From Paracoccaceae bacterium (GTDB taxonomy: Bacteria > Pseudomonadota > Alphaproteobacteria > Rhodobacterales > Rhodobacteraceae), in the NCBI GenBank assembly GCA_021741245.1, contig JAIOYF010000017.1:1-64000 (forward strand): DNA of 64,000 nucleotides, read 5' to 3'. A program made the position numbers and the translations under genes. A model generated the notes under the pieces. It saw nothing but the letters and a program-made list of their open reading frames with translations, was not told where the DNA came from and ran no database searches. This document shows, piece by piece, positions 1 through 64,000 of this stretch; positions within the stretch are counted from its first letter, which is position 1; the number at the start of each line of letters is the position of its first letter.

Positions 1-218
1 CGTTGAAAGACAAAGGGATAAAGCCATGCACCCCAGGCCGGAAGTCGCGCGTCAAACCCATCAAATACGACAAGCGCCGCAACAAACGCCGCAACAGGAT
101 CGAGATCATGTTCGGCAGGCTCAAGGACTGGCGCAGGGTTGCGACGCGCTATGATAGGTGCCCGAAGGTCTTTCTCTCAGCCGTTGCACTCGCTGCCATT
201 GTCATGTTCTGGCTATGA
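1..218 (+). CDS. IS5-family transposase, C-terminal part (cut by window edge)
   Basis: About 71 C-terminal residues of a DDE transposase are visible. The basic stretch KYDKRRNKRRNRIE followed by MFGRLKDWRRVATRYD is the typical end of IS5-family transposases and holds the last catalytic Glu of the DDE triad (the E of RIEIMFGRLKD). The reading frame is open to the left edge, so the TTG at position 3 need not be a start. IS427-group elements often make this part as a second ORF by frameshifting, which cannot be judged here. The element transposes by cut-and-paste and probably inserted upstream of ybgC. Confidence 0.85.
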   Translation, partial: LKDKGIKPCTPGRKSRVKPIKYDKRRNKRRNRIEIMFGRLKDWRRVATRYDRCPKVFLSAVALAAIVMFWL

Positions 219-239
219 AACGAGAACGAGCCCTGACCC
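1..239 (+). mobile_element. Right end of an IS5-family insertion sequence
   Basis: The window opens inside an insertion sequence. The transposase reading frame stops at 218. The sequence at 224-239 (GAACGAGCCCTGACCC) looks like the terminal inverted repeat and is followed by TAG at 240-242, which fits the TNA target duplication used by IS427-like members of the IS5 family. The left end lies outside the window, so the boundary is inferred rather than proven. Confidence 0.6.
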
Positions 240-369
240 TAGTGAAATGCTACCACAATTTTAACTGGTTTGAAATCTGTGTCCGACAAGAAAATGCGAA
301 TTGTCTTGACAAAATACTGAAAAATATCGGTTTTCCGAGTATCTGGTGGCATGATCTCAGGAGATGGTA

Positions 370-756
370 GTGCATGAATTCACCCTTCGCGTCTATTACG
401 AAGACACCGATCTTGCGGGGATCGTCTACTACGCGAATTATCTGAAATTCATCGAGCGGGGCCGCAGCGAGTGGGTGCGGGAGCGTGGGGTTGATCAGAC
501 AAGGCTCAAGGCGGAAACCGGGGTGGTCTTTGCCGTGCGCCGGGTCGAGGCGGACTATCTGCGCCCTGCGGTCTTTGACGACCTTCTGGAAGTGACGACC
601 AAGCTTGTGGAGTTGGGTGGCTCGCGGATCGTGTTGGATCAAGCCGTTTGGCGGGGTGAGGACCAGCTTTTTACGGCGCGCGTGGTCCTTGTTTGCATCG
701 CGGCATCGGGCGCTGTGCGGATGCCGACTTCGGTGCGTGCGGCCCTTCAGGACTGA
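370..756 (+). CDS. ybgC: Tol-Pal-associated acyl-CoA thioesterase YbgC
   Basis: A hotdog-fold thioesterase of about 128 residues. The motif YYEDTDLAGIVYYANYLKF near the N terminus contains the catalytic Asp of the 4-hydroxybenzoyl-CoA thioesterase/YbgC family. The enzyme hydrolyses acyl-CoA or acyl-ACP in the cytoplasm and is nearly always the first gene of the tol-pal operon, as here. Start choice: an ATG at 364 abuts the Shine-Dalgarno AGGAG (359-363) with no spacing, while GTG at 370 lies 6 nt after it, so GTG is preferred. The gene is about 130 bp downstream of the insertion sequence, and 189 nt separate it from tolQ. Confidence 0.93.
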   Translation: MHEFTLRVYYEDTDLAGIVYYANYLKFIERGRSEWVRERGVDQTRLKAETGVVFAVRRVEADYLRPAVFDDLLEVTTKLVELGGSRIVLDQAVWRGEDQLFTARVVLVCIAASGAVRMPTSVRAALQD

Positions 757-945
757 ACTTGCAGGAACTGTTGGGCAAAGCGCCTTGCGCATTCCCACCG
801 CGCTCAGCACAAAAAGTGAAGCCTGTCAGTGTGTTTCAGCAATCCCTTGCCCAAGCACGCAGATGTGTTGGCAATCCCCTTCAATTGCGGATAGAATCAC
901 TGTTAACAGGCGGCAAACAATGCCCCGATAACAAGAGCAGGCGTA

Positions 946-1641
946 ATGGAAACGGAAACCCTTGCGATGGCGCAGGAGATTGATTTCTCCATGCTGGCCC
1001 TTTTTGCGCGTGCCACGCTGACCGTGAAGGTCGTGATGGTTCTTTTGATGGTCATGTCCTTTTGGTCTTGGGCCACGATTGTGCAAAAGCACATCCTCTA
1101 CCGCTTGGCCCGCAAAGAGGCCGCGGTGTTTGACCGGGCCTTTTGGTCAGGCGAGCCGTTGGATGAACTTTTCGAAAAGATCGGCCCGCAGCCCGGAGGG
1201 GCGAGCGAAAAGATCTTTGCGGCCGGCATGTTGGAGTGGCGTCGCAGTCACAAGCAAGACGGCGCGTTGATCGCGGGCGCTCAGGCGCGGATCGACCGGG
1301 CGATGAATGTCGCCATTGCGCGCGAATCCGAGCGGTTGAACAACGGTCTGGCCTTTTTGGCCACCACCGGGTCCACCGCGCCGTTTATCGGGCTGTTTGG
1401 AACGGTTTGGGGGATCAAGCACGCTTTTGAGCAGATCGCCATCAGCCAAAACACAAACCTTGCCGTTGTGGCCCCCGGTATTGCCGAGGCGCTGCTTGCC
1501 ACCGGAATCGGCCTGATCGCGGCCATTCCAGCAGTCGTCTTCTATAACAAGCTGAATTCAGACAGTGAGCGTATCCTTGGCGGCTATGACAGCTTTGCCG
1601 ATGAATTCGCCACAATCCTGTCACGCCAGTTGGATTCCTAG
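946..1641 (+). CDS. tolQ: Tol-Pal proton channel subunit TolQ
   Basis: 231 residues, the usual size for TolQ of the MotA/TolQ/ExbB family. Three membrane segments are seen: around residues 25-45 (VVMVLLMVMSFWSWATIV), around 140-160 (LATTGSTAPFIGLFGTVWGI) and around 175-200 (GIAEALLATGIGLIAAIPAVVFYN). The second and third hold the conserved Thr/Gly/Pro positions of the proton path. TolQ works with TolR in the inner membrane to convert proton motive force into movement of TolA, keeping the outer membrane attached during division. It is followed by tolR after 3 nt. Confidence 0.97.
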   Translation: METETLAMAQEIDFSMLALFARATLTVKVVMVLLMVMSFWSWATIVQKHILYRLARKEAAVFDRAFWSGEPLDELFEKIGPQPGGASEKIFAAGMLEWRRSHKQDGALIAGAQARIDRAMNVAIARESERLNNGLAFLATTGSTAPFIGLFGTVWGIKHAFEQIAISQNTNLAVVAPGIAEALLATGIGLIAAIPAVVFYNKLNSDSERILGGYDSFADEFATILSRQLDS

Positions 1642-1644
1642 GCC

Positions 1645-2115
1645 ATGGGCGCGGGGGTTGTGCGGAAATCAAGTGGCGGCAGCGGGCGCAGGCGGCGGGG
1701 CCAAGCTGCCGCGATGAGTGAGATCAACGTCACGCCTTTTGTGGATGTGATGTTGGTGCTGTTGATCATTTTCATGGTCGCGGCGCCTTTGCTGACAGTG
1801 GGTGTGCCGATCGAATTGCCCAAAACCGCAGCAAGCGCGCTTCCGACCGAACAAGAAGAGCCGCTGACCATCACCTTGACCGCAGACGGGCGGCTCTTGA
1901 TCCAGAACGCGGATGTTCAGGCGCAAGAGCTGATCCCGAAGCTGACAGCCATTGCGGCAGAGCGCACCAGCAACAAGGTATTCTTGCGCGCCGATGGTGC
2001 CATCCCGTACCAGCGTGTGGCGGAAGTCATGGGTGCGTTGAGTGCTGGTGGGTTCAACAACATTGGGCTGGTGACCGATACCGACGGCCCAAGCTTTGAC
2101 GGCAACGGCGGCTAG
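1645..2115 (+). CDS. tolR: Tol-Pal proton channel subunit TolR
   Basis: 156 residues of the ExbD/TolR family. A short cytoplasmic N terminus leads to one membrane helix with the conserved MSEINVTPFVDVMLVLLIIFMV; the Asp in VDVML is the proton-carrying residue. The rest is a periplasmic domain. It forms the stator with TolQ. The start ATG is 3 nt after the tolQ stop, so translation is probably coupled, and tolA follows after 14 nt. Confidence 0.97.
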   Translation: MGAGVVRKSSGGSGRRRRGQAAAMSEINVTPFVDVMLVLLIIFMVAAPLLTVGVPIELPKTAASALPTEQEEPLTITLTADGRLLIQNADVQAQELIPKLTAIAAERTSNKVFLRADGAIPYQRVAEVMGALSAGGFNNIGLVTDTDGPSFDGNGG

Positions 2116-2129
2116 GCCGGGGCACGCAG

Positions 2130-3278
2130 GTGATGCAAAAGGGCACTCTCATCTCAGGCGCGGGACATGCCGCGCTGATCCTCTGGGTGGTTCTGGGGGA
2201 TTGGCTTTTTGCGCCCCAAGATGCCCCACCGGTTCAGGTGGCCGAAGTCTCGCTGATCTCAACGGCCGCGTTTGACGCGATGGTGGCTGCCGCCCCCTCA
2301 ACCCCAGAACCACTGCCCGCGGCAGAACCTGCGCCCGAACCGTCCCCACAGCCAGAAACCGTTGTAGAGCCGCCCCCCGTTCAGCCCGACGTGCCCACGC
2401 CCCAGCCAGAGCCGCAACCCGCCCCCGTTCAGCAACCTGAGCCGCTGCCAGAACCGGAACTGCAGCCAGAACTCTTGCCACAAAACAACGGCGTGGCAGA
2501 TGCCGAGCCCTTGCCTGTGGACCCTGATCCCGTGCCCGAAGTGGCCTTGCCGCCGACGACCAGCCCACGCCCAAAGCCTGCACCCCGCGTGGCCCCTATT
2601 CCTGTCGATACGCCCGATCCCGTGGTAGAGGTGGCCGAGGCCCCGGTCGAGGCTGTGTCCCCCGAACCTACGCCCGAACCGCAAGTGGTGCAGCCCGAAC
2701 AGCCCCCCGTTGCCCAGGAAGAAGCGGGCACCGTGCTGGAGACCGAGGCCAACAGGGATGAGGTGGTCGTCGCCTCCGGCGCGCCAAAAACCAGCCCGCG
2801 CCCAAAGGGGCGGCCCGTCCGCGCGGCCACGCCAACCCAAACGACCGAAGCGCCTGCCGCGACGAATGACAGTGTGGCCGATGCCATCGCAGATGCCGTG
2901 GCCGAGGCCGTCAGCACACCCGCCCCAACCGGGGCCACCAACGCCCCCCAAGGGCCACCCATCACCAGCGGCGAGAAAGACGCGCTGCGCGTCGCCGTTC
3001 AGCAATGCTGGAACGTCGGCTCCTTGTCGTCAGACGCGCTGCGGGTCACGGTGATCGTTGGCCTGTCGGTCGCGCAAACTGGCGTGCCCGAGGCCGGATC
3101 GATCCGCATGGTGGAGTTCACGGATGGGACTGAGGCCGCCGCCCGTCAGGCCTTTGAGGCCGCACGCCGTGCCATCATCCGCTGTGGCGCGCGCGGCTTT
3201 CCACTGCCACAAGAAAAATATGAGCAATGGCGCGAGATGGAACTTGTCTTCAATCCGAACGGAATGAGGCTAAGATGA
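2130..3278 (+). CDS. tolA: TolA, proline-rich type
   Basis: 382 residues. One N-terminal membrane anchor (about residues 6-28, LISGAGHAALILWVVLGDWLF) is followed by a long linker rich in Pro, Glu and Val (about 45-270) and a small C-terminal TolA/TonB-like domain with two Cys (VAVQQCWNVG and IIRCGARGF). TolA spans the periplasm and contacts Pal and TolB. Unlike the Ala/Lys helix of the enterobacterial protein, the linker here is a PEP-type proline rod as in TonB. The start could be GTG at 2130 or the next codon, ATG at 2133. The context between tolR and tolB makes the assignment firm despite low sequence conservation. Confidence 0.92.
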   Translation: MMQKGTLISGAGHAALILWVVLGDWLFAPQDAPPVQVAEVSLISTAAFDAMVAAAPSTPEPLPAAEPAPEPSPQPETVVEPPPVQPDVPTPQPEPQPAPVQQPEPLPEPELQPELLPQNNGVADAEPLPVDPDPVPEVALPPTTSPRPKPAPRVAPIPVDTPDPVVEVAEAPVEAVSPEPTPEPQVVQPEQPPVAQEEAGTVLETEANRDEVVVASGAPKTSPRPKGRPVRAATPTQTTEAPAATNDSVADAIADAVAEAVSTPAPTGATNAPQGPPITSGEKDALRVAVQQCWNVGSLSSDALRVTVIVGLSVAQTGVPEAGSIRMVEFTDGTEAAARQAFEAARRAIIRCGARGFPLPQEKYEQWREMELVFNPNGMRLR

Positions 3279-3390
3279 ACAGCAATGCGCAAAGACCTGC
3301 CGAGACGGGGCCTAATTGGCCTCTTTTCCCCCTGACCCCGGCGAAGGTGGCGCTATGCTGCCGCGCACAGACCGAGGACACACCAAGGCC

Positions 3391-4731
3391 ATGATGACAG
3401 TAACCCGTTTTCTGACAACCGCCCTTACCGCCACACTCTTGCTTGTTCCTGTATCAGGGCACAAGGCGCAGGCCCAGAATGGCCCCCTGCGGATCGAGAT
3501 CACCGAGGGCGTGATTGAACCCTTGCCCTATGCCGCCCCCGATTTTGTGGCCGAGAATGGTGCGGCCTCCGATTACGCCCGCGACATTGCCCGCGTGATC
3601 GCCTCGGATTTGTCGGGCACGGGCCTGTTTCGCGAAATCCCGGCCGAGGCGCATATCGGCCGCATCTCCAGCTTTGATGCCCCTGTCGCCTACGAGGATT
3701 GGAAGGCGATCAATGCCCAGGCTTTGATTACGGGGGCGGTCAGCGCTTCGGGCGACCGGATCGTGGTCAAGTTCCGGCTTTATGACGTCTACTCGGGCCA
3801 GCAACTGGGCGAGGGGCTGCAATTTGCAGGCACACCCCAAAGTTGGCGCCGCATGGCGCACAAGGTGGCCGATGCCGCCTATAGCCGGATCACGGGCGAG
3901 GGCGGCTATTTTGACAGCCGTGTGGTTTTTGTCAGCGAACGCGGCCCAAAGAATGATCGTCAAAAGCGCCTTGGCGTGATGGATTATGATGGCGCGAATG
4001 TGCAATACCTCACCGACAGCAGCGCCATCGTTCTGGCCCCGCGCTTTTCCCCCAATGGCGACCGCATCTTGTACACCAGCTATGCCAGCGGCTTTCCCCG
4101 CATCACGCTGATGGATGTGGGTTCGCTTCGCACGCAAACGCTTGCCGAACAGCCCGGCACCATGACTTTTGCGCCGCGCTTTTCGCCCGATGGCAATCGC
4201 GTCGTGTTCAGCTTGGAACGCGGCGGCAACTCTGACCTCTATATGCTTGATGTCGCCTCTGGCGGCCTGAACCAGCTGACCAATGCGCCGTCGATTGAAA
4301 CCGCGCCGTCGTTCAGCCCGGATGGCAGCCAGATCGTCTTTGAAAGTGATCGCTCCGGCACCCAACAGCTTTATATCATGAGTGCAGGTGGCGGCGAGGC
4401 GCGTCGGATCTCGGCAGGGCAGGGGCGCTATGGCACCCCGGTCTGGTCACCTCGTGGTGACCTGATCGCCTTTACCAAGCAAAATGCGGGACGCTTCCAC
4501 ATCGGCGTGATGCGCACGGACGGCAGCGAAGAGCGTTTGCTCACCGCTTCGTTTCTTGACGAGGGCCCGACATGGAGCCCGAATGGCCGTGTGATCATGT
4601 TCACGCGTGAGACAAGTGGTGCCGGCGGGCAGTCGGCCCTTTACTCGGTGGATATCTCGGGACGCAACCTGCGCCAGATAACCACGGATGGGGCTGCGTC
4701 TGATCCTGCATGGTCGCCACTTTTGCCCTAA
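3391..4731 (+). CDS. tolB: Tol-Pal system translocation protein TolB
   Basis: 446 residues from ATG 3391. The start is chosen because a clean signal peptide follows ([20 protein letters not shown], cleavage near GHKAQA-QNG); an upstream in-frame TTG at 3316 gives a non-signal extension. The N-terminal TolB domain ([16 protein letters not shown], then Rossmann-like alpha/beta) is followed by a six-bladed beta-propeller with repeated WSPxG/FSPDG motifs ([63 protein letters not shown]). TolB is periplasmic and binds Pal. Confidence 0.97.
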
Positions 4732-4746
4732 ATCTTGCGTCGCAGA

Positions 4747-4775
4747 TTAACACGCGTCGCAAATGCTGATAGACT
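4747..4775 (+). promoter_or_regulatory. Possible promoter for pal
   Basis: In the 80-nt gap between tolB and pal, TTAACA (4747-4752) and TAGACT (4770-4775) are separated by 17 nt, giving a weak sigma-70-like promoter. Extra expression of pal relative to tolQRAB would make sense because Pal is abundant. This is a by-eye match only. Confidence 0.3.
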
Positions 4776-4811
4776 GCCGTTAAATCGAGCACAGAAAAAG
4801 GAATTAACCTG

Positions 4812-5339
4812 ATGTCTCTCCTTCCCAAGGCCCTCTTGGTCGTCACGGCCTTCGCCCTTGCCGCCTGTAACAACCCCGACCGTTTTGGCGCCGGTGGTGC
4901 CGGGGCAGGTGGCGCGGGTGCGGGCGCTGGCTTCATCGATACAAACGGATTGGGCGACCCGAACGATCCGGCGTCGATTGCCTATTTCAATCAGCGCGTA
5001 GGAGATCGTGTGCTGTTTGCCGTTGATCAGCATACCCTGTCGTCCGAAGCGATCGCTGTTTTGTCTGGGCAGGCGCAGTGGCTGGCCTCCAACCCGTCCT
5101 ACGCGGTGATCATCGAAGGCCACGCGGATGAGCAGGGCACGCGGGAGTATAACCTTTCCCTTGGCGCGCGCCGTGCCGCAGCGGTGCAGAATTATCTTAT
5201 CTCTCAGGGCGTCTCATCCGGTCGGATGCGCACCATCAGCTATGGCAAGGAAAAGCCGATTGAGGTTTGCTCGACCGAGGAATGCTATTCCAAGAACCGC
5301 CGCGCCGTGACGGTTCTGTCCATCGGTGCGGGGGCCTGA
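4812..5339 (+). CDS. pal: Peptidoglycan-associated lipoprotein Pal
   Basis: 175 residues. The lipoprotein signal ends with the lipobox LAAC (Cys about residue 19), followed by a Gly/Ala-rich linker and an OmpA-like peptidoglycan-binding domain. The domain has the family signature (VIIEGHADEQGTREYNLSLGARRAAAVQNYL) with the diaminopimelate-binding Asp and Arg. Pal anchors the outer membrane to the cell wall and is released or bound by TolB. A good ribosome site AAAGGA (about 4796-4801) precedes the ATG. cpoB follows after 5 nt. Confidence 0.97.
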   Translation: MSLLPKALLVVTAFALAACNNPDRFGAGGAGAGGAGAGAGFIDTNGLGDPNDPASIAYFNQRVGDRVLFAVDQHTLSSEAIAVLSGQAQWLASNPSYAVIIEGHADEQGTREYNLSLGARRAAAVQNYLISQGVSSGRMRTISYGKEKPIEVCSTEECYSKNRRAVTVLSIGAGA

Positions 5340-5344
5340 GCCTG

Positions 5345-6160
5345 ATGCGGGCGCTGCTGGTTGCCCTTTTGTGTCTGGCTGGTCCTGCGATGGCGCAGGA
5401 CCGTGCCCAGACTCTTGCCGATATCCGGGCTGAACTCAGCGCGCTTGCGGGCCAGTTCAACGGCCTGAAAGCCGAGTTGGTGCAAAGTGGCGGTGCGGGG
5501 GCGGGCAATGCTGGCGGCTCGGCCTTGCAGCGGATGGATGCCATCGAGGCTGAGCTTTCGCGCCTGACCGCCCGCGCCGAAGACATCGAGTTTCGCCTGA
5601 ACCGTGTGGTTGCCGATGGCACCAACCGTTTGGGTGATCTGGAGTTTCGTTTGTGTGAGGTGACCGAGGGCTGCGATATCGCGAGCATCGGCACGACGCC
5701 AATCTTGGGGGGGGACAGCGCTGCATCCACCCCTGTTTTGGAACAACCTGCCGAACCCTCGGTCGGGGCCGAGCTTGCCATCGGAGAACAGGCTGATTTT
5801 GACCGGGCCAAGGGGGTGCTCGGTCAAGGTGACTTTCGTGCCGCCGCGGACCTCTTTGCGACCTTTGCCCAATCCTACCCGGGTTCGCCGCTGACCCAAG
5901 AGGCGCATTACAATCGGGGTGAGGCGCTGAATCAGTTGGGGGAAACCTCGAACGCCGCCCGCGCCTATCTGGAGGCCTTCTCTGGCAGCCCTGATGGCCC
6001 CTTTGCAGCCGACAGCCTGCTGAAACTTGGAGAGGGTCTTGGTGCCTTGGGCCAGCAGCCCGAGGCCTGCGTGACCCTGTCCGAAGTGGGCGCGCGTTTC
6101 CCCGGCAGCATGGCCGCCACGCAGGCGGATGTCGCCATGACGGGGCTGGCTTGTCAGTAA
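5345..6160 (+). CDS. cpoB: Cell division coordinator CpoB (YbgF)
   Basis: 271 residues from ATG 5345, which begins a signal peptide (MRALLVALLCLAGPAMAQD). A periplasmic coiled coil follows (about residues 25-100, ADIRAELSALAGQFNGL and repeated MDAIEAELSRLTARAEDIE). A TPR region occupies the C-terminal half (DFRAAADLFATFAQSYPGSPLTQEAHYNRGEAL). CpoB couples Tol-Pal action to peptidoglycan synthesis at the septum. The gene overlaps the start of tilS by 10 nt. Confidence 0.93.
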   Translation: MRALLVALLCLAGPAMAQDRAQTLADIRAELSALAGQFNGLKAELVQSGGAGAGNAGGSALQRMDAIEAELSRLTARAEDIEFRLNRVVADGTNRLGDLEFRLCEVTEGCDIASIGTTPILGGDSAASTPVLEQPAEPSVGAELAIGEQADFDRAKGVLGQGDFRAAADLFATFAQSYPGSPLTQEAHYNRGEALNQLGETSNAARAYLEAFSGSPDGPFAADSLLKLGEGLGALGQQPEACVTLSEVGARFPGSMAATQADVAMTGLACQ

Positions 6161-7428
6161 CGCCGGAAGAGGCGGTCGCCCGCGCACTGAAACCTTTTCT
6201 GGCAGATCGTGCCGCGCCGCTCCCCAAGATCGGCGTGGCCGTTTCTGGCGGGGGGGACAGCATGGCGTTGTTGCATCTGGCCCATGATTGGGCACAGGCG
6301 CAGGGGGTAACGGTCTGTGTCGCCACCGTAAACCACGGGTTGCGGGCCGCGGCGGCGGATGAGGCCGCGATGGTCGCACGGGTCTGTGCCGGGCTTGGAC
6401 TGTCCCATACCACGCTGCTGTGGCAGGGATGGGACCAGCGCGGCAATGTTCAGGCCGAGGCACGGGATGCCCGCCGGGCGCTTTTGGCCGCGTGGGCCGC
6501 TGACCTTGGGCTGAGCGCGGTCTTGCTGGGCCATACGGCCGATGATCAGGCCGAGACGTTCCTGATGCGCCTTGCACGGGGCTCTGGTGTGGATGGTCTG
6601 GCGGGCATGTCATCATGGGAGGGGGGCGGGCTGTTCTTGCGTCCGCTCTTGCCCGTCAGCCGTGCGGCCCTGCGCGACTGGTTGACCACGCGGGGGATTG
6701 CATGGGTTGATGACCCCTCGAACGATGATACGCGGTTTGACCGGGTCAAGGCCCGGCAAATGCTGGCGATGCTTACCCCTCTTGGCCTGACCGTGGATCG
6801 CCTGAATGACACCGCCGCCCATATGCAGCGCGCCCGCGGAACTCTGCGCAGTGCCGCTGCCGATTGGGCCGCGCGGTTCGTGCGGGCCGAGTGGGGCGAC
6901 CTGATCTTTGCGCATGAGGCGCTCCACCTTGGCCATACCGATACCGAGGCGCGGGTCTTTGCCGCTGCGGTGCAATGGATCGGCGGGGCAAGCTACCGTC
7001 CCCGCTATGATGCGCTTATGGATGCGGCGGCGGCCTTGCGGCAAGGCAAGGCCCGCACGCTGGGTGGTGTGCAGATGGTGCCCGAAGGCAAGACAGGTGC
7101 GCGACTGACGCGTGAGGCGTCGGCGGTGCAGGGCCCGGTTCCGGTAATGGCTGCGCAAGGGGCCGTCCCGCAGTGGGATGGGCGTTGGCACGTGGTGCAG
7201 ACGGTGCCCAACCCCACTCCCGGCCCGTGGCACATCGCCGCGTTGGGCGAGGCGGGCTTGTCGCTTTGCCCATCGTGGCGGGAGACCGGATTGCCCCGCA
7301 CATCCTTGCTGGCAACGCCCGCTGTGTGGTCTGACGGCACGCTGATCGCGGCCCCATTGGCGGGATTTGCAAACGGCTGGCAGGCCAATCTGAGCCCGAC
7401 CTTCGAGAGATTTGTCTTATCTCATTGA
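6151..7428 (+). CDS. tilS: tRNA(Ile)-lysidine synthase
   Basis: 425 residues. The PP-loop ATPase motif SGGGDSMAL (Ser about residue 32) is followed by the N-type ATP pyrophosphatase core, including NHGLRAAAADEA and GHTADDQAETFLMRLARGSGVDGLAGM, typical of TilS. It attaches lysine to C34 of the CAU anticodon of tRNA-Ile2 in the cytoplasm, an essential step for reading AUA. The only plausible start is TTG at 6151, inside the end of cpoB; no other start precedes the PP-loop by a sensible distance. A weak start plus overlap suggests translation coupled to cpoB. Confidence 0.95.
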   Translation: MSVTPEEAVARALKPFLADRAAPLPKIGVAVSGGGDSMALLHLAHDWAQAQGVTVCVATVNHGLRAAAADEAAMVARVCAGLGLSHTTLLWQGWDQRGNVQAEARDARRALLAAWAADLGLSAVLLGHTADDQAETFLMRLARGSGVDGLAGMSSWEGGGLFLRPLLPVSRAALRDWLTTRGIAWVDDPSNDDTRFDRVKARQMLAMLTPLGLTVDRLNDTAAHMQRARGTLRSAAADWAARFVRAEWGDLIFAHEALHLGHTDTEARVFAAAVQWIGGASYRPRYDALMDAAAALRQGKARTLGGVQMVPEGKTGARLTREASAVQGPVPVMAAQGAVPQWDGRWHVVQTVPNPTPGPWHIAALGEAGLSLCPSWRETGLPRTSLLATPAVWSDGTLIAAPLAGFANGWQANLSPTFERFVLSH

Positions 7429-7506
7429 ACACAGCGCCGTTCTGTCTATCTTAAGGGTCAAGACCGCGTCGCCGTGTGCGAGGGCGGATATTCGAGGAGT
7501 ATATTC

Positions 7507-9417
7507 GTGGGTAACGCACGAAACATCGCGTTCTGGGTCGTTCTGTTTCTTTTGATCCTTGCGCTATTCAATCTGTTCGGTGGCAATCAAACCACGATGT
7601 CGTCGCGGACGATTTCGTATTCTGATTTTGTCACCCGCGTCGATGCTGGAAACGTCTCCAGTGTTGTTATCGATGGGGAACGGGTTCTGGTGCGGTCCAA
7701 GGACGGCAACCAATATACCGCCATCATTCCGCAAGGCGCTGATATCTCTGGTGATCTGATCGCCAAGGGCGTCGGGGTCGAGGCCAAGGCACAAGAGCAA
7801 TCGGGCTTCTTGTCGCTGGTCAGCCTATGGCTGCCGTTCCTTGTGCTGATCGGTATCTGGATTTTCTTCATGAACCGGATGCAGGGCGGCGGGCGTGGTG
7901 GTGCCATGGGCTTTGGCAAATCCCGCGCCAAATTGCTGACCGAAAAGCAGGGCCGCGTCACGTTTGACGATGTCGCGGGCATCGATGAAGCCAAGGAAGA
8001 GCTTGAGGAAATCGTCGAATTCCTGCGCAACCCGCAGAAGTTCAGCCGTCTTGGCGGCAAGATCCCCAAAGGCGCGCTGCTCGTTGGCCCCCCCGGCACC
8101 GGTAAAACGCTTCTGGCCCGCGCCATTGCGGGTGAGGCGGGCGTGCCCTTCTTTACAATCTCGGGTTCTGACTTTGTGGAAATGTTCGTGGGTGTGGGCG
8201 CAAGCCGTGTACGTGATATGTTTGAACAGGCCAAGAAAAACGCGCCTTGCATCGTGTTCATCGACGAAATCGACGCCGTTGGTCGCGCCCGTGGCGTTGG
8301 CATGGGCGGCGGAAATGACGAACGTGAGCAAACCCTTAACCAGCTTCTGGTTGAGATGGACGGGTTTGAGGCGAATGAAGGCGTGATCATCATCGCCGCC
8401 ACCAACCGCAAGGATGTGCTGGACCCCGCGCTGCTGCGTCCCGGCCGCTTTGACCGTCAGGTCACCGTGTCAAACCCCGATATCAAGGGCCGTGAAAAGA
8501 TCCTGTCCGTTCATGCCCGCAAGGTGCCGCTGGGCCCAGACGTCGATCTGCGCACCGTGGCACGCGGCACACCGGGTTTTTCGGGCGCTGACCTGATGAA
8601 CCTTGTGAACGAGGCTGCCCTTATGGCCGCGCGAATCGGTCGGCGCTTTGTGTCGGCCGAGGATTTCGACAAGGCGCGCGACAAGGTCCTGATGGGCCCG
8701 GAACGCCGCTCGATGGTCATGTCCGAAGAAGAAAAGTCGATGACCGCGTATCATGAGGCTGGCCACGCGCTGCTTGGCCTTCTGCTGCCAAAGCATGATC
8801 CGATCCACAAGGCCACCATCATCCCGCGCGGCCAAGCGCTTGGCATGGTGCAACCGCTGCCCGAAACCGATCGCCTTAGCTGGCACAAGGATGAGATGGA
8901 GCAGCGCATCGCCATGGCGATGGCGGGCAAAGCTGCCGAAATCTTTCAGTTCGGCCCGGAGAATGTCTCGGGCGGTGCGGCCAATGATATCATGCAGGCC
9001 TCTGGTATGGCCCGGATGATGGTGATGCGGCTGGGCATGTCGGACAAGGTTGGCAACGTCGATTACCGTGAAGCGGCCGAAGGCTATCAGGGCAACACGG
9101 GTGGCTTCTCGGTCTCGGCGAAAACCAAGGAAACCATTGAATCCGAGGTCAAGCGGATCATCGACGAAGGCTATAATCTGGCTTTCAAGACGATCACTGA
9201 CAATGCTCAACAATTCGAACGGATCGCTCGTGGCCTGCTCGAATATGAGACGCTGACCGGGGATGAGCTGAAAAAGATCATGGCCGGAGAGCCTTTGGGC
9301 GGCAATGACGATGACGACAAGGCCAACTCAGGGTCAAGCGTCTCGTCCATAGCTCTTGTCCCAAAGACCAAGCCAAAGGCGCCAAAGGGTGGGATGGAAC
9401 CGGAACCTACCGCGTGA
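7507..9417 (+). CDS. ftsH: ATP-dependent zinc metalloprotease FtsH
   Basis: 636 residues from GTG 7507, chosen because GAGGAG (7494-7499) lies 7 nt upstream and the first membrane helix begins at once ([19 protein letters not shown]). A second helix is near residues 105-125. The AAA+ domain has Walker A GPPGTGKT (about 195-202), Walker [15 protein letters not shown] and the second-region-of-homology [12 protein letters not shown]. The M41 protease site HEAGH is at 416-420. FtsH is the membrane-bound quality-control protease that also sets LpxC levels. The tilS-ftsH order is common in proteobacteria. A terminator follows. Confidence 0.98.
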
Positions 9418-9441
9418 CCGCCCTTTGAAATCAGGATCTGG

Positions 9442-9473
9442 CCCCGGACTCCGTTGGAGTACGGGGATTTTTT
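9442..9473 (+). terminator. Rho-independent terminator of the tol-pal/ftsH block
   Basis: Arm CCCCGGACTCC (9442-9452), loop GTT, arm GGAGTACGGGG (9456-9466) pair over 11 positions with one mismatch and are followed by ATTTTTT (9467-9473). This is the clearest intrinsic terminator in the window. It shows that an in-frame ATG at 9454 lies in the hairpin and is not the start of the next gene. Confidence 0.9.
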
Positions 9474-9501
9474 CATAGCTGAACAGGAAATGATCAGATC
9501 A

Positions 9502-10086
9502 ATGCCCGCGCTTATTCCCACCGATCACTATGGCACCATCACCTTTCTTGGCCTTGTTCCCGACCGCGCGGCACAGTTGCAATCCACGCCCATGCCCGAA
9601 ATTCGTGCGCTGTTCTCCGGGCCGCAAGGCGAGGATCATGGCGGTCTGACGCGGGCTTCTTGCTCGCGTGTGCTTGGTCAATACCCGCGCGGCACGACCA
9701 TCCGCAACACGCGGCAATTCTCGATCGTCTCGGCCGAGGAGTTGGCCCTGATTGCCGCCGACATGGGGTTGCAGAGCCTCGACCCTGCCTTGATCGGGGC
9801 CACGATGGTCCTTTCGGGCCTGCCGGATCTAACGCATCTTCCCCCCTCCAGCCGATTGCAGGCCGAGGGGGGGGCGACCTTGGTTGTCGACATGGAAAAC
9901 CAGTCTTGCACCCTTCCTGCCAAGCCGATTGAGGCGCGCCACGCGGGCTTTGGCGCAAAGTTCAAATCGGCGGCCAAAGGGCGGCGCGGCATCACCGCCT
10001 GGGTGGAGGCAGAGGGGATTTTGCGCCTGTCCCAATCCGTGCGTCTGCATGTGCCCCAGCAACGCCCGTGGCGCGCGGGGCTTTGA
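9502..10086 (+). CDS. MOSC domain-containing protein
   Basis: About 194 residues. The sequence MPALIPTDHYGTITFLGLVPDR begins a MOSC beta-barrel. Conserved features include RGTTIRNTRQFSIVSAEELALIAADMG, the GATMVLSGLPDLTHLPPSSRL segment and a central Cys in NQSCTLP, the position proposed to carry sulfur in MOSC proteins. The family handles sulfur transfer for the molybdenum cofactor or related detoxification; the substrate here is unknown. Start choice: ATG 9490 is only 1 nt from AGGA (9485-9488), while ATG 9502 has a wider gap, so 9502 is used with some doubt. It is a stand-alone gene after the ftsH terminator. Confidence 0.82.
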   Translation: MPALIPTDHYGTITFLGLVPDRAAQLQSTPMPEIRALFSGPQGEDHGGLTRASCSRVLGQYPRGTTIRNTRQFSIVSAEELALIAADMGLQSLDPALIGATMVLSGLPDLTHLPPSSRLQAEGGATLVVDMENQSCTLPAKPIEARHAGFGAKFKSAAKGRRGITAWVEAEGILRLSQSVRLHVPQQRPWRAGL

Positions 10087-10131
10087 GCCTTTTCGCCGCC
10101 CAGACAAAAGTTTCTGAACGCGCGCGGCTTA

Positions 10132-10145
10132 TTTCCGATCGGAAA
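10132..10145. promoter_or_regulatory. Palindromic operator candidate upstream of fhs
   Basis: TTTCCGATCGGAAA is a perfect 14-nt palindrome in the gap between the MOSC gene and fhs. A further half-site TCGGAAA occurs at 10176-10182. It lies about 120 nt before the fhs start, where a regulator of one-carbon metabolism could bind. No known regulator is assigned. Confidence 0.45.
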
Positions 10146-10263
10146 CCGCACGCGGCGAATTTCACGTCCCATAGGTCGGAAAACTGCCTTTACGACAGAC
10201 GATGAGCCGCTATCACGACATGAAACGGGCAAAAGCCTGCCAAGAATGCCATGGGAGACGCAG

Positions 10264-11940
10264 ATGACCTTCAAGACCGATATCGAGATTGCGCGCGAAG
10301 CCAAGAAAAAGCCGATCATGGAGGTCGGTGCAAAGCTGGGCATCCCATCCGAACATCTGCTGCCCTACGGCCATGACAAGGCCAAGATCGGGCAAGAGTT
10401 CATCAAATCTCTTTCCGGTCAAACGGATGGCAAGCTGATCCTTGTCACCGCCATCAACCCAACCCCTGCGGGGGAGGGCAAGACGACGACCACGGTGGGC
10501 TTGGGCGACGGTTTGAACCGTATCGGCAAAAAGGCGGTCGTGTGTATCCGCGAGGCCAGCCTTGGGCCGAACTTTGGCATGAAGGGCGGGGCTGCAGGTG
10601 GCGGCATGGCGCAGGTTGTGCCGATGGAAGAGATGAACCTGCATTTCACCGGCGACTTCCACGCCATCACATCCGCCCACAACCTGCTGGCCGCGATGAT
10701 CGACAACCACATCTATTGGGGCAACAGCCTTGAGATTGATGAGCGTCGCATCGTCTGGCGTCGCGTGATGGACATGAACGACCGCGCCCTGCGCGACATG
10801 GTCGTGAACCTTGGCGGTGTGGCCAACGGCTTCCCGCGCCAGACCGGGTTTGACATCACAGTGGCCTCCGAAGTCATGGCGATCCTGTGCCTGTCCAATG
10901 ATCTGGCCGATCTGGAAAAGCGTCTGGGCGACATCGTCGTGGCCTATACGCGTGAGAAAAAGCCGATCTATGCCCGCGACATCAAGGCTGACGGCGCGAT
11001 GACCGTTCTGCTGAAAGACGCGATGCAGCCCAACCTTGTGCAAACCTTGGAAAACAACCCCGCCTTCGTGCATGGCGGCCCGTTTGCCAATATCGCGCAT
11101 GGCTGCAACTCGGTCATTGCCACCAAGACCGCGCTGAAACTGGGCGAGTATGTCGTGACCGAAGCGGGCTTTGGGGCCGACCTTGGCGCGGAAAAGTTCT
11201 TTGACATCAAGTGCCGCAAGGCCGGGCTGAAACCAAGTGCGGCGGTGATCGTGGCCACGGTGCGCGCGATGAAGATGAACGGCGGGGTGGCGAAGGTCGA
11301 TCTTGGGGCCGAGAATGTGGCCGCGGTCGAAAAGGGATGCCCGAACCTTGGCCGCCATATCGCCAACGTCAAATCCTTTGGCGTGCCGGTTGTGGTTGCG
11401 ATCAACCATTTCTACAGCGACACCGATGCCGAGGTTGAGGCGGTAAAGGCCTATGTGGCGGGCCAAGGCGCCGAGGCGATCTTGTGCAAGCATTGGGCCC
11501 AAGGCTCTGCCGGGATCGAGGATCTGGCGCATAAGGTTGTGGAAATGGCAGAAAGCGGCGTGGCCGATTTCGCCCCGATCTACCCCGATGACATGCCGCT
11601 TTTTGCCAAGATCGAAGCCATCGCCAAAGGCATCTACCGTGCCGATGGGGTGGAGGCTGACAAATCGATCCGTGACCAGCTGAAAACATGGGAGGCCGCA
11701 GGCTATGGCCATCTGCCGATCTGCGTGGCGAAAACCCAATACAGCTTTACCACCGATCCTGCGGTGCGCGGTGCGCCCACCGGCTTTACCATCCCGGTGC
11801 GTGAGGTTCGGCTTTCGGCAGGGGCTGGCTTCATCGTCGCCATCTGCGGCGAGATCATGACCATGCCGGGCCTGCCCAAGGTGCCAAGCGCCGAGGTGAT
11901 CCGCCTGAATGACGAAGGCTTCGTCGAAGGTCTGTTCTAA
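10264..11940 (+). CDS. fhs: Formate--tetrahydrofolate ligase
   Basis: 558 residues from ATG 10264 (GGGAG at about 10252-10256). Family hallmarks are the P-loop [18 protein letters not shown] (about residues 65-85), [14 protein letters not shown] and [22 protein letters not shown]. The enzyme makes 10-formyl-THF from formate, THF and ATP in the cytoplasm. It is followed by folD, so together they interconvert formate and methylene-THF. In Rhodobacterales this pair commonly serves C1 oxidation from methylated compounds. Confidence 0.98.
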
Positions 11941-11981
11941 AACCCCGGTGGCGGGGACACCTGCCACCACCTTTCGTGATC

Positions 11982-12005
11982 ATGTTGGGGGGAAACCCCC
12001 AACAT
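11982..12005 (+). terminator. Hairpin between fhs and folD
   Basis: Arms ATGTTGGGGG (11982-11991) and CCCCCAACAT (11996-12005) pair perfectly around a GAAA loop (GNRA type), followed by CCTTTTCCCC. The T run is short, so this may be a leaky terminator or an RNA-processing/stability element setting the fhs:folD ratio. Confidence 0.55.
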
Positions 12006-12036
12006 CCTTTTCCCCTTACTGCCCAAGGATCCTGCC

Positions 12037-12927
12037 ATGCCCGCCACGATCATCGACGGAAAAGCCTTTGCCGCCAAGGTGCGCGGCCAGGTCGCGGCCC
12101 ATGTCGCCCGCCTGCGCGAGGAACACGGCCTGATCCCTGGCCTTGCCGTGGTGCTGGTGGGCGAAGACCCGGCCTCACAGGTCTATGTCCGCAACAAGGG
12201 CACCCAGACGCTTGAAGTCGGCATGAACAGCTATGAACACAAGCTGGCGGTGGACACATCCGAGGCCGATTTGCTGGCGCTGATTGCCAAGCTGAACGCC
12301 GATCCTGCGGTGCATGGCATCTTGGTGCAACTGCCGCTGCCTGCCCATCTGAACAGCGATCTGGTGATCAACGCCATTGATCCGGCCAAGGATGTCGATG
12401 GCTTCCACATCTCGAACGTCGGGCTCTTGGGCACGGGGCAAAAAAGCATGGTGCCCTGCACGCCGCTCGGGTGCCTGATGATGCTGCGCGACCACCACGG
12501 CAGCCTGTCGGGGATGAACGCGGTTGTCGTTGGCCGGTCGAACATCGTGGGCAAACCCATGGCGCAGCTTTTGCTGGGCGACAGTTGCACCGTCACCATC
12601 GCGCACAGCCGCACCAAAGATCTGGCCGAGGTCTGCCGGCGCGCCGATATCCTTGTTGCCGCCGTGGGGCGGGCAGAGATGATCACAGGCGATATGGTCA
12701 AACCCGGTGCCACCGTGATTGACGTCGGCATCAACCGGATCGAACGCGACGGCAAGGCAAAGCTGGTGGGCGACGTGGAGTTTGCCAGCGCGGCGGAGGT
12801 TGCAGGCGCAATCACCCCGGTGCCGGGTGGGGTCGGCCCGATGACCATTGCGTGCCTTTTGGCCAATACCCTGACCGCCTGCTGCCGCGCCAAGGGCCTG
12901 CCCGAACCCGAAGGTCTGACCGCCTGA
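12037..12927 (+). CDS. folD: Bifunctional methylene-THF dehydrogenase / methenyl-THF cyclohydrolase
   Basis: 296 residues, normal for FolD. Signatures: [21 protein letters not shown] (with the catalytic Lys in the VRNK segment, replacing the usual Y-x-K context), [23 protein letters not shown], the NADP-site [15 protein letters not shown] and the C-terminal [19 protein letters not shown]. It converts 5,10-methylene-THF to 10-formyl-THF in two steps and partners Fhs. Separated from fhs by 96 nt containing a hairpin. Confidence 0.97.
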
Positions 12928-13012
12928 TATCCTGTTATACGTCAAAACAGTTATTGCCTCGACACGGTTCGCGCGCTAACTCCTGTTGGGTCGGGGTAGC
13001 GCAAGGAAGCGC

Positions 13013-13912
13013 ATGTCAGGTTTTCTCCACCATTGGTTGTCAGATTTTCGAAGTCCAAAGCCATATGTGATCTGGATCATTCTTACGATCATTATCGGCT
13101 TTGCCGGACCGTTCGATACGTATAGCTCGGGCCCTTTGCCCAAGCGTCTGCTTCTTTGGTCATTGCTGATTTCGGCTGCTATTCTGATTGGTGTTTCAAA
13201 TCGTGCCTTTGTGTTCGGAGCCCTGAATCTGCGTGGTTTTTGGGATGGAACAATGCTTGTCGCGGGATTGAACGCGATATCGTTGCCACCAGTGATCGCG
13301 GCGATCATGTGGTCTGTCGATGCTGGTATGCATTTACCAAAGTATGATGAATTGGCAATCTTTGCCTTTTTGGTCACCTTGGGGGTGGGGGCCTATCGCA
13401 GAACCGTGCTCACCTGGCCGTTGGCAGCGATCGCCCCGCCGCCGGACAATCAAAAGCCTGCGGCTTCACATACCCCGGATGTGGCGTTGCCTGCGCCGGT
13501 CAAGTCAGCCCGAATACAGATGCGCTTGCCCGAGTTGCTCAGAGGCGATCTGATCGCGATTTCTGTGCGAGATCACTATGTGGATGTGTTCACCACAAAA
13601 GGCTCCATGGGTCTTTTGATGCGCCTGTCAGATGCGGTTGAAGAGACACTGCCGATTGATGGGGCAAGGGTGCATCGGTCCCACTGGGTGGCGTGGGATG
13701 CGGTGGAGGGTGTTGAGAAAAACGGTGAGCGTTTGCAATTGCGGATGTGCAATGGTGCGCTCGTTCCTGTTTCCAAGACCTATCGCGCCTTGGTTGAAGA
13801 GCGGGGCATCGGAATGGCCCGCGCCGACGCGCCACCGCAAAGGATCGCCACGGCGCCTTTGGTCATCAAGGAAGATAGGGCAGGGTCCTCGCACCAAAGT
13901 CCACCAGTATAG
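13013..13912 (+). CDS. Membrane-anchored LytTR-family transcription regulator
   Basis: 299 residues from ATG 13013 (AAGGA at 13003-13007). Four hydrophobic segments occupy the N-terminal half (about 18-36, 48-64, 75-98 and 108-125). After a linker, residues about 170-275 form a LytTR DNA-binding domain: LRGDLIAISVRDHYVDVFTTKG, then GARVHRSHWVAWDAV and RLQLRMCNGALVPVSKTYRALV. Such one-component proteins bind DNA from the membrane; the signal is unknown. The last 133 nt overlap the end of convergent pdeM, covering the region after the LytTR fold. Confidence 0.88.
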   Translation: MSGFLHHWLSDFRSPKPYVIWIILTIIIGFAGPFDTYSSGPLPKRLLLWSLLISAAILIGVSNRAFVFGALNLRGFWDGTMLVAGLNAISLPPVIAAIMWSVDAGMHLPKYDELAIFAFLVTLGVGAYRRTVLTWPLAAIAPPPDNQKPAASHTPDVALPAPVKSARIQMRLPELLRGDLIAISVRDHYVDVFTTKGSMGLLMRLSDAVEETLPIDGARVHRSHWVAWDAVEGVEKNGERLQLRMCNGALVPVSKTYRALVEERGIGMARADAPPQRIATAPLVIKEDRAGSSHQSPPV

Positions 13913-14463
13913 GTGCCAAAGGCGGGCAGGATGATCCGCGTGGCGTCACAGGCAAAGCAGCGCCATGACCGGCCCGCCAGCCGCGCCTTGGGGTGGTAAT
14001 GGCCCGAAACTTCGCCCTGCGCCCCCACCTCTGCGATATGGCGAAACACAATCCCGCCTTCATGGATCTCGCTGCGGTGGCTTCCCGCAATGTCGAGGGG
14101 GCCTGCATCGTGATTGCCCGCGATCCAATTCCAATCGCGCCCCGCCATCATCCGCAAAAGCCACAGCCGATCAGGGGTATCCAGACCCGTAAGGGCGGCG
14201 CTATCGTCGAAACTGTCACCGAGGCAGATCACCCTTGCGGCCCCGGTTGCCTCCAACTCGGTTTCCAGTCGCGTTAAGGTTTCGCGCGTTTCATAGGGCG
14301 GCAAAAGGCTTCCACCGCGTCGGGCCATCCGCTCGGACTTCCCCAAATGCAGGTCCGAGACAACCAAAAGCCCCCGCTCCGGCCAATAAAGCGCGCCCGA
14401 GGGGAGGGCCTCAAGCCTGTGCCCATGAAATGTAAGATGGTATGAAACGATTGCGTCGGACAT
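13780..14463 (-). CDS. pdeM: PdeM-type metallophosphoesterase (ligase-associated)
   Basis: 227 residues from ATG at 14463 (a longer open frame runs into the NRPS gene but has no family similarity). Calcineurin-like motifs: VVSDLHLGKSERMARRG, LGDSFDD, GNHDAGP and SGHYHPKA, the metal-binding D-H, GDxxD, GNHD and GHxH set. The family is a predicted DNA-repair-linked phosphoesterase usually beside a DEAD/H helicase Lhr and an ATP-dependent ligase; no such genes are seen here. Its last 44 codons overlap the LytTR gene tail to tail. Confidence 0.88.
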   Translation of the reverse strand: MSDAIVSYHLTFHGHRLEALPSGALYWPERGLLVVSDLHLGKSERMARRGGSLLPPYETRETLTRLETELEATGAARVICLGDSFDDSAALTGLDTPDRLWLLRMMAGRDWNWIAGNHDAGPLDIAGSHRSEIHEGGIVFRHIAEVGAQGEVSGHYHPKARLAGRSWRCFACDATRIILPAFGTYTGGLWCEDPALSSLMTKGAVAILCGGASARAIPMPRSSTKAR

Positions 14464-14593
14464 GCCTGCGATGTGCCGCAGCTGCGGGGCAAAAGGCAAG
14501 GGGCGGATATCCGAAAGCCCGCGATCCGCACCAGTGCAGCCAGAAGGTTGCAAGTGGTGCTCATCCGGCCCCGGTGATGGCGGAACCGTCGGT

Positions 14594-17500
14594 TCAATCC
14601 CCGGCTGGCGGGTCTGCAAGCACCTTGGCCATATGCACGGCGAGTGTTTCTACATTGGGCGGGGCAAGAATCGACAAATGGTCGCCCGGCACATCAAAGA
14701 CCTGAAAACCTGCCTCTGCAACCGAGGCCCAGCCAAGCCCTTCGGCGCGGCTTTCGGGGCTATCAAAGATGTTTTCCTCGGCCCGGAAGATGGTGAGCGG
14801 CAGATCGATGGGCTGCGCCTCATAGGCTTCGACGGCAAGTTCATTGGCAGCGACAAAAGAGCCGATGGTCATCGGGCTTGCCTCGCCCTTTTGGGTCGCC
14901 GCGCGTAGGCGCAGCTTTTCAACGCTATTGCGCAGGTTGACCAAGCGGTTCGACAAGATGTGCAGCAGATAGGCCGCACCTTCATGGCGTGCGCGGCGAA
15001 TATGGGCGGCAAAGCGCGCGCTGCCGCGCAGGCGCGAGCGCCCGCCCGGACCTTCCGCATCAAACAGCGCCAGCATCCGCACCTCGCGGCCAGCGGCCAA
15101 AAGCTGTTGTGCCAGATCAAAGGCGATGTAGCTGCCAAGCGATACGGCGGCAAGGCTGACTGGCCCCTTTGGGTGGTGCTGCTGAATATCCTCAAAATAC
15201 CGCTTTGCGGTTTCCTCGACTCCAATCGGCGTGTCTTGTGTCAGAAGTCCAACCGAGAGGCCAAAGAACGGTTGATCAGGGCCAAGGGCGCGGGCCAAGG
15301 GGCGATAATATTCCTCATTGCGGCCAAGAACATGCACCCCAAACAGCGGCGGCTTTGATCCGTTGGGTTGAATCGGGATGATATAGCGCGGCCCGCTTTG
15401 TGCTGCATCCACGGCGGCAGCAAGGGCCTTTGGAGTCGGGCAGTGGTGAAGGTCCGCCACGCCAAGGCGATGCCCAAGGTCGGCCTCAATCCGGCCGATC
15501 AGTTGCACGGCAAGCAAGGAATGCCCGCCCAGATCATGAAAACTATCGTCCGGGCCAATCTGGTCCAGCCCTAGCACCCTTGCCATCAATTCGGCCACAC
15601 GGCGGGTGGTCGGGTCTGTAGACTCGGTCGTGGTGACAGAGCTTGTGACCCGGTCCGGAAGGGGCAGCGCCTCCATATCGATCTTCCCGCCGGGGGTGCG
15701 GGGGAATTCGTCGATGGCGACAATGGCGGGCATCATGTGTGGCGGCAATTGCCCTGCCATGGTGTCGCGCAGGGCGGCGGCATCGGGGGTGCCATATCCT
15801 TCGGCCCCGGCGACCCACGCGGCCAGCCTTGCGCCGGGCGTCCCTTTTTCCAGCACCCGTGCCACGGCGCGCCCGACACTGGCATCACGCTCCAAAACCC
15901 GCTCCACATGCCGCAGGTCGACACGAAAGCCCCGGATTTTCACCTGACGATCCCGGCGGCCCAGAAAGGCCAAAGTGCCATCGTCGCGCCAGCGGGCGCG
16001 GTCGCCCGTGCGATACATGCGACCTTGTCCGGCAAAGCGGTCGCGCCGAAAGGCCTTTGCCGTTTCGTCTTCGCGTCCAATATAGCCATCGCTGACGGCC
16101 AGCCCGCCAATCCAGAGCTCGCCCGCCGTGCCCATGGGCGCCAGTGATCCGTCTGCCGCCAGAACATAGGCGCGGGCATGTGCCGTGGGGCGACCGATGG
16201 GAATATCCTCGCCCGGTGCCAGTGGCCCCGGTTCGTGCAAAGTGCAGGTGATCGTCGCCTCGGTGGGGCCATAGCCGTTAAGCCAACGTGGGCCGGGCGC
16301 AATGCGCTGCCATGTGGCAAGGGCGCGGGGGCTGATCTGCTCACCCCCAACAATCACCAGCCTCACGTGCGGCGGCAACGAACGAGCGTTGCGCGCCATG
16401 TCATCGACCAGCACATGCCAAAACGCGGTCGGAAGGTTCAGCACCGTGATGCCCTGCGCCTGCACCGCATCCAGAAAATCGGGCACTGCCCCGGCCATTT
16501 GGTCATCGCGCAGGATCAGATGGGCACCCGACAGCAGGGTCGGGATCACCTCTTCAATCGCCACGTCGAAGGACAGGCTGGCAAATTGCAAAACCTTGTC
16601 CTCGGGCGTCAGCGCAAACTCGGCCGAGATGGCGCTGGCATGGGCCGAAATCGCCCGCATCGGCACACGGACACCCTTTGGCGCGCCCGTGGAGCCAGAG
16701 GTGTAAATGACATAGGCCAGCCGATCCGGGTCCGGCGCGGGCCGGGGCGGTGGGGTGGCTTGGGCTTGGGCATTGGGTGAAATGAGGGTGATATCGGGGG
16801 GCGGTTCTGCCTGCGGGGCCGCAATCATCAGGCGCGTGCCGGAATCGGCCAACATATGCGCGATCACCGCCGCCGGATACGACGGGTCGATGGGCAGGAA
16901 CGCCGCACCCGCCTTTAGCGTGGCCAGCATCGCCACAATGAACTCGGGCGAGCGATCAAGGCAAATCGCGACGATCACGCCCGGAGCTGCGCCTTGCGCG
17001 ACCAACCTGTGCGCCAATCCGTTTGCACGTGCATCCAGTGCTGTATGGGTCAGACCTTCGCCATGCCCAACCATCGACAGCGCCGCCCGCCCGCCATGGG
17101 CAAGGACCGCTTGTTCATAGCGCGTGGCAAGGCAGGGGATGGCAGGGGGCAGTTTGCGCTCTGGCCGACCCTTGGTCAAAAGGGCGGCCTCTTCCCAGCG
17201 GGGCAGCATGGTCAAATGTTCCAGCGGCGTGCCGGGTTCGGATTTCGCGAAAGACGCCAGCAGTTCCACAAAATGGGTCAAAAGCGCACCCGCCTTTTGC
17301 GCAGGGATGCTGTTGGGGGCGTATTCCAGCGCAATCAGCATCTGGCGATCGGCATAGACGGCAAGCGTGACGGGAAGTGCCCCCTCTTCCCGCAGGGTCA
17401 CCCGGCGGTTTTCCCAGCCATTGCCCTTTTGGTGCATGGTCTGCTCAAGGCTGTTGCGCTCAAACATGACCATGGAGTCAAACATCGACACGGTGCCCGC

Positions 17501-18547
17501 AAGGCCGCACCAACGGCGAATATCTGTCAGGGCGGCATGTTCATGCGGGCGCATTGCCAAAGCATCACGCCTCAACTGCGCCAAGAGATCATCGCTTTGC
17601 CTGCCTGCGCCAGCCTGAACCTTGAGCGGAATGGTGTTGATCAGGCATCCAACGGTCCTGTCCGACCCGGCCAGCAAATGCCTGCCTGCACGGGTGACCC
17701 CAAAGACCGCATCATCGCGCCCGGTCCAGCGGGCCACCACCATGCCCCAAACCGCATGGATCACATTGGCCAATGTGGCCCCTGCGGCTTCGGCCCGGTT
17801 GGCCAACGCTTCGGTCAGATCAGCCTCCAGACGGCGCTCGATCTGCATCTTGCGGCCAAGGGTGGATGGTTCCGACAGATCCTCGGTCGTGGCCAGATCA
17901 TTGGGCTGATCAAACCCGTCAAGGTAGGTTTTGAAATGCACCACCGTTTCGGGGGACGGCCCCTTTGACAGGGCAAAGCAATAGTCGGAAAAGCTGGCGA
18001 CCATCCCGCCCGATGGGGCGCCGGTTGTGGGTTGGGCCAGTTCTGCAAACAGATCCTCCAGCACAATGGCGATGCTGCGCCCGTCAACCATCGCGTGGTG
18101 TACGGTCCAGATCATGACCGAACGCCGCGCGCCCAATCGGATCAACTGAACCCGCCAGCTGGGCGCTGCCTCCAGATCCACGCCGCGCTCGCGATCAGCG
18201 GTCAGAAAACGTTCAAGCGCAAGGGTTTGGCGTTTCGGGCTCAGGGCAGACCAATCCTCGACAGGCAGATCGACGGACATCTCGGGGTGGATCACCTGCA
18301 CGGGCGAGACACGTTTGCGCCATAGGATCGACAGCCGCAAAGCATCGTGGCGTTTGGCAACAGCGATCCACGCCGCCCGCAGGGCAGAGGGGTCAATCTC
18401 TTCGTCGTCTAGATGCACGACAACCTGTTCAAGGTTTACCCAAGGCTGACCGGCCAAGGCGCTTTCGTAGACCATGCCCAATTGCAGGGGGGTCAATCCG
18501 AATTCGACACGCCGCCCAGAAATCTGGTTCGCCTTTCCCATCTCCAT
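14594..18547 (-). CDS. Single-module non-ribosomal peptide synthetase (C-A-T-TE)
   Basis: 1317 residues. Condensation domain (about 15-450) has the active motif HHAMVDG at 150-156. Adenylation domain (about 480-960) shows IYTSGSTGAPKG, NGYGPTEATITCT, GELWIGG, YRTGDRARW and the A10 Lys in PGGKIDMEALP. The carrier domain has LGGHSLLAVQLI with Ser1010 for phosphopantetheine. A thioesterase (about 1050-1317) has Ser1136 in AVSLGSY, with a first Gly replaced by Ala, and a late His in GDHLSIL. By hand alignment the specificity residues read D-V-E-N-I-G-G-I-T-K, possibly an amino acid with a basic side chain; this is weak. It follows the flippase gene after 21 nt. The product is unknown. Confidence 0.95.
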   Translation of the reverse strand: MEMGKANQISGRRVEFGLTPLQLGMVYESALAGQPWVNLEQVVVHLDDEEIDPSALRAAWIAVAKRHDALRLSILWRKRVSPVQVIHPEMSVDLPVEDWSALSPKRQTLALERFLTADRERGVDLEAAPSWRVQLIRLGARRSVMIWTVHHAMVDGRSIAIVLEDLFAELAQPTTGAPSGGMVASFSDYCFALSKGPSPETVVHFKTYLDGFDQPNDLATTEDLSEPSTLGRKMQIERRLEADLTEALANRAEAAGATLANVIHAVWGMVVARWTGRDDAVFGVTRAGRHLLAGSDRTVGCLINTIPLKVQAGAGRQSDDLLAQLRRDALAMRPHEHAALTDIRRWCGLAGTVSMFDSMVMFERNSLEQTMHQKGNGWENRRVTLREEGALPVTLAVYADRQMLIALEYAPNSIPAQKAGALLTHFVELLASFAKSEPGTPLEHLTMLPRWEEAALLTKGRPERKLPPAIPCLATRYEQAVLAHGGRAALSMVGHGEGLTHTALDARANGLAHRLVAQGAAPGVIVAICLDRSPEFIVAMLATLKAGAAFLPIDPSYPAAVIAHMLADSGTRLMIAAPQAEPPPDITLISPNAQAQATPPPRPAPDPDRLAYVIYTSGSTGAPKGVRVPMRAISAHASAISAEFALTPEDKVLQFASLSFDVAIEEVIPTLLSGAHLILRDDQMAGAVPDFLDAVQAQGITVLNLPTAFWHVLVDDMARNARSLPPHVRLVIVGGEQISPRALATWQRIAPGPRWLNGYGPTEATITCTLHEPGPLAPGEDIPIGRPTAHARAYVLAADGSLAPMGTAGELWIGGLAVSDGYIGREDETAKAFRRDRFAGQGRMYRTGDRARWRDDGTLAFLGRRDRQVKIRGFRVDLRHVERVLERDASVGRAVARVLEKGTPGARLAAWVAGAEGYGTPDAAALRDTMAGQLPPHMMPAIVAIDEFPRTPGGKIDMEALPLPDRVTSSVTTTESTDPTTRRVAELMARVLGLDQIGPDDSFHDLGGHSLLAVQLIGRIEADLGHRLGVADLHHCPTPKALAAAVDAAQSGPRYIIPIQPNGSKPPLFGVHVLGRNEEYYRPLARALGPDQPFFGLSVGLLTQDTPIGVEETAKRYFEDIQQHHPKGPVSLAAVSLGSYIAFDLAQQLLAAGREVRMLALFDAEGPGGRSRLRGSARFAAHIRRARHEGAAYLLHILSNRLVNLRNSVEKLRLRAATQKGEASPMTIGSFVAANELAVEAYEAQPIDLPLTIFRAEENIFDSPESRAEGLGWASVAEAGFQVFDVPGDHLSILAPPNVETLAVHMAKVLADPPAGD

Positions 18548-18568
18548 CCTGCGCTTTCCCTCCTTCGG

Positions 18569-19942
18569 CTAAGGTCCGACCCCAAAAAGCGCAATCAGGG
18601 CGCGGATTGCTGTTTGGTCGGCGACAAGGACCGTGATCCCAAGCGCCAAGCCCACAGCGGCGAAAATACTGTCATGCAACGGATCCCAAGCGCCATGACG
18701 CCGGGCAAGCCACACCAGAATGGGATAGACGGCAATCGTGGCAATACATTGACCAATCAGCGCACCAACCAGACCCATCATTTCGGCCCCCGTGATCATG
18801 CCAATCACAAGGAGCAGGGCGCGCGCGGCTGTCAGCAAGAAATAGTTTCTGCTATCCCCCGCCGCGAGGGCGGATTGGTCATACGTCATTCCAATGACCT
18901 GTGGGATCTGGATCACCGCGATCAGAACCAAAATACCCCCGGCATCTGAATAGCGCGCATCGTAAAGCAGGCCCACCAGCCATTCCCCACTAAAGGCCAT
19001 GATCGCCAGCATCACAAACAGGGCACCCGTGAGGCTAAGGCGCATCCGTTGAATTTTCGTGAAGTTCTCGGCGGAGTCTTTCGGCGGGCTTTCACGGTAA
19101 AGGGGTATGAGGATGCGGCCCGTAACAGTTTGGCCCAAAAGCAAAGGGAACGAGGCAAGGAAAAAGCCGATGTTGTAGAGGCCAAGGTGTTCAAGTGTCA
19201 GGTATTTGCCAAGAATGGCCTTATCACCCTGCGCCACCAAAAATCCGCAAGCGGTTGACAGGAACAACCAAAAGCCAAAATGCATCAAGTCCCGTGCGGC
19301 ATCTGGTTCCCACCGGATACGGTTGCGTTGCCCAGACAGAAACGTGTTCATCAACACCAGCTTGGCCAAGGACGACACGATCCATCCCGCGACCAAGGCC
19401 CAGACCGATTGGAACACAAAGGCAAGGATCACCATCGAGACGATCCCTATTGCCTGCGAGATCAGATCAAGCAAGGTGACGCGGCCCACCTTTAGATGGC
19501 GGATCGCCGTTTCGATCCGTGTCGGCTCAAACCCGTTGATCAGCAGGGATATTCCGGCCACTGGCAAAAGCCAGATCAAGTCCGGGTGCCCATAGAACGC
19601 GGCGACCGGAAAGGCCATGACGCAGGTGGCCAGAAACAAGATAACGCCGCGTGCCAGTTGTATGGTCCATGCGGTATCAAGGAAATCTTGTTCGTCGCCG
19701 CGCTTGTGCTGCAAGATGGAGGGGCCGGTGCCCACATCCGAAAACATTGTCAGCCCGACAAGGAACACGGAGACAAGCGCCATCATCCCAAAGGCTTCGG
19801 GGAACAAAAGACGCGTCAGGATCAGGTTTGAGGCCAGCCGCATGGCCTGCGACGCACCATAACCAAGGGCGGTCCAGGCCGAACTTCGCATGACTCGCGC
19901 AAAAAGCCCTTCACCGCGCAAACGTGACAAAAGCGGGCTCAT
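18569..19942 (-). CDS. Wzx-type polysaccharide / lipid-linked glycan flippase
   Basis: 457 residues from ATG at 19942, preceded by AGGA 8 nt upstream. About 12-14 hydrophobic segments and an early motif SAWTALGYGASQAMRLASNLILTRLLFPEAFGMMALVSV, typical of the MOP-superfamily polysaccharide export proteins (PF01943/PF13440 type). Such proteins flip lipid-linked sugars, and sometimes lipid intermediates of other kinds, across the inner membrane. It lies in the same direction between the glycosidase-like gene and the NRPS, without glycosyltransferases nearby. Confidence 0.9.
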   Translation of the reverse strand: MSPLLSRLRGEGLFARVMRSSAWTALGYGASQAMRLASNLILTRLLFPEAFGMMALVSVFLVGLTMFSDVGTGPSILQHKRGDEQDFLDTAWTIQLARGVILFLATCVMAFPVAAFYGHPDLIWLLPVAGISLLINGFEPTRIETAIRHLKVGRVTLLDLISQAIGIVSMVILAFVFQSVWALVAGWIVSSLAKLVLMNTFLSGQRNRIRWEPDAARDLMHFGFWLFLSTACGFLVAQGDKAILGKYLTLEHLGLYNIGFFLASFPLLLGQTVTGRILIPLYRESPPKDSAENFTKIQRMRLSLTGALFVMLAIMAFSGEWLVGLLYDARYSDAGGILVLIAVIQIPQVIGMTYDQSALAAGDSRNYFLLTAARALLLVIGMITGAEMMGLVGALIGQCIATIAVYPILVWLARRHGAWDPLHDSIFAAVGLALGITVLVADQTAIRALIALFGVGP

Positions 19943-19967
19943 CAATAATATCCTGCACAACGCGACG

Positions 19968-19987
19968 AAGGCGGATCGCTCCGCCTT
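19968..19987 (-). other. Hairpin in the leader of the flippase gene
   Basis: On the minus strand AAGGCGGA and TCCGCCTT pair perfectly around a GCGA (GNRA) tetraloop. It sits between the glycosidase-like gene and the flippase start, about 25 nt before the ATG. No T run follows, so it is more likely an RNA-stability or processing element than a terminator. Confidence 0.45.
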
Positions 19988-20101
19988 TACTGCGCACGAC
20001 CCTGCCCGAGACATGTGGCCGGATCAAGGCGAGAACGTGCGAGGCATGGTTTCCCCAAGCGGGGGGATGCAGGATTTATAGGCGTTTCCGGGCTGAAAGC
20101 G

Positions 20102-22366
20102 TTACATAAAGCGCGCCAGACTGGCCAGAAGGCCCATCAGTGCCGCCCCAAATGCCGATCCCGCAAAGGTCGAGATTTCGGCGACCATGGACGAGGGTTG
20201 ATCATCTTCCTCTTCGGGCTGTTCCTCGGGCACATCTTCCTCCTTGAGGAGAAGCTGCGAAAGGTCGTCATCGCTATCACCTGCCTCGATGCCTGTGCTG
20301 CTTTGGGCCTCTGTGTCGGGTTCGTTCGCGTCTGGCGACGGGTCTTCGTGCGTTTCCGTATCAGGGGTGGTGACCACAGCTTCTGGGAAAAGTTCTGCAA
20401 TCGCCGAAAATGCCGAGTGATCCAGCCCCTGCACGGCAGTGTCTGATCCTGTCGAGGCGGCAGCACGGTGAACAAACGACGTGTCCGGGGTCGCACCATG
20501 CGCTTCTGTGTCGTCCTGAGCCAGAACCTCCTGTGCAGGCAGCGCTGAATTCGAAATGGTCGCTGAAGCGGTGGATGTGTAGGTCGGGGCCACTGGTGCT
20601 GGTGGTACAATCTGGCTTGCCGTTTCCAGCCCTGCGATCTCTGACTTGTAGTCGCCTGCCTGCGAACCTTCATAAGGCGACCCGATCTCTTCGGCGTCAT
20701 GCCGTGAAGTGCCAAGAGAAGGATCAACACCGGCCAATGGCAACAGAAGGCTTGCAGAATCGGATACATGGTCGACCGAGGCAAATTCTGCCGTGGATCC
20801 GGCGGATTTTTCAAAATCCGGATCCCCGGCCCATTCCGAGATCAGGGCTGCTTCTTCTTGGCTATGGGCCACCAGAATGCGCACAACTTGTCCCGGTTGG
20901 GTGAAGGTGACGGTGACCTGATCGCCCTCTATCGTTGTCTCCACGTCACCGCGCACGCCAAGGGCATAGGTTTGCCCTTCATTGCTTTCATCGACATTCG
21001 GATTGTCGGGAACTCCAAAGCGTTCCATCCAATCGGCAGGCACCTCGGAGGTCAAAGACTCTGTCCAGACGGCTGCATAGCCGCTGTCCAAGCCTTCGAT
21101 CTGGACCGTGACATCGCCCACGACGGTGTCATCATCTGACGCCAGAAAGACCACCACCCGGTCATCGCCCTCATAGGCATAGGTCCACAGATCACTGGAT
21201 CGAGTGTTTTCTTCGGATACCTCCAGAACCTGCGTGCCCTCGACGCTTTCGTAGATCATCGAGATCATCTCGGCCCCGACAAACTGCACCGGATTGCCAT
21301 CCACATCCGTATAGGTCATCCGGCCGGCATGCATCAGATCCGCCGCATGGATCGACGCGGCCCCAAGGCCTTCGGCCTGATATTCCGAAAACAACTCCAG
21401 ATATAGCTTTGGCACTGCCACGCCATAGTCACGGGTTGACAGCAACTCTTGCCAAAAGTTTTCAAACTCGGTGCTTGTGCGCCCTGCAAGGTCAATATCG
21501 GACCGATGGACGGTCATCCCCTCTTTGGCCATATCACGGATGTAACTGGTCAGCCCCTCGGACCGGGTGACCGAGGCCACGTTCCATTCGCTCAGATGAA
21601 TCTGCGGTGGCTCGCCGCCCACCTCGGTGACGTCTTGCTGCCAGGCATCAAGGATGGGGCTAAAGGGTTTGAGGTTGAAATCAATCCCCTCGGCCTGTGC
21701 GGCATAGCGATGATGCATGACCAGATCGACATTGGCCAAGGACTCGTCTGAAAAGCTGTCGCGGATGGTTTCATCCTCGGCCATTGTCCGCCCGGCTTGC
21801 ACCGACAGATCGATGTCTGCGCCGATCAGGTTGACGGTCGGATCGTTCAGGGCATGGGTCAATTCCTCGACCATGGCTGCCGCCACGCGGCCATATTCCG
21901 CGGCCGCCCCATCGGGGCTCAGGCCCTGAAAATGGGCATAGTGTTCGCTGCCAACGTGAAAGATCAGGCGCTCGGGTAGGTGTCCGTATTCCCCTGACAG
22001 CAGGTCTTGCATGAAGTTCTGGATATCGACCCGCATCTCATCGATATGGCCCGAGTAGCGCACGGTGGGCAAAACGACCGACAGTTCAGCGCCTTGGTCA
22101 TTCGCGATCTGCATCATCTCGCTGAGGGACGGCATCTTGCTGTCAGCACTGGTCAGATCGTGGAATTCAAGACCATAGCTGCTGGTGCTTTCCTCGGCGA
22201 GGGTGCCGCCCGGCCAAGAAATGAGCCCGACATGCAGATCCTTGATCTGCTCGATAAAGCGATCAATGGAGCGAAATCCAGAGTACCGGACACCCAAGTC
22301 TGATGCGGTGATCTTCTCAACGCCTTCGACGACAGCATCGGCACCCGTGTTTATGGAAACAAACAT
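20102..22366 (-). CDS. Glycoside hydrolase-like TIM-barrel protein with acidic C-terminal tail
   Basis: 754 residues from ATG at 22366 (AGGAAA upstream). Residues about 1-370 look like a clan-A glycosidase barrel: HVGSEHYAH with Glu141 as candidate acid/base and IHLSEWNVAS with Glu260 as candidate nucleophile, on strands expected for GH39/GH51-like enzymes. A beta-sandwich-like part follows (about 370-510). Residues about 520-725 are low complexity and acidic (TDTEAHGATPD, EEDVPEEQPEEEDD), ending in a hydrophobic tail (AGSAFGAALMGLLASLARFM). There is no N-terminal signal peptide and no RTX repeat. First gene of a set with the flippase and NRPS. Substrate unknown; the family call is by eye. 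Confidence 0.65.
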   Translation of the reverse strand: MFVSINTGADAVVEGVEKITASDLGVRYSGFRSIDRFIEQIKDLHVGLISWPGGTLAEESTSSYGLEFHDLTSADSKMPSLSEMMQIANDQGAELSVVLPTVRYSGHIDEMRVDIQNFMQDLLSGEYGHLPERLIFHVGSEHYAHFQGLSPDGAAAEYGRVAAAMVEELTHALNDPTVNLIGADIDLSVQAGRTMAEDETIRDSFSDESLANVDLVMHHRYAAQAEGIDFNLKPFSPILDAWQQDVTEVGGEPPQIHLSEWNVASVTRSEGLTSYIRDMAKEGMTVHRSDIDLAGRTSTEFENFWQELLSTRDYGVAVPKLYLELFSEYQAEGLGAASIHAADLMHAGRMTYTDVDGNPVQFVGAEMISMIYESVEGTQVLEVSEENTRSSDLWTYAYEGDDRVVVFLASDDDTVVGDVTVQIEGLDSGYAAVWTESLTSEVPADWMERFGVPDNPNVDESNEGQTYALGVRGDVETTIEGDQVTVTFTQPGQVVRILVAHSQEEAALISEWAGDPDFEKSAGSTAEFASVDHVSDSASLLLPLAGVDPSLGTSRHDAEEIGSPYEGSQAGDYKSEIAGLETASQIVPPAPVAPTYTSTASATISNSALPAQEVLAQDDTEAHGATPDTSFVHRAAASTGSDTAVQGLDHSAFSAIAELFPEAVVTTPDTETHEDPSPDANEPDTEAQSSTGIEAGDSDDDLSQLLLKEEDVPEEQPEEEDDQPSSMVAEISTFAGSAFGAALMGLLASLARFM

Positions 22367-22806
22367 TCTGTTTTTCCTGCACAAGTGTCTGCAGGCTAAA
22401 CAGCAAGGCATGTGCCGAAATTTCGATCCCAGCTTAGGTGTGCCGGGATGGTCCAAATGTAGAATCTTGTGATTTTGGATATGAAAACAATATCTTGTGG
22501 GGAATTGGTGGCCTTTCCACGTCTTGAATCATAGCCTTTTGATGCTTTTAGATACCCTTTTGGCATGGCGGGATAATCCGGATGACAAAGGTCAATTCCT
22601 TCTGACAAATGGCCGATATCTGCTGATTGGCCGTTCTCGATCAGGCTTGCCGCCCAGATCCCATCCTGCGCGACGAAGGGGAGGGGGCCGTTCATCGGTC
22701 TGCGGGATGTCAGCCCAAAATCCTCACAGGACGACATAGTCCGGCGGTGGCATAAAGCCGTTTTGGGCCCTAAGGTGATCGGATGGATAGGTAAGGGCGG
22801 TCAAAA
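22367..22806. promoter_or_regulatory. 440-nt divergent intergenic region
   Basis: The gap between the glycosidase-like gene (minus) and the FAD oxidoreductase gene (plus) must hold the promoters of both. A direct repeat ATCTTGTG occurs at 22464-22471 and 22492-22499 (28-nt period), about 100-130 nt upstream of the minus-strand gene. The segment near 22440-22550 is AT-richer than its surroundings. No convincing -35/-10 pair was found. An open frame on the minus strand here has no recognisable protein character. Confidence 0.4.
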
Positions 22807-24171
22807 ATGCGTCAGGGCGAGGTGTCTTTTTGGTGGCGCGACATTGGCTTGCCCGCGCCCCGCGCCCCCTTGGCGGGGGATACGCAGGCCGATGTTTGCA
22901 TCATCGGCGCGGGCTATACCGGGCTTTGGGCCGCCTATTACCTTAAGAAAGCGCAGCCCGATCTGGATGTCTTGGTTGTCGAGAAATCCTTTGCGGGGTT
23001 TGGGGCATCAGGGCGCAATGGTGGCTGGCTGACGGGCGGCTTTGCTTGGGCGCATGAGCGGTATGCCGGGGCGGGGCAGGCGGGCGTGCGCGATCTGGTC
23101 ACGGCGATGTCGGGCACTGTGGATGAGGTGATCCGCGTGGCCCGTGCCGAAGGGATCGAGGCCGATATCCATCCGACGGATGAGATCATGGTGGCGACCC
23201 GGCCTGCACAGGTGCAACGGATGATGGCCGAGGCCGTGCATCGCAGCCAATGGGGCGAGGACGACCGCATCCACCTGATCGGGGGGGATGAGGTCCGCGC
23301 CCGCGTGGCCATTCCGGGTGCGCTTGGGGCTATGGTGGTGACGGGTGTGGCGCGGGTGCAACCAGCAAAACTGGTGGCGGGGCTTGCACAAGCGGTGGAG
23401 CGTTTGGGGGTTCGGATCGTTGAAGGGACAACCGTCCAGACCATCGCACCGGGAACGGTGCAGACAGACCATGGGGCGATCCGCGCCCCAACCATCCTTC
23501 GGTGTACCGAAGGGTTTACCGCCTCCTTTGCCGGGCATAGGCGGGATTGGCTGCCGCTGAACTCCGCCCAGATCGTGACCGAACCCTTGGCCCCCGAAAT
23601 CTGGGCCAAGATTGGCTGGCAAGGGCATGAGATTGTGGGCGATTTCGCCAATGCCTATTGCTACTGCCAACGCACGCGCGAGGGGCGGATCGCGGTTGGC
23701 GCGCGCGGTGTGCCCTATCGCTTTGGCTCGGCCCTTGATGAGGCGGGTCGCCCCGACCCCGAGACGATCCGTCGCCTGATTGCCATTTTGCACCGTCATT
23801 TTCCTGCGACGCGGGACGCGGTGATTGATCACGCATGGTGCGGTGTGCTTGGGGTGCCGCGCGATTGGTGCGCGACGGTCGGTTTTGATCCCGGCACGCG
23901 GATCGGCTATGCGGGCGGCTATGTCGGGGTTGGCGTCTCAACCTCCAACCTTGCGGGGCGCAGTTTGGCTGACCTTGCCTTGGGGCGGCAAACCGATCTG
24001 GTGCGCCTGCCATGGATCAACCGCAGGCCCCGGAAATGGGAGCCAGAGCCGCTGCGTTGGCTGGGGGTGCGGGGCATGTATGGGCTTTATGCCATGGCGG
24101 ATGCGCAAGAGGCGCGCGGTGGCCCGCCATCGCGGTTGGCCGCCCTTGCCAACTGGATCACGGGACGCTGA
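22807..24171 (+). CDS. FAD-dependent oxidoreductase (DAO family)
   Basis: 454 residues. After a short N-terminal stretch with SFWWRDIGLPAPRAPLAGDTQADV, the FAD-binding Rossmann motif IIGAGYTGLWAAYYL lies near residue 32, followed by GFGASGRNGGWLTGG. The C-terminal GGYVGVGVSTSNLAGRSLADL fits the DAO superfamily, close to gamma-glutamylputrescine oxidase/glycine-oxidase-like proteins. It oxidises a primary or secondary amine of unknown identity. It stands upstream of the MoxR/VWA pair with a 68-nt gap; a shared function is not implied. Confidence 0.88.
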   Translation: MRQGEVSFWWRDIGLPAPRAPLAGDTQADVCIIGAGYTGLWAAYYLKKAQPDLDVLVVEKSFAGFGASGRNGGWLTGGFAWAHERYAGAGQAGVRDLVTAMSGTVDEVIRVARAEGIEADIHPTDEIMVATRPAQVQRMMAEAVHRSQWGEDDRIHLIGGDEVRARVAIPGALGAMVVTGVARVQPAKLVAGLAQAVERLGVRIVEGTTVQTIAPGTVQTDHGAIRAPTILRCTEGFTASFAGHRRDWLPLNSAQIVTEPLAPEIWAKIGWQGHEIVGDFANAYCYCQRTREGRIAVGARGVPYRFGSALDEAGRPDPETIRRLIAILHRHFPATRDAVIDHAWCGVLGVPRDWCATVGFDPGTRIGYAGGYVGVGVSTSNLAGRSLADLALGRQTDLVRLPWINRRPRKWEPEPLRWLGVRGMYGLYAMADAQEARGGPPSRLAALANWITGR

Positions 24172-24239
24172 TCAAGGCCCAGCCCTTGCCTTTGCGCGCC
24201 CGGACCCTAGGCTTGGCGAAAGCAACGAAGGCATCTGTC

Positions 24240-25352
24240 ATGGTCAACACCACACCCATTCCCACCGGTCAGGCCTTTGATGTGCTGTTGGCGGGTTGGC
24301 AGGCGCAAGTGGCCGGGCAGATGACCGGCAGTTGGATGCTGCACGGCCGCCCCGGCATCGGCAAGACCGAGGTGGTACAGGCCCTTGCCACCCGCATTGG
24401 TGCGCGTCTGTTTGATCTGCGTCTGACCACGATCGAGCCGCAAGATCTGCGCGGATTGCCCTATTTCGACCACGAGGCCAAGCGCACGGTCTGGTATCGG
24501 CCCGAGGATTTGCCGGACGATCCCGCCCAGCCCTCGGTGCTGTTTTTGGATGAATTGACCGCCGCCGCGCCGATGCTGCAACCCACCGTATATGGCCTGT
24601 TGCAAGAACGGCGGGTCGGGCGGCACGCTTTGCCCAACAGTTGCTTTGTTGTCGCGGCCGGAAATGGCACCGAGGATGGTGCCGTCGCCTATGAGATGGG
24701 GACAGCCCTGTCGGACCGCCTGATCCATCTGAACCTTGTGGCCGAAGCGAATGACTGGCTGGCCCAATATGCCCAACCGCAGGGCCTGCATCCGGCTGTT
24801 CTGGCCTTCATTCGCACCCGGCCTGACCTTTTGGAGACCACACAAACCGCGCTCCGCCGGGGCGAGGTGATTGCCTGCACCCCGCGATCATGGGCGCGAG
24901 TCTCGGCCATTCTGGGCGCTGTGCCGGACAGGCGTCTTCGCGATATCATGATCGCGGGCACCTTGGGTGAGGCGGCAGCGGCAGAGTTCTTGCTGGTTGC
25001 CAATGATATCGCCGCGACCGTTCAGGTGGACGAAATGCTAAGCGCTGGGCGTGGCGACCGAATGGCGCTTTATCCTGCCTCCATGCATGGGTTGACCGCG
25101 TTGGTCTATGCGCTTGTCAGCCGTGCCGATGGGGGGAACCTGCCCATCTTGATCGATATCATGGCTGACCTGCGCCATCTTGGGCGCGAGAGGGGCGAGG
25201 TCTTTTCCCGTCTTCCCTTGGGTGAACTGACCACGCATGGATTTGAGATGCTGATCCGCAAGGCATTGGACAATGGTTGGCAGCAAGGCTTTCTGACCTC
25301 AGCCAGCTATGCCGAGTATAGCGCCGAGCGCAAACGCGCTGGGCTGGAATGA
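24240..25352 (+). CDS. MoxR-like AAA+ ATPase
   Basis: 370 residues from ATG 24240; a longer open frame overlaps the previous gene but lacks similarity. Walker A is GRPGIGKT (36-43), Walker B is SVLFLDELTAAAPMLQ, and the sensor segment NSCFVVAAGNGTED follows. MoxR ATPases act as chaperones that remodel or insert cofactors into partner proteins, usually with a VWA-domain protein encoded next door, as here (4-nt overlap ATGA). The client is unknown. Confidence 0.9.
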   Translation: MVNTTPIPTGQAFDVLLAGWQAQVAGQMTGSWMLHGRPGIGKTEVVQALATRIGARLFDLRLTTIEPQDLRGLPYFDHEAKRTVWYRPEDLPDDPAQPSVLFLDELTAAAPMLQPTVYGLLQERRVGRHALPNSCFVVAAGNGTEDGAVAYEMGTALSDRLIHLNLVAEANDWLAQYAQPQGLHPAVLAFIRTRPDLLETTQTALRRGEVIACTPRSWARVSAILGAVPDRRLRDIMIAGTLGEAAAAEFLLVANDIAATVQVDEMLSAGRGDRMALYPASMHGLTALVYALVSRADGGNLPILIDIMADLRHLGRERGEVFSRLPLGELTTHGFEMLIRKALDNGWQQGFLTSASYAEYSAERKRAGLE

Positions 25353-26575
25353 CCCATTCCACCCGCGCCACGGCGGCCTTGCGGGCGCTGACGGAATGTG
25401 ATCCGGCGCTTGCGGCCCTGTCTTTGTGGTGCGCGCATCGCGATGACGCGGGGGCCACGCGGACGATTGGCACAGAGATCCGCTATGGGCCGGGTTTTGC
25501 CACCTTGCCGCTGCATGAACAGATCGGGCTTGCGGGGCACCACATCTTGCACGCGGCCCTGCACCACGGCGCGCGACTGGCGGCGATGGAGGCGCGCTTT
25601 CCCGACAGCTTTGCCCCGGACCTGTGGCAGATTGCGGCTGATGCGATTGTCAACGAGGTGCTCTTGCATGCTGGTCACGCGCTGCCCCGACCGGCCCTGA
25701 CCCTGTGTGGTCTTTTGACCGAGGTTTTTGGCCGCACCCCATCCACCACCGAGGCGCTGGCCGAATGGGATGCAGATCGGCTGTATCTGCGCTTGCAGGC
25801 CAGTGAGGGCGGGGGCGAGGCAGGGCGTGCCCGCGCCTATGCGGCGGCGCATGGCTTTGCCCCTGATCTGGAACCCGAACCCAGCAGCGGCGAGACCGAT
25901 GAAACCAAGGCCGATTGGCGCGCGCACCTTTCCCGCGCTATGGCTGCGGGGGCGGCGGCGGGCGTGGGCGTGGGTGTCTTTGGTCACCGTCTGGCCGATC
26001 TGCCGCAACCGCGAATCCCATGGGAGGTGACATTGCGCCGCCTGTTGTTGCGCGCGACCCTGCCGCAACCCCAGCAAAGCCACAGCCGCCCCGCCCGATC
26101 ATGGCTGGCCTTGGAGGCCGAGGCCCTGCGGATCGGCGGCCCCGTGCCGGTGTTTCAACCCGGCCTTGCCCGTCGTCGGGACGTGCCGAGTATTTTGTGC
26201 GCCCTGGATTGCTCGACCAGCATCGACGCGGCCCGGATGGGCCTGTTTCTGGCCGAGGTGTCGGGGATTGCCCGGCGCATGGCGGGCGAATTGCATTTGG
26301 TGGCCTTTGATACCGAGGTTCGTCAAAGGCAGCGCCTTGATCCGCATCGACTGGCAGTCCAACTGAAGGCTCTTGACCTGCCCCAGGGCGGTGGCACCGA
26401 CTTTGGCCCTGTGCTGGCCTTGGCCGCGCGAGAGCGCCCTTCGGCCCTTGTGGTGCTGACCGATCTTGATGGCCCCTTTGGCCCCGATCCGCGTGTGCCT
26501 GTGATCTGGGCCGTGCCGGGGCAAGATGCGCCGCCAAACCCGCCCTTTGGCCAAGTGCTATCGCTGATCCATTAG
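25349..26575 (+). CDS. VWA-like / predicted metallopeptidase partner of MoxR (DUF2201 type)
   Basis: 408 residues. The N-terminal half (about 1-130) resembles the DUF2201 peptidase-like domain with a His-rich helix GHHILHAALHHGARL in place of a strict HExxH. Residues about 280-405 form a von Willebrand A-like domain with a MIDAS start DCSTS and the GGGTDFGPVL loop. It overlaps the MoxR gene by 4 nt, so the two are co-translated. Its 3' end overlaps the convergent membrane-protein gene by 18 nt. Such pairs assemble or activate complexes; the target is not evident. Confidence 0.82.
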   Translation: MTHSTRATAALRALTECDPALAALSLWCAHRDDAGATRTIGTEIRYGPGFATLPLHEQIGLAGHHILHAALHHGARLAAMEARFPDSFAPDLWQIAADAIVNEVLLHAGHALPRPALTLCGLLTEVFGRTPSTTEALAEWDADRLYLRLQASEGGGEAGRARAYAAAHGFAPDLEPEPSSGETDETKADWRAHLSRAMAAGAAAGVGVGVFGHRLADLPQPRIPWEVTLRRLLLRATLPQPQQSHSRPARSWLALEAEALRIGGPVPVFQPGLARRRDVPSILCALDCSTSIDAARMGLFLAEVSGIARRMAGELHLVAFDTEVRQRQRLDPHRLAVQLKALDLPQGGGTDFGPVLALAARERPSALVVLTDLDGPFGPDPRVPVIWAVPGQDAPPNPPFGQVLSLIH

Positions 26576-27232
26576 GGCGGCCATTCGCGCATGGGCCGAG
26601 ACGCGCGCGGCCTCCAGCACGATGTCACGCAAGGCTTGGTCTTGTGCGATGTTGATCCGGCGCAGATCACGCTCGGTCAGCGGTGGCTGAAACAGGGTTT
26701 GCGTGATCAGGGCGCGCTCTTCCACGGACAGGCGCAAAATCTCGGGGCCATCTTCGGATTGCACCGAAACATAGGTCAGCGGGGCAAGACGCGCCATATC
26801 GGATTGTTCGATCACCAGATGCAAACGGCCCTGCGCCAACCCGCGCCCTGCCGATATCTTTGTCAGGATCGATTGGCCACGCGCCCGCAACAGATCAAGG
26901 CCGCGCTCTGCCTCGGCCTTGTCGATCAACCCGGCCCGCTTTGCCTTGGGCACCCGCAAAAAGCGGTTCTCGACAAAGTAGACCACGATCAGCATCGGCA
27001 CAGGGGCCTGTGCGATGGCCAACGCATATTCTTGCCAGACAAGGGCCGCGATCACAAAGGGCGAAAGCGCCAGAACATAGCGCCACACCTCAATCTCAAA
27101 CAGCACGCGCAGCCAAAGCCCCACCCCGGCCCCCGCCGGATACAAGGTGGCGCGCCCCAAGAACTTGCGTGGAAGCGCGCGCATTTCCAGCGCGGATCGG
27201 TTCAGGATCGTATCATGGGTGACAATCAACAT
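26558..27232 (-). CDS. Conserved membrane protein of unknown function
   Basis: About 224 residues. Two hydrophobic segments near residues 45-100 (VWRYVLALSPFVIAALVW and LAIAQAPVPMLIVVYFVENRFL) are followed by a soluble, charged C-terminal half with predicted helices (LIDKAEAERGLDLLRARGQSILTKI). I do not recognise a family. Start at ATG 27232 is a guess; ATG 27244 is the alternative. It lies downstream of the tauC gene start-to-end in the same strand, 46 nt after tauC stop, so it may be read with the tau genes or be separate. Confidence 0.6.
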   Translation of the reverse strand: MLIVTHDTILNRSALEMRALPRKFLGRATLYPAGAGVGLWLRVLFEIEVWRYVLALSPFVIAALVWQEYALAIAQAPVPMLIVVYFVENRFLRVPKAKRAGLIDKAEAERGLDLLRARGQSILTKISAGRGLAQGRLHLVIEQSDMARLAPLTYVSVQSEDGPEILRLSVEERALITQTLFQPPLTERDLRRINIAQDQALRDIVLEAARVSAHARMAALMDQR

Positions 27233-27289
27233 GGCATCACACATGGCCCAAGGGCTGACCGCGTCAAGGGGGCTGCCGTTGCAGACCGC

Positions 27290-28540
27290 TCAGCCACGCC
27301 CTTTCCATGGCACCAGACGCTTTTCGGCCATGCGCACCAGAATATCGATCCCATATCCAATGACCCCGATCATGATGATGCCCATCACGACAATATCGGT
27401 CAGCTGGAACTTCGACGCGGCAATGATCATCATGCCAGCCCCTTTTTGCGCCGCGACCAGCTCCGCCGCGACAACCGTGCCCCAGCAGACCCCCATTGCC
27501 ACCCGTGCGCCCGTAAAGATGTCGGGCAGGCTGTTTGGGATGATGACATGGCGCATGATCTGCCACTTGCTTGCGCCAAGACTATAGGCGGCATGGATCT
27601 TTGAGATCCGCACCCCCGAAACACCCGAGCGCGCCGCGATCACCATGATCCAAAGCGCCGCCAGAAACAGCAACACAACCTTGCCGGTTTCCCAGATGCC
27701 AAACCAGATGATCACCAGCGGAATAAGGGCAAGGGGCGGCACCGGGCGCATGAATTCCACGATCGGGTCAAACCAGCCCCGGAACCAACCCGACAGGCCC
27801 ATGGCATAGCCCAGCGGAATTCCGACAAGCGAGCCCAGAACGAACCCTGCCATGACGCGGGCAAGAGACGCCCCCAGATGTCCCCAAAGCGAGGTGTTTT
27901 GATAGCCATTGGTTGCAATCTCAAAGAACCGTGCGACGACCGCCTCGGGCGAGGGCAGCCAGATCGGCTCCATCTGCAAGCCCTTTTCGGGTACGAAGTT
28001 CAGCGATCCGCGTGCGGTCAGAACGACAGTTCCGTTTGCAACATCAACGGTCTGGTCAACCGCAATGGGCGTGCCGTTGATGGCAATGATCTGTGCGCCC
28101 TCTCCATCATTCTCGGCGGGTTTGAGCAAAACTGACCGCCATGCCGCCACGGTCGCGGCATCGTTCTGGGCAAAACCTGATGCGGTGCCAACCGCAGGCG
28201 CGTCATCCTTCGCTCCGACTTCAGTGACCAAGATGCGCACCTCGGCCTGATCCTCGGCCCCGGCGGGATTGCGCACGGTATAGGTAAAGCCCGTCTCGCC
28301 CATAAAGGGGCCGGGCACGTGCAGCGGTACGATTTTAGAGCCGGTAAAGGCACCCCAGATCAGAAAGATCGACAGAATGGAAATCACGCTGGCAACCCGG
28401 TCAGGGCTGATCGCGCTTTCATCGCCAAAGGTCACAGTTTTCAGCGAGGTATAATCGTGCAGCGCCCGACGTCGCTTTATCGCCCCCCAGACCAGCATCG
28501 AGATCACAAAGATCGCGATGTAAAAGACCAAAACCATCAT
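27290..28540 (-). CDS. tauC: Taurine ABC transporter permease with long N-terminal insertion
   Basis: 416 residues, versus about 275 for enterobacterial TauC. Two N-terminal membrane helices (about 4-20 and 49-64) flank or precede a periplasmic-looking insertion (about 67-190, including TYTVRNPAGAEDQAEVRILVTE). The usual TauC/SsuC domain then begins at WLPSPEAV (about 194) with five or six helices and the EAA loop AAYSLGASKWQIMRHVIIPNSLPDIFTG. It forms the membrane channel with TauB. It overlaps tauB by 4 nt. Taurine specificity is inferred from tpa, tauR and xsc next door. Confidence 0.9.
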   Translation of the reverse strand: MMVLVFYIAIFVISMLVWGAIKRRRALHDYTSLKTVTFGDESAISPDRVASVISILSIFLIWGAFTGSKIVPLHVPGPFMGETGFTYTVRNPAGAEDQAEVRILVTEVGAKDDAPAVGTASGFAQNDAATVAAWRSVLLKPAENDGEGAQIIAINGTPIAVDQTVDVANGTVVLTARGSLNFVPEKGLQMEPIWLPSPEAVVARFFEIATNGYQNTSLWGHLGASLARVMAGFVLGSLVGIPLGYAMGLSGWFRGWFDPIVEFMRPVPPLALIPLVIIWFGIWETGKVVLLFLAALWIMVIAARSGVSGVRISKIHAAYSLGASKWQIMRHVIIPNSLPDIFTGARVAMGVCWGTVVAAELVAAQKGAGMMIIAASKFQLTDIVVMGIIMIGVIGYGIDILVRMAEKRLVPWKGRG

Positions 28541-29355
28541 GCCGCACCGTCCTTGATTGCATCCATGCGGCCCATGATTTCCTCTTCCATGCCCCAGATC
28601 ATCGACAAGATCTCTTCACGGGTTTCGGCAAATCCGTCAGATTTCTTGACCTCGCGCAGATCGGCGGACACCCCGCGTTCGGCAAAAGGCAGGCGGTATT
28701 CCTTGAAAATCCTGCCCGGTCGTGGGGCCATGACCAACAGGCGCTCGCCCAACAAAAGCGCCTCTTCGACCGAATGGGTGATCAAGACAACAGTCTTGCC
28801 CGTTTCCTTCCACAGCTTGAGCACAAGCCCCTGCATCTTTTCACGCGTCAACGCATCCAGCGCGCCCAAGGGTTCGTCCATCAAGATCACATCGGGATCA
28901 TTGGCAAGGCAGCGGGCGAGGGCGACACGCTGTTGCATGCCCCCGGAAAGCTCGTAAACCGCCTTGTCGCCAAAGTCATGCAAGCCAACGGTTTCCAACA
29001 AATGGTCGGTGATCCGATCCCGTTCTGCCTTGGCCATCCCCTTCATGCGGGGGCCAAAATCCACATTCTGGCGCACGTTCATCCATTCAAACAAGGCACC
29101 TTGTTGAAAGACCATCCCCCGTTCGGGGGACGGGCCCGTGACCCGCTTGCCCCCCAGCAAAACCTGCCCATCCGTAGGCGCAAGAAAGCCTGCCAAGATA
29201 TTGAGAAGCGTTGTCTTGCCGCAGCCCGAAGGGCCAAGAACGGACAGTAATTCGCCCTCTTTCAACTCCAGTGAGACATTTTGTAACGCCTGCACCGCCT
29301 TGCCACCGGGCAGGTCAAATCGCATCGAAATGCCGTCGATGATCAGTCCTGACAT
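28537..29355 (-). CDS. tauB: Taurine ABC transporter ATP-binding protein
   Basis: 272 residues. Walker A GPSGCGKT, signature LSGGMQQRVALARCLA and Walker B VILMDEPLGALDALTR are intact, with the H-loop LITHSVEEAL. It belongs to the nitrate/sulfonate/taurine ATPase family and powers TauC. An intercistronic hairpin separates it from tauA. Confidence 0.94.
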   Translation of the reverse strand: MSGLIIDGISMRFDLPGGKAVQALQNVSLELKEGELLSVLGPSGCGKTTLLNILAGFLAPTDGQVLLGGKRVTGPSPERGMVFQQGALFEWMNVRQNVDFGPRMKGMAKAERDRITDHLLETVGLHDFGDKAVYELSGGMQQRVALARCLANDPDVILMDEPLGALDALTREKMQGLVLKLWKETGKTVVLITHSVEEALLLGERLLVMAPRPGRIFKEYRLPFAERGVSADLREVKKSDGFAETREEILSMIWGMEEEIMGRMDAIKDGAA

Positions 29356-29375
29356 CGCCTCTCCTATTCCAAAAG

Positions 29376-29403
29376 GGGCAGCCCGGCGCAGGCCGAGCCG
29401 CCC
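29376..29403 (-). terminator. Intercistronic hairpin between tauA and tauB
   Basis: On the minus strand GGGCGGCTCGGC and GCCGGGCTGCCC pair over 12 positions (two G-U) around CTGC and are followed by CCTTTT. Placed just after the binding-protein gene, it fits the common arrangement where a partial terminator or 3' stabiliser makes the solute-binding protein more abundant than the membrane parts. Confidence 0.6.
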
Positions 29404-29415
29404 GATAGAGGGGTC

Positions 29416-30417
29416 TTACATGCCCTTTGCGGCCATCAGCGGACCGGTGTTGATGCGGCCCTCATAGCTGTCAAGCGCTGACGGGATCGCACCCGCGCCA
29501 ACGAAGACCCCGGCCACGCCCTTCATAAACACCGCGGAGCCGCCGCCAAGCCACTTGGCGGACAATTGGTCGTCGATGGATGGGAAGACAAAGGTCGACA
29601 TATCGGCCTTGGCCTTTTCCAGATCCATGCCCGCGTCCTTGGCAATCACTGGCAGCATCTCTGCCTGCTTGGAACCTTCGTTCCACATGGCGTTTGCATC
29701 TGCCGTAACCTTGACGAACTTGGCGACAAGATCGCCGTTTTCGGCAATGAATGCCGCAGGTGCCGAAGTGACGTCGAACACCAAGATGCCAAGGTCTTCC
29801 TTTTCCGCGCCGGTCAGCAAGACATTGCCATGCTCTTTCATCCGGCCAAGTCCGCCGCCATAGCCGCAGGCCATGTCAACGGAGCCCTGCGCGATGGCCG
29901 CAGCGCCCTCTGGGGGTGCCATGTCGACAATCTCAAGCGAGGCAAGGTCGATCCCGAAATGGTCCATCTGCTTGAGAAAGCCATAGTGGGCCGCGGTGCC
30001 AAGTGGCACGGCCACCTTTTTGCCAGCAAGGTCTGCAGCGTTGTCTTTGGTGATCTCAAGATCGGTGCGCACCACACAGTTGTCATTGTCGGAATAGCTG
30101 ACGGCCACATCAATGACCTGCAAATCCTGCCCGGCGCTGGTGGCAACCACGAAAGGCGGCACGCCTTGGCTAAGGGCGATATGCACATCACCCGAGGCCA
30201 TGGCCGCAGACATGGCGGTGCCGGTGTCAAACGCGACCCAGTTCACTTTGACGCCCATTTCTTTGTCATAGGTGCCCATGGACTTGGCGTATTCAAAGGG
30301 CATTGGCCATTCGAGGAAGTAGGCCACCGTGATTTCATCCATCGCCATCGCGGCGCCCGATCCCGCCAGCAAAGCCGCGCCCGCGACTGCACCCATCAAG
30401 GTCTTGCGAAGTGTCAT
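29416..30417 (-). CDS. tauA: Taurine ABC transporter substrate-binding protein
   Basis: 333 residues with a signal peptide (MTLRKTLMGAVAGAALLAGS, cleavage near AMA-MDEI). The mature part is a NMT1/SsuA-like periplasmic binding protein (EITVAYFLEWPMPFEYAKSMG, GDVHIALSQGVPPFVVATSAGQDL). GGAGG precedes the ATG. Divergent from tpa across 300 nt that carry the proposed TauR repeats. Confidence 0.93.
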   Translation of the reverse strand: MTLRKTLMGAVAGAALLAGSGAAMAMDEITVAYFLEWPMPFEYAKSMGTYDKEMGVKVNWVAFDTGTAMSAAMASGDVHIALSQGVPPFVVATSAGQDLQVIDVAVSYSDNDNCVVRTDLEITKDNAADLAGKKVAVPLGTAAHYGFLKQMDHFGIDLASLEIVDMAPPEGAAAIAQGSVDMACGYGGGLGRMKEHGNVLLTGAEKEDLGILVFDVTSAPAAFIAENGDLVAKFVKVTADANAMWNEGSKQAEMLPVIAKDAGMDLEKAKADMSTFVFPSIDDQLSAKWLGGGSAVFMKGVAGVFVGAGAIPSALDSYEGRINTGPLMAAKGM

Positions 30418-30718
30418 TCGTTTAGTCCTCCGTGTTGGTTTTTTGCGTTTGTTCTTAAGACTTCTATTGGTCAGGGCCTTTTGTTTTCTGTCTAGCGGGT
30501 TTGGCTGGGTTCAGGAAAACGGAACCCGTTCTTCCGCAACCGACATCCCCCCTAGTCGCTGATCTTTGCCGCACAATACTACAGCGCAAAATGTTTTTGT
30601 AACTGGCCCTATCAACGCAAGGCCTCTGGCCCTACGATTGCGCACTTCAAAGGCAGATGCTGCGCGCAGCAGATCAGCGGGGTTCCCGGGTGGTCGATTT
30701 GTCTTTGAGAGGGACATC
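30418..30718. promoter_or_regulatory. Divergent tauA/tpa intergenic region
   Basis: About 300 nt between the taurine transporter genes (minus) and tpa (plus). It holds the tauA ribosome site (GGAGG near 30427-30431), the proposed TauR direct repeats at 30603-30634, and the tpa ribosome site GAGAGGGA (about 30707-30714). No clear sigma-70 boxes were identified for either direction. Confidence 0.55.
30603..30634 (+). promoter_or_regulatory. Proposed TauR operator of tpa (direct repeat)
   Basis: CTGGCCCTA occurs at 30603-30611 and again at 30626-30634, a 23-nt period (about two helical turns). The same word with the same period lies upstream of xsc. MocR-family regulators are known to bind direct repeats, and tauR is encoded close by, so TauR is the likely ligand. 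Inferred, not tested. Confidence 0.65.
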
Positions 30719-32098
30719 ATGGAAGGTTTCAGCGCAGCGAATGACATCTCGGACGTGGTCGAAGCAGATCGCGTTCATGTCTGGCATCACCTGAGCCAGC
30801 ACAAAGCCTATGAAACCGCCGATCCGCGGGTGATCGTCGAAGGCAAGGGGATCAGGGTTTGGGATGCCAAGGGCAAAGAGCATATTGATGCCGTCTCGGG
30901 TGCGGTCTGGACCGTAAACGTGGGTTATGGGCGGGAAAGCATTGCCAATGCGGTGCGCGACCAATTGCTGAAGATGAACTATTTCGCAGGGGCCGCAGGA
31001 ACCGTGCCGGGCGCTGTCTTTGCCAAACGTCTGATCGAAAAGATGCCGGGGATGAGCCGGGTGTATTATTCGAACTCGGGCTCCGAGGCGAATGAAAAGG
31101 TCTACAAGATGGTGCGCCAGATCGCGCACAAACATCATGGCGGCAAGAAGTGGAAAATCCTGTATCGGGAGCGGGACTACCACGGCACCACCATTGCCAC
31201 GCTGGCCACAAGCGGCCAGATCCAGCGCGCCGAGCAATATGGGCCGTTCCCCGATGGCTTTGTGATGGTTCCGCATTGCCTTGAATACCGCAAGCAATGG
31301 GATGTCGAAAACTATGGCGAACGCGCAGCGCAAGCCATCGAAGAGGTGATCTTGCGCGAAGGGGCCGACACGGTTGGCTGCCTTGTGCTTGAGCCGGTAA
31401 CCGCAGGCGGCGGCGTCATCGTTCCCCCCGATGGGTATTGGGAAAAGGTGCAAGAGATTTGCCGCAAGTACGACATCTTGCTGCACATCGACGAGGTGGT
31501 CTGCGGCGTGGGCCGGACGGGCACATGGTTTGGCTATCAGAACTACGGCATCAAGCCGGATTTCGTGACCATGGCCAAGGGTGTGGCCAGTGGATATGCG
31601 GCGATTTCCTGCACCGTCACAACCGAGGCGGTGTTTGACAAGTTCAAGGATGATCCAAGCGATCCGATGAGCTATTTCCGCGATATCAGCACGTTTGGCG
31701 GCTGCACCGGTGGCCCGGCGGCGGCGCTGGAAAACATGCGCATCATTGAAGATGAGGGCCTTCTTGCCAATACCTTGGCGATGAGTGATCGTCTGTTAGG
31801 CAACCTCAACGCCTTGATGGACAAGCACAAGGTCATTGGCGATGTGCGTGGCAAGGGGCTGTTTTGCGGCGCGGAACTGGTCTCGGACCGCGCCACGAAA
31901 GAAGCGGCCGATGAAAAGCGCGTTCAGGCCGTTGTTGCCGATTGCATGGCCCAAGGGGTGATCATCGGGGCCACCAACCGCTCACTTGCCGGGTTGAACA
32001 ATACGCTGTGCCTTGCGCCAGCATTGATTGCGACGGCAGATGACATCGACCAGATCACCAATGCCATCGACGGCGCATTGGGCCGGGTGTTCGGCTAA
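30719..32098 (+). CDS. tpa: Taurine--pyruvate aminotransferase
   Basis: 459 residues from ATG 30719, the codon with a good ribosome site; the frame is open further upstream. A class III PLP aminotransferase: VDAVSGAVWTVNVGYGRESIANAVRDQL, YYSNSGSEANEKVYKMVRQIAHKHHG, YHGTTIATLATSGQ, the Asp of LLHIDEVVCGVGRTG and the PLP Lys in TMAKGVASGY. It transfers the amino group of taurine to pyruvate, giving sulfoacetaldehyde and alanine, the first step of taurine dissimilation. Identity over other omega-transaminases rests on tauABC, tauR and xsc. A terminator follows. Confidence 0.94.
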   Translation: MEGFSAANDISDVVEADRVHVWHHLSQHKAYETADPRVIVEGKGIRVWDAKGKEHIDAVSGAVWTVNVGYGRESIANAVRDQLLKMNYFAGAAGTVPGAVFAKRLIEKMPGMSRVYYSNSGSEANEKVYKMVRQIAHKHHGGKKWKILYRERDYHGTTIATLATSGQIQRAEQYGPFPDGFVMVPHCLEYRKQWDVENYGERAAQAIEEVILREGADTVGCLVLEPVTAGGGVIVPPDGYWEKVQEICRKYDILLHIDEVVCGVGRTGTWFGYQNYGIKPDFVTMAKGVASGYAAISCTVTTEAVFDKFKDDPSDPMSYFRDISTFGGCTGGPAAALENMRIIEDEGLLANTLAMSDRLLGNLNALMDKHKVIGDVRGKGLFCGAELVSDRATKEAADEKRVQAVVADCMAQGVIIGATNRSLAGLNNTLCLAPALIATADDIDQITNAIDGALGRVFG

Positions 32099-32121
32099 GG
32101 AGCGGATTTCGCGTCAGAAAG

Positions 32122-32147
32122 GGGCTGCCCGGCGGGTAGCCCTTTTT
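32122..32147 (+). terminator. Rho-independent terminator after tpa
   Basis: GGGCTGCCC (32122-32130) and GGGTAGCCC (32134-32142) pair over 9 positions with one G-U around loop GGC and are followed by TTTTT (32143-32147). It ends the tpa transcript before tauR. Confidence 0.85.
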
Positions 32148-32210
32148 GTTTGGCCACGGGTTAAGGTCGATTGCCGCGTATGGGGGCGGCCTGTCGGTTT
32201 CGGGGGGCGA

Positions 32211-32219
32211 TAGGTCCAG
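32211..32219 (-). promoter_or_regulatory. TauR-like half-site upstream of tauR, reverse
   Basis: TAGGTCCAG reads CTGGACCTA on the minus strand, one variant of the CTGGMCYTA word found at tpa and xsc. The flanks match the site at 32301-32313 (TCATCTGGACYTA, 12 of 13 on the opposite strand). Possible autoregulatory element. Confidence 0.4.
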
Positions 32220-32304
32220 ATGACGTGGGCCTGTGCCCATGATCATGGATTTTTGCCAAAGATCTGCACAACCCATTGCCACGGAAGCAAAGTGCGCGCT
32301 TCAT

Positions 32305-32323
32305 CTGGACTTAACCAAAGTCC
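32305..32323. promoter_or_regulatory. TauR-like site next to the tauR start
   Basis: CTGGACTTA at 32305-32313 overlaps an inverted repeat GGACTT-N5-AAGTCC (32307-32323). It ends 8 nt before the tauR ATG, so binding here could block tauR translation or transcription. Autoregulation is inferred. Confidence 0.45.
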
Positions 32324-32331
32324 GAGGTGCC

Positions 32332-33798
32332 ATGTCGATTCCTGCCGAAGCCTTCTTCCTGCCGCCGGGGGCTGCGGGCACGCTGCAAAGCCGCATTCGT
32401 GCGATGGTGGTGCAGGGCATTCTCGCCGGGCGTTTGCGGCCGGGTGACAAGATGCCCTCCAGCCGGGGGTTGGCGCAGCATCTTGGGATCAGCCGGATCA
32501 CGGTGACGCTGGCCTATGCCGATCTGGTGTCTTCGGATTACCTGATGGCCAAGGGGCGCTCGGGCTATTTCGTTTCTGACACCGCGCCGCGGGCGCAAGA
32601 ATTCCCCCTCGCCCCCAAACGGGATGAAGGGGTGGATTTCACCGCCCTGACGGGCGCACGCTTTTCGCGCCAGTTGCGGCTTGCAAAGCCGGACGATTGG
32701 CAAACCTATCCCTATCCCTTTATCTATGGGCAGGCGGATGCATCGCTTTTTGATCATCAGAACTGGCGGCATTGCGCCCTGCGTGCCCTTGGCAAGCGCG
32801 ATTTCGCGGCGCTGACCTCCGACTACTACGAACGAGATGATCCCATTTTGATCGAGCAGATCCTGCGCACCATTCTGCCGCGTCGGGGCATTGCGGCACG
32901 GGCGGAGGAGGTGCTTTTGACCATGGGCGCGCAGAACGCGCTGTGGATCGCGGCACAGGTGTTGCTGGGTCCGGGGCGACGGGCGGTGGTGGAAAATCCC
33001 GGATATCCGGGGCTTCGGGCGATTTTGGAACCCTCGGGCACCGAGGTTCTTCCTGTTGATGTCGATGAGGACGGCCTGCCCCCTGAACGGGTGCAAGGCG
33101 CGGATGTGGTTTTCACCACCGCCTCACATCAATGCCCGACCAATGCCACCATGCCCGTGGCGCGGCGGGTGGCCCTGTTGGAGGCGGCCAGCCGCGAGGG
33201 ATTTGTCATCGTCGAGGATGACTATGAATTTGAGATGTCGTTTTTGAAACCAGTGGCCCCTGCGCTGAAGTCGCTGGATCGTGAGGGGCGGGTGATCTAT
33301 GCGGGCTCGTTTTCCAAATCGATCTTTCCGGGGCTGCGGCTGGGTTATCTGGTGGCCAGTCCCAGTTTCATCGCCGAAGCACGGGCCTTGCGCGCCATGA
33401 TGTTGCGCCATCCACCGGGGCATATCCAACGCACGGTCGCCTATTTTCTGGCCGACGGGCACTATGATGCGCTGATCAACCGGATGCGCACCGCCTTTCG
33501 CCGCCGCCGTCAGGCGATGGAAGAGGCGATTGCCGAACAGGGGCTTACCGTGGCGGGGCAGGGTGGTTTTGGCGGTTCGTCCATCTGGATGCGCGCGCCG
33601 GACGGTGTGGATACCGAGGTCATGGCCCAAAGATTACGGGCCGATGGCGTGCTGATCGAACCGGGCCGCGCCTTTTTCCATCCGTCGCGGTCCAGCAACC
33701 GCTTTTATCGTCTTGCCTACTCCTCCATCCCGCCTGACCGTATTCACAAGGGGATAGGCTTGATCGCAAACGCCATTGGAAAGACTGTGTCGGTGTAG
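32332..33798 (+). CDS. tauR: Taurine-responsive MocR/GntR regulator TauR
   Basis: 488 residues from ATG 32332. An N-terminal winged helix of GntR type (TLQSRIRAMVVQGILAGRLRPGDKMPSSRGLAQHLGISRITVTLAYADLVSSDYL) is fused to a fold-type I aminotransferase domain (about 120-488) with NPGYPGLRAIL, VEDDYEFEM and the PLP Lys in YAGSFSKSIFPGLRLGYL. MocR regulators sense an amino compound through PLP. Its place between tpa and xsc, and repeats shared by both promoters, support taurine control. Confidence 0.93.
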   Translation: MSIPAEAFFLPPGAAGTLQSRIRAMVVQGILAGRLRPGDKMPSSRGLAQHLGISRITVTLAYADLVSSDYLMAKGRSGYFVSDTAPRAQEFPLAPKRDEGVDFTALTGARFSRQLRLAKPDDWQTYPYPFIYGQADASLFDHQNWRHCALRALGKRDFAALTSDYYERDDPILIEQILRTILPRRGIAARAEEVLLTMGAQNALWIAAQVLLGPGRRAVVENPGYPGLRAILEPSGTEVLPVDVDEDGLPPERVQGADVVFTTASHQCPTNATMPVARRVALLEAASREGFVIVEDDYEFEMSFLKPVAPALKSLDREGRVIYAGSFSKSIFPGLRLGYLVASPSFIAEARALRAMMLRHPPGHIQRTVAYFLADGHYDALINRMRTAFRRRRQAMEEAIAEQGLTVAGQGGFGGSSIWMRAPDGVDTEVMAQRLRADGVLIEPGRAFFHPSRSSNRFYRLAYSSIPPDRIHKGIGLIANAIGKTVSV

Positions 33799-33800
33799 GG

Positions 33801-34160
33801 TCAGGAGCCGAGATTGAGTCCACGGCTGCGCGCAAAGGACCGACAGTATTTCATCCAGTCACGATATTCTTCTGTGATGAAAAGCGCAGGGCCTTTCGCT
33901 TCCCATTCGGCGGATTTTTGATCAATCCGGTCCCAGACCGAGATCGGGTCAAGCGGATTACCCTCGGCGCAACTCTGGTCATAGGCGCTATCTGCCCAAA
34001 GGCGCGCGGCGCGCAACAGCTTTTCCGACGCCTGTTCGCTGGTGACGAACTGGGCGGAATTTTGATACAGTGCCGCACATTCCAGCATGCTTTCACTAAA
34101 GGGCTGGGCCATCACATTGAACGGGGCAAGAACGAAAAGGCCAAGAAGGAAAGGGCGCAT
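33801..34160 (-). CDS. Small secreted protein of unknown function
   Basis: 119 residues with a signal peptide (MRPFLLGLFVLAPFNVMAQP). The mature protein has three Cys (MLECAALYQ, DQSCAEG, MKYCRSFARS) and several helices. I do not recognise the family, though similar short Cys proteins occur in Rhodobacterales. It is convergent with tauR (2-nt gap) and divergent from xsc across 152 nt. A link to taurine is not shown. Confidence 0.65.
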   Translation of the reverse strand: MRPFLLGLFVLAPFNVMAQPFSESMLECAALYQNSAQFVTSEQASEKLLRAARLWADSAYDQSCAEGNPLDPISVWDRIDQKSAEWEAKGPALFITEEYRDWMKYCRSFARSRGLNLGS

Positions 34161-34228
34161 GGCTGGGCTTACCGGTGTTGGGAGGCTTGGATTTTTCCAG
34201 ATCTTCGTGGCATGAATATGTCGATCTT

Positions 34229-34260
34229 CTGGCTATAGTCCGCAAGCGATACTGGCCCTA
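34229..34260 (+). promoter_or_regulatory. Proposed TauR operator of xsc (direct repeat)
   Basis: CTGGCTATA (34229-34237) and CTGGCCCTA (34252-34260) repeat with a 23-nt period, identical in spacing to the pair upstream of tpa. The second copy matches the tpa word exactly. It lies 53 nt before the xsc ATG. Confidence 0.65.
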
Positions 34261-34312
34261 TCCTTATCCCCGCGCCGCCGTAGTGTCTGCCCAAGTCACG
34301 GGAGAAAAAGCC

Positions 34313-36088
34313 ATGCGCATGACCACCGAAGAAGCCTTTGTCAAAACCCTGCAATTGCATGGGATCGAACATGCCTTTGGCATCATCGGCTCGGCCTTCA
34401 TGCCGATTTCGGATCTGTTCCCGCGCGCGGGGATCACGTTTTGGGATTGCGCGCATGAAGGCAGCGGCGGGATGATGGCCGATGGCTACACGCGGGCGTC
34501 GGGCAAGATGAGCATGATGATCGCCCAGAACGGCCCCGGCATCACCAATTTCGTGACCGCCGTGAAGACCGCCTATTGGAACCACACGCCGCTTTTGCTG
34601 GTCACACCACAGGCCGCCAACAAGACCATCGGCATGGGCGGCTTTCAGGAAGTCGAACAGATGGCGCTGTTCAAGGACATGGTCGCCTATCAGGAAGAGG
34701 TGCGCGACCCCTCGCGCGTGGCCGAGGTGCTGAACCGCGTCATCATCAACGCCCGCCGCCATTCTGCCCCGGCACAAATCAACATGCCGCGCGATTACTG
34801 GACTCAAGTGATCGACATCGACCTGCCGCTTCCGGTGGAGTTTGAGCGCCCGATGGGCGGCGAGGCCGCGATGGCAGAGGCCGCGGCCCTGCTGTCGGGC
34901 GCCAAGTTTCCGGTGATCCTGAACGGCGCGGGCGTGGTGATCGGCGGCGCGATCCCGGCCAGCATGGTGCTGGCTGAACGCTTGGATGCCCCGGTTTGCG
35001 TGGGCTATCAGCACAACGATGCCTTCCCCGGCAGCCATCCGCTGTTTGCGGGGCCGTTGGGCTATAACGGCTCCAAGGCAGGGATGGAGTTGATCAGCAA
35101 GGCGGACGTGGTTTTGTGCCTTGGCACGCGGCTGAACCCGTTTTCGACCCTGCCGGGCTATGGGCTGGACTACTGGCCAAAGGACGCCAAGATCATTCAG
35201 GTCGATATCAACCCCAACCGGATTGGTCTGACCAAAAAGGTCAGTGTGGGCATTGTGGGCGATGCGAAAAAGGTGGCCGAAGGGCTGCTGGCCCGTCTGT
35301 CAGCCACGGCAGGGGATGAGGGGCGCACGGCGCGCAAGGCCATGATCGCGCAAACGAAATCGGCGTGGGCACAGGCTCTGTCCTCGATGGACCATGAAGA
35401 TGACGATCCGGGCACCACATGGAACCAGCGCGCCCGCGATGACAAGCCCGATCGGATGAGCCCGCGGATGGCGTGGCGTGCGATTCAGGCAGCACTACCG
35501 AAAGAGGCGATCATCTCCAGCGATATCGGCAACAACTGCGCCATCGGCAACGCCTATCCGACGTTCGAAACAGGCCGCAAATATCTGGCGCCGGGGCTGT
35601 TTGGCCCCTGTGGCTATGGCCTGCCGTCGATCGTGGGGGCCAAGATCGGCTGCCCGGAGACGCCGGTGGTGGGCTTTGCGGGCGACGGGGCCTTTGGCAT
35701 CGCGGTGACGGAACTGACGGCGATCGGCCGCCCGGAATGGCCCGCAATCACCATGGTGGTGTTCCGCAACTATCAGTGGGGCGCGGAAAAGCGCAACTCA
35801 ACCCTTTGGTATGACGACAACTTTGTGGGCACCGAGTTGGACGAGCAGGTATCCTATGCGGGCATCGCGCAGGCCTGCGGATTGCAAGGCGTGCAGGCCC
35901 GCACGATGGACGGTTTGCGCGACGCACTGGCAAAGGCGATTGATGATCAGATGAAGCATGGCAAGACCACGCTGATCGAGGCGATGATCAATCAGGAATT
36001 GGGCGAACCCTTCCGCCGTGACGCAATGAAAAAGCCGGTCGAGGTGGCGGGCATTTCCAAGGCTGACATGCGCCCACAATTGGCATGA
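34313..36088 (+). CDS. xsc: Sulfoacetaldehyde acetyltransferase
   Basis: 591 residues from ATG 34313 (GGAGA upstream). A thiamine-diphosphate enzyme of the acetolactate synthase superfamily: CAHEGSGGMMADGYTRASGK holds the cofactor-activating Glu, NGPGITNFVTAVKTAYWNHTP follows, and the TPP-binding GDGAFGIAVTEL...NYQWGAEKRN is near residues 455-490. It cleaves sulfoacetaldehyde with phosphate to sulfite and acetyl phosphate in the cytoplasm. The stop overlaps the next gene by 4 nt, so exporter, acetate kinase and sulfite dehydrogenase genes are in the same operon. Confidence 0.97.
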   Translation: MRMTTEEAFVKTLQLHGIEHAFGIIGSAFMPISDLFPRAGITFWDCAHEGSGGMMADGYTRASGKMSMMIAQNGPGITNFVTAVKTAYWNHTPLLLVTPQAANKTIGMGGFQEVEQMALFKDMVAYQEEVRDPSRVAEVLNRVIINARRHSAPAQINMPRDYWTQVIDIDLPLPVEFERPMGGEAAMAEAAALLSGAKFPVILNGAGVVIGGAIPASMVLAERLDAPVCVGYQHNDAFPGSHPLFAGPLGYNGSKAGMELISKADVVLCLGTRLNPFSTLPGYGLDYWPKDAKIIQVDINPNRIGLTKKVSVGIVGDAKKVAEGLLARLSATAGDEGRTARKAMIAQTKSAWAQALSSMDHEDDDPGTTWNQRARDDKPDRMSPRMAWRAIQAALPKEAIISSDIGNNCAIGNAYPTFETGRKYLAPGLFGPCGYGLPSIVGAKIGCPETPVVGFAGDGAFGIAVTELTAIGRPEWPAITMVVFRNYQWGAEKRNSTLWYDDNFVGTELDEQVSYAGIAQACGLQGVQARTMDGLRDALAKAIDDQMKHGKTTLIEAMINQELGEPFRRDAMKKPVEVAGISKADMRPQLA

Positions 36089-36825
36089 TCCCTTTTGGCC
36101 TGACTGGGCAAGAGGCGGCCCTAGTGGCCCTTGGCATGGGGGTCGCGGGCTATGTCCGCGGCTATTCCGGCTTTGGCTTTGCGGCGCTGGTGATGTCTTT
36201 TGCCGCACTCGTCACCGACCCGTTTCCTTTCGTGCCCGTGGTCATTCTGGCCGATGTGGTCATGACGGCGGGGCAGGCGCGGGGCATCTGGCGGCATATC
36301 GACTGGCGGCGGGTGGCTGCGCTGTTTGCAGGCGCTTTGGTGGGCGTGCCTGCCGGAGTTGTGGCAATTGCTTGGGTTCCGCTGGACCTGGGAAGGGCCG
36401 TGTTGTCGCTGTTTGTGCTGGGCATGTGTTTGATGCTGCTGCGCGGCTGGCAGATTGCGCCGCAGGGGCGGGGCGCGCATGTGGCGGTGGGTGTGGTGTC
36501 GGGGGCGGCCAATGCGATGGCGGTGGGGGGCCTTCCGGTGGCGGTGTTTTTTACCGCGCAGGGGCTGGCCCCGGTGGTCTTTCGTGCCACCGTGATTGCC
36601 TATTTCACCGCACTAGACCTGTGGTCGATCCCGGTGATGGCGCAGGCGGGCATGATCACACGCGACAGTTTCATCGCGACGGGGCTGGGTTTGCCCTTCA
36701 TGTTGCTGGGTCTTTGGCTTGGCGGGCGGCGCTTTGCCTCAACCAGCCCGCAAGATTTCCGGCGCTTTGCGATTTTGCTGTTGGCGGCGCTGTCGGTGCT
36801 TGGTCTGGCAAAGGCGGTGATGTGA
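36085..36825 (+). CDS. tauE: TauE/SafE family sulfite or organosulfonate exporter
   Basis: 246 residues with about eight membrane helices and the glycine-rich start LGMGVAGYVRGYSGFGFAALVMSFAALV of the TauE/SafE family. It sits between xsc and ackA with 4-nt and 1-nt overlaps, which suggests it removes sulfite made by Xsc. The exported ion is inferred from context; the symbol follows the family name. Confidence 0.85.
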   Translation: MIPFGLTGQEAALVALGMGVAGYVRGYSGFGFAALVMSFAALVTDPFPFVPVVILADVVMTAGQARGIWRHIDWRRVAALFAGALVGVPAGVVAIAWVPLDLGRAVLSLFVLGMCLMLLRGWQIAPQGRGAHVAVGVVSGAANAMAVGGLPVAVFFTAQGLAPVVFRATVIAYFTALDLWSIPVMAQAGMITRDSFIATGLGLPFMLLGLWLGGRRFASTSPQDFRRFAILLLAALSVLGLAKAVM

Positions 36826-37934
36826 TGTGGCTGATCGTCAATTCGGGGTCGTCTTCGGTCAAGCTGGCTGTGTTCGATGAGGGGCTGACTGAGGTGGCGC
36901 AGGCCCGCGTGACCGAGATTGGCACGGGCGGCCCAGCCGATCATAGCGCAGGTTTTGCCCTTGGGTTGGGGGAACTTTCTGCCAAGGGCTTTGTTCCAAA
37001 GGGTTTTGTTGCGGCAGGCCACCGGGTGGTGCATGGCGGCGCAAAGCTTACGCGCACTTCGGCCCTGACGCCAGAGGTGGAGCGGGCGATTGAGGCGGCG
37101 GTTCCGCTTGCGCCCCTGCACAACCCACCTGCGCTGGAGGGTATCCGTGCGCTGCGCGCCCTCTGCCCGGATGTCCCGCAATTCGTGGCTTTTGACACAG
37201 CGTTTCACGCGAGCAACCCCGAGGTGGCGGTAAGCTATGCCCTGCCTTTGGCCGAACGCGCGCGCGGGCTGCGCCGCTATGGCTTTCACGGTCTGTCCTA
37301 TGCGGCGGTGGTTCGAAAGGTGCGAAAAATCAGCCCTTTTTCACCGCCAGAGCGACTTCTTTCGTTCCATTTAGGCAATGGCTGTTCGATCTGCGCGATT
37401 CATCAGGGACGGTCTGTGGCCACCAGCATGGGCTATTCGCCGCTGGATGGGCTGACCATGGGCACACGGGCAGGAGGGGTGGATGGCAATGCGGTTCTGG
37501 ATCTGGCCGCGCACCACGGCATCGAGGGAGCTGCCCGCATCCTGAACCGTGAGGCTGGGCTTTTGGCCCTTGGCGGGCAGAGCGATATGCGGGCCTTGCA
37601 CGCTGCAGGCACAGCAGAGGCCGCCTTTGCCATCGACCATTTTGCCTATTGGGCCATTCGCCACGCGGGCAGCCTGATTGCGGCCATGGGCGGCGTCGAT
37701 GCCATCAGCTTTACCGGCGGGATCGGTGAGAATGATCACATCATCCGTTCCAAGATTTTGAACGGGCTTGCCTTTTTGGGGGCAGTCGTGGACGCTGAGG
37801 CGAACCTGAAGCACGCGCCCGTGCTGCAGGCCCCGTCAAGCCGCGTGGCGATCTGGATCATTCCCGCCGAAGAGGAACGCCAGATCGCGATTGAAATGCG
37901 CGATTTGGCGGCAATGGGGGAGGACAGGGCATGA
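36825..37934 (+). CDS. ackA: Acetate kinase
   Basis: 369 residues from ATG 36825, sharing its A with the previous stop. Signatures: WLIVNSGSSSVKLAVFD, HRVVHGG, PLHNPPALEGIRAL, GFHGLSYAAVV, SFHLGNGCSICAIHQGRSVATSMGYSPLDGLTMGTRAGGVD and SFTGGIGENDHIIR. It turns acetyl phosphate and ADP into acetate and ATP. In this operon the donor is the acetyl phosphate from Xsc, where many other taurine loci have phosphate acetyltransferase instead. It is a little shorter than the usual 400 residues. It overlaps soeA by 4 nt. Confidence 0.95.
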   Translation: MWLIVNSGSSSVKLAVFDEGLTEVAQARVTEIGTGGPADHSAGFALGLGELSAKGFVPKGFVAAGHRVVHGGAKLTRTSALTPEVERAIEAAVPLAPLHNPPALEGIRALRALCPDVPQFVAFDTAFHASNPEVAVSYALPLAERARGLRRYGFHGLSYAAVVRKVRKISPFSPPERLLSFHLGNGCSICAIHQGRSVATSMGYSPLDGLTMGTRAGGVDGNAVLDLAAHHGIEGAARILNREAGLLALGGQSDMRALHAAGTAEAAFAIDHFAYWAIRHAGSLIAAMGGVDAISFTGGIGENDHIIRSKILNGLAFLGAVVDAEANLKHAPVLQAPSSRVAIWIIPAEEERQIAIEMRDLAAMGEDRA

Positions 37935-40708
37935 ACCAACCGCGGGTTGACACCTCGCCGCATGTCTCGGATGAGATCCGGCAGACCACATGTTACATGT
38001 GCGCCTGCCGCTGCGGGATCAATGTGCATCTGAAATCCGGCAAGGTCAGCTATATCGAGGGCAACCGGGATCATCCGATCAACAAGGGGGTGCTCTGCGC
38101 CAAAGGGGCCAGCGGCATCATGCAGGTGACGGCCCCCAGCCGCCTTCGTGCGCCCTTGAAACGGGTTGGGCCGCGCGGATCGGGGGCCTTTGAAGAGATT
38201 TCATGGGATGAGGCGCTGGAGATTGCGACTGGCTGGCTAAAGCCATTGCGCGAGACCGCGCCGGAAAAGCTGGCCTTCTTCACCGGGCGCGACCAAAGCC
38301 AGAGTTTCACCGGCTGGTGGGCGCAGGCCTTTGGCACGCCCAATTACGCGGCCCATGGCGGGTTTTGTTCTGTAAATATGGCCGCTGCCGGCATTTACAC
38401 ACTGGGTGGCGCGTTCTGGGAATTCGGCGCGCCGGATTGGGAGCGTTCCAAACTCTTCGTGCTGTTCGGCGTGGCGGAGGATCACGACAGCAACCCGATC
38501 AAGATCGGCATCGGCAAGATGAAGGATCGCGGTGCGCGTGTGATCGGGGTGAACCCGATCCGCTCAGGGTATAACGCGGTGGCCGACGACTGGATCGGGA
38601 TCACGCCGGGAACGGATGGGTTGATGATCCTGTCACTGATCCATTGCCTGTTGGAGGCGGGTAAGGTCGATCTGGACTATCTCGCGCGCTATACCAATGC
38701 GGCACTGCTGGTGAGCGAGGCTGAAGGCGCGGAAAAGGGCCTTTTCGTGCGCAATGCCGAGGCGCAGCCCTTTGTCATCGACCGCCGGACGGGTGCCCCG
38801 GCACCATGGGATGGCAAGGGGGTGGAGCCGGACCTTGGCGCTGTCTGGCAGGGCCATCGGACAGTGTTTCAGCATATGGCCGAGCGTTACCTTGCACCCG
38901 ACTATGCGCCCGAGGCGGTTGCCGCCCGCTGTGGCGTCAGTGCGGCGCGCATCCGGGCGCTGGCAGCGGAGCTTGCGGATGTGGCCTTTAATCAGGCCAT
39001 CGTGCTGGACCGTCCTTGGGTCGATTTCCGGGGCGATGCTCATACCCATATGGTGGGCCGTCCGGTCAGTTTCCACGCGATGCGGGGGATTTCGGCCCAT
39101 TCCAACGGCTTTCAGACGGCGCGTGCGCTGCATCTGTTGCAAATCCTGCTGGGTGCCGTGGAAACCCCCGGCAGCTGGCGGATGAAGCCGCCATACCCCA
39201 AACCAGTGGAGGCGCATCCAACCCCGCATTTCGGCGTGGTGCCCGGCAAGCCCCTCAATGGCCCGCACTTGGGCTATGTGCGCGGGCCGGAACAACTGGC
39301 GCTGCATCCTGACGGCAGCGCAGTGCGGATTGACAAGGCCTTCACATGGGAGAACCCGTTTTCGGCCCATGGCATGATGCATATGGTCATCCCCAATGCC
39401 CATGCGGGCGATCCCTACAAGATCGACACGCTGTTTCTGTACATGGCGAATATGTCGTGGAATTCGTCGATGAATTCGGGCCGTGTGATGGAGATGCTGA
39501 CCGACAAGGGCGCGGATGGCGACTATGTCATCCCACGCATCATCTACTCCGATGCCTATGCGTCGGAAATGGTGGCCTATGCCGATCTGATCCTGCCCGA
39601 CACCACCTATCTGGAGCGGCACGACTGTATCAGCATGCTCGACCGCCCCTGTTCCGAGCCCGAGGCCGCGGGCGATGCGATCCGCTGGCCGGTGGTGGAA
39701 CCTGACCGAGATGTGCGCGGATTTCAGTCTGTGCTCCTTGATCTGGGTGTGCGGTTGGGGCTGGGGCCGATGGTCAACCCCGATGGAAGTGCCAAGTTCA
39801 AGGACTACGCCGATTACATCGTGAACCACCAGCGCCGCCCCGGCGTGGGGCCGCTGATGGGATTTCGGGGCGCGGATGGGCAGGGCGAGGGGCGCGGCGA
39901 CGTGAACCCCGACCAGATGCAGCGCTACATCGACAATGGCGGGTTCTTCCAAGCGCATGTCCCGGAAAACGCAGGGTTCTTCAAGCCATGGAACGCAGGC
40001 TATCAGGATTGGGCCGTCGAGGTTGGTCTTTATGAGACGCCGCAGCCCTATCTGTTCAACATCTGGTCTGAACCGATGCGTCGCTTTCAACTGGCGGCCG
40101 AGGGGCATGGCTTTGTCCTGCCGCCGGACCATTTGCGCGCCCGCTTGATCCAGTCGATGGACCCGCTGCCGCTGTGGTATGCACCCTATGGTGACGCAGA
40201 GGATGGGTTTGATGTGCATGCCCTGACGCAACGCCCGATGGCGATGTATCATTCATGGGGCAGCCAGAACGCTTGGCTGCGCCAGATCCATGGCAAGAAC
40301 CCGCTCTATGTGCCAACAAAGATTTGGGAACAGCACGGGTTTTCCGAGGGCGATTATGCAAGGGTCACCTCGGCGAATGGCCAGATTGAGGTGCCGGTGG
40401 CCCATATGGCGGCGCTGAATGAAAACACCGTCTGGACATGGAACGCGATCGGCAAGCGCAAAGGGGCATGGGCCTTGGACGAGGGCGCGCCTGAGGCGAC
40501 CGAAGGGTTCTTGCTCAACCACCTGATCAGTGAGTTGTTGCCACCAAAGGGCGACGGGATGCGCTATTCAAACTCGGATCCTGTGACCGGGCAGGCGGCG
40601 TGGTTTGACCTTCGCGTGAAGATTGATCGGATCGCCCCGCAGGCCGAGGCGCAACCAGCCTTCCCGAAGCTGCACCGCGTGGTGCCAAAAGGAGGACGTC
40701 GGGAATGA
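37931..40708 (+). CDS. soeA: Molybdenum sulfite dehydrogenase, catalytic subunit (SoeA-like)
   Basis: 925 residues of the DMSO-reductase family. The [4Fe-4S] motif C21-x2-C24-x3-C28-x27-C56 (TCYMCACRCGI, GVLCAKG) is near the N terminus, with no Tat signal, so the protein stays in the cytoplasm. Domains then follow the Mo-bisMGD pattern (GRDQSQSFTGWWAQAFGTPNYAAHG, GVNPIRSGYNAVADDWI, ILPDTTYLERHD). With SoeB and SoeC it forms a membrane-bound enzyme that oxidises sulfite to sulfate and passes electrons to quinone. The sulfite role is supported by co-transcription with xsc. Related thiosulfate/polysulfide reductases are the main alternative. Confidence 0.88.
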   Translation: MNQPRVDTSPHVSDEIRQTTCYMCACRCGINVHLKSGKVSYIEGNRDHPINKGVLCAKGASGIMQVTAPSRLRAPLKRVGPRGSGAFEEISWDEALEIATGWLKPLRETAPEKLAFFTGRDQSQSFTGWWAQAFGTPNYAAHGGFCSVNMAAAGIYTLGGAFWEFGAPDWERSKLFVLFGVAEDHDSNPIKIGIGKMKDRGARVIGVNPIRSGYNAVADDWIGITPGTDGLMILSLIHCLLEAGKVDLDYLARYTNAALLVSEAEGAEKGLFVRNAEAQPFVIDRRTGAPAPWDGKGVEPDLGAVWQGHRTVFQHMAERYLAPDYAPEAVAARCGVSAARIRALAAELADVAFNQAIVLDRPWVDFRGDAHTHMVGRPVSFHAMRGISAHSNGFQTARALHLLQILLGAVETPGSWRMKPPYPKPVEAHPTPHFGVVPGKPLNGPHLGYVRGPEQLALHPDGSAVRIDKAFTWENPFSAHGMMHMVIPNAHAGDPYKIDTLFLYMANMSWNSSMNSGRVMEMLTDKGADGDYVIPRIIYSDAYASEMVAYADLILPDTTYLERHDCISMLDRPCSEPEAAGDAIRWPVVEPDRDVRGFQSVLLDLGVRLGLGPMVNPDGSAKFKDYADYIVNHQRRPGVGPLMGFRGADGQGEGRGDVNPDQMQRYIDNGGFFQAHVPENAGFFKPWNAGYQDWAVEVGLYETPQPYLFNIWSEPMRRFQLAAEGHGFVLPPDHLRARLIQSMDPLPLWYAPYGDAEDGFDVHALTQRPMAMYHSWGSQNAWLRQIHGKNPLYVPTKIWEQHGFSEGDYARVTSANGQIEVPVAHMAALNENTVWTWNAIGKRKGAWALDEGAPEATEGFLLNHLISELLPPKGDGMRYSNSDPVTGQAAWFDLRVKIDRIAPQAEAQPAFPKLHRVVPKGGRRE

Positions 40709-40712
40709 TGCT

Positions 40713-40758
40713 GCAAAATTCTTCGAAGAATTTTGCAAATCTTTTTGAAAAGATTTGC
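40713..40758. repeat. Tandem palindromes between soeA and soeB
   Basis: A perfect 24-nt palindrome with arm GCAAAATTCTTC occupies 40713-40736. It is joined through a shared GC to a second inverted repeat with arm GCAAATCTTTT, loop TG, at 40735-40758. The unit is far more AT-rich than the flanking genes. The soeB ribosome site (CCGGAGGG, 40758-40765) follows at once. It looks like a dispersed intergenic palindrome rather than a terminator. Confidence 0.8.
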
Positions 40759-40769
40759 CGGAGGGCGTT

Positions 40770-41522
40770 GTGACCTGTTTGCCTGCAAAAACCGATAAGG
40801 CCTTGGGCCTTGTGATTGATCTGGACACCTGCGTGGGGTGTCATGCCTGCGTGACCGCTTGCAAGGGCTGGAACGATCAGGGCTATGGCGCACCCCTTTC
40901 GGATCAAAACCCCTATGGATCAGATCCTTCGGGTACCTTCCTTAACCGCGTTCACAGCTATCAGGTGGTGCCTGACTTGACGGGTGGCGTTCAGGCGGCA
41001 GCGCAGATCATCAATTTCCCCCGGTCTTGTCTGCATTGTGCGGATGCGCCTTGTGTCACCGTCTGCCCGACCGGGGCCAGTTACAAACGGGTTGAGGACG
41101 GGATTGTTCTGGTCAATGAGGATGCCTGTATCGGCTGCGGGCTGTGCGCTTGGGCCTGCCCCTATGGCGCTCGAGAGATGGACGCCGATGCCGGCGTGAT
41201 GAAGAAATGTACCCTGTGCGTCGACCGCATCTATAACGAGAACCTACCCGAAGAGGACCGGGAGCCTGCCTGCGTGCGCACGTGCCCCACGGGCGCGCGG
41301 CATTTTGGTGATCTGGGCGATCCGGACAGTGATGTCTCTAAACTAGTGGCGTCGCGGGGGGGCTATGATCTGATGCCGGAACAAGCCACCCGCCCCACCA
41401 ACAAATACCTGCCACCCCGCAAGAAAGACCGCCCCGATCAGGCCAGTTTGCTGGCGCCGCTGCTGGATATTCAAGCGACAGGCTTTGCAGGTTGGCTTGA
41501 CAAGGTCTTGGGGAAACTCTGA
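40770..41522 (+). CDS. soeB: Sulfite dehydrogenase iron-sulfur subunit (SoeB-like)
   Basis: 250 residues from GTG 40770, chosen for GGAGG just upstream; an in-frame TTG at 40755 is less likely. Four ferredoxin-type cysteine clusters are seen: CVGCHACVTACKG, CLHCADAPCVTVCPTGA, CIGCGLCAWACPYGA and CTLCVDRI with CVRTCPTGA, for four [4Fe-4S] clusters as in DmsB/SoeB. It carries electrons from SoeA to SoeC on the cytoplasmic face. It overlaps soeC by 1 nt. Confidence 0.92.
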   Translation: MTCLPAKTDKALGLVIDLDTCVGCHACVTACKGWNDQGYGAPLSDQNPYGSDPSGTFLNRVHSYQVVPDLTGGVQAAAQIINFPRSCLHCADAPCVTVCPTGASYKRVEDGIVLVNEDACIGCGLCAWACPYGAREMDADAGVMKKCTLCVDRIYNENLPEEDREPACVRTCPTGARHFGDLGDPDSDVSKLVASRGGYDLMPEQATRPTNKYLPPRKKDRPDQASLLAPLLDIQATGFAGWLDKVLGKL

Positions 41523-42394
41523 TGCATCCTGCACGTTCCGTCATCATTTTTACCGTTCTGTCGGGGCTGGGCTTTGGCTTTCTGGCGTTCCTTGGGGCGG
41601 GGCTTGTGCAGCCTTCGGGATGGGCCGCCTTTTGGCTTTGGGGCCTTGGCTACGCTCTGGCGGTGGGGGGCTTGTTGTCCTCGACCTTTCATCTGGGCAA
41701 TCCGCAGCGGGCCCTTCTTGCCTTTACCCAGTGGCGCAGCAGTTGGCTGAGCCGCGAGGCTTGGGCCGCAGTCGCGGCGTTGCTGTGCCTTGCGCCCATG
41801 GCCCTGTCAGATTGGCTGGGGCTTGGATTGCCCCGGATCATCGGCCTTTTGGGGGCGGTGCTTTGTGCACTGACCATTCTGTCGACCTCTATGATCTATG
41901 CGCAGATCCGCGCGGTGCCCCGTTGGAACAATGCCAGCGTGCCTGCAGCCTTTATGGCCCTTGCGCTGGGCGGTGGGGCGATCTTGGCGGACCAAACCGG
42001 GTTGGCTGTGGTTCTTCTTGCGGCCTCTGGCGCGGCGATGGCATGGCATTGGAGGCAAGGGGATCAGGCCTTTGCCGCTGCGGGCAGCACGATGGGCACA
42101 GCCACGGGCCTTGGCGATATTGGGCGCGTAGAGGTCTTTGAACTTCCCCATACAGGGGGCAATTACCTTTTGCGCGAGATGATTTTTGTGGTGGGGCGCA
42201 AGCATGCCCAAAAGGTGCGGATCATCGCGATGGCCTGTGCTGTTGTTCTGCCAATGGTCTGTCTTTTGCTTCTGCCGCCCTTTGTGGGGCTTCTTGCGGC
42301 GCTTGCCGCCTATCTGATCGGGGCCTTTGCGCAGCGGTGGCTGTTTTTTGCCCAAGCCGAGCATGTTGTGGGCCTTTATTACGGCAAGCGCTGA
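41522..42394 (+). CDS. soeC: Sulfite dehydrogenase membrane anchor (SoeC/DmsC-like)
   Basis: 290 residues with eight hydrophobic helices, consistent with the DmsC/NrfD-type quinone-reacting subunit (TVLSGLGFGFLAFLGAGLV, AVGGLLSSTFHLGNPQRALLAFTQWRSSWLSREAW). The HLGNP and SWLSRE motifs are typical of DmsC-like anchors. It probably delivers electrons to the quinone pool and holds SoeAB to the inner membrane. Confidence 0.9.
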   Translation: MHPARSVIIFTVLSGLGFGFLAFLGAGLVQPSGWAAFWLWGLGYALAVGGLLSSTFHLGNPQRALLAFTQWRSSWLSREAWAAVAALLCLAPMALSDWLGLGLPRIIGLLGAVLCALTILSTSMIYAQIRAVPRWNNASVPAAFMALALGGGAILADQTGLAVVLLAASGAAMAWHWRQGDQAFAAAGSTMGTATGLGDIGRVEVFELPHTGGNYLLREMIFVVGRKHAQKVRIIAMACAVVLPMVCLLLLPPFVGLLAALAAYLIGAFAQRWLFFAQAEHVVGLYYGKR

Positions 42395-42477
42395 ATGACC
42401 TTTGGCTTGCGTCGCGCCAGAGAGTGCATCATCATTCAATCTATGGGTGAAACCCGTTTGGGTGGTGCTGCAAAGGA

Positions 42478-45400
42478 TTGGATCAACTGAACGCGATGGA
42501 CGGACAGCTGCCACGGGACGGCGCATCGGGTGCGCCAGCGGCCCAACCACTCGGTGCCGAGTCATCGGCCCTGCACAAGGCGCTGGCCGCGCAAGCAAGG
42601 GCGCAGGGCGATGTTTTGGTTGAAGTGGACGGGCACAATCACCTGACAGGCTGGGCGTCGGATGGGATTGCAGAGGTGGCGATCGGTCCGATCACAGCGG
42701 GACTTGGGCTGGAGGATGCCTTTCCCGCCCCGCTTGCGGCAGCGTGTCGTGCCGTTTTGGCGGGCCACTCCGTGCCAGCAACATTCGACAATCGGCCAGA
42801 CGGTGAGGAGTGGTTCCAGATCACCGAAATCCCCATTGAGGGTTTGACCAGCCGCCTTTTGTCTTTTCGCAACTGCAGTGCCCTGATGGAGGAGCAGGCC
42901 CGCGTCGGGCGGCGCGACGCTTTGCTCAAAGATCTGTTCGACCTTTCCCCGGTGGGTGTCTTGCTGTTGAACTACAAGACGGCACAGGTGCTGGAGGCAA
43001 ATGAAACCTTGCTGCGTCTTGGAGGCTGGGCCCGCGAGGATATTGTGGGCCTTCCGGTTGACGCGCTTTTGTCCGCCGATGTGACGGGTGACATTGACCT
43101 TGCGGTCGCAGATATGAAGGCAAAGGGCCAATTCGGACCGATTGAAAAGCTGTTTCGCCGCCCCGATGGCAGCTTGTTTGAGACCATTGTTAAAGGCTTG
43201 AAGGTGGGGCTTCCCGGCAACCGGCGGGTCTGGGTGTTGGTCGAGGATGTCAGCCAAATACGGGCCCATATGGCCGAGTTGCGCTTGGCCCGCGATCAGG
43301 CCCTGCGTTCGCGGGCTGAATTGCAGGTCGCGGTCGAGGCATTGCCGCATGGCTTTGTCATGTTTGACGCCGAAGATCGCATTGTTCTGACCAACAGCCA
43401 GATGCGCATGATCTACCCTGAACTCACGGAGCAGATGTTGGTCGGGCGCAGCTATGAAGAGGTCATGCGCTATGGTCTGCGTGCAGGTGCCTTTCCTGCG
43501 GCCATCGGACGGGAAGAAGCTTATGCCAAAGCGATCCTCGCGGCACGCAAGGACGCCTATTTTGAGGGGCTTGGACAGACCTCTCAGGGGCGAACGCTGC
43601 GGCTGATCGAACGCCGCATGCCCGACGGGGGGCGGGTCGGGCTGCGCATCGACGTGACGCAAGAGCTGGAGGTGCAGGAACACCTGACCCAAGTGATCGA
43701 GGGCGCGCAAGTTGGCACTTGGGAATGGGATTTGCGGACACATGTGATGCAGATCAACGAACGCTGGGCGGCTATGCTGGGCTATCGTCTGGAAGAGCTT
43801 GTGCCGCTTGATGGCCACAGGATCATGACGTTGATGCACCCCGAGGATGTGCCGAAGATCAGAAAAATCATGGCGGCGATCCTTGGCAAGCAGCAAGACT
43901 TTGTCGATCATGTCTTCCGCATGCGCCACGCTGAGGGGCATTGGGTCTGGATCGAAACCCGGGGCAAGGTCTCACGTATCGCACCTGATGGCGGTTTGCT
44001 GACCATGTCAGGCGTTCATATTGACGTAACGGCGATGAAGGATGTCGAGCTTCGCCTTGCTGGTATCATTCGGGGGGCCGAGGCTGGAACGTGGGAGTTT
44101 GACCTTCGCAGCAACTTGAACCGGATCAACGAACGCTGGGCCGAGATGCTGGGATATACCCGGGCAGAATTGGAGCCTCTCACGGTTGATCGGTGGCAAT
44201 CCATGCTCCATCCGGATGATCTTGCGCATATTCTGGCGACGGAAAAGCAGGCCTTCTTGGAAAAGAGCTGGAGTTATGCCTATGAATTGCGGCTGCGCCA
44301 CAAGCTGGGCCATTGGATGTGGATACAGTCCCGTGGTCAGGTGACCGAGTGGGATGCCAATGGCCACCCTGTTGCCATGTCGGGCGTGCATCTGGATATA
44401 AGTGAGCGAAAACGACTGGAAGGCGCGCTGGAGGAAGAGCGGGATTTCCTGTCGACCATGATGGAAACATCGGTTTCTGGGATCATGGCTGTGGATGCCG
44501 AGGCCCGGATCATCTTTATGAACCGGGAAATCCAATCCATTTTCGAGGTGCCCAATGACCTGCTGTTGGGTCAGATCTGTGACCCCTTGGCGCTCAGGAT
44601 TTCGGATCATGCAGGGCAGAGCATGACCTTGGCGCAGATGCCCTGCCGTCTTGCGCAAACCAGCGGCACAACGCTGCGTGATGTGCGCTTGCGGATTGGT
44701 ATGGCGGATGGGCGCGAGAAAGTCGTGTCGGTCAATGCAGCACCCTTGCCTGATCCCAATGGACTAGCGCGGGTGGTCTGCACCATCACCGATATCACGA
44801 CTGCGGCAGAGGCCGAGGATCGCCTGCGCGACGCCACCTTGCGGGCCGAGGCGGCCAATCAGGCCAAGTCGCAGTTTCTTGCCAATGTCAGCCACGAATT
44901 GCGCACCCCGCTGAACGGGATTCTGGGCATGGCTGATCTTATGGCACACCCGCAGCCGGGGGATGATCCGACCGATATGCTGCGCACGATCCGGGAATCC
45001 GGCGCGCATCTGTTGTCTATCGTGAATGATATTCTGGATCTGGCAAAGATTGAAAGTGGCAAGCTGACGCTTGACTGCGGTCCGGTGGCTTTGCCCGATC
45101 TGGCGGCGCGAGTTGACGCGATGCACCGGGTTCCGGCGAAGGCCAAAGGTGTCAGGTTGTGGGTGCAGTTAGATGAGGCGCTTTGTGCCCCGCGCCTTGG
45201 GGATGCAAAGCGGGTGTTGCAGGTGCTGCATAACCTTGTTGGCAATGCGATCAAGTTCACCCGGCAGGGCGAAGTCTCCCTTACATTTTCATCGCAAGGA
45301 CAAGGGGGCATAAAGATCACTGTGGCCGATACCGGCATCGGGATGACCGCCGAGCAATCGGCCAATGTTTGGGAAGAGTTTACGCAGGCAGATGGATCGA

Positions 45401-45993
45401 TCACGCGGCGATTTGGCGGCACTGGTCTTGGCCTGCCGATTGTGCGCCGCCTTGTTGCCTTGATGGGGGGCGAGATCACGCTCGACAGCACCGCCGGTGT
45501 CGGGACCAAGGTGATCGTGACACTGCCCCTGTCGGCCCTTGAGCAATCGCTTGTGTCCAGTGAGCCTGTGCCACGCGAGCCGCCGGATGCACGCAAACAG
45601 CTGGCTGGTCTGCGCGCCCTTGTGGCAGAGGACAATGCCACAAACCGCATGATCTTGGGGGCGATGCTGTCCCGGCTGGGGATTGAGGCCGTGATGGTCG
45701 AAGACGGGGATGAGGTGGCGGGCGTCTGGGGGCCGGGCGCGTTCGATGTGGTCTTGCTTGACATATCGATGCCGCGCAAAGATGGCATCAGCGCATTGCA
45801 AGACTTGCAGGACCTTGCGCGGCACCTTGGCGCAGAGCTTCCGCCCGCCATCGCCGTCACGGCCAATGCGATGACGCATCACGTCGATGCCTATCATCAG
45901 GCAGGCTTTGCCGCCGTGATATCAAAGCCTGTCAGGCTGGGCGCATTGGCGGATGTCATCGGGCAATTGTGCAAGCCACAAAACACGCCCTAA
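42478..45993 (+). CDS. Soluble multi-PAS hybrid sensor histidine kinase
   Basis: About 1171 residues. Several PAS-type sensor domains cover roughly 140-780 (LFDLSPVGVLLLNYKTAQVLEANE, ALPHGFVMFDAEDRIVLTNSQ, and two similar blocks with GTWEWDLRTHVMQINERWAAMLGY and GTWEFDLRSNLNRINERWAEMLGY, then VSGIMAVDAEARIIFMN). The kinase core has the H-box SHELRTPLNG (His near 805), N-box NLVGNAIKFT, DTGIGM and FGGTGLGL. A receiver domain ends the protein with Asp near 1094 in VVLLDISMPRKDG. No membrane segment is seen. The start is either TTG 42478 or ATG 42496. It follows soeC by 83 nt; no output partner is adjacent. Confidence 0.93.
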   Translation: MDQLNAMDGQLPRDGASGAPAAQPLGAESSALHKALAAQARAQGDVLVEVDGHNHLTGWASDGIAEVAIGPITAGLGLEDAFPAPLAAACRAVLAGHSVPATFDNRPDGEEWFQITEIPIEGLTSRLLSFRNCSALMEEQARVGRRDALLKDLFDLSPVGVLLLNYKTAQVLEANETLLRLGGWAREDIVGLPVDALLSADVTGDIDLAVADMKAKGQFGPIEKLFRRPDGSLFETIVKGLKVGLPGNRRVWVLVEDVSQIRAHMAELRLARDQALRSRAELQVAVEALPHGFVMFDAEDRIVLTNSQMRMIYPELTEQMLVGRSYEEVMRYGLRAGAFPAAIGREEAYAKAILAARKDAYFEGLGQTSQGRTLRLIERRMPDGGRVGLRIDVTQELEVQEHLTQVIEGAQVGTWEWDLRTHVMQINERWAAMLGYRLEELVPLDGHRIMTLMHPEDVPKIRKIMAAILGKQQDFVDHVFRMRHAEGHWVWIETRGKVSRIAPDGGLLTMSGVHIDVTAMKDVELRLAGIIRGAEAGTWEFDLRSNLNRINERWAEMLGYTRAELEPLTVDRWQSMLHPDDLAHILATEKQAFLEKSWSYAYELRLRHKLGHWMWIQSRGQVTEWDANGHPVAMSGVHLDISERKRLEGALEEERDFLSTMMETSVSGIMAVDAEARIIFMNREIQSIFEVPNDLLLGQICDPLALRISDHAGQSMTLAQMPCRLAQTSGTTLRDVRLRIGMADGREKVVSVNAAPLPDPNGLARVVCTITDITTAAEAEDRLRDATLRAEAANQAKSQFLANVSHELRTPLNGILGMADLMAHPQPGDDPTDMLRTIRESGAHLLSIVNDILDLAKIESGKLTLDCGPVALPDLAARVDAMHRVPAKAKGVRLWVQLDEALCAPRLGDAKRVLQVLHNLVGNAIKFTRQGEVSLTFSSQGQGGIKITVADTGIGMTAEQSANVWEEFTQADGSITRRFGGTGLGLPIVRRLVALMGGEITLDSTAGVGTKVIVTLPLSALEQSLVSSEPVPREPPDARKQLAGLRALVAEDNATNRMILGAMLSRLGIEAVMVEDGDEVAGVWGPGAFDVVLLDISMPRKDGISALQDLQDLARHLGAELPPAIAVTANAMTHHVDAYHQAGFAAVISKPVRLGALADVIGQLCKPQNTP

Positions 45994-45997
45994 AAGG

Positions 45998-47053
45998 CTA
46001 TGCGTTCAGAACAATCACATCCTTGCCTGAAATGCTGATTTCAACCCGCTCGCCAATCGCAGGTGGCGGGTGATCTGCACGGTTGAAGGTGTCAAGCGAG
46101 ACCTTGCTGCCCGCCACATCCGCCCGCAATCGGATGACCGATCCCATGAACTGCACCTCTTCCACGGTGGCGGGCATCACGGCCTCATAGCCTTCGGACC
46201 GGCCAAGCCGCAGGGCCTCAGGGCGCAAGGCGATGGCCATAGCCGAACCTTTGGGCGGCAAAGCTGTGCCCATGGGCAGGTTCAGGGTCTGTCCCGCAAT
46301 TACCAGTTGTCTGCCATCCGCAACTTTGGCGTCAAATGTGTTCAACGTGCCCACGAAATTGGCCACGAACTTGGTGGTCGGTCTGTTGTAAATCTCAAAC
46401 GGGCTGCCGACCTGATCGGCGATGCCGGCATTCATCACGACGATCCTGTCGGAAATGCTCATCGCTTCTTCCTGATCGTGGGTAACGAAAATGGTCGTGA
46501 TGCCAAGATCCTTTTGGATCGCGCGGATTTCGTTGCGCAGACTGACGCGGACCTTGGCATCCAGTGCAGACAAAGGCTCGTCCAGCAAAAGCACACGCGG
46601 GCTGGGTGCAAGTGCCCGGGCAAGGGCGACGCGCTGCTGTTGGCCACCCGAAAGCTGGAACGGATAGCGGCCAATCAGATCGGACAGGCCAATCAGCTTC
46701 AGCATTTCGGCCACGCGGGCATTGCGCGCGGCGCGTGGCACGCCCTTGACCTTGAGGCCGAAAGCCACGTTTTCACCAACCGTCAGGTTTGGAAACAGGG
46801 CATAGGCCTGAAACATCATGCCGATATTGCGGCTGTTCGGCTTTAGCCCGGTCACCTCTTGCCCGTCGATGGTGATCCCGCCCGAGGTGGGCGTTTCAAA
46901 TCCTGCGACCATGCGCAGCACGGTCGTCTTGCCGCAACCCGAAGGGCCAAGCAGCGAGATGAACTCGCCCTTGGCAACATCAAGGCTGAAATCCTTGACG
47001 ACACGGTTCTGGCCGAAGGTCTTTTCCAGATGGGTCAGGCGTAGGAAGGACAT
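45998..47053 (-). CDS. ABC transporter ATP-binding protein (polyamine/iron type)
   Basis: 351 residues: an ATPase domain with GPSGCGKTT, LSGGQQQRVALARALA and VLLLDEPLSALDAKVR, followed by a TOBE domain (about 245-350), the layout of PotA/FbpC/AfuC. It energises the two permeases encoded upstream in the same operon (1-nt overlap with the first). Substrate not determined. Confidence 0.9.
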   Translation of the reverse strand: MSFLRLTHLEKTFGQNRVVKDFSLDVAKGEFISLLGPSGCGKTTVLRMVAGFETPTSGGITIDGQEVTGLKPNSRNIGMMFQAYALFPNLTVGENVAFGLKVKGVPRAARNARVAEMLKLIGLSDLIGRYPFQLSGGQQQRVALARALAPSPRVLLLDEPLSALDAKVRVSLRNEIRAIQKDLGITTIFVTHDQEEAMSISDRIVVMNAGIADQVGSPFEIYNRPTTKFVANFVGTLNTFDAKVADGRQLVIAGQTLNLPMGTALPPKGSAMAIALRPEALRLGRSEGYEAVMPATVEEVQFMGSVIRLRADVAGSKVSLDTFNRADHPPPAIGERVEISISGKDVIVLNA

Positions 47054-47853
47054 CAGGCTTTCGCCCTTTCATGTTTGGACAGCCGTGTGAACAACTGGAT
47101 CAGGCCCATGCAGGCCCATGTTATGGCAAAGGCGATCACGGCAAGGGCCGCGGGTTCATAGGCCTTGTTCGATCCCATCCAGACCATATAGGGGCCAAAG
47201 GCGGGGCGGTTGAGCAAGGCCGCAAAGACATATTCGCCGATCACGATGGCAAAGGTCAAAAACGCACCCGACAGCACCGCGACCAATACGTTTGGCAAGA
47301 TCAGGCGGAACATGATCGTGATCCAACCCGCGCCCAGCGACTGCGCAGCCTCGGTCAGGGTGACGATGTCGATGGTGCGCAATCCGGTATCGACGGCGCG
47401 GTAAAGATAGGGCAGCGCCAGCACCGAATAGCCAAACATCAACAAGATATTCGTCCCCATGGCCGAGCCCGTCAGCGGCAGGAAACTGGAGGTGTTGTAC
47501 ATGCGGATATAGCCAAACACGATCACGATGGGCGGAATGACCAGCGGCAACAGCGTGATGAATTCGATCACCGGACGCAACTGCGGCAGTTTCAGACGCA
47601 CCCAAAAGGCGGTCGGCGTGACCAGCAGCACGCCCCAGACAATGGTGAACATCGCCATCACAAAGGAAAAGAAGAACGTCTGCTGAAACTGCGGGTCGCC
47701 CAGCACGTTTTGATAGGCAAGGAAGGAATACTCCCCCCGCTTGGCGCGCAACGAGAATTCGAACATGCCGATCAGCGGCACGAAAAAGTAGAAAAGCCCG
47801 CCGCCAAAGGCAATCCAAGACCAGAATTTCGGGCTTTTCATCATTTCAGCCAC
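47053..47853 (-). CDS. ABC transporter permease (PotC-like)
   Basis: 266 residues with six hydrophobic helices and the EAA loop LTEAAQSLGAGWITIMFRLILPNVLVAVLSG. It is the second permease of the operon, overlapping its neighbours by 1 and 13 nt. Confidence 0.9.
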   Translation of the reverse strand: MAEMMKSPKFWSWIAFGGGLFYFFVPLIGMFEFSLRAKRGEYSFLAYQNVLGDPQFQQTFFFSFVMAMFTIVWGVLLVTPTAFWVRLKLPQLRPVIEFITLLPLVIPPIVIVFGYIRMYNTSSFLPLTGSAMGTNILLMFGYSVLALPYLYRAVDTGLRTIDIVTLTEAAQSLGAGWITIMFRLILPNVLVAVLSGAFLTFAIVIGEYVFAALLNRPAFGPYMVWMGSNKAYEPAALAVIAFAITWACMGLIQLFTRLSKHERAKA

Positions 47854-48749
47854 CTTTCAGCCCGGGTGCGCAGCACGATATAAATGACGTTGGCGATCCC
47901 GGTGATCACGATCATGCCAAAGGCGATGGCATAGCCCAGATAGGGGTCTTGCAACACGTCGCCCCGGATTTGGGCGAACAGGATGATCGGCACAATCGAC
48001 AGCGAAGACCCTGTCAGCGCCATGGCGGTCGCGACCGCGCCAAAACTATTGGCAAAGAGCAGGGCCAAGGTGCCAAGAAGCGATGGCCAAAGGATCGGCA
48101 GGGCCACCATGCGCCAATATTGCGACCCTGTGGCCCCAAGGCTTTCGGCAGCCTCGCGCCACTCGCGCTTTAATCCGTCCAGCGCGGGGGTGATGATCAG
48201 GATCATCAAGGGGATCTGGAAATACAAATAGGTCAGGGTCAGGCCAAGGAATGAGATGAGGTTGAAGCCCAGCCCCATCAGGCTGACGCCGAACACCTCT
48301 TTCGCGATCACCGTCACAAGGCCAAGGCGACCCAGCGTCGCGATGAAGGCAAAGGCGAGCGGCACACCCGCGAAGTTCGAGGCGACGCCCGAAAACGTCA
48401 GCATGCCGTCGCGCAGGCCCTTTGGCAGTCCGCCGCGTGTGACGGCGGCAGCAAGGATGATGCCGATCAGGCAGCCAAGGGTTGCCGTGACAAAGCTCAG
48501 TTGGATCGAGATCCAAAACGGCCGTGCGATTTCAGGGCGAAACAGTCCTGCGATATTGGCAAGCGTGAAGCCGCCATCGGGGGTTTGGAACGCGCCAACC
48601 ACAATGTTGAGTGTGGGCAGGATCAGGAAAAGGGCCGCAAAGATCAAGAACGGGGCAACACCCACCCATTTGAGCAGACCCTGCGGCAGGCGCCGGGGGC
48701 GCGGGGTGGTGGCCCTGTCTTGTGGCCGGATCGCGGCGGCATCTGTCAT
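47841..48749 (-). CDS. ABC transporter permease (PotB-like)
   Basis: 302 residues with about six helices and the EAA loop WREAAESLGATGSQYWRMVALPILWPSLLG. A cytoplasmic N terminus of about 30 residues precedes the first helix. It pairs with the downstream permease to form the channel. Confidence 0.9.
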   Translation of the reverse strand: MTDAAAIRPQDRATTPRPRRLPQGLLKWVGVAPFLIFAALFLILPTLNIVVGAFQTPDGGFTLANIAGLFRPEIARPFWISIQLSFVTATLGCLIGIILAAAVTRGGLPKGLRDGMLTFSGVASNFAGVPLAFAFIATLGRLGLVTVIAKEVFGVSLMGLGFNLISFLGLTLTYLYFQIPLMILIITPALDGLKREWREAAESLGATGSQYWRMVALPILWPSLLGTLALLFANSFGAVATAMALTGSSLSIVPIILFAQIRGDVLQDPYLGYAIAFGMIVITGIANVIYIVLRTRAERWLK

Positions 48750-48772
48750 GCGTATGACCCTTGGAAAACGGT

Positions 48773-48803
48773 CCTCCCCCGCACGCAGATGCGCCGGGGG
48801 AGG
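48773..48803 (-). other. Intercistronic hairpin after the binding-protein gene
   Basis: Arms CCTCCCCCG (48773-48781) and CGGGGGAGG (48795-48803) pair perfectly, with an inner GCA/TGC pairing. It lies in the 78-nt gap between the solute-binding protein gene and the first permease. No T run follows on either strand, so it probably stabilises the upstream message. Confidence 0.6.
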
Positions 48804-48827
48804 GAGGGGAAGTTTCAGATCAACAGA

Positions 48828-49934
48828 TCACTCGACCTTGGCGCCGACGACTGCATCCCACTGCTCGGACACAACCTTCTTGTTTGCACCCTGTGCTTCA
48901 ACCGATGGGAAGACTGCGCGGGCATAGCCCTCTGCCGGGGGCAGCTTGTCCAGCAGGTCTTGCGGGATCTTGCCAGCCTCGACCATCGCGTTGAACCGTG
49001 CGGGGTGGCAGTAGCCAGCCAGCCAGCCAAGCTGACCTTCGTCGCTGTACAGATATTCCATCCACAGCTTGGCCGCATTTGGATGCGGTGCATAGGCGCT
49101 GATGGCCTGCACATAGACCCCTGCAAGGCTGTTTTCGCCAGCCGGGATGATCACGTCCATCGGAGGGTTGCCAGCCAGGCTGTCACGCCATGCCAGCAGG
49201 TTGTAGTCCCAAGCGGCGACGATCGGGGTCTGGCCTTGGGCAATGGTGCCAGCCTTGCCCTGAACCGGCACGAAGTTGCCAGCCTTGTTCATCTCGGCCA
49301 TGAACTCCAGACCTTTGGTGCCCGAAGCTTCGCCCGGCTCGCCGCCGCGCGACATGCCCATGGCAAGGATCGCAAGGATCGCCTGATTCGAGGCGCGCGG
49401 GTCACCGGTCAGAGCAAAGGAAGCGGCATATTCTGGCTTCAGCAGGTCATCCCAAGTGGTGGGCGTATTTTCCACCAGATCCTTGTTCACGCCAATCGCC
49501 ATCACACCGTAATAGTCGCCGTACCAATAGCCATCGGCATCTTTGACGTCTGCTGGGATTTCGTCCCATGTGGCGACTTTATATGGCTGGATCAGACCTT
49601 CTTCTTTCGACTGTGGGCCGAAAGCCAGACCGACGTCGATGACATCAGGGGCCTGCGGGCCGGTGTTGTCCTTGTTGGCGCGGATCGCTTCCAATTCGTC
49701 GGCGGAACCGGCATCGGGGTTCAACTCGTTGACGGTGATTTCGGGATACTTGGCCTTGAAGCCTTCGATCACGGCACCATAGCCGCACCAATCATGGGGC
49801 AGTGCGATGGTGGTCAGCATGCCTTCGGCTTTGGCGGCGGCCTCCAGTTCGGCCATGGATTGCGCGGAGGCTATGCTCGCGCTCAGAATCATCGCAAGGC
49901 TGGTGCTTGCAGTTAGCATCGTCTTGATCGTCAT
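48828..49934 (-). CDS. ABC transporter substrate-binding protein (family 1, AfuA/PotD-like)
   Basis: 368 residues from ATG at 49934 (GGGAGAG upstream). Signal peptide MTIKTMLTASTSLAMILSAS ends near ASAQ. The mature protein matches family 1 binding proteins (TIALPHDWCGYGAVIEGFKAKYPEITVNELNPDAGSADELEAI, PTTWDDLLKPEY). It is divergent from the cytosine-deaminase-like gene, which hints at a nitrogenous ligand, but the fold also suits polyamines or metal chelates. Confidence 0.88.
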   Translation of the reverse strand: MTIKTMLTASTSLAMILSASIASAQSMAELEAAAKAEGMLTTIALPHDWCGYGAVIEGFKAKYPEITVNELNPDAGSADELEAIRANKDNTGPQAPDVIDVGLAFGPQSKEEGLIQPYKVATWDEIPADVKDADGYWYGDYYGVMAIGVNKDLVENTPTTWDDLLKPEYAASFALTGDPRASNQAILAILAMGMSRGGEPGEASGTKGLEFMAEMNKAGNFVPVQGKAGTIAQGQTPIVAAWDYNLLAWRDSLAGNPPMDVIIPAGENSLAGVYVQAISAYAPHPNAAKLWMEYLYSDEGQLGWLAGYCHPARFNAMVEAGKIPQDLLDKLPPAEGYARAVFPSVEAQGANKKVVSEQWDAVVGAKVE

Positions 49935-50397
49935 TGGGGTCTCTCCCGGTTGAAAAAAAGGTCCGTTTCTCGACACGCGTGGATGGATGAGCCTGTCCCA
50001 CCGCCCGGACGGATTGTGGCGCAAGCCTAGCGAAGGCATGCCGAGTCTAGCAAGCCATCTATCGTTGCTTCGTAACAATTTTTTCACAGTTTTACTCTGT
50101 GTAACGATCTTCTCTGTTTTGTTACATTGCCGGAAGTTCACGCAGTTCCCGCCCGAACGGCGCTCTTTTGTGCAAGGAACAAGATAGCGTTGCTCAGATA
50201 CCCATTTTACAGGGCCCATTAAGGGGCGGGTGCGCCTTTCTTGGCAAAGTACGTAGGATGCTTTGGTGGCCACAAAAACAAACCAAGGGGCAACTGTCTG
50301 CGTGTCTTTTTGCCCCCATGTCGCCGGATGGCCGTTCTTGATGTGGGCCACGTTCGTGTTCATGGTGGCATCACGCTGGGCCGCAAAGGGAAGACGC
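49935..50397. promoter_or_regulatory. 463-nt divergent intergenic region with GTAAC repeats
   Basis: The AT-rich core (about 50065-50130) carries GTAACAA at 50072-50078, GTAACGA at 50101-50107 and the inverted GTTAC at 50121-50125, plus a small hairpin CACAG/CTGTG (50086-50102). These could be operator parts for the ABC operon and codA. No clear -35/-10 boxes were assigned, and no gene was found here. Confidence 0.4.
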
Positions 50398-51666
50398 ATG
50401 TTCGATCTGCTGATTAAGGGGGGAACGCTGCCCAATGGGCAGGTGGCCGATATTGGCATTCAAGGCGCGCATATTGCCGAGATTGGCAAGATCGAGGCCG
50501 GGGCCAAGCGCGTGATCATGGCACTGGGCGATCTGATCAGCCCGCCCTTTGTGGACCCGCATTTCCATATGGATGCGGTCCTGTCCTATGGCCTGCCGCG
50601 GATCAATGCCTCGGGCACGCTCATCGAAGGCATCGCCTTGTGGGGAGAGTTGCGCGACCTTGCCACGGTTGAGGATATGATTGGCCGTGCCGTCACCTAT
50701 TGCGATTGGGCGGCCAGCATGGGCCTTTTGGCAATTCGCACCCATGTCGACACAACCCCTGATCACCTGCGCGGAGTCGAGGCGATGCTGGAGGTCAAGC
50801 GGATCGTTGCCCCCTATATCGATCTGCAACTTGTGGCCTTTCCCCAAGACGGCCTTTACCGGGTTGCCAATGGCCGGGCCAATGTGATCCGCGCCTTGGA
50901 TAAGGGCGTTGATGTGGTGGGGGGCATTCCTCATTTCGAACGCACGATGGAAGACGGGGCGGAGTCACTGCGTGATCTGGCCCGCCTTGCGGCGGACCGT
51001 GGCCTGATGTGGGATGTGCATTGTGACGAAACCGACGATCCGCTGAGTCGCCACGTGGAAACCATGGCGCGCGAGGTGACGCGGCACGGCTTGGGTCAAA
51101 GGGCCGCTGGCAGTCACCTGACCTCGATGCATTCGATGGACAATTACTATGTGTCCAAGCTGATCCCCTTGATCGCAGAAAGCGGGATGACTGCCATTCC
51201 AAACCCGCTGATCAACATCACCCTGCAGGGCCGGCACGACAGCTATCCAAAGCGGCGTGGCCTTACGCGGGTGAAAGAATTGCAGGCGGCAGGCGTGACC
51301 GTGGGCTGGGGGCAGGATTGCGTGATGGACCCGTGGTATAGTCTTGGCACGGCGGATATGTTGGACGTGGCCTTCATGGGCCTGCACGTCGCGCAGATGA
51401 CGCACCCCGAGGAAATGGCCCGCTGTTTTCGCATGGTGACCGAGGACAATGCCAAGATCATGGGCTTGCAGGACTTTGGCCTTCGCAAGGGGGGGCTCGC
51501 CTCGCTTGTCATTTTGGATGCCGCCACGCCAACAGAGGCGATCCGCTTGCGTCCGGATCGCTTGGCCGTTGTGTCGCGGGGACGGGTGATCAGTGAAAAG
51601 GCCCGCAATGATGCGCGCCTGTCTTTGCCCGGTCGACCGGCGCAGGTGCGCCGTCGCCATAGCTGA
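50398..51666 (+). CDS. codA: Cytosine deaminase-like amidohydrolase
   Basis: 422 residues from ATG 50398 (AAAGGGAAG upstream). Strongly CodA-like along its length: DPHFHMDAVL, FPQDGLY (with the cytosine-binding Gln), HCDETDDPLSRHVETMA, GSHLTSMHSM, NPLINITLQGRHDSYPKRRGLTRVKEL and DPWYSLGTADML. CodA deaminates cytosine to uracil and ammonia. Here the metal-site segment reads GWGQDCVMDP instead of GHDDVFDP in E. coli: the metal-ligand Asp is kept but its neighbours differ, so the substrate may not be cytosine itself. Divergent from the ABC transporter. Confidence 0.85.
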   Translation: MFDLLIKGGTLPNGQVADIGIQGAHIAEIGKIEAGAKRVIMALGDLISPPFVDPHFHMDAVLSYGLPRINASGTLIEGIALWGELRDLATVEDMIGRAVTYCDWAASMGLLAIRTHVDTTPDHLRGVEAMLEVKRIVAPYIDLQLVAFPQDGLYRVANGRANVIRALDKGVDVVGGIPHFERTMEDGAESLRDLARLAADRGLMWDVHCDETDDPLSRHVETMAREVTRHGLGQRAAGSHLTSMHSMDNYYVSKLIPLIAESGMTAIPNPLINITLQGRHDSYPKRRGLTRVKELQAAGVTVGWGQDCVMDPWYSLGTADMLDVAFMGLHVAQMTHPEEMARCFRMVTEDNAKIMGLQDFGLRKGGLASLVILDAATPTEAIRLRPDRLAVVSRGRVISEKARNDARLSLPGRPAQVRRRHS

Positions 51667-51812
51667 AATCAGGGGATGACCTGCTGACCCGTTTGTGCCA
51701 TTGCGCAGCAGGCTCTTCATGTTGCTTTCGCAAGTGGTCCTTGTATGGCCAAAGCACTGGTGTGATGCCGTGGCGCCGAGTTGGGGCCCACGGTTCTGGA
51801 AAGGAAGATCAA

Positions 51813-52526
51813 ATGGTCACGGATACGGTGTTGCTCCGCCTTGTGGGCGCAGGCATCCTTCTGGGCATCTTCTTCACGATCGTTCCGCAAGGTGATCTTT
51901 TCGTCTCGTCGCTTTTCTATGGGGCCGATGGTTTTGCGTTGGAGCATGTGGCTTGGCTCCAATCGCTGCGCATGGTGTTTTGGAACATCACGCTCTTGGT
52001 GCCATTGGCGCTGCTTTTGCTGATCTTGAGCGGGCTTTTCCTTCCCAAAGTAAAGGCTGCAGTCTGCTTGGGGCCGCTGTTGTTTTTGATCCTTGGGCCC
52101 GGTGTGATCGTCAATCTGATCTTGAAAGCGCATTGGGGCAGGGCGCGGCCGGCGGCTGTGGTGGAGTTTGGTGGCGACGCGCTGTTTACCACGCCCTTCA
52201 CCATTGCGGACCAATGCCTGAAAAACTGCTCTTTCGTCTCGGGTGAGGCCGCTGGGATTGTGGCGACCAGCCTTGTCGTTTTCTATTTGCTCGCCAATCG
52301 TCTGGGACCGGTCGGTCGTCGGCGGCTGATTTGGGCGCTTGGCGTGATCAGTGTGATCGGCTCGGGCCTTAGGGTCATGATGGGGCGGCATTTCTTGTCT
52401 GACGTGATCTTTGCGGCCCTCTTCATGCTGGTGCTGTTCCATGTGATGCGCCCCCTTTTTCGCTGGCTGGAGGCAAAGGGACAGCGCGGTTGGTGCCTTT
52501 TGCGACCGTCAAAACCCAAGGTCTAG
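51813..52526 (+). CDS. PAP2-family phosphatase
   Basis: 237 residues from ATG 51813 (AAGGAAG upstream). Five or six membrane helices and the three PAP2 motifs: KAHWGRARP, SFVSGEAAG and LRVMMGRHFLSDV, with the catalytic His pair replaced in motif 2 by the SxxSGEA variant seen in lipid A-phosphatase-like members. It probably removes phosphate from a membrane lipid on the periplasmic side. Stand-alone gene. Confidence 0.9.
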   Translation: MVTDTVLLRLVGAGILLGIFFTIVPQGDLFVSSLFYGADGFALEHVAWLQSLRMVFWNITLLVPLALLLLILSGLFLPKVKAAVCLGPLLFLILGPGVIVNLILKAHWGRARPAAVVEFGGDALFTTPFTIADQCLKNCSFVSGEAAGIVATSLVVFYLLANRLGPVGRRRLIWALGVISVIGSGLRVMMGRHFLSDVIFAALFMLVLFHVMRPLFRWLEAKGQRGWCLLRPSKPKV

Positions 52527-52732
52527 GTCTGAAAATTGGGGGCAAAGGGTCTGGATTCATGATCAAAAAGCAGTTGGAAGGGAAAAGATTTGTGTGATGG
52601 CCCAAACCTTAGGCGCAGGTGCCGGGCCGAAAAGCCACATTTGGGCGGCATACTCAGGTATTCCGGCAATTCCCTTTCCCCTCGCTCCGTCACGCCCTAA
52701 ATCTTCGAATGCACCGCCAGAAAGCCTTTGTC

Positions 52733-54016
52733 ATGCCGACGATACCAGATCACCCGCAGCGCTATACGATCGTAAACGAGCTTCACGCCCGGCCCTTTCC
52801 ATCGCTCACCGTGCCAAGTCACGCGGTGTTCTTGGCGATCAAGGAACCGATTGAGGCGGTGAACCGGGATCGCGCCATCGACAAGGCGCATCTGCTTGCG
52901 TTGCTGGATCGTCATGGTGGTGCGCATCCCCAACCCGAGGCCACACATTTCTTTGGCGATATCGGTCGGCATGAGTTGAAATGGGAAAGCCATACCGAGT
53001 TTGTGACCTATTCCGCCTTTGCCAAAGGCAACTCCGCGCGGGCCTTTGATCCTGTCGAGGCAGAGGTGTTTCCCGAAGACTGGCTGACCATGGCGCCGGG
53101 CAAAAGGCTGTGTTCCGTTCTGATCCGGGTTGAAGAGATGCCTGCCGATGAAAGCGAGGTCTTGGCCAAGCTTGAGGAGTGGTTTGTGCCCGAAAGCCTT
53201 GCTGTTTCAAAGGTTGTTGATGGTGCGGCCATCGTCGCGGGCGATTTCCGCATCGATCCGGCGGGTCATATGCGGTTTGCCGTCTTTGTGCGCGGCGATA
53301 CCGGGGGGCGCCGGATTGGTCGGATCGTGCAGCGCCTGTGCGAGATTGAGACCTATCGCTCCATGTCGATGCTGGGTCTGGTGCGCGCCCGCAGCTTGAC
53401 CGCCCGGCTCAATGCGCTGGATCCACAGCTTTCGGGTCTTGTGTCCGCCTTGGATGGGCAGGCGCGCAGCCCAGAGGCAGTTTTGCATGAGCTTTTGACC
53501 ATTTCAGCGGAACTGGAAAGTCTCGCCGTGAAGTATTCCTTCCGTTTTGGGGCCACGGCTGCCTATGAGGCGATCGTGAACCAAAGGATCGAGGTTCTGC
53601 GCGAACAGCGGTTGCAGGGCCGCCAGACCTTTGGCGAATTCATGATGCGGCGCTATGATCCGGCGATGCGCACGGTTAAATCTGCCGAAGGGCGTCTGAA
53701 AAGCATGTCCGAGCGGGCGCAGCGGGCCGCCGAACTCTTGCGCACAAGGGTGGATGTGGAGCGCAGTGCGCAGAACCAAAAGCTTTTGGAATCGATGGAC
53801 AAACGCGCTGATCTGCAATTGCGCCTGCAACGCACGGTCGAGGGTTTGTCAACGGTTGCCATCAGCTATTACGCGGTCAACCTTGCCGCCTATGCGCTGG
53901 AACCCTTGGCCCATGCGGTGCACCTCAGCCACGGTGGTCTGATGGCGGTTCTGACGCCTTTGGTCTTGCTTGGTGTGTGGCTCATGGTGCGGCGCATCCG
54001 CAATCACTTTGATTGA
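52733..54016 (+). CDS. DUF3422 family membrane protein
   Basis: 427 residues from ATG 52733. Hallmarks: HPQRYTIVNELHARPFPSLTVPSHAVFLA at the N terminus, ELKWESHTEFVTYSAF, a helical coiled-coil region (about 240-360, MSERAQRAAELLRTRVDVERSAQNQKLLESMDKRADLQLRLQ) and two C-terminal membrane helices (about 365-420). The family is common in alpha- and betaproteobacteria with unknown function. The C-terminal layout recalls CorA-like or stator-like proteins, but this is speculative. Confidence 0.88.
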   Translation: MPTIPDHPQRYTIVNELHARPFPSLTVPSHAVFLAIKEPIEAVNRDRAIDKAHLLALLDRHGGAHPQPEATHFFGDIGRHELKWESHTEFVTYSAFAKGNSARAFDPVEAEVFPEDWLTMAPGKRLCSVLIRVEEMPADESEVLAKLEEWFVPESLAVSKVVDGAAIVAGDFRIDPAGHMRFAVFVRGDTGGRRIGRIVQRLCEIETYRSMSMLGLVRARSLTARLNALDPQLSGLVSALDGQARSPEAVLHELLTISAELESLAVKYSFRFGATAAYEAIVNQRIEVLREQRLQGRQTFGEFMMRRYDPAMRTVKSAEGRLKSMSERAQRAAELLRTRVDVERSAQNQKLLESMDKRADLQLRLQRTVEGLSTVAISYYAVNLAAYALEPLAHAVHLSHGGLMAVLTPLVLLGVWLMVRRIRNHFD

Positions 54017-54046
54017 CGGTTGGCCTTTTCAATGATTTCAAATGAA

Positions 54047-54078
54047 AGAAGCGCCCGAGGTTCCCCTCCGGCGCTTCT
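54047..54078 (-). terminator. Terminator hairpin of the pyrimidine transporter operon
   Basis: AGAAGCGCC plus GAG (54047-54059) pairs with CTC plus GGCGCTTCT (54066-54078), 12 pairs and one mismatch. On the minus strand it is followed by TTCATTT, fitting the end of the operon whose last gene stops at 54096. It may also end DUF3422 transcription. Confidence 0.65.
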
Positions 54079-54095
54079 ACGTTGAAAACCGCTGC

Positions 54096-55082
54096 TTATT
54101 GCAGGGCTTTGTCAGTGATCGCGTGGCTCCATGCCATGCCTTCCGGGGCCTTGGTGATCGCCGGATTGTCGGGCGATACGGCAGCCAACAAGGTGGCAAC
54201 GGTCTGGTCGTAATCGGCAGGGTCCAGCGCGCCGTTTGATCCGGCGGTCAGCTTTGCAACTTCGGACATCATGTATTTTTGATGCTCCAGCGACTGTGCG
54301 CCGGTTTCATCATTGTCGATGATGATCTGGGCCGCTTCATCAACATTGGCTTCGGCGTATTTCCAGCCCTTCATCGAGGCCCGCACGAATTTGACCATGG
54401 TTTCTTCAAAGGCCGGATCGGCCAGACGGTCTTCGGCGACGTAAAGCCCGTCTTCCAAAACGCCCACGCCTTCGTCCTTGTAGGTAAAGGTCACCAGTTG
54501 GTCGGCGCTGATCCCGGCGTCGATCACCTGACCATATTCGTTATACGACATGACCGAGATGCAATCAGCCTGCTTTTGCAACAGGGCGTCCACGTTGAAC
54601 GCTTGCTTGAGCACCGTCACGCCACCGTCCGAGCCATCCGTTTTCAGGCCCAGTTTCGCCATCCACGCATAGAACGGATATTCGTTCCCATAGAACCACA
54701 CGCCAAGGGTCCGTCCCGGAAAGTCTGCCGTGCCACTGACGCCGCTATCCTTAAGGCAGGTGAACTTCAGGCCACCATTCTTAAACGGTTGCGCGATGTT
54801 GACCAAGGGCAAGCCGCGTTCGCGGGCGGCGAGGGCAGCGGGCATCCATGTCGTGATCACATCGGCATTGCCTGCCGCGATCACCTGTTCCGGGGCAATG
54901 TCGGGGCCACCCGGTTTGATGGTGACGTTCAGGCCCTCTTCTTCATAAAAGCCCTTGTCCTTTGCCACGTAATAGCCCGCGAATTGTGCTTGCGTCACCC
55001 ATTTGAGTTGCAGCGTCACATCTTCGGCCTGCGCACCTGTCGCCATCGCGGCGAAAAGGGCACCTGTCAGAAGCTTCTTCAT
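54096..55082 (-). CDS. ABC transporter substrate-binding protein, NMT1/THI5 type (pyrimidine/hydantoin locus)
   Basis: 328 residues with signal peptide MKKLLTGALFAAMATGAQAE. The mature NMT1-like protein has TLQLKWVTQAQFAGYYVAKDKGFYEEEGLNVTIKPGG, the standard start of the family, which binds thiamine precursors, hydantoins or pyrimidines. Last gene of the operon with hydA and hyuC homologues, so it probably binds a pyrimidine or hydantoin compound. Confidence 0.88.
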   Translation of the reverse strand: MKKLLTGALFAAMATGAQAEDVTLQLKWVTQAQFAGYYVAKDKGFYEEEGLNVTIKPGGPDIAPEQVIAAGNADVITTWMPAALAARERGLPLVNIAQPFKNGGLKFTCLKDSGVSGTADFPGRTLGVWFYGNEYPFYAWMAKLGLKTDGSDGGVTVLKQAFNVDALLQKQADCISVMSYNEYGQVIDAGISADQLVTFTYKDEGVGVLEDGLYVAEDRLADPAFEETMVKFVRASMKGWKYAEANVDEAAQIIIDNDETGAQSLEHQKYMMSEVAKLTAGSNGALDPADYDQTVATLLAAVSPDNPAITKAPEGMAWSHAITDKALQ

Positions 55083-55118
55083 GTCTTCACCTCCATTTTG
55101 GGCCCCGATCTGGGCCGG

Positions 55119-55964
55119 TTATTGCCGTTGAGAAGGGTGCCAAAAGGTCACCCGCCGTTCCAGAAACGCGATCAGCCCATAAAGCGCCGATCCCGCCAAT
55201 GCTGCCACCACAATCTCGGCCCAGACCATGTCAAGGCCAAGCCGCCCCACCTCGGTCGAGATGCGGAACCCCATGCCCACGATGGGGCTGCCAAAGAACT
55301 CTGCCACAATCGCACCGATCAGCGCGAGGGTGGAGGCGATCTTCAACCCGTTGAAAAAGAAAGGCATCGCCGCCGGAAGCCGCAGCTTTATCAGGCTTTG
55401 GACATAGCTGGCCGACCATGTGGACATCAGGTCGCGCTGCATCCGTTCCGTTGCCTGCAAGCCAGCCACAAGGTTCACCAGCACCGGAAAGAACACCATG
55501 ATCACCACCACCGCAGCTTTGGAATGCCAGTCAAAGCCGAACCACATCACCAAAATCGGCGCGAGGCCGACGATGGGCAGCGCCGCGACGAAATTGCCGA
55601 TGGGCAACAGGCCGCGCTGCAAAAACGGAAAGCGGTCGATGGCAATGGCCGTCACGAAGGCCGCCCCCACCCCAATGGCAAAACCAGAAAGCGCGCCCTT
55701 GACCACGGTTTGCACGAAATCAGCCCAGAGGGTCGGCAGCGAGGTTGCGAATTTGGCAGCAATCGCCGTTGGGGCGGGCAAGATCACGGGGCTGACCTGA
55801 AACCCCCGAACATAGCCTTCCCACACGACAAGCAAGGTCACGCCGAACAACAGCGCGATCCCCAGCCTGCCCACCCGGTGCTGTGCAAGACCCAAACGCA
55901 CCGCCGCGACATTGGCGGCCCAAGCCGCAGCCCAAAACCCAAGGGCCCCCCAAAACCAGATCAT
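55119..55964 (-). CDS. ABC transporter permease (pyrimidine/hydantoin locus)
   Basis: 281 residues, SsuC/TauC-like fold with about six helices and the EAA loop WSASYVQSLIKLRLPAAMPFFFNGLKIASTLALIGA. It overlaps the other permease by 4 nt and together they form the channel. Confidence 0.9.
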   Translation of the reverse strand: MIWFWGALGFWAAAWAANVAAVRLGLAQHRVGRLGIALLFGVTLLVVWEGYVRGFQVSPVILPAPTAIAAKFATSLPTLWADFVQTVVKGALSGFAIGVGAAFVTAIAIDRFPFLQRGLLPIGNFVAALPIVGLAPILVMWFGFDWHSKAAVVVIMVFFPVLVNLVAGLQATERMQRDLMSTWSASYVQSLIKLRLPAAMPFFFNGLKIASTLALIGAIVAEFFGSPIVGMGFRISTEVGRLGLDMVWAEIVVAALAGSALYGLIAFLERRVTFWHPSQRQ

Positions 55965-56830
55965 GGGCGCACCCCCATCCGGGTATTGGCCAGCCGCTCA
56001 ATCCCCCCAACAATCACGATCAAGCCCCCGGCAAGAAGGGCTGCGGCAAACAGCGCCGACCACATGATTAAGGGCTCGCCAAATTGCGACCCGATCAGCA
56101 TCCGCGCGCCAAGCCCCTCAATCGCGCCGGTTGGCAATTCTCCCACAATCGTGCCGATCAGGGCCGCTGCGACCGCCACTTTCAGCGAGGCAAAGAAATA
56201 GGGCATCGAGGCCGGAAGCCGCAGCTTCCAAAAGGTCGCTCCTTCGCCCGCGCCATAAGTTTTCAAAAGGTCCAGCTGCATCTGATCAGGGCTGCGCAAG
56301 CCTTTGACCATACTCACCAAAACCGGAAAGAACGAAAGATAGGCCGAGATGATCGCCTTCGGCACCTCGCGCGAATCTATGCCCATTTGGTTCGACAGGG
56401 TCAGGATCATCGGGGCAAGCGCCACGATGGGGATGGTCTGGCTGATGATCGCCCAAGGCATCACGCTCATCTCCATCACCCGAAACCGGACGATTGAAAT
56501 GGCCAGCGCAATTCCCAAAACAATGCCAAGGGTCAAACCCATCATCGTGCCGCGAAAGGTGACATAGCCATGGTAGACCAGACTACGCTTTGAGGTCACC
56601 TTTTTTCCCGCGATGCCTTTCCACAACTCTGACGCCACCTGATGGGGGGGCGGCAGAAGTGGGCGGTCCTGCGCCATGGTCTGCGGGACCACCTCGGCCC
56701 AAGTGACCGACTGGCCCGCGCGGGCGGCCTGATCAAAAACCCAGGTCGCATTCATCCACACCGTGGCCGCGTACCACAGGGCAATCAGGACGGCGAGCAC
56801 AGTCAGCACGGGCAGGGCGCGGTTAGTCAT
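55961..56830 (-). CDS. ABC transporter permease (pyrimidine/hydantoin locus)
   Basis: 289 residues from ATG at 56830, overlapping the ATPase gene by 8 nt. First helix VLTVLAVLIALWYAATVWM, then a periplasmic loop and the permease domain with EAA loop YGAGEGATFWKLRLPASMPYFFASLKVAVAAALIGT. Confidence 0.9.
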   Translation of the reverse strand: MTNRALPVLTVLAVLIALWYAATVWMNATWVFDQAARAGQSVTWAEVVPQTMAQDRPLLPPPHQVASELWKGIAGKKVTSKRSLVYHGYVTFRGTMMGLTLGIVLGIALAISIVRFRVMEMSVMPWAIISQTIPIVALAPMILTLSNQMGIDSREVPKAIISAYLSFFPVLVSMVKGLRSPDQMQLDLLKTYGAGEGATFWKLRLPASMPYFFASLKVAVAAALIGTIVGELPTGAIEGLGARMLIGSQFGEPLIMWSALFAAALLAGGLIVIVGGIERLANTRMGVRP

Positions 56831-57620
56831 CGATATGCCCCGCCCGCAGCCCCTCACGCACGCGGTGAGCGATCTCGATGAATTCACGGCTGTCCCGAAT
56901 ATCAAGCGGGCGCTCACGTGGCAGCGGGCTTTCAATAACATCGGTGATCCGCCCCGGACGCGGGGACATGACGACGATCTTGGTCGACAGATACACCGCC
57001 TCGGGGATCGAATGGGTCACAAAGCCGATGGTCTTTTGGGTGCGCGCCCAGAGTTTGAGGAGTTCCTCATTTAAGCGGTCGCGCACAATCTCGTCCAGCG
57101 CGCCAAAGGGTTCGTCCATCAACAAGATATCGGCATCAAAGGCCAAGGCCCGCGCGATGCTTGCGCGCTGCTGCATCCCCCCCGAAAGCTGCCATGGAAA
57201 CTTGCCACCAAAGCCCGACAGCTCCACCAGCTCCAGCACTTTTCGAACGCGATCCTCTCGTTCGGCCTTGGTAAACCCCATAATTTCCAGCGGCAATTGC
57301 ACATTTCCTGCAATCGTGCGCCATGGGTACAGCCCCGCCGCCTGAAACACATAACCATAGGCACGACGCATCCGCGCCTCGTCCGGGGTCATCCCATTGA
57401 CGGTAAGCGTGCCACCTGTTGGGTGCTCCAGGGCCGCGATGCAGCGCAGGAAGGTGGTCTTGCCACAGCCTGATGGGCCGATGAAACTGACAAAATCCCC
57501 CTTGTTGATGGTCAGGTCCACGTCCTTGAGCGCATGAACAGACCCATCACCGGTTTGAAAGGTCAGGTTCAAACCCTTTGCCTCAATCACGGCAGGAAAG
57601 CGTTCTGTCGTATCTTTCAT
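56823..57620 (-). CDS. ABC transporter ATP-binding protein (pyrimidine/hydantoin locus)
   Basis: 265 residues from ATG at 57620; GTG at 57638 is the alternative start. Walker A GPSGCGKTT, signature LSGGMQQRASIARALA, Walker B ILLMDEPFGALDEIVR and H-loop VTHSIPEA are intact. NitT/TauT family ATPase, matching the two permeases. Confidence 0.93.
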   Translation of the reverse strand: MKDTTERFPAVIEAKGLNLTFQTGDGSVHALKDVDLTINKGDFVSFIGPSGCGKTTFLRCIAALEHPTGGTLTVNGMTPDEARMRRAYGYVFQAAGLYPWRTIAGNVQLPLEIMGFTKAEREDRVRKVLELVELSGFGGKFPWQLSGGMQQRASIARALAFDADILLMDEPFGALDEIVRDRLNEELLKLWARTQKTIGFVTHSIPEAVYLSTKIVVMSPRPGRITDVIESPLPRERPLDIRDSREFIEIAHRVREGLRAGHIDD

Positions 57621-57679
57621 TCCAAAGCACCGTTCCACCGGCGCGTACTACAGAATATCAGGGCCAATAGCGCCAAGTC

Positions 57680-59134
57680 TCAAACCCCCGTCGCCGGAAT
57701 GCCCGTCCGCATCACCGGGCGTGGGGCGGTCAGGTCTTTCCACTGGCTCAGCGCCCGATTCACGGCAGGCCGCGCCTCACGGCCCACGAATTTGCCATGG
57801 CCCGTCTGCGCCTTGACCGCACCATCATCGACCGCCACTTGCCCACGGCTCAGCACAAAGCGTGGCAGGCCCTTGACCGTCTTGCCTTCGAACACGTTGT
57901 AATCGATCGCAGATTGCTGTGCACTGGCGGTGATCGTCTTTTCCTTCTCCGGATCCAGGACGACAAGATCGGCATCCGCCCCCACCAGAACCGCCCCCTT
58001 TTTCGGATAGCAATTCAGGATCTTGGCGATATTCGTGGATGTCACGGCAACGAATTCATTGGGCGTCAGACGCCCCGTCGCAACCCCCGTGGTCCACAGC
58101 ATCGGCAAACGATCCTCCAGGCCCCCCGTCCCATTCGGGATTTTCGAGAAATCACCCAAGCCAAAGCGCTTTTGCGCTGTGGTAAAGGCACAGTGATCCG
58201 TCGCCACACAAGACAACGACCCAGACATCAGCCCGGCCCAAAGGCTGTCTTGATGGCTTTTGTTGCGGAAGGGCGGCGACATGACGCGCCGCGCGGCATG
58301 GTCCCAATCGGGGTGGAAATACTCAGACTCGTCCAGCGTCAAATGCTGGATCAGTGGCTCGCCCCAAACCCGCTTGCCCGCCTGACGCGCGCGCCGAATG
58401 GCCTCATGCGCATCCTCACAAGACACATGCACCACGTAAAGCGGCACGCCGGCCATATCGGCGATCATGATGGCGCGGTTGGTCGCCTCTCCCTCCACCT
58501 GCGGCGGGCGGGAATAGGCGTGACCCTCGGGGCCCGAATTCCCCTCTGCCAACAGGCGCGCGGTCAGTTCTGCCACCACATCGCCGTTTTCGGCATGCAC
58601 AAAGGCCACCCCGCCAAGGTCCCCAACCCGCTGAAAGGATTGATACATCTCATCATCATTCACCATCAAGGCGCCCTTATAGGCCATGAAGTGCTTGAAG
58701 GACGTAATGCCCGCCTTGACGCTGTCCTCCATATCCTCCCACACCTTTTGACCCCACCATGTGATGGCCATGTGATAGGAATAGTCGCAAGAGGCGAGGG
58801 TGGATTTGTTGTGCCACATCTGGGCTGCATCCATCAGACCCTGCCCCTGACCGGGCAGGATGAAATCGACCACCATTGTGGTGCCCCCCGACAGCGCCGC
58901 CCGCGTGCCGGACTCGAAATTATCGGCCGAATAGGTGCCCATGAAGGGCATCTCCAGATGCGTGTGCGGATCAATGCCGCCGGGCATCACATAGCAGCCC
59001 GTGGCATCCAGCACTTTGTCGCCTGAAAGGTCAGGACCGATCTCGACGATCACGCCGCCCTCAACCTTCACATCCGCCTTATAGGTCAGATCCGCTGTGA
59101 CAACCGTGCCACCCTTGATCACTGTCGACGCCAT
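57680..59134 (-). CDS. hydA: Dihydropyrimidinase / D-hydantoinase
   Basis: 484 residues from ATG at 59134 (GGGAGAG upstream). Metal-binding amidohydrolase: DPHTHLE, the carboxylated Lys in FKHFMAYKGAL, HAENGD, YVVHVSCEDA and VATDHCAFTTAQK, all in order. It opens dihydrouracil or dihydrothymine to N-carbamoyl-beta-amino acids, step two of reductive pyrimidine breakdown, or hydrolyses hydantoins. It lies between hyuC and the transporter genes. Confidence 0.95.
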   Translation of the reverse strand: MASTVIKGGTVVTADLTYKADVKVEGGVIVEIGPDLSGDKVLDATGCYVMPGGIDPHTHLEMPFMGTYSADNFESGTRAALSGGTTMVVDFILPGQGQGLMDAAQMWHNKSTLASCDYSYHMAITWWGQKVWEDMEDSVKAGITSFKHFMAYKGALMVNDDEMYQSFQRVGDLGGVAFVHAENGDVVAELTARLLAEGNSGPEGHAYSRPPQVEGEATNRAIMIADMAGVPLYVVHVSCEDAHEAIRRARQAGKRVWGEPLIQHLTLDESEYFHPDWDHAARRVMSPPFRNKSHQDSLWAGLMSGSLSCVATDHCAFTTAQKRFGLGDFSKIPNGTGGLEDRLPMLWTTGVATGRLTPNEFVAVTSTNIAKILNCYPKKGAVLVGADADLVVLDPEKEKTITASAQQSAIDYNVFEGKTVKGLPRFVLSRGQVAVDDGAVKAQTGHGKFVGREARPAVNRALSQWKDLTAPRPVMRTGIPATGV

Positions 59135-59178
59135 CGCGCTCTCCCTGATTTCATCTGTTCATAAATATCCCGGGGTCC

Positions 59179-59192
59179 GGGGGAGAGCCCCC
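59179..59192. other. Small intercistronic hairpin between hyuC and hydA
   Basis: GGGGG-AGAG-CCCCC forms a perfect 5-pair stem within the 68-nt gap between the two genes. No T run follows, so it is more likely a processing or stability element. Confidence 0.35.
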
Positions 59193-59202
59193 GTCTTATC
59201 CG

Positions 59203-60453
59203 TTACGATACCACTTCTGCCACCTCAAGGCAGGCATGCAGCAGCACATCCGTCCCCGCCGCCGCCCATTCCGGCGAAATCTCTTCCGCCTCGTTGTGGC
59301 TCAAGCCTCCCACGCAAGGGCACATGATCATCACGGTCGGGAACAGTCGGTTGATCCAGCAGGCGTCGTGACCCGCGCCACTGACAATATCCATATGGCT
59401 ATAGCCAAGCCGTTCCGCCGCCCCGCGCACCACCTTGACGAGGTCGGCATCAAAGGTGACCGGGTCGAAATGGCCAACATCCTCGATCTCACAGCCCAGG
59501 CCCAGTTCGGCCGCAACCGCATGGGCGGTGCGCGTCACCTCGGCCTTCATCGCGTCCAGCTTGCCCTGTTCGGGGCTGCGGATATCAACCGTAAACACGG
59601 CACGTCCGGGGATCACATTGCGGCTGTTGGGGTAGACATTGGCATGCCCCACGGCGCCGACGGCGTTTGGCTGATGGCTCATCGCGATCTGATGAACGCG
59701 TTCGGTGATCCGCGCCATGCCAAGGCCCGCATTCACCCGCATATGCATCGGTGTTGATCCCGTATGCGCATCCTTTCCGGTCAGGGTGATTTGCAGCCAC
59801 CACAGGCCCTGCCCATGGGTGACGACACCAATATCGCGGCCCTCGGCCTCCAGAATCGGTCCCTGCTCGATGTGAAGCTCCAGCATGGCGTGCATTTTCC
59901 GCGCACCCACCACCTCATCCCCGACCCAGCCGGTCCGTTTGAGTTCATCGCCAAAGGTTTTCCCTTCGGCATCCACACGGGCATAGGCGTAGTCTTGGCT
60001 GTGCATCCCGGCAAAGACGCCGCTGGCCAGCATGGCCGGGGCATAGCGGGTGCCTTCTTCATTCGTCCAGTTGGTGACAACGATCGGATGCCGCGTTTTG
60101 ACCCCAAGGTCATTCATCGTGCGCACCACCTCCAGCGCGCCCAAAACGCCAAGCACGCCATCGTATTTCCCGCCCGTGGGCTGGGTATCAAGGTGACTGC
60201 CCATATAGACGGGCAAGGCAGTGGGGTCCGTGCCCGGCCGGGTGGCAAACATATTGCCCATGGTATCCACGCCCATGGTCATCCCCGCCGCCTCGCACCA
60301 GCGTTTGAACAGATGCCGACCTTCGCTATCGGCATCGGTCAGGGTTTGGCGATTGTTGCCGCCCGCAATGCCGGGGCCGATCTTGGCCATCTCCATCAGG
60401 CTGTCCCACAAACGCGTGGGGTTGATACGGAGGTTTTCCCCGGGTGCTGGCAT
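59203..60453 (-). CDS. hyuC: Beta-ureidopropionase-type Zn-dependent amidohydrolase (M20 family)
   Basis: 416 residues from ATG at 60453 (GGGAGAG upstream). M20/hydantoinase-carbamoylase features: GSHLDTQPTGGKYDGVLGVLGALEV, NWTNEEGTRYAPAM, LELHIEQGPILEAEG, GKDAHTGSTPMHMR and the terminal SHNEAEEISPEW. It hydrolyses N-carbamoyl amino acids, here most likely N-carbamoyl-beta-alanine, to the amino acid, CO2 and ammonia, after HydA. First gene of the operon, facing rutR. Confidence 0.92.
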   Translation of the reverse strand: MPAPGENLRINPTRLWDSLMEMAKIGPGIAGGNNRQTLTDADSEGRHLFKRWCEAAGMTMGVDTMGNMFATRPGTDPTALPVYMGSHLDTQPTGGKYDGVLGVLGALEVVRTMNDLGVKTRHPIVVTNWTNEEGTRYAPAMLASGVFAGMHSQDYAYARVDAEGKTFGDELKRTGWVGDEVVGARKMHAMLELHIEQGPILEAEGRDIGVVTHGQGLWWLQITLTGKDAHTGSTPMHMRVNAGLGMARITERVHQIAMSHQPNAVGAVGHANVYPNSRNVIPGRAVFTVDIRSPEQGKLDAMKAEVTRTAHAVAAELGLGCEIEDVGHFDPVTFDADLVKVVRGAAERLGYSHMDIVSGAGHDACWINRLFPTVMIMCPCVGGLSHNEAEEISPEWAAAGTDVLLHACLEVAEVVS

Positions 60454-60513
60454 CAGCTTGCTCTCCCTGACTTGCCAAAGGTGTCTGATGCACCCCTTGC
60501 GGCGACTCGTTTC

Positions 60514-60529
60514 CTGACCGTATGGTCAA
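60514..60529. promoter_or_regulatory. RutR operator candidate 1
   Basis: cTGACCGTATGGTCAA matches the E. coli RutR consensus TTGACCAnnTGGTCAA at 12 of 14 defined positions. It is 60 nt before the hyuC start and on the same control region as site 2. Confidence 0.75.
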
Positions 60530-60547
60530 GGCAGAGCGCACCACAAC

Positions 60548-60563
60548 CTGACCAATCGGTCAA
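60548..60563. promoter_or_regulatory. RutR operator candidate 2 with adjoining -10 box
   Basis: cTGACCAATCGGTCAA matches the RutR consensus at 12 of 14 defined positions. Its centre is 34 nt from site 1. TATAAT (60564-60569) begins directly after it on the plus strand, a perfect -10 box for rutR, though no good -35 was seen. Repressor bound here would cover that promoter. Confidence 0.75.
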
Positions 60564-60582
60564 TATAATTCCAAACTGACAG

Positions 60583-61233
60583 ATGAACGAAAACGCCCAA
60601 GTTTCACGCATCACCAAGGCAAAACGCACGGATATCCGGCGCGAGAATGAGCGTGTTATCTTGGCCGCGGCCGAAAAGGTCTTTGCCGAGGCGGGATTTG
60701 GCGGGGCCACGATGCAGCTGATCGCCGATATGGCGGGGCTGCCAAAGGCCAATCTGCATTATTATTTCGCGACCAAAGAGGATCTGTATCGCAAGGTGGT
60801 GCATGATATTTTTGAGATCTGGTTGCGCGCGGCTGATAGTTTTGACAATGCGCCCGGCCCGAAAGAGGGGATTGGCGCCTATGTCGATGCAAAGATGGAT
60901 ATCTCGCGTCGCCATCCCTTTGGCTCCAAAGTCTGGGCGTCAGAGGTGATGCACGGCGCGCCAGTCATTCAGGACTATCTGGAAACCACCTTGCGGGAGT
61001 GGACCGATGGTCGGATCGCCGCCATTCAGCGTTGGATCGACGAAGGCAAGATGGCCCCGGTCAACCCGAGGCACCTGTTGTATATGCTTTGGGCCACCAC
61101 CCAGCACTACGCCGATTTCGGCCATCAGGTAGAGACTTTGAACGACGGTCGTGCCTTGACAGACCGGCAGTGGCGAGAGGCAAAGGACAGCGTAAAGACG
61201 ATCATCCTGCGCGGCATTGGCGTGCTGAGTTAA
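60583..61233 (+). CDS. rutR: TetR-family pyrimidine regulator RutR
   Basis: 216 residues. The N-terminal TetR helix-turn-helix (RENERVILAAAEKVFAEAGFGGATMQLIADMAGLPKANLHYYFATKEDLYRKV) and the ligand domain (FEIWLRAADSF, SEVMHGAPVIQDYL, LLYMLWATTQHYADFGHQVE) closely resemble E. coli RutR, which binds uracil and thymine. It probably represses the divergent hyuC-hydA-transporter operon and itself through the two operators just upstream. Confidence 0.94.
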   Translation: MNENAQVSRITKAKRTDIRRENERVILAAAEKVFAEAGFGGATMQLIADMAGLPKANLHYYFATKEDLYRKVVHDIFEIWLRAADSFDNAPGPKEGIGAYVDAKMDISRRHPFGSKVWASEVMHGAPVIQDYLETTLREWTDGRIAAIQRWIDEGKMAPVNPRHLLYMLWATTQHYADFGHQVETLNDGRALTDRQWREAKDSVKTIILRGIGVLS

Positions 61234-61238
61234 GTCGC

Positions 61239-62294
61239 TTATCCGACGGGGACCCAGATCACATCGTCAATGCGCGGGGCGCCGGTTGCCAGCATAACTA
61301 GCCTGTCAAACCCCATGGCAATGCCGCTGGCGGCGGGCATCTGCGAAAGGGCGGCCAAAAAATCCTCATCAATGGGATATGTTTCTGCGTAAAGTCGCTG
61401 CTTTTCGGCCATTTCGGCCATAAAGCGTCGGCGTTGTTCGTCGGGATTGGTAAGTTCGCCAAAGCCGTTGGCAAGCTCAACACCGCAGGCATAGACCTCA
61501 AACCGTTCGGCAAAGCGCGGATCATCGGGGCAGGGGCGGGCGAGGGCAGCCTCACAAATCGGATATCGGTCAAGGATGGTGATCTGACCGTGGCCCAGAT
61601 GTGCCTCGACCCGGTCACCCAGGATTCGGCTGAACATATCCGACCACCCGTCGCCGGGGGCGCGGCGGAGGCCTTTGGCCTCCATTTGCCGCGCCAACGC
61701 GGCAGGATCGGGCGTGCCGCTTGCGTCGAGGGTGCTTGCCAGATCAATGTCGGCATAGCGGGCAAAGGCCTCCACCACGGAAATCCGTTGAGGATTGGCA
61801 AAGGGGTCGCAAGTGACATCACGGTGGCGCAGGCTGGGGCTTTGGCAAGCTTTGGCGGCCAGCCGTGCAAAGGCCACGCAATCTTGCATCAAGACCTCAT
61901 AGCTTTCGCCCGTGCGATACCATTCCAGCATGGTGAATTCGGGGCTGTGCAAGGCACCGCGTTCACGGTTGCGCCAGACATGAGCAAAGGCGTGAATGCG
62001 GGTTTCCCCCGCCGCAAGCAGCTTTTTCATCGCAAATTCGGGACTGGTGTGCAGATACATCCGGCGTGACAGGCCATCATTGCCGATGGCATCGGTGCCA
62101 AAGGCATGCAGATGGGTCTCATTCCCGGGGCTGATTTGCAGGGCTGCAGGATCGACTTCGGTAAAACCTTGGTCAAAAAAGAAATTCCGCAGGGCACCCT
62201 GAATGCGCGCCCGAGCCAGCAAGAGGGGGCGGCGGTCCGCATGGCGGGCCCTGTCCCACCACGGAGTGGGTGTTGTCTGGCGCGGTTGCGTCAT
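61239..62294 (-). CDS. epmA: Elongation factor P--(R)-beta-lysine ligase EpmA (GenX/PoxA)
   Basis: 351 residues from ATG at 62294; a longer frame overlaps the efp region without similarity. A class II aminoacyl-tRNA synthetase core without the anticodon domain: motif 2 [23 protein letters not shown] and motif 3 [15 protein letters not shown]. It ligates lysine or beta-lysine onto EF-P. It is divergent from efp, its substrate gene, with 127 nt between. It is convergent with rutR (5-nt gap). Confidence 0.94.
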
Positions 62295-62421
62295 ATTTGG
62301 CGCGTCCTTGGGTAAATTGATGTCAGCTAGTGCTGGAATTTTCCAATCAGATGCGCTAGGCGCGCATCCAATCATGGCATGTGCTAGCGTGCCGTCTCAA
62401 AATTCACAAGGATACCTGCCC

Positions 62422-62988
62422 GTGAAAGTCATCGCCTCCTCCCTTCGCAAAGGAAATGTCGTCGAGATGGACGGCAAGCTTTACGCCGTTTTGAAATGCG
62501 AGAATTTTCATCCCGGTAAGGGCACGCCGACCACTTCGGTTGATATGCGCCGCATCTCGGATGGGGTGAAGGTGGCAGAACGTTGGCGCACGACCGAGAT
62601 GGTCGAAAAGGCCAATGTTGATGAACGGGAATACGCGTTCTTGTATGAAGATGGCGAGGGCTATCACTTCATGGAGCCCAACACCTATGAGCAGATTGCC
62701 GTTTCGGCCGAAGTGGTTGGCGACGACAAGGTGTTCTTGGGCGAGGGGATCAAGGTCTACCTGCGCACCTATGAGGATGTGGCCATTGCCATTGAGTTGC
62801 CACAGCGCGTTGTCGTTGAAATTACCGAAACCGAACCTGTGGTAAAGGGCCAGACGGCCTCATCTTCTTACAAGCCGGCAATGTGCACGAATGGGCTGCG
62901 TATCATGGTTCCCCCCCACATCGGGGCAGGCACGCGCGTTGTGATCAACACGGAAGACTATTCCTATGTTGAGCGTTCCAAGGACTGA
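62422..62988 (+). CDS. efp: Translation elongation factor P
   Basis: 188 residues from GTG 62422, with AAGGA (62408-62412) 9 nt upstream. Three-domain EF-P: the modification loop HPGKGTP has Lys33, the residue lysylated by EpmA, and the end [52 protein letters not shown] is typical. EF-P relieves ribosome stalling at polyproline stretches, which may matter for the Pro-rich TolA in this window. A strong terminator follows. Confidence 0.97.
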
Positions 62989-63018
62989 GTCCTGATTTCG
63001 ATTCTTGTCTTAAAGACC

Positions 63019-63048
63019 AATCCCGGGCCTGCCATGGCCCGGGATTTT
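63019..63048 (+). terminator. Rho-independent terminator after efp
   Basis: AATCCCGGGCC (63019-63029) and GGCCCGGGATT (63036-63046) pair perfectly over 11 positions around a six-base loop, followed by TTTT through 63048. It ends efp transcription 30 nt past the stop. Confidence 0.85.
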
Positions 63049-63116
63049 GCGTTTCGATCTTGCCTTCGCGGTCTTGAACGCCGCAGCCATCGCTGACGTC
63101 CCCGGCCGCTGAGGGA

Positions 63117-64000
63117 TCAGAACTCTTCCCAGCCAGAGGCATTGCCCTGCAGTGCAAGGGCCGTATTGGATTGTGCGGCAGGCATCCGTTCAGCACGGGG
63201 TACCGCCCGATAGGCGACCGGGACGGCCTTGTCTTTCGCCTTTGCCACAGGCTCCCCCCAAGAACTTGCCGTGGTTCCCCGCACCTGAGGTTTTGGGGTT
63301 TTGAGAGACGTGGCATCGATCTTGAAGCGCTGGGTGGTTTGGCTAAGGGCGTCTGCCATCCGGTTGAGCGATTGTGAGGCAGCCGCCGTTTCTTCAAACA
63401 TTGCCGCGTTTTGTTGCGTGACCTGATCGAGGTGCTGCACAGCCGTGTTCAATTCGGAAATTCCATTGGATTGTTCCTTTGACGAACTTGCGATGTCTTC
63501 AACCAGCCCATGAATCTCATCGACCGCTTGTTCGATCCCTTGCAAGCTGAGGCCAGCCTCGGCCACAAGGCTGACGCCGCGTTTGACCTGATCGGAGGAG
63601 GCGGAAATCAGGGTGGCAATTTCTCTCGCGGCAGCGGAAGAGCGTTGGGCAAGCTCGCGTACTTCGGTTGCGACGACGGCAAAACCGCGCCCTGCCTCCC
63701 CTGCGCGCGCAGCTTCCACACCGGCGTTCAGCGCCAGAAGATTGGTCTGGAACGCAATCTCGTCAATGACAGATGTGATCCGCGAGATCTTGGAAGAGCT
63801 TTCCTCAATATCGCTCATGGCGGCAACGGCCTCGCGCACCACCTTGCCAGAGCTGTCTGCGCTGGCCTTGGCGTGAACGGCACGGGCGTTGGCATTGGTC
63901 GCAACCTGGGCCGAAAGCTTGACCGATGCGGTCATCGCATCAAGGGCGGCTGCGGTTTGCTCCAGCGTTGCGGCCTGTTGTTCGGTGCGGCGGCTCAATT
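63117..64000 (-). CDS. Methyl-accepting chemotaxis protein, C-terminal part (cut by window edge)
   Basis: About 293 C-terminal residues of a chemoreceptor; the frame is open to the right edge, and the TTG at 63998 is an internal Leu in [19 protein letters not shown]. The signalling tip [42 protein letters not shown] binds CheA and CheW. A Pro/Ala-rich tail ends in GWEEF, which resembles the WxxF pentapeptide used to dock CheR/CheB. Ligand domain lies outside the window. Confidence 0.93.

Follow-up and report, generated by a model that had tools for sequence, protein, structure and literature searches.

A flippase gene and a one-module NRPS gene in a Paracoccaceae genome seem to be an outlying piece of a surface-polysaccharide system that about a third of sampled relatives carry

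Introduction

Wzx/Wzy-dependent exopolysaccharide clusters appear to share with the clusters considered here a PF02397-type sugar transferase, GT4 and GT2 glycosyltransferases, a MOP flippase, a Wzz-like chain-length protein, a tyrosine-kinase-like ATPase and a polymerase-like membrane protein. What sets the clusters considered here apart is that they also contain a type I PKS, an NRPS of the order formyltransferase-A(LLM)-T (FT-NRPS), a PPTase and, in some cases, a C-A-T-TE NRPS, and that the flippase gene of the present genome lies on another contig. A PKS/FAS-like enzyme of the rkpA type is required for the rhizobial K-antigen, likewise a surface polysaccharide, although this system is likened by description only. 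Single C-A-T-TE polypeptides, such as the one found here, are represented by AB3403 of A. baumannii (PDB 4zxh) and by EntF, neither of which is known as a polysaccharide enzyme. The thioesterase of Pks13 moves an acyl chain onto a sugar, trehalose. The TE domain described below resembles it in sequence along almost its full length (E 1e-8 to 2e-6), but the Pks13 domain belongs to a PKS and handles mycolate and trehalose, and sugar transfer in the present case is proposed by analogy.

A further comparison is provided by the 68-71 kb rhamnose-operon plasmids of Phaeobacter, of which pP92_d was opened here and pInhi_D69 is taken from portions of a genome paper (PMC4062626). On pP92_d, an orthologue of the NRPS studied here (53% over 1432 aligned columns, same pocket code) lies among polysaccharide genes, and it is probably the gene reported in those portions as Inhi_3983 on pInhi_D69. 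In P. inhibens DSM 17395 the NRPS homologue, the putative orthologue PGA1_c28490, is chromosomal, according to the same portions. No flippase match was found on the Phaeobacter plasmids at E 1e-60.

Results

The window, that is, the whole stretch of 64,000 nucleotides that was analysed, contains three open frames on one strand at 14594-22366, and the same-strand set described in an earlier note made from the sequence alone is thereby borne out. The features are as follows.

14594..18547, minus strand: stand-alone one-module NRPS, C-A-T-TE, 1317 aa (Pfam domains, motifs, pocket code)
14630..15349, minus strand: NRPS thioesterase, aa 1067-1306, nucleophile elbow AVSLGS (Pfam, motif)
15410..15601, minus strand: NRPS carrier protein, aa 983-1046, LGGHSL (Pfam, motif)
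15683..17113, minus strand: NRPS adenylation domain, aa 479-955, code DVENIGGITK (Pfam, motif)
17177..18496, minus strand: NRPS condensation domain, aa 18-457, HHAMVDG (Pfam, motif)
18548..18568, minus strand: 21-bp gap from flippase stop to NRPS ATG, with a GGAGGG ribosome-binding-like site
18569..19942, minus strand: Wzx/MOP-type flippase, 457 aa from the corrected start (Pfam, orthologue comparison)
20102..22366, minus strand: glycosidase-like protein, optional neighbour, 754 aa (open frame, alignment)
20105..20836, minus strand: tail of the glycosidase-like protein, low-complexity and acidic with a hydrophobic C-terminus
20837..22366, minus strand: conserved N-terminal part of the glycosidase-like protein, aa 1-510 (alignment A1)

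The NRPS exceeds the Pfam cut-offs for Condensation, AMP-binding, PP-binding and Thioesterase, and with the catalytic motifs these four domains agree with the complete synthetase described in the earlier note; AMP-binding_C scores 16.5 bits, under its cut-off of 24.5. The closest solved C domains are those of McyB, PvdL, bacitracin synthase 3 and TycB. The thioesterase holds a Ser/Asp/His set and is similar in sequence to solved thioesterases of AB3403, an 'NRPS 4', a PKS and Pks13. All 24 orthologues have Ala or Ser in place of the first Gly of GxSxG, and all 24 share the pocket code DVEN[IV]G[GSA][IV]TK, read at the pocket positions of GrsA. The exact code had no match in the literature searched, and the nearest published code found, DVENAGVVTK, belongs to the Ahp position of cyanopeptolins (PMC2533009); because of this likeness, which is a lead only, the substrate of the NRPS itself is perhaps a C5 amino acid.

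The flippase matches PF13440 (170.5 bits, cut-off 23) and PF01943 (86.6 bits, cut-off 28.2), in agreement with the polysaccharide type to which the earlier note had assigned it. Its start is more likely at 19942 than at 20014, since the translation from 19942 opens with MSPLLSRLRG as in the orthologues. The dN/dS ratio is 0.12-0.23 for the NRPS and the flippase and ~0.26-0.28 for the glycosidase-like frame (20102-22366), which is real and under purifying selection. No RNA families were found in the window, and its predicted promoters and terminators numbered 5 and 9, compared with 2.9 and 8.5 in shuffles, a difference that is uninformative.

The proposed clan-A glycosidase could not be confirmed. 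The protein matched no Pfam, NCBIfam or GH family and no PDB sequence, PDB profile search included; single members of its alignment gave six weak hits, none of them a glycosidase, and two single-sequence models reached a mean pLDDT of 38 and 41. Candidate catalytic Glu residues are E141, present in 10/10 alignment rows, and E260 (SEWN/GEWN), present in 4/10. The window protein has no RTX motif, one of the marks of a type I secretion substrate; five distant relatives carry 5-8, Pfam-confirmed in two. No relatives were found on plasmids. Homology to fam1, the second uncharacterised family of the clusters, was rejected (hhalign probability 0.3%).

The distribution of this gene bears on the possibility that the three genes stand alone as a system in which the glycosidase-like protein is indispensable. 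Strand and order of all three are the same in G305 and G303, and the glycosidase-like gene of G308 lies next to a flippase that the contig end truncates, as such a system would predict. However, the gene adjoins the flippase in 4/16 genus genomes and lies away from it in 12/16, which largely refutes this explanation, and in the family 6 of the 17 genomes with any glycosidase-like relative have flippase plus FT-NRPS, not above the 98/295 seen overall. There is, moreover, no glycosyltransferase or PPTase among the three; this absence, pointed out in the earlier note, holds for the three genes and not for the genome, in which both occur on another contig along with a PKS and a second NRPS. We therefore rejected the glycosidase-like gene as an essential part and treat it as optional; that the three genes constitute a unit of their own is highly improbable.

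Within the genus, the NRPS is present in 13/16 genomes and adjoins the flippase in all 13, the two frames sharing a 4-bp overlap in 10; G302 has kept the flippase and lacks the NRPS. Conserved linkage, which the earlier note had proposed as a check, is thus seen for this pair in the genus, whereas outside it the two genes are often apart. Their spacing is ~0.8-2 kb in four Paracoccus plasmids and ~4 kb in G126, and they lie far from each other in G075, G038, G200, G178 and G222. In P. marcusii KGP the NRPS is on a different plasmid from the flippase, and an incomplete gene table lists no gene at its place there. The wide separation in those five genomes would be expected if the adjacency were a rearrangement accident that was fixed in one genus and joined separate pathways. 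Such an accident is nonetheless improbable in view of the overlapping frames, the close linkage in the Paracoccus plasmids and G126, and the presence of flippase and FT-NRPS in 8/8 family genomes that have the NRPS.

This last count derives from a family search at E 1e-100, which gave NRPS matches in 17 genomes; the 8 that were full-length with at least 43% identity were counted, and the other 9 (28-36%) were set aside as different NRPSs, the two checked having different codes. In a search for the NRPS outside the family, 1/289 class genomes matched, and this was the genome under study itself. In the family sample (n = 295), the flippase was found in 108 genomes, the FT-NRPS in 106 and both in 98, with FT-NRPS and no flippase in 8 and a flippase hit and no FT-NRPS in 10. 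The flippase threshold of E 1e-30 lets in 9 genomes at ~44% identity or less, all of which were counted, 7 without FT-NRPS and 2 with it (G185, G294). The overlap of all eight NRPS genomes with the 98 has a hypergeometric probability of 1.2e-4 (1.1e-3 for the six outside the genus), kinship being ignored; 90 of the 98 are without this NRPS. G304, a genome that is 87% complete, has flippase and NRPS and no FT-NRPS match.

The polysaccharide cluster of the genome under study lies on a contig separate from the window genes (G000:C11, ~146.8-170.4 kb) and contains glycosyltransferases, a PPTase, a type I PKS, an FT-NRPS, a sugar transferase and a Wzz-like protein. The glycosyltransferases were recognised by Pfam and the sugar transferase through PF02397 in a relative together with identity; the Wzz and kinase matches fall under cut-off, and the polymerase candidate (fam11) has no match at all. 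The FT-NRPS of the cluster has the order formyltransferase-A(LLM)-T and the code DILQ[LM]GMIWK, which we take to be of the glycine type. No flippase is present in the C11 cluster. The gene is missing from all of the 12 genus clusters, out of 16, whose site was readable (G301 and G302, where the contig starts at GT4, G308, with no GT4 match, and G297, with no close orthologues, were not read). No flippase remnant was found in the genus clusters above chance (two hits, E 0.5-0.9). The flippase lies inside the cluster in 6/7 outgroup loci.

The genome has a single flippase match at E 1e-30. Of 34 flippase loci opened across the family, 33 lie within six genes of one or more reference polysaccharide or PKS/NRPS genes, and for six of these 33 the number of such genes is one; the flippase of G034 also stands apart from polysaccharide genes. 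In the tree, from which the G308 fragments were left out and in which a distant hit of G297 (L117) falls outside the genus label, the window flippase groups with flippases of polysaccharide clusters. Because of this grouping by tree and context and the single match in the genome, the flippase most likely serves the polysaccharide.

Orthologues of the NRPS lie within a PKS/NRPS polysaccharide cluster in G126 and in the two opened Paracoccus plasmids, next to the rhamnose genes rfbCBD on three plasmids of Sulfitobacter (two from one strain), and on the Phaeobacter polysaccharide plasmid, where an amino-acid ABC transporter follows. In G222 the neighbours are GT4 or opgC/GT/opgG (periplasmic-glucan genes), and an aldose 1-epimerase is directly downstream in 7/13 genus genomes. 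It is also conceivable, though we consider it unlikely, that the NRPS product is small and soluble (a siderophore, signal or acyl-amino acid), with the flippase as exporter or mere neighbour. The C-A-T-TE protein resembles the NCBIfam models MxcG and EntF, at scores far under their cut-offs; iron/haem-type genes adjoin it downstream in 2/13 genus genomes (FecCD, a periplasmic binding protein and HemS in G304, imelysin in G305); three loci are orphans without a polysaccharide neighbour (G038, G200, G178); and the portions of the genome paper used here (PMC4062626) file NRPSs of P. inhibens, including one from the 69-kb polysaccharide plasmid, under secondary metabolism. Against a soluble product stand the affinity of the sole flippase to those of polysaccharide clusters and the recurrence of the NRPS across several different polysaccharide contexts. 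Among the neighbours tested, no iron/haem-type genes were noted in the annotated NRPS plasmid regions.

Discussion

At the level of sequence, what has been found is the linkage of the flippase-NRPS pair, its co-occurrence with the FT-NRPS, the missing flippase in the cluster and a near-fixed pocket code. The pair seems to belong, at a distance from the main cluster, to a surface-polysaccharide system that about one in three sampled relatives has, and the data suggest that the polymer bears an amino-acid or acyl group of non-ribosomal origin. We consider it reasonably probable that the flippase is the Wzx of the C11-type polysaccharide system and that the NRPS provides a substituent of aminoacyl or peptidyl type. 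The suggestion in the earlier note of a membrane-linked or glycan-attached NRPS product gains support from the linkage, the co-occurrence and the context in relatives; the idea is partly supported, right in direction and wrong in the unit to which it was applied.

The flippase gene would have left the polysaccharide cluster, on the simplest account in the genus ancestor, and then have been coupled to a stand-alone C-A-T-TE NRPS of the same polysaccharide biology. In the cytoplasm, the sugar transferase and glycosyltransferases would assemble a lipid-linked repeat unit; the acyl or aminoacyl group would come from the FT-NRPS, the type I PKS and the C-A-T-TE NRPS after priming by the cluster PPTase. 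The C-A-T-TE NRPS may join its own amino acid to a donor, and its thioesterase, if it acts like the trehalose-acylating domain of Pks13, may pass the product to a sugar before Wzx flips the decorated unit. Outside the cell, the polymer might be trimmed by the glycosidase-like protein in genomes that have it. More tentatively, about a third of the sampled family genomes may make a polyketide-peptide-polysaccharide hybrid polymer, its repeat decorated or interspersed with a formyl-glycine/polyketide/amino-acid unit by the PKS and the FT-LLM NRPS; in some lineages the TE-NRPS would transfer directly to the lipid-linked sugar before flipping.

Such a system would link the PKS and NRPS genes of a large bacterial family to surface polysaccharide, and makes a claim that is open to test, namely a non-ribosomally made residue on a matrix polymer. 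An aminoacyl substituent would also explain the NRPS on the Phaeobacter polysaccharide plasmid. Phaeobacter PKS/NRPS genes are handled as secondary metabolism in the one genome paper found that names them, in the portions consulted (PMC4062626). In total, 51 Phaeobacter records match the window NRPS, and in a few of them it appears split over several features.

Gene linkage in the window and genus

From these analyses we conclude that the window flippase has most likely been displaced from a widespread PKS/NRPS-polysaccharide system and is coupled to an accessory NRPS. The observation itself is real, and of more interest than a three-gene oddity. The source genome comprises 4.2 Mb in 27 contigs, and the window (C16:1-64000) contains the following genes.

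14594-18547, minus strand: NRPS with C-A-T-TE layout, from domain matches
18569-19942, minus strand: flippase, coordinates after start correction
20102-22366, minus strand: glycosidase-like open frame without family match

The earlier note had treated these as one unit: the genes are real and the NRPS is C-A-T-TE, but the glycosidase-like frame matches no family. All three are alike under purifying selection in the pairs compared. The flippase stop and the NRPS start are 21 bp apart, and a GGAGGG site precedes the NRPS. The NRPS was detected in 13 of 16 genus genomes, always immediately 3' of the flippase, with a 4-bp overlap in ten, a 1-bp overlap in one and a gap of about 20 bp in two, including the window. 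As for the other three, in G302 a 3.4-kb contig carries just the flippase, with no NRPS match; the contig of G308 breaks off inside the flippase; and G297 has a flippase match at only 34%, with both NRPS and FT-NRPS (the formyltransferase-containing enzyme described below) absent. The same-genus record L103 has an NRPS identical to that of genus genome G301. Within the genus, the proposed linkage holds for flippase and NRPS (13/13), but not for the glycosidase-like gene, which adjoins the flippase in only 4 of 16 genomes; G302 and G303 have extra relatives of it elsewhere.

Immediately 3' of the NRPS, an aldose 1-epimerase gene was found in 7 of 13 genus genomes (Pfam-confirmed in three). In G304 the NRPS is directly followed by genes of haem-uptake type (FecCD, a periplasmic binding protein and HemS; L106:1-2793), and in G305 an imelysin gene lies downstream of it. 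In the window, an ordinary PdeM-type ligase-associated phosphoesterase (NCBIfam TIGR04123; 13780-14619) lies just downstream. The window also contains an ordinary taurine/sulfonate region (29416-37934) with Xsc sulfoacetaldehyde acetyltransferase above the cut-off, an aminotransferase, a MocR-like regulator and two matches below the cut-off, one to a taurine-type ABC binding protein and one to acetate kinase.

The PKS/NRPS-polysaccharide cluster

Of 34 flippase loci opened in the family, 33 had one or more reference polysaccharide or PKS/NRPS genes within six genes of the flippase (six of these loci had just one), the sole exception being G034. The usual cluster encodes a sugar transferase, a tyrosine-kinase-like ATPase, a Wzz-like protein, GT4 and GT2 enzymes, a PPTase, a ~2150-aa type I PKS, a further GT2 and the ~1540-aa FT-NRPS. 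The FT-NRPS combines a formyltransferase, an adenylation domain with an inserted luciferase-like monooxygenase (TIGR04020), and a carrier domain. Its pocket code reads DILQ[LM]GMIWK in both genomes inspected, a glycine-type code. The source genome cluster (loci L125/L126; contig C11, ~146.8-170.4 kb) contains the PKS, the formyltransferase-A(LLM)-T NRPS and the PPTase. The glycosyltransferases and PPTase that the earlier note had reported missing from the three genes are present in the same genome.

The flippase was not found in this C11 cluster, nor, in any of the 12 readable genus clusters, close to the EpsE-like GT4, the sugar transferase or Wzz; three of these clusters also lack the sugar transferase at that site. 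Outgroup loci L143, L080, L055, L085 and L060 have the flippase gene flanked by those for the EpsE-like GT4 and the sugar transferase; in L059 it adjoins the sugar transferase, and in L142 (G034) it sits apart. Of these outgroup loci, L143, L080, L055 and L085 were also covered by the remnant search of cluster sites, which in the genus clusters gave no flippase hit above chance. The 14 labelled genus flippases form a single clade (support 100/99, midpoint root), and the simplest reading is a single relocation in the ancestor of the genus.

Among 295 family genomes, one per genus except for one pair, the flippase occurs in 108, the FT-NRPS in 106, both in 98 and neither in 179 (Fisher odds ratio 219, phylogeny ignored). 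Full-length window-type NRPSs occur in eight family genomes, all among these 98 (phylogeny again ignored). Within the genus, the FT-NRPS is encoded by 14 of 16 genomes, the others being G297 and the incomplete G304. In a 289-genome class sample, the source genome was the single NRPS positive.

A second uncharacterised family recurs in polysaccharide clusters (fam1; L078:12988-15623 and relatives), as a pair or fusion of ~312-aa and ~566-aa proteins. Neither matched Pfam or NCBIfam, nor the 566-aa family, glycosidase-like by eye only, the PDB.

The NRPS outside the genus

By a raw tally of loci, the accessory NRPS is often found with polysaccharide genes. It lies within the polysaccharide cluster in G126 and on plasmids of Paracoccus liaowanqingii and P. 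marcusii CP157, and ~2 kb from the flippase on two more Paracoccus plasmids, as judged by match positions. On three Sulfitobacter plasmids (two from one strain) it lies by rfbCBD, in one with a MarR gene between. Phaeobacter gave matches in 51 plasmid records; the one opened, pP92_d, contains GT4, pyruvyl transferase and rhamnose genes, with an amino-acid ABC transporter immediately 3' of the NRPS. In G222, one copy has a fam1 protein and a GT4 nearby (the latter EpsH-like by eye), and the second (L083:7531-16549) adjoins OpgC, a family-2 GT and MdoG (periplasmic glucans), a setting that hints at aminoacylated glucans. Orphan copies, without polysaccharide neighbours, occur in G038, G200 and G178, and the NRPS-bearing plasmid of P. 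marcusii KGP lacks the flippase. At L081:14281-16014, a Hint-domain and RTX protein adjoins an NRPS copy.

The A-domain pocket code DVEN[IV]G[GSA][IV]TK is present in 24/24 orthologues (39-100% identity); two more distant sequences have other codes. HHxxxDG is kept in 23 (PHALLDG in Sulfitobacter faviae), and the first Gly of the TE elbow is replaced by Ala or Ser in all 24. The window TE is nearest in sequence to AB3403, and resembles the Pks13 TE over its full length.

In the excerpts available from CC-licensed PMC literature, we found no paper tying these NRPS/PKS genes to polysaccharide. For P. inhibens, one PKS and three NRPSs are listed, among them Inhi_3983 on a 69-kb plasmid dominated by polysaccharide genes; the sections consulted do not connect the two (PMC4062626). 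The P. gallaeciensis 69-kb replicon has been linked, in the portion consulted, to an attached lifestyle (PMC4148982).

The glycosidase-like protein

Across ten aligned glycosidase-like sequences E141 (VGSE) is invariant; E260 is part of an SEWN-like motif in the four sequences from the genus, and the other six have Ala (five) or Ser (one) at this position. Because five distant relatives carry RTX motifs (Pfam-confirmed in two), export of the family by type I secretion is plausible, and putative for the window protein. The protein may trim the polymer.
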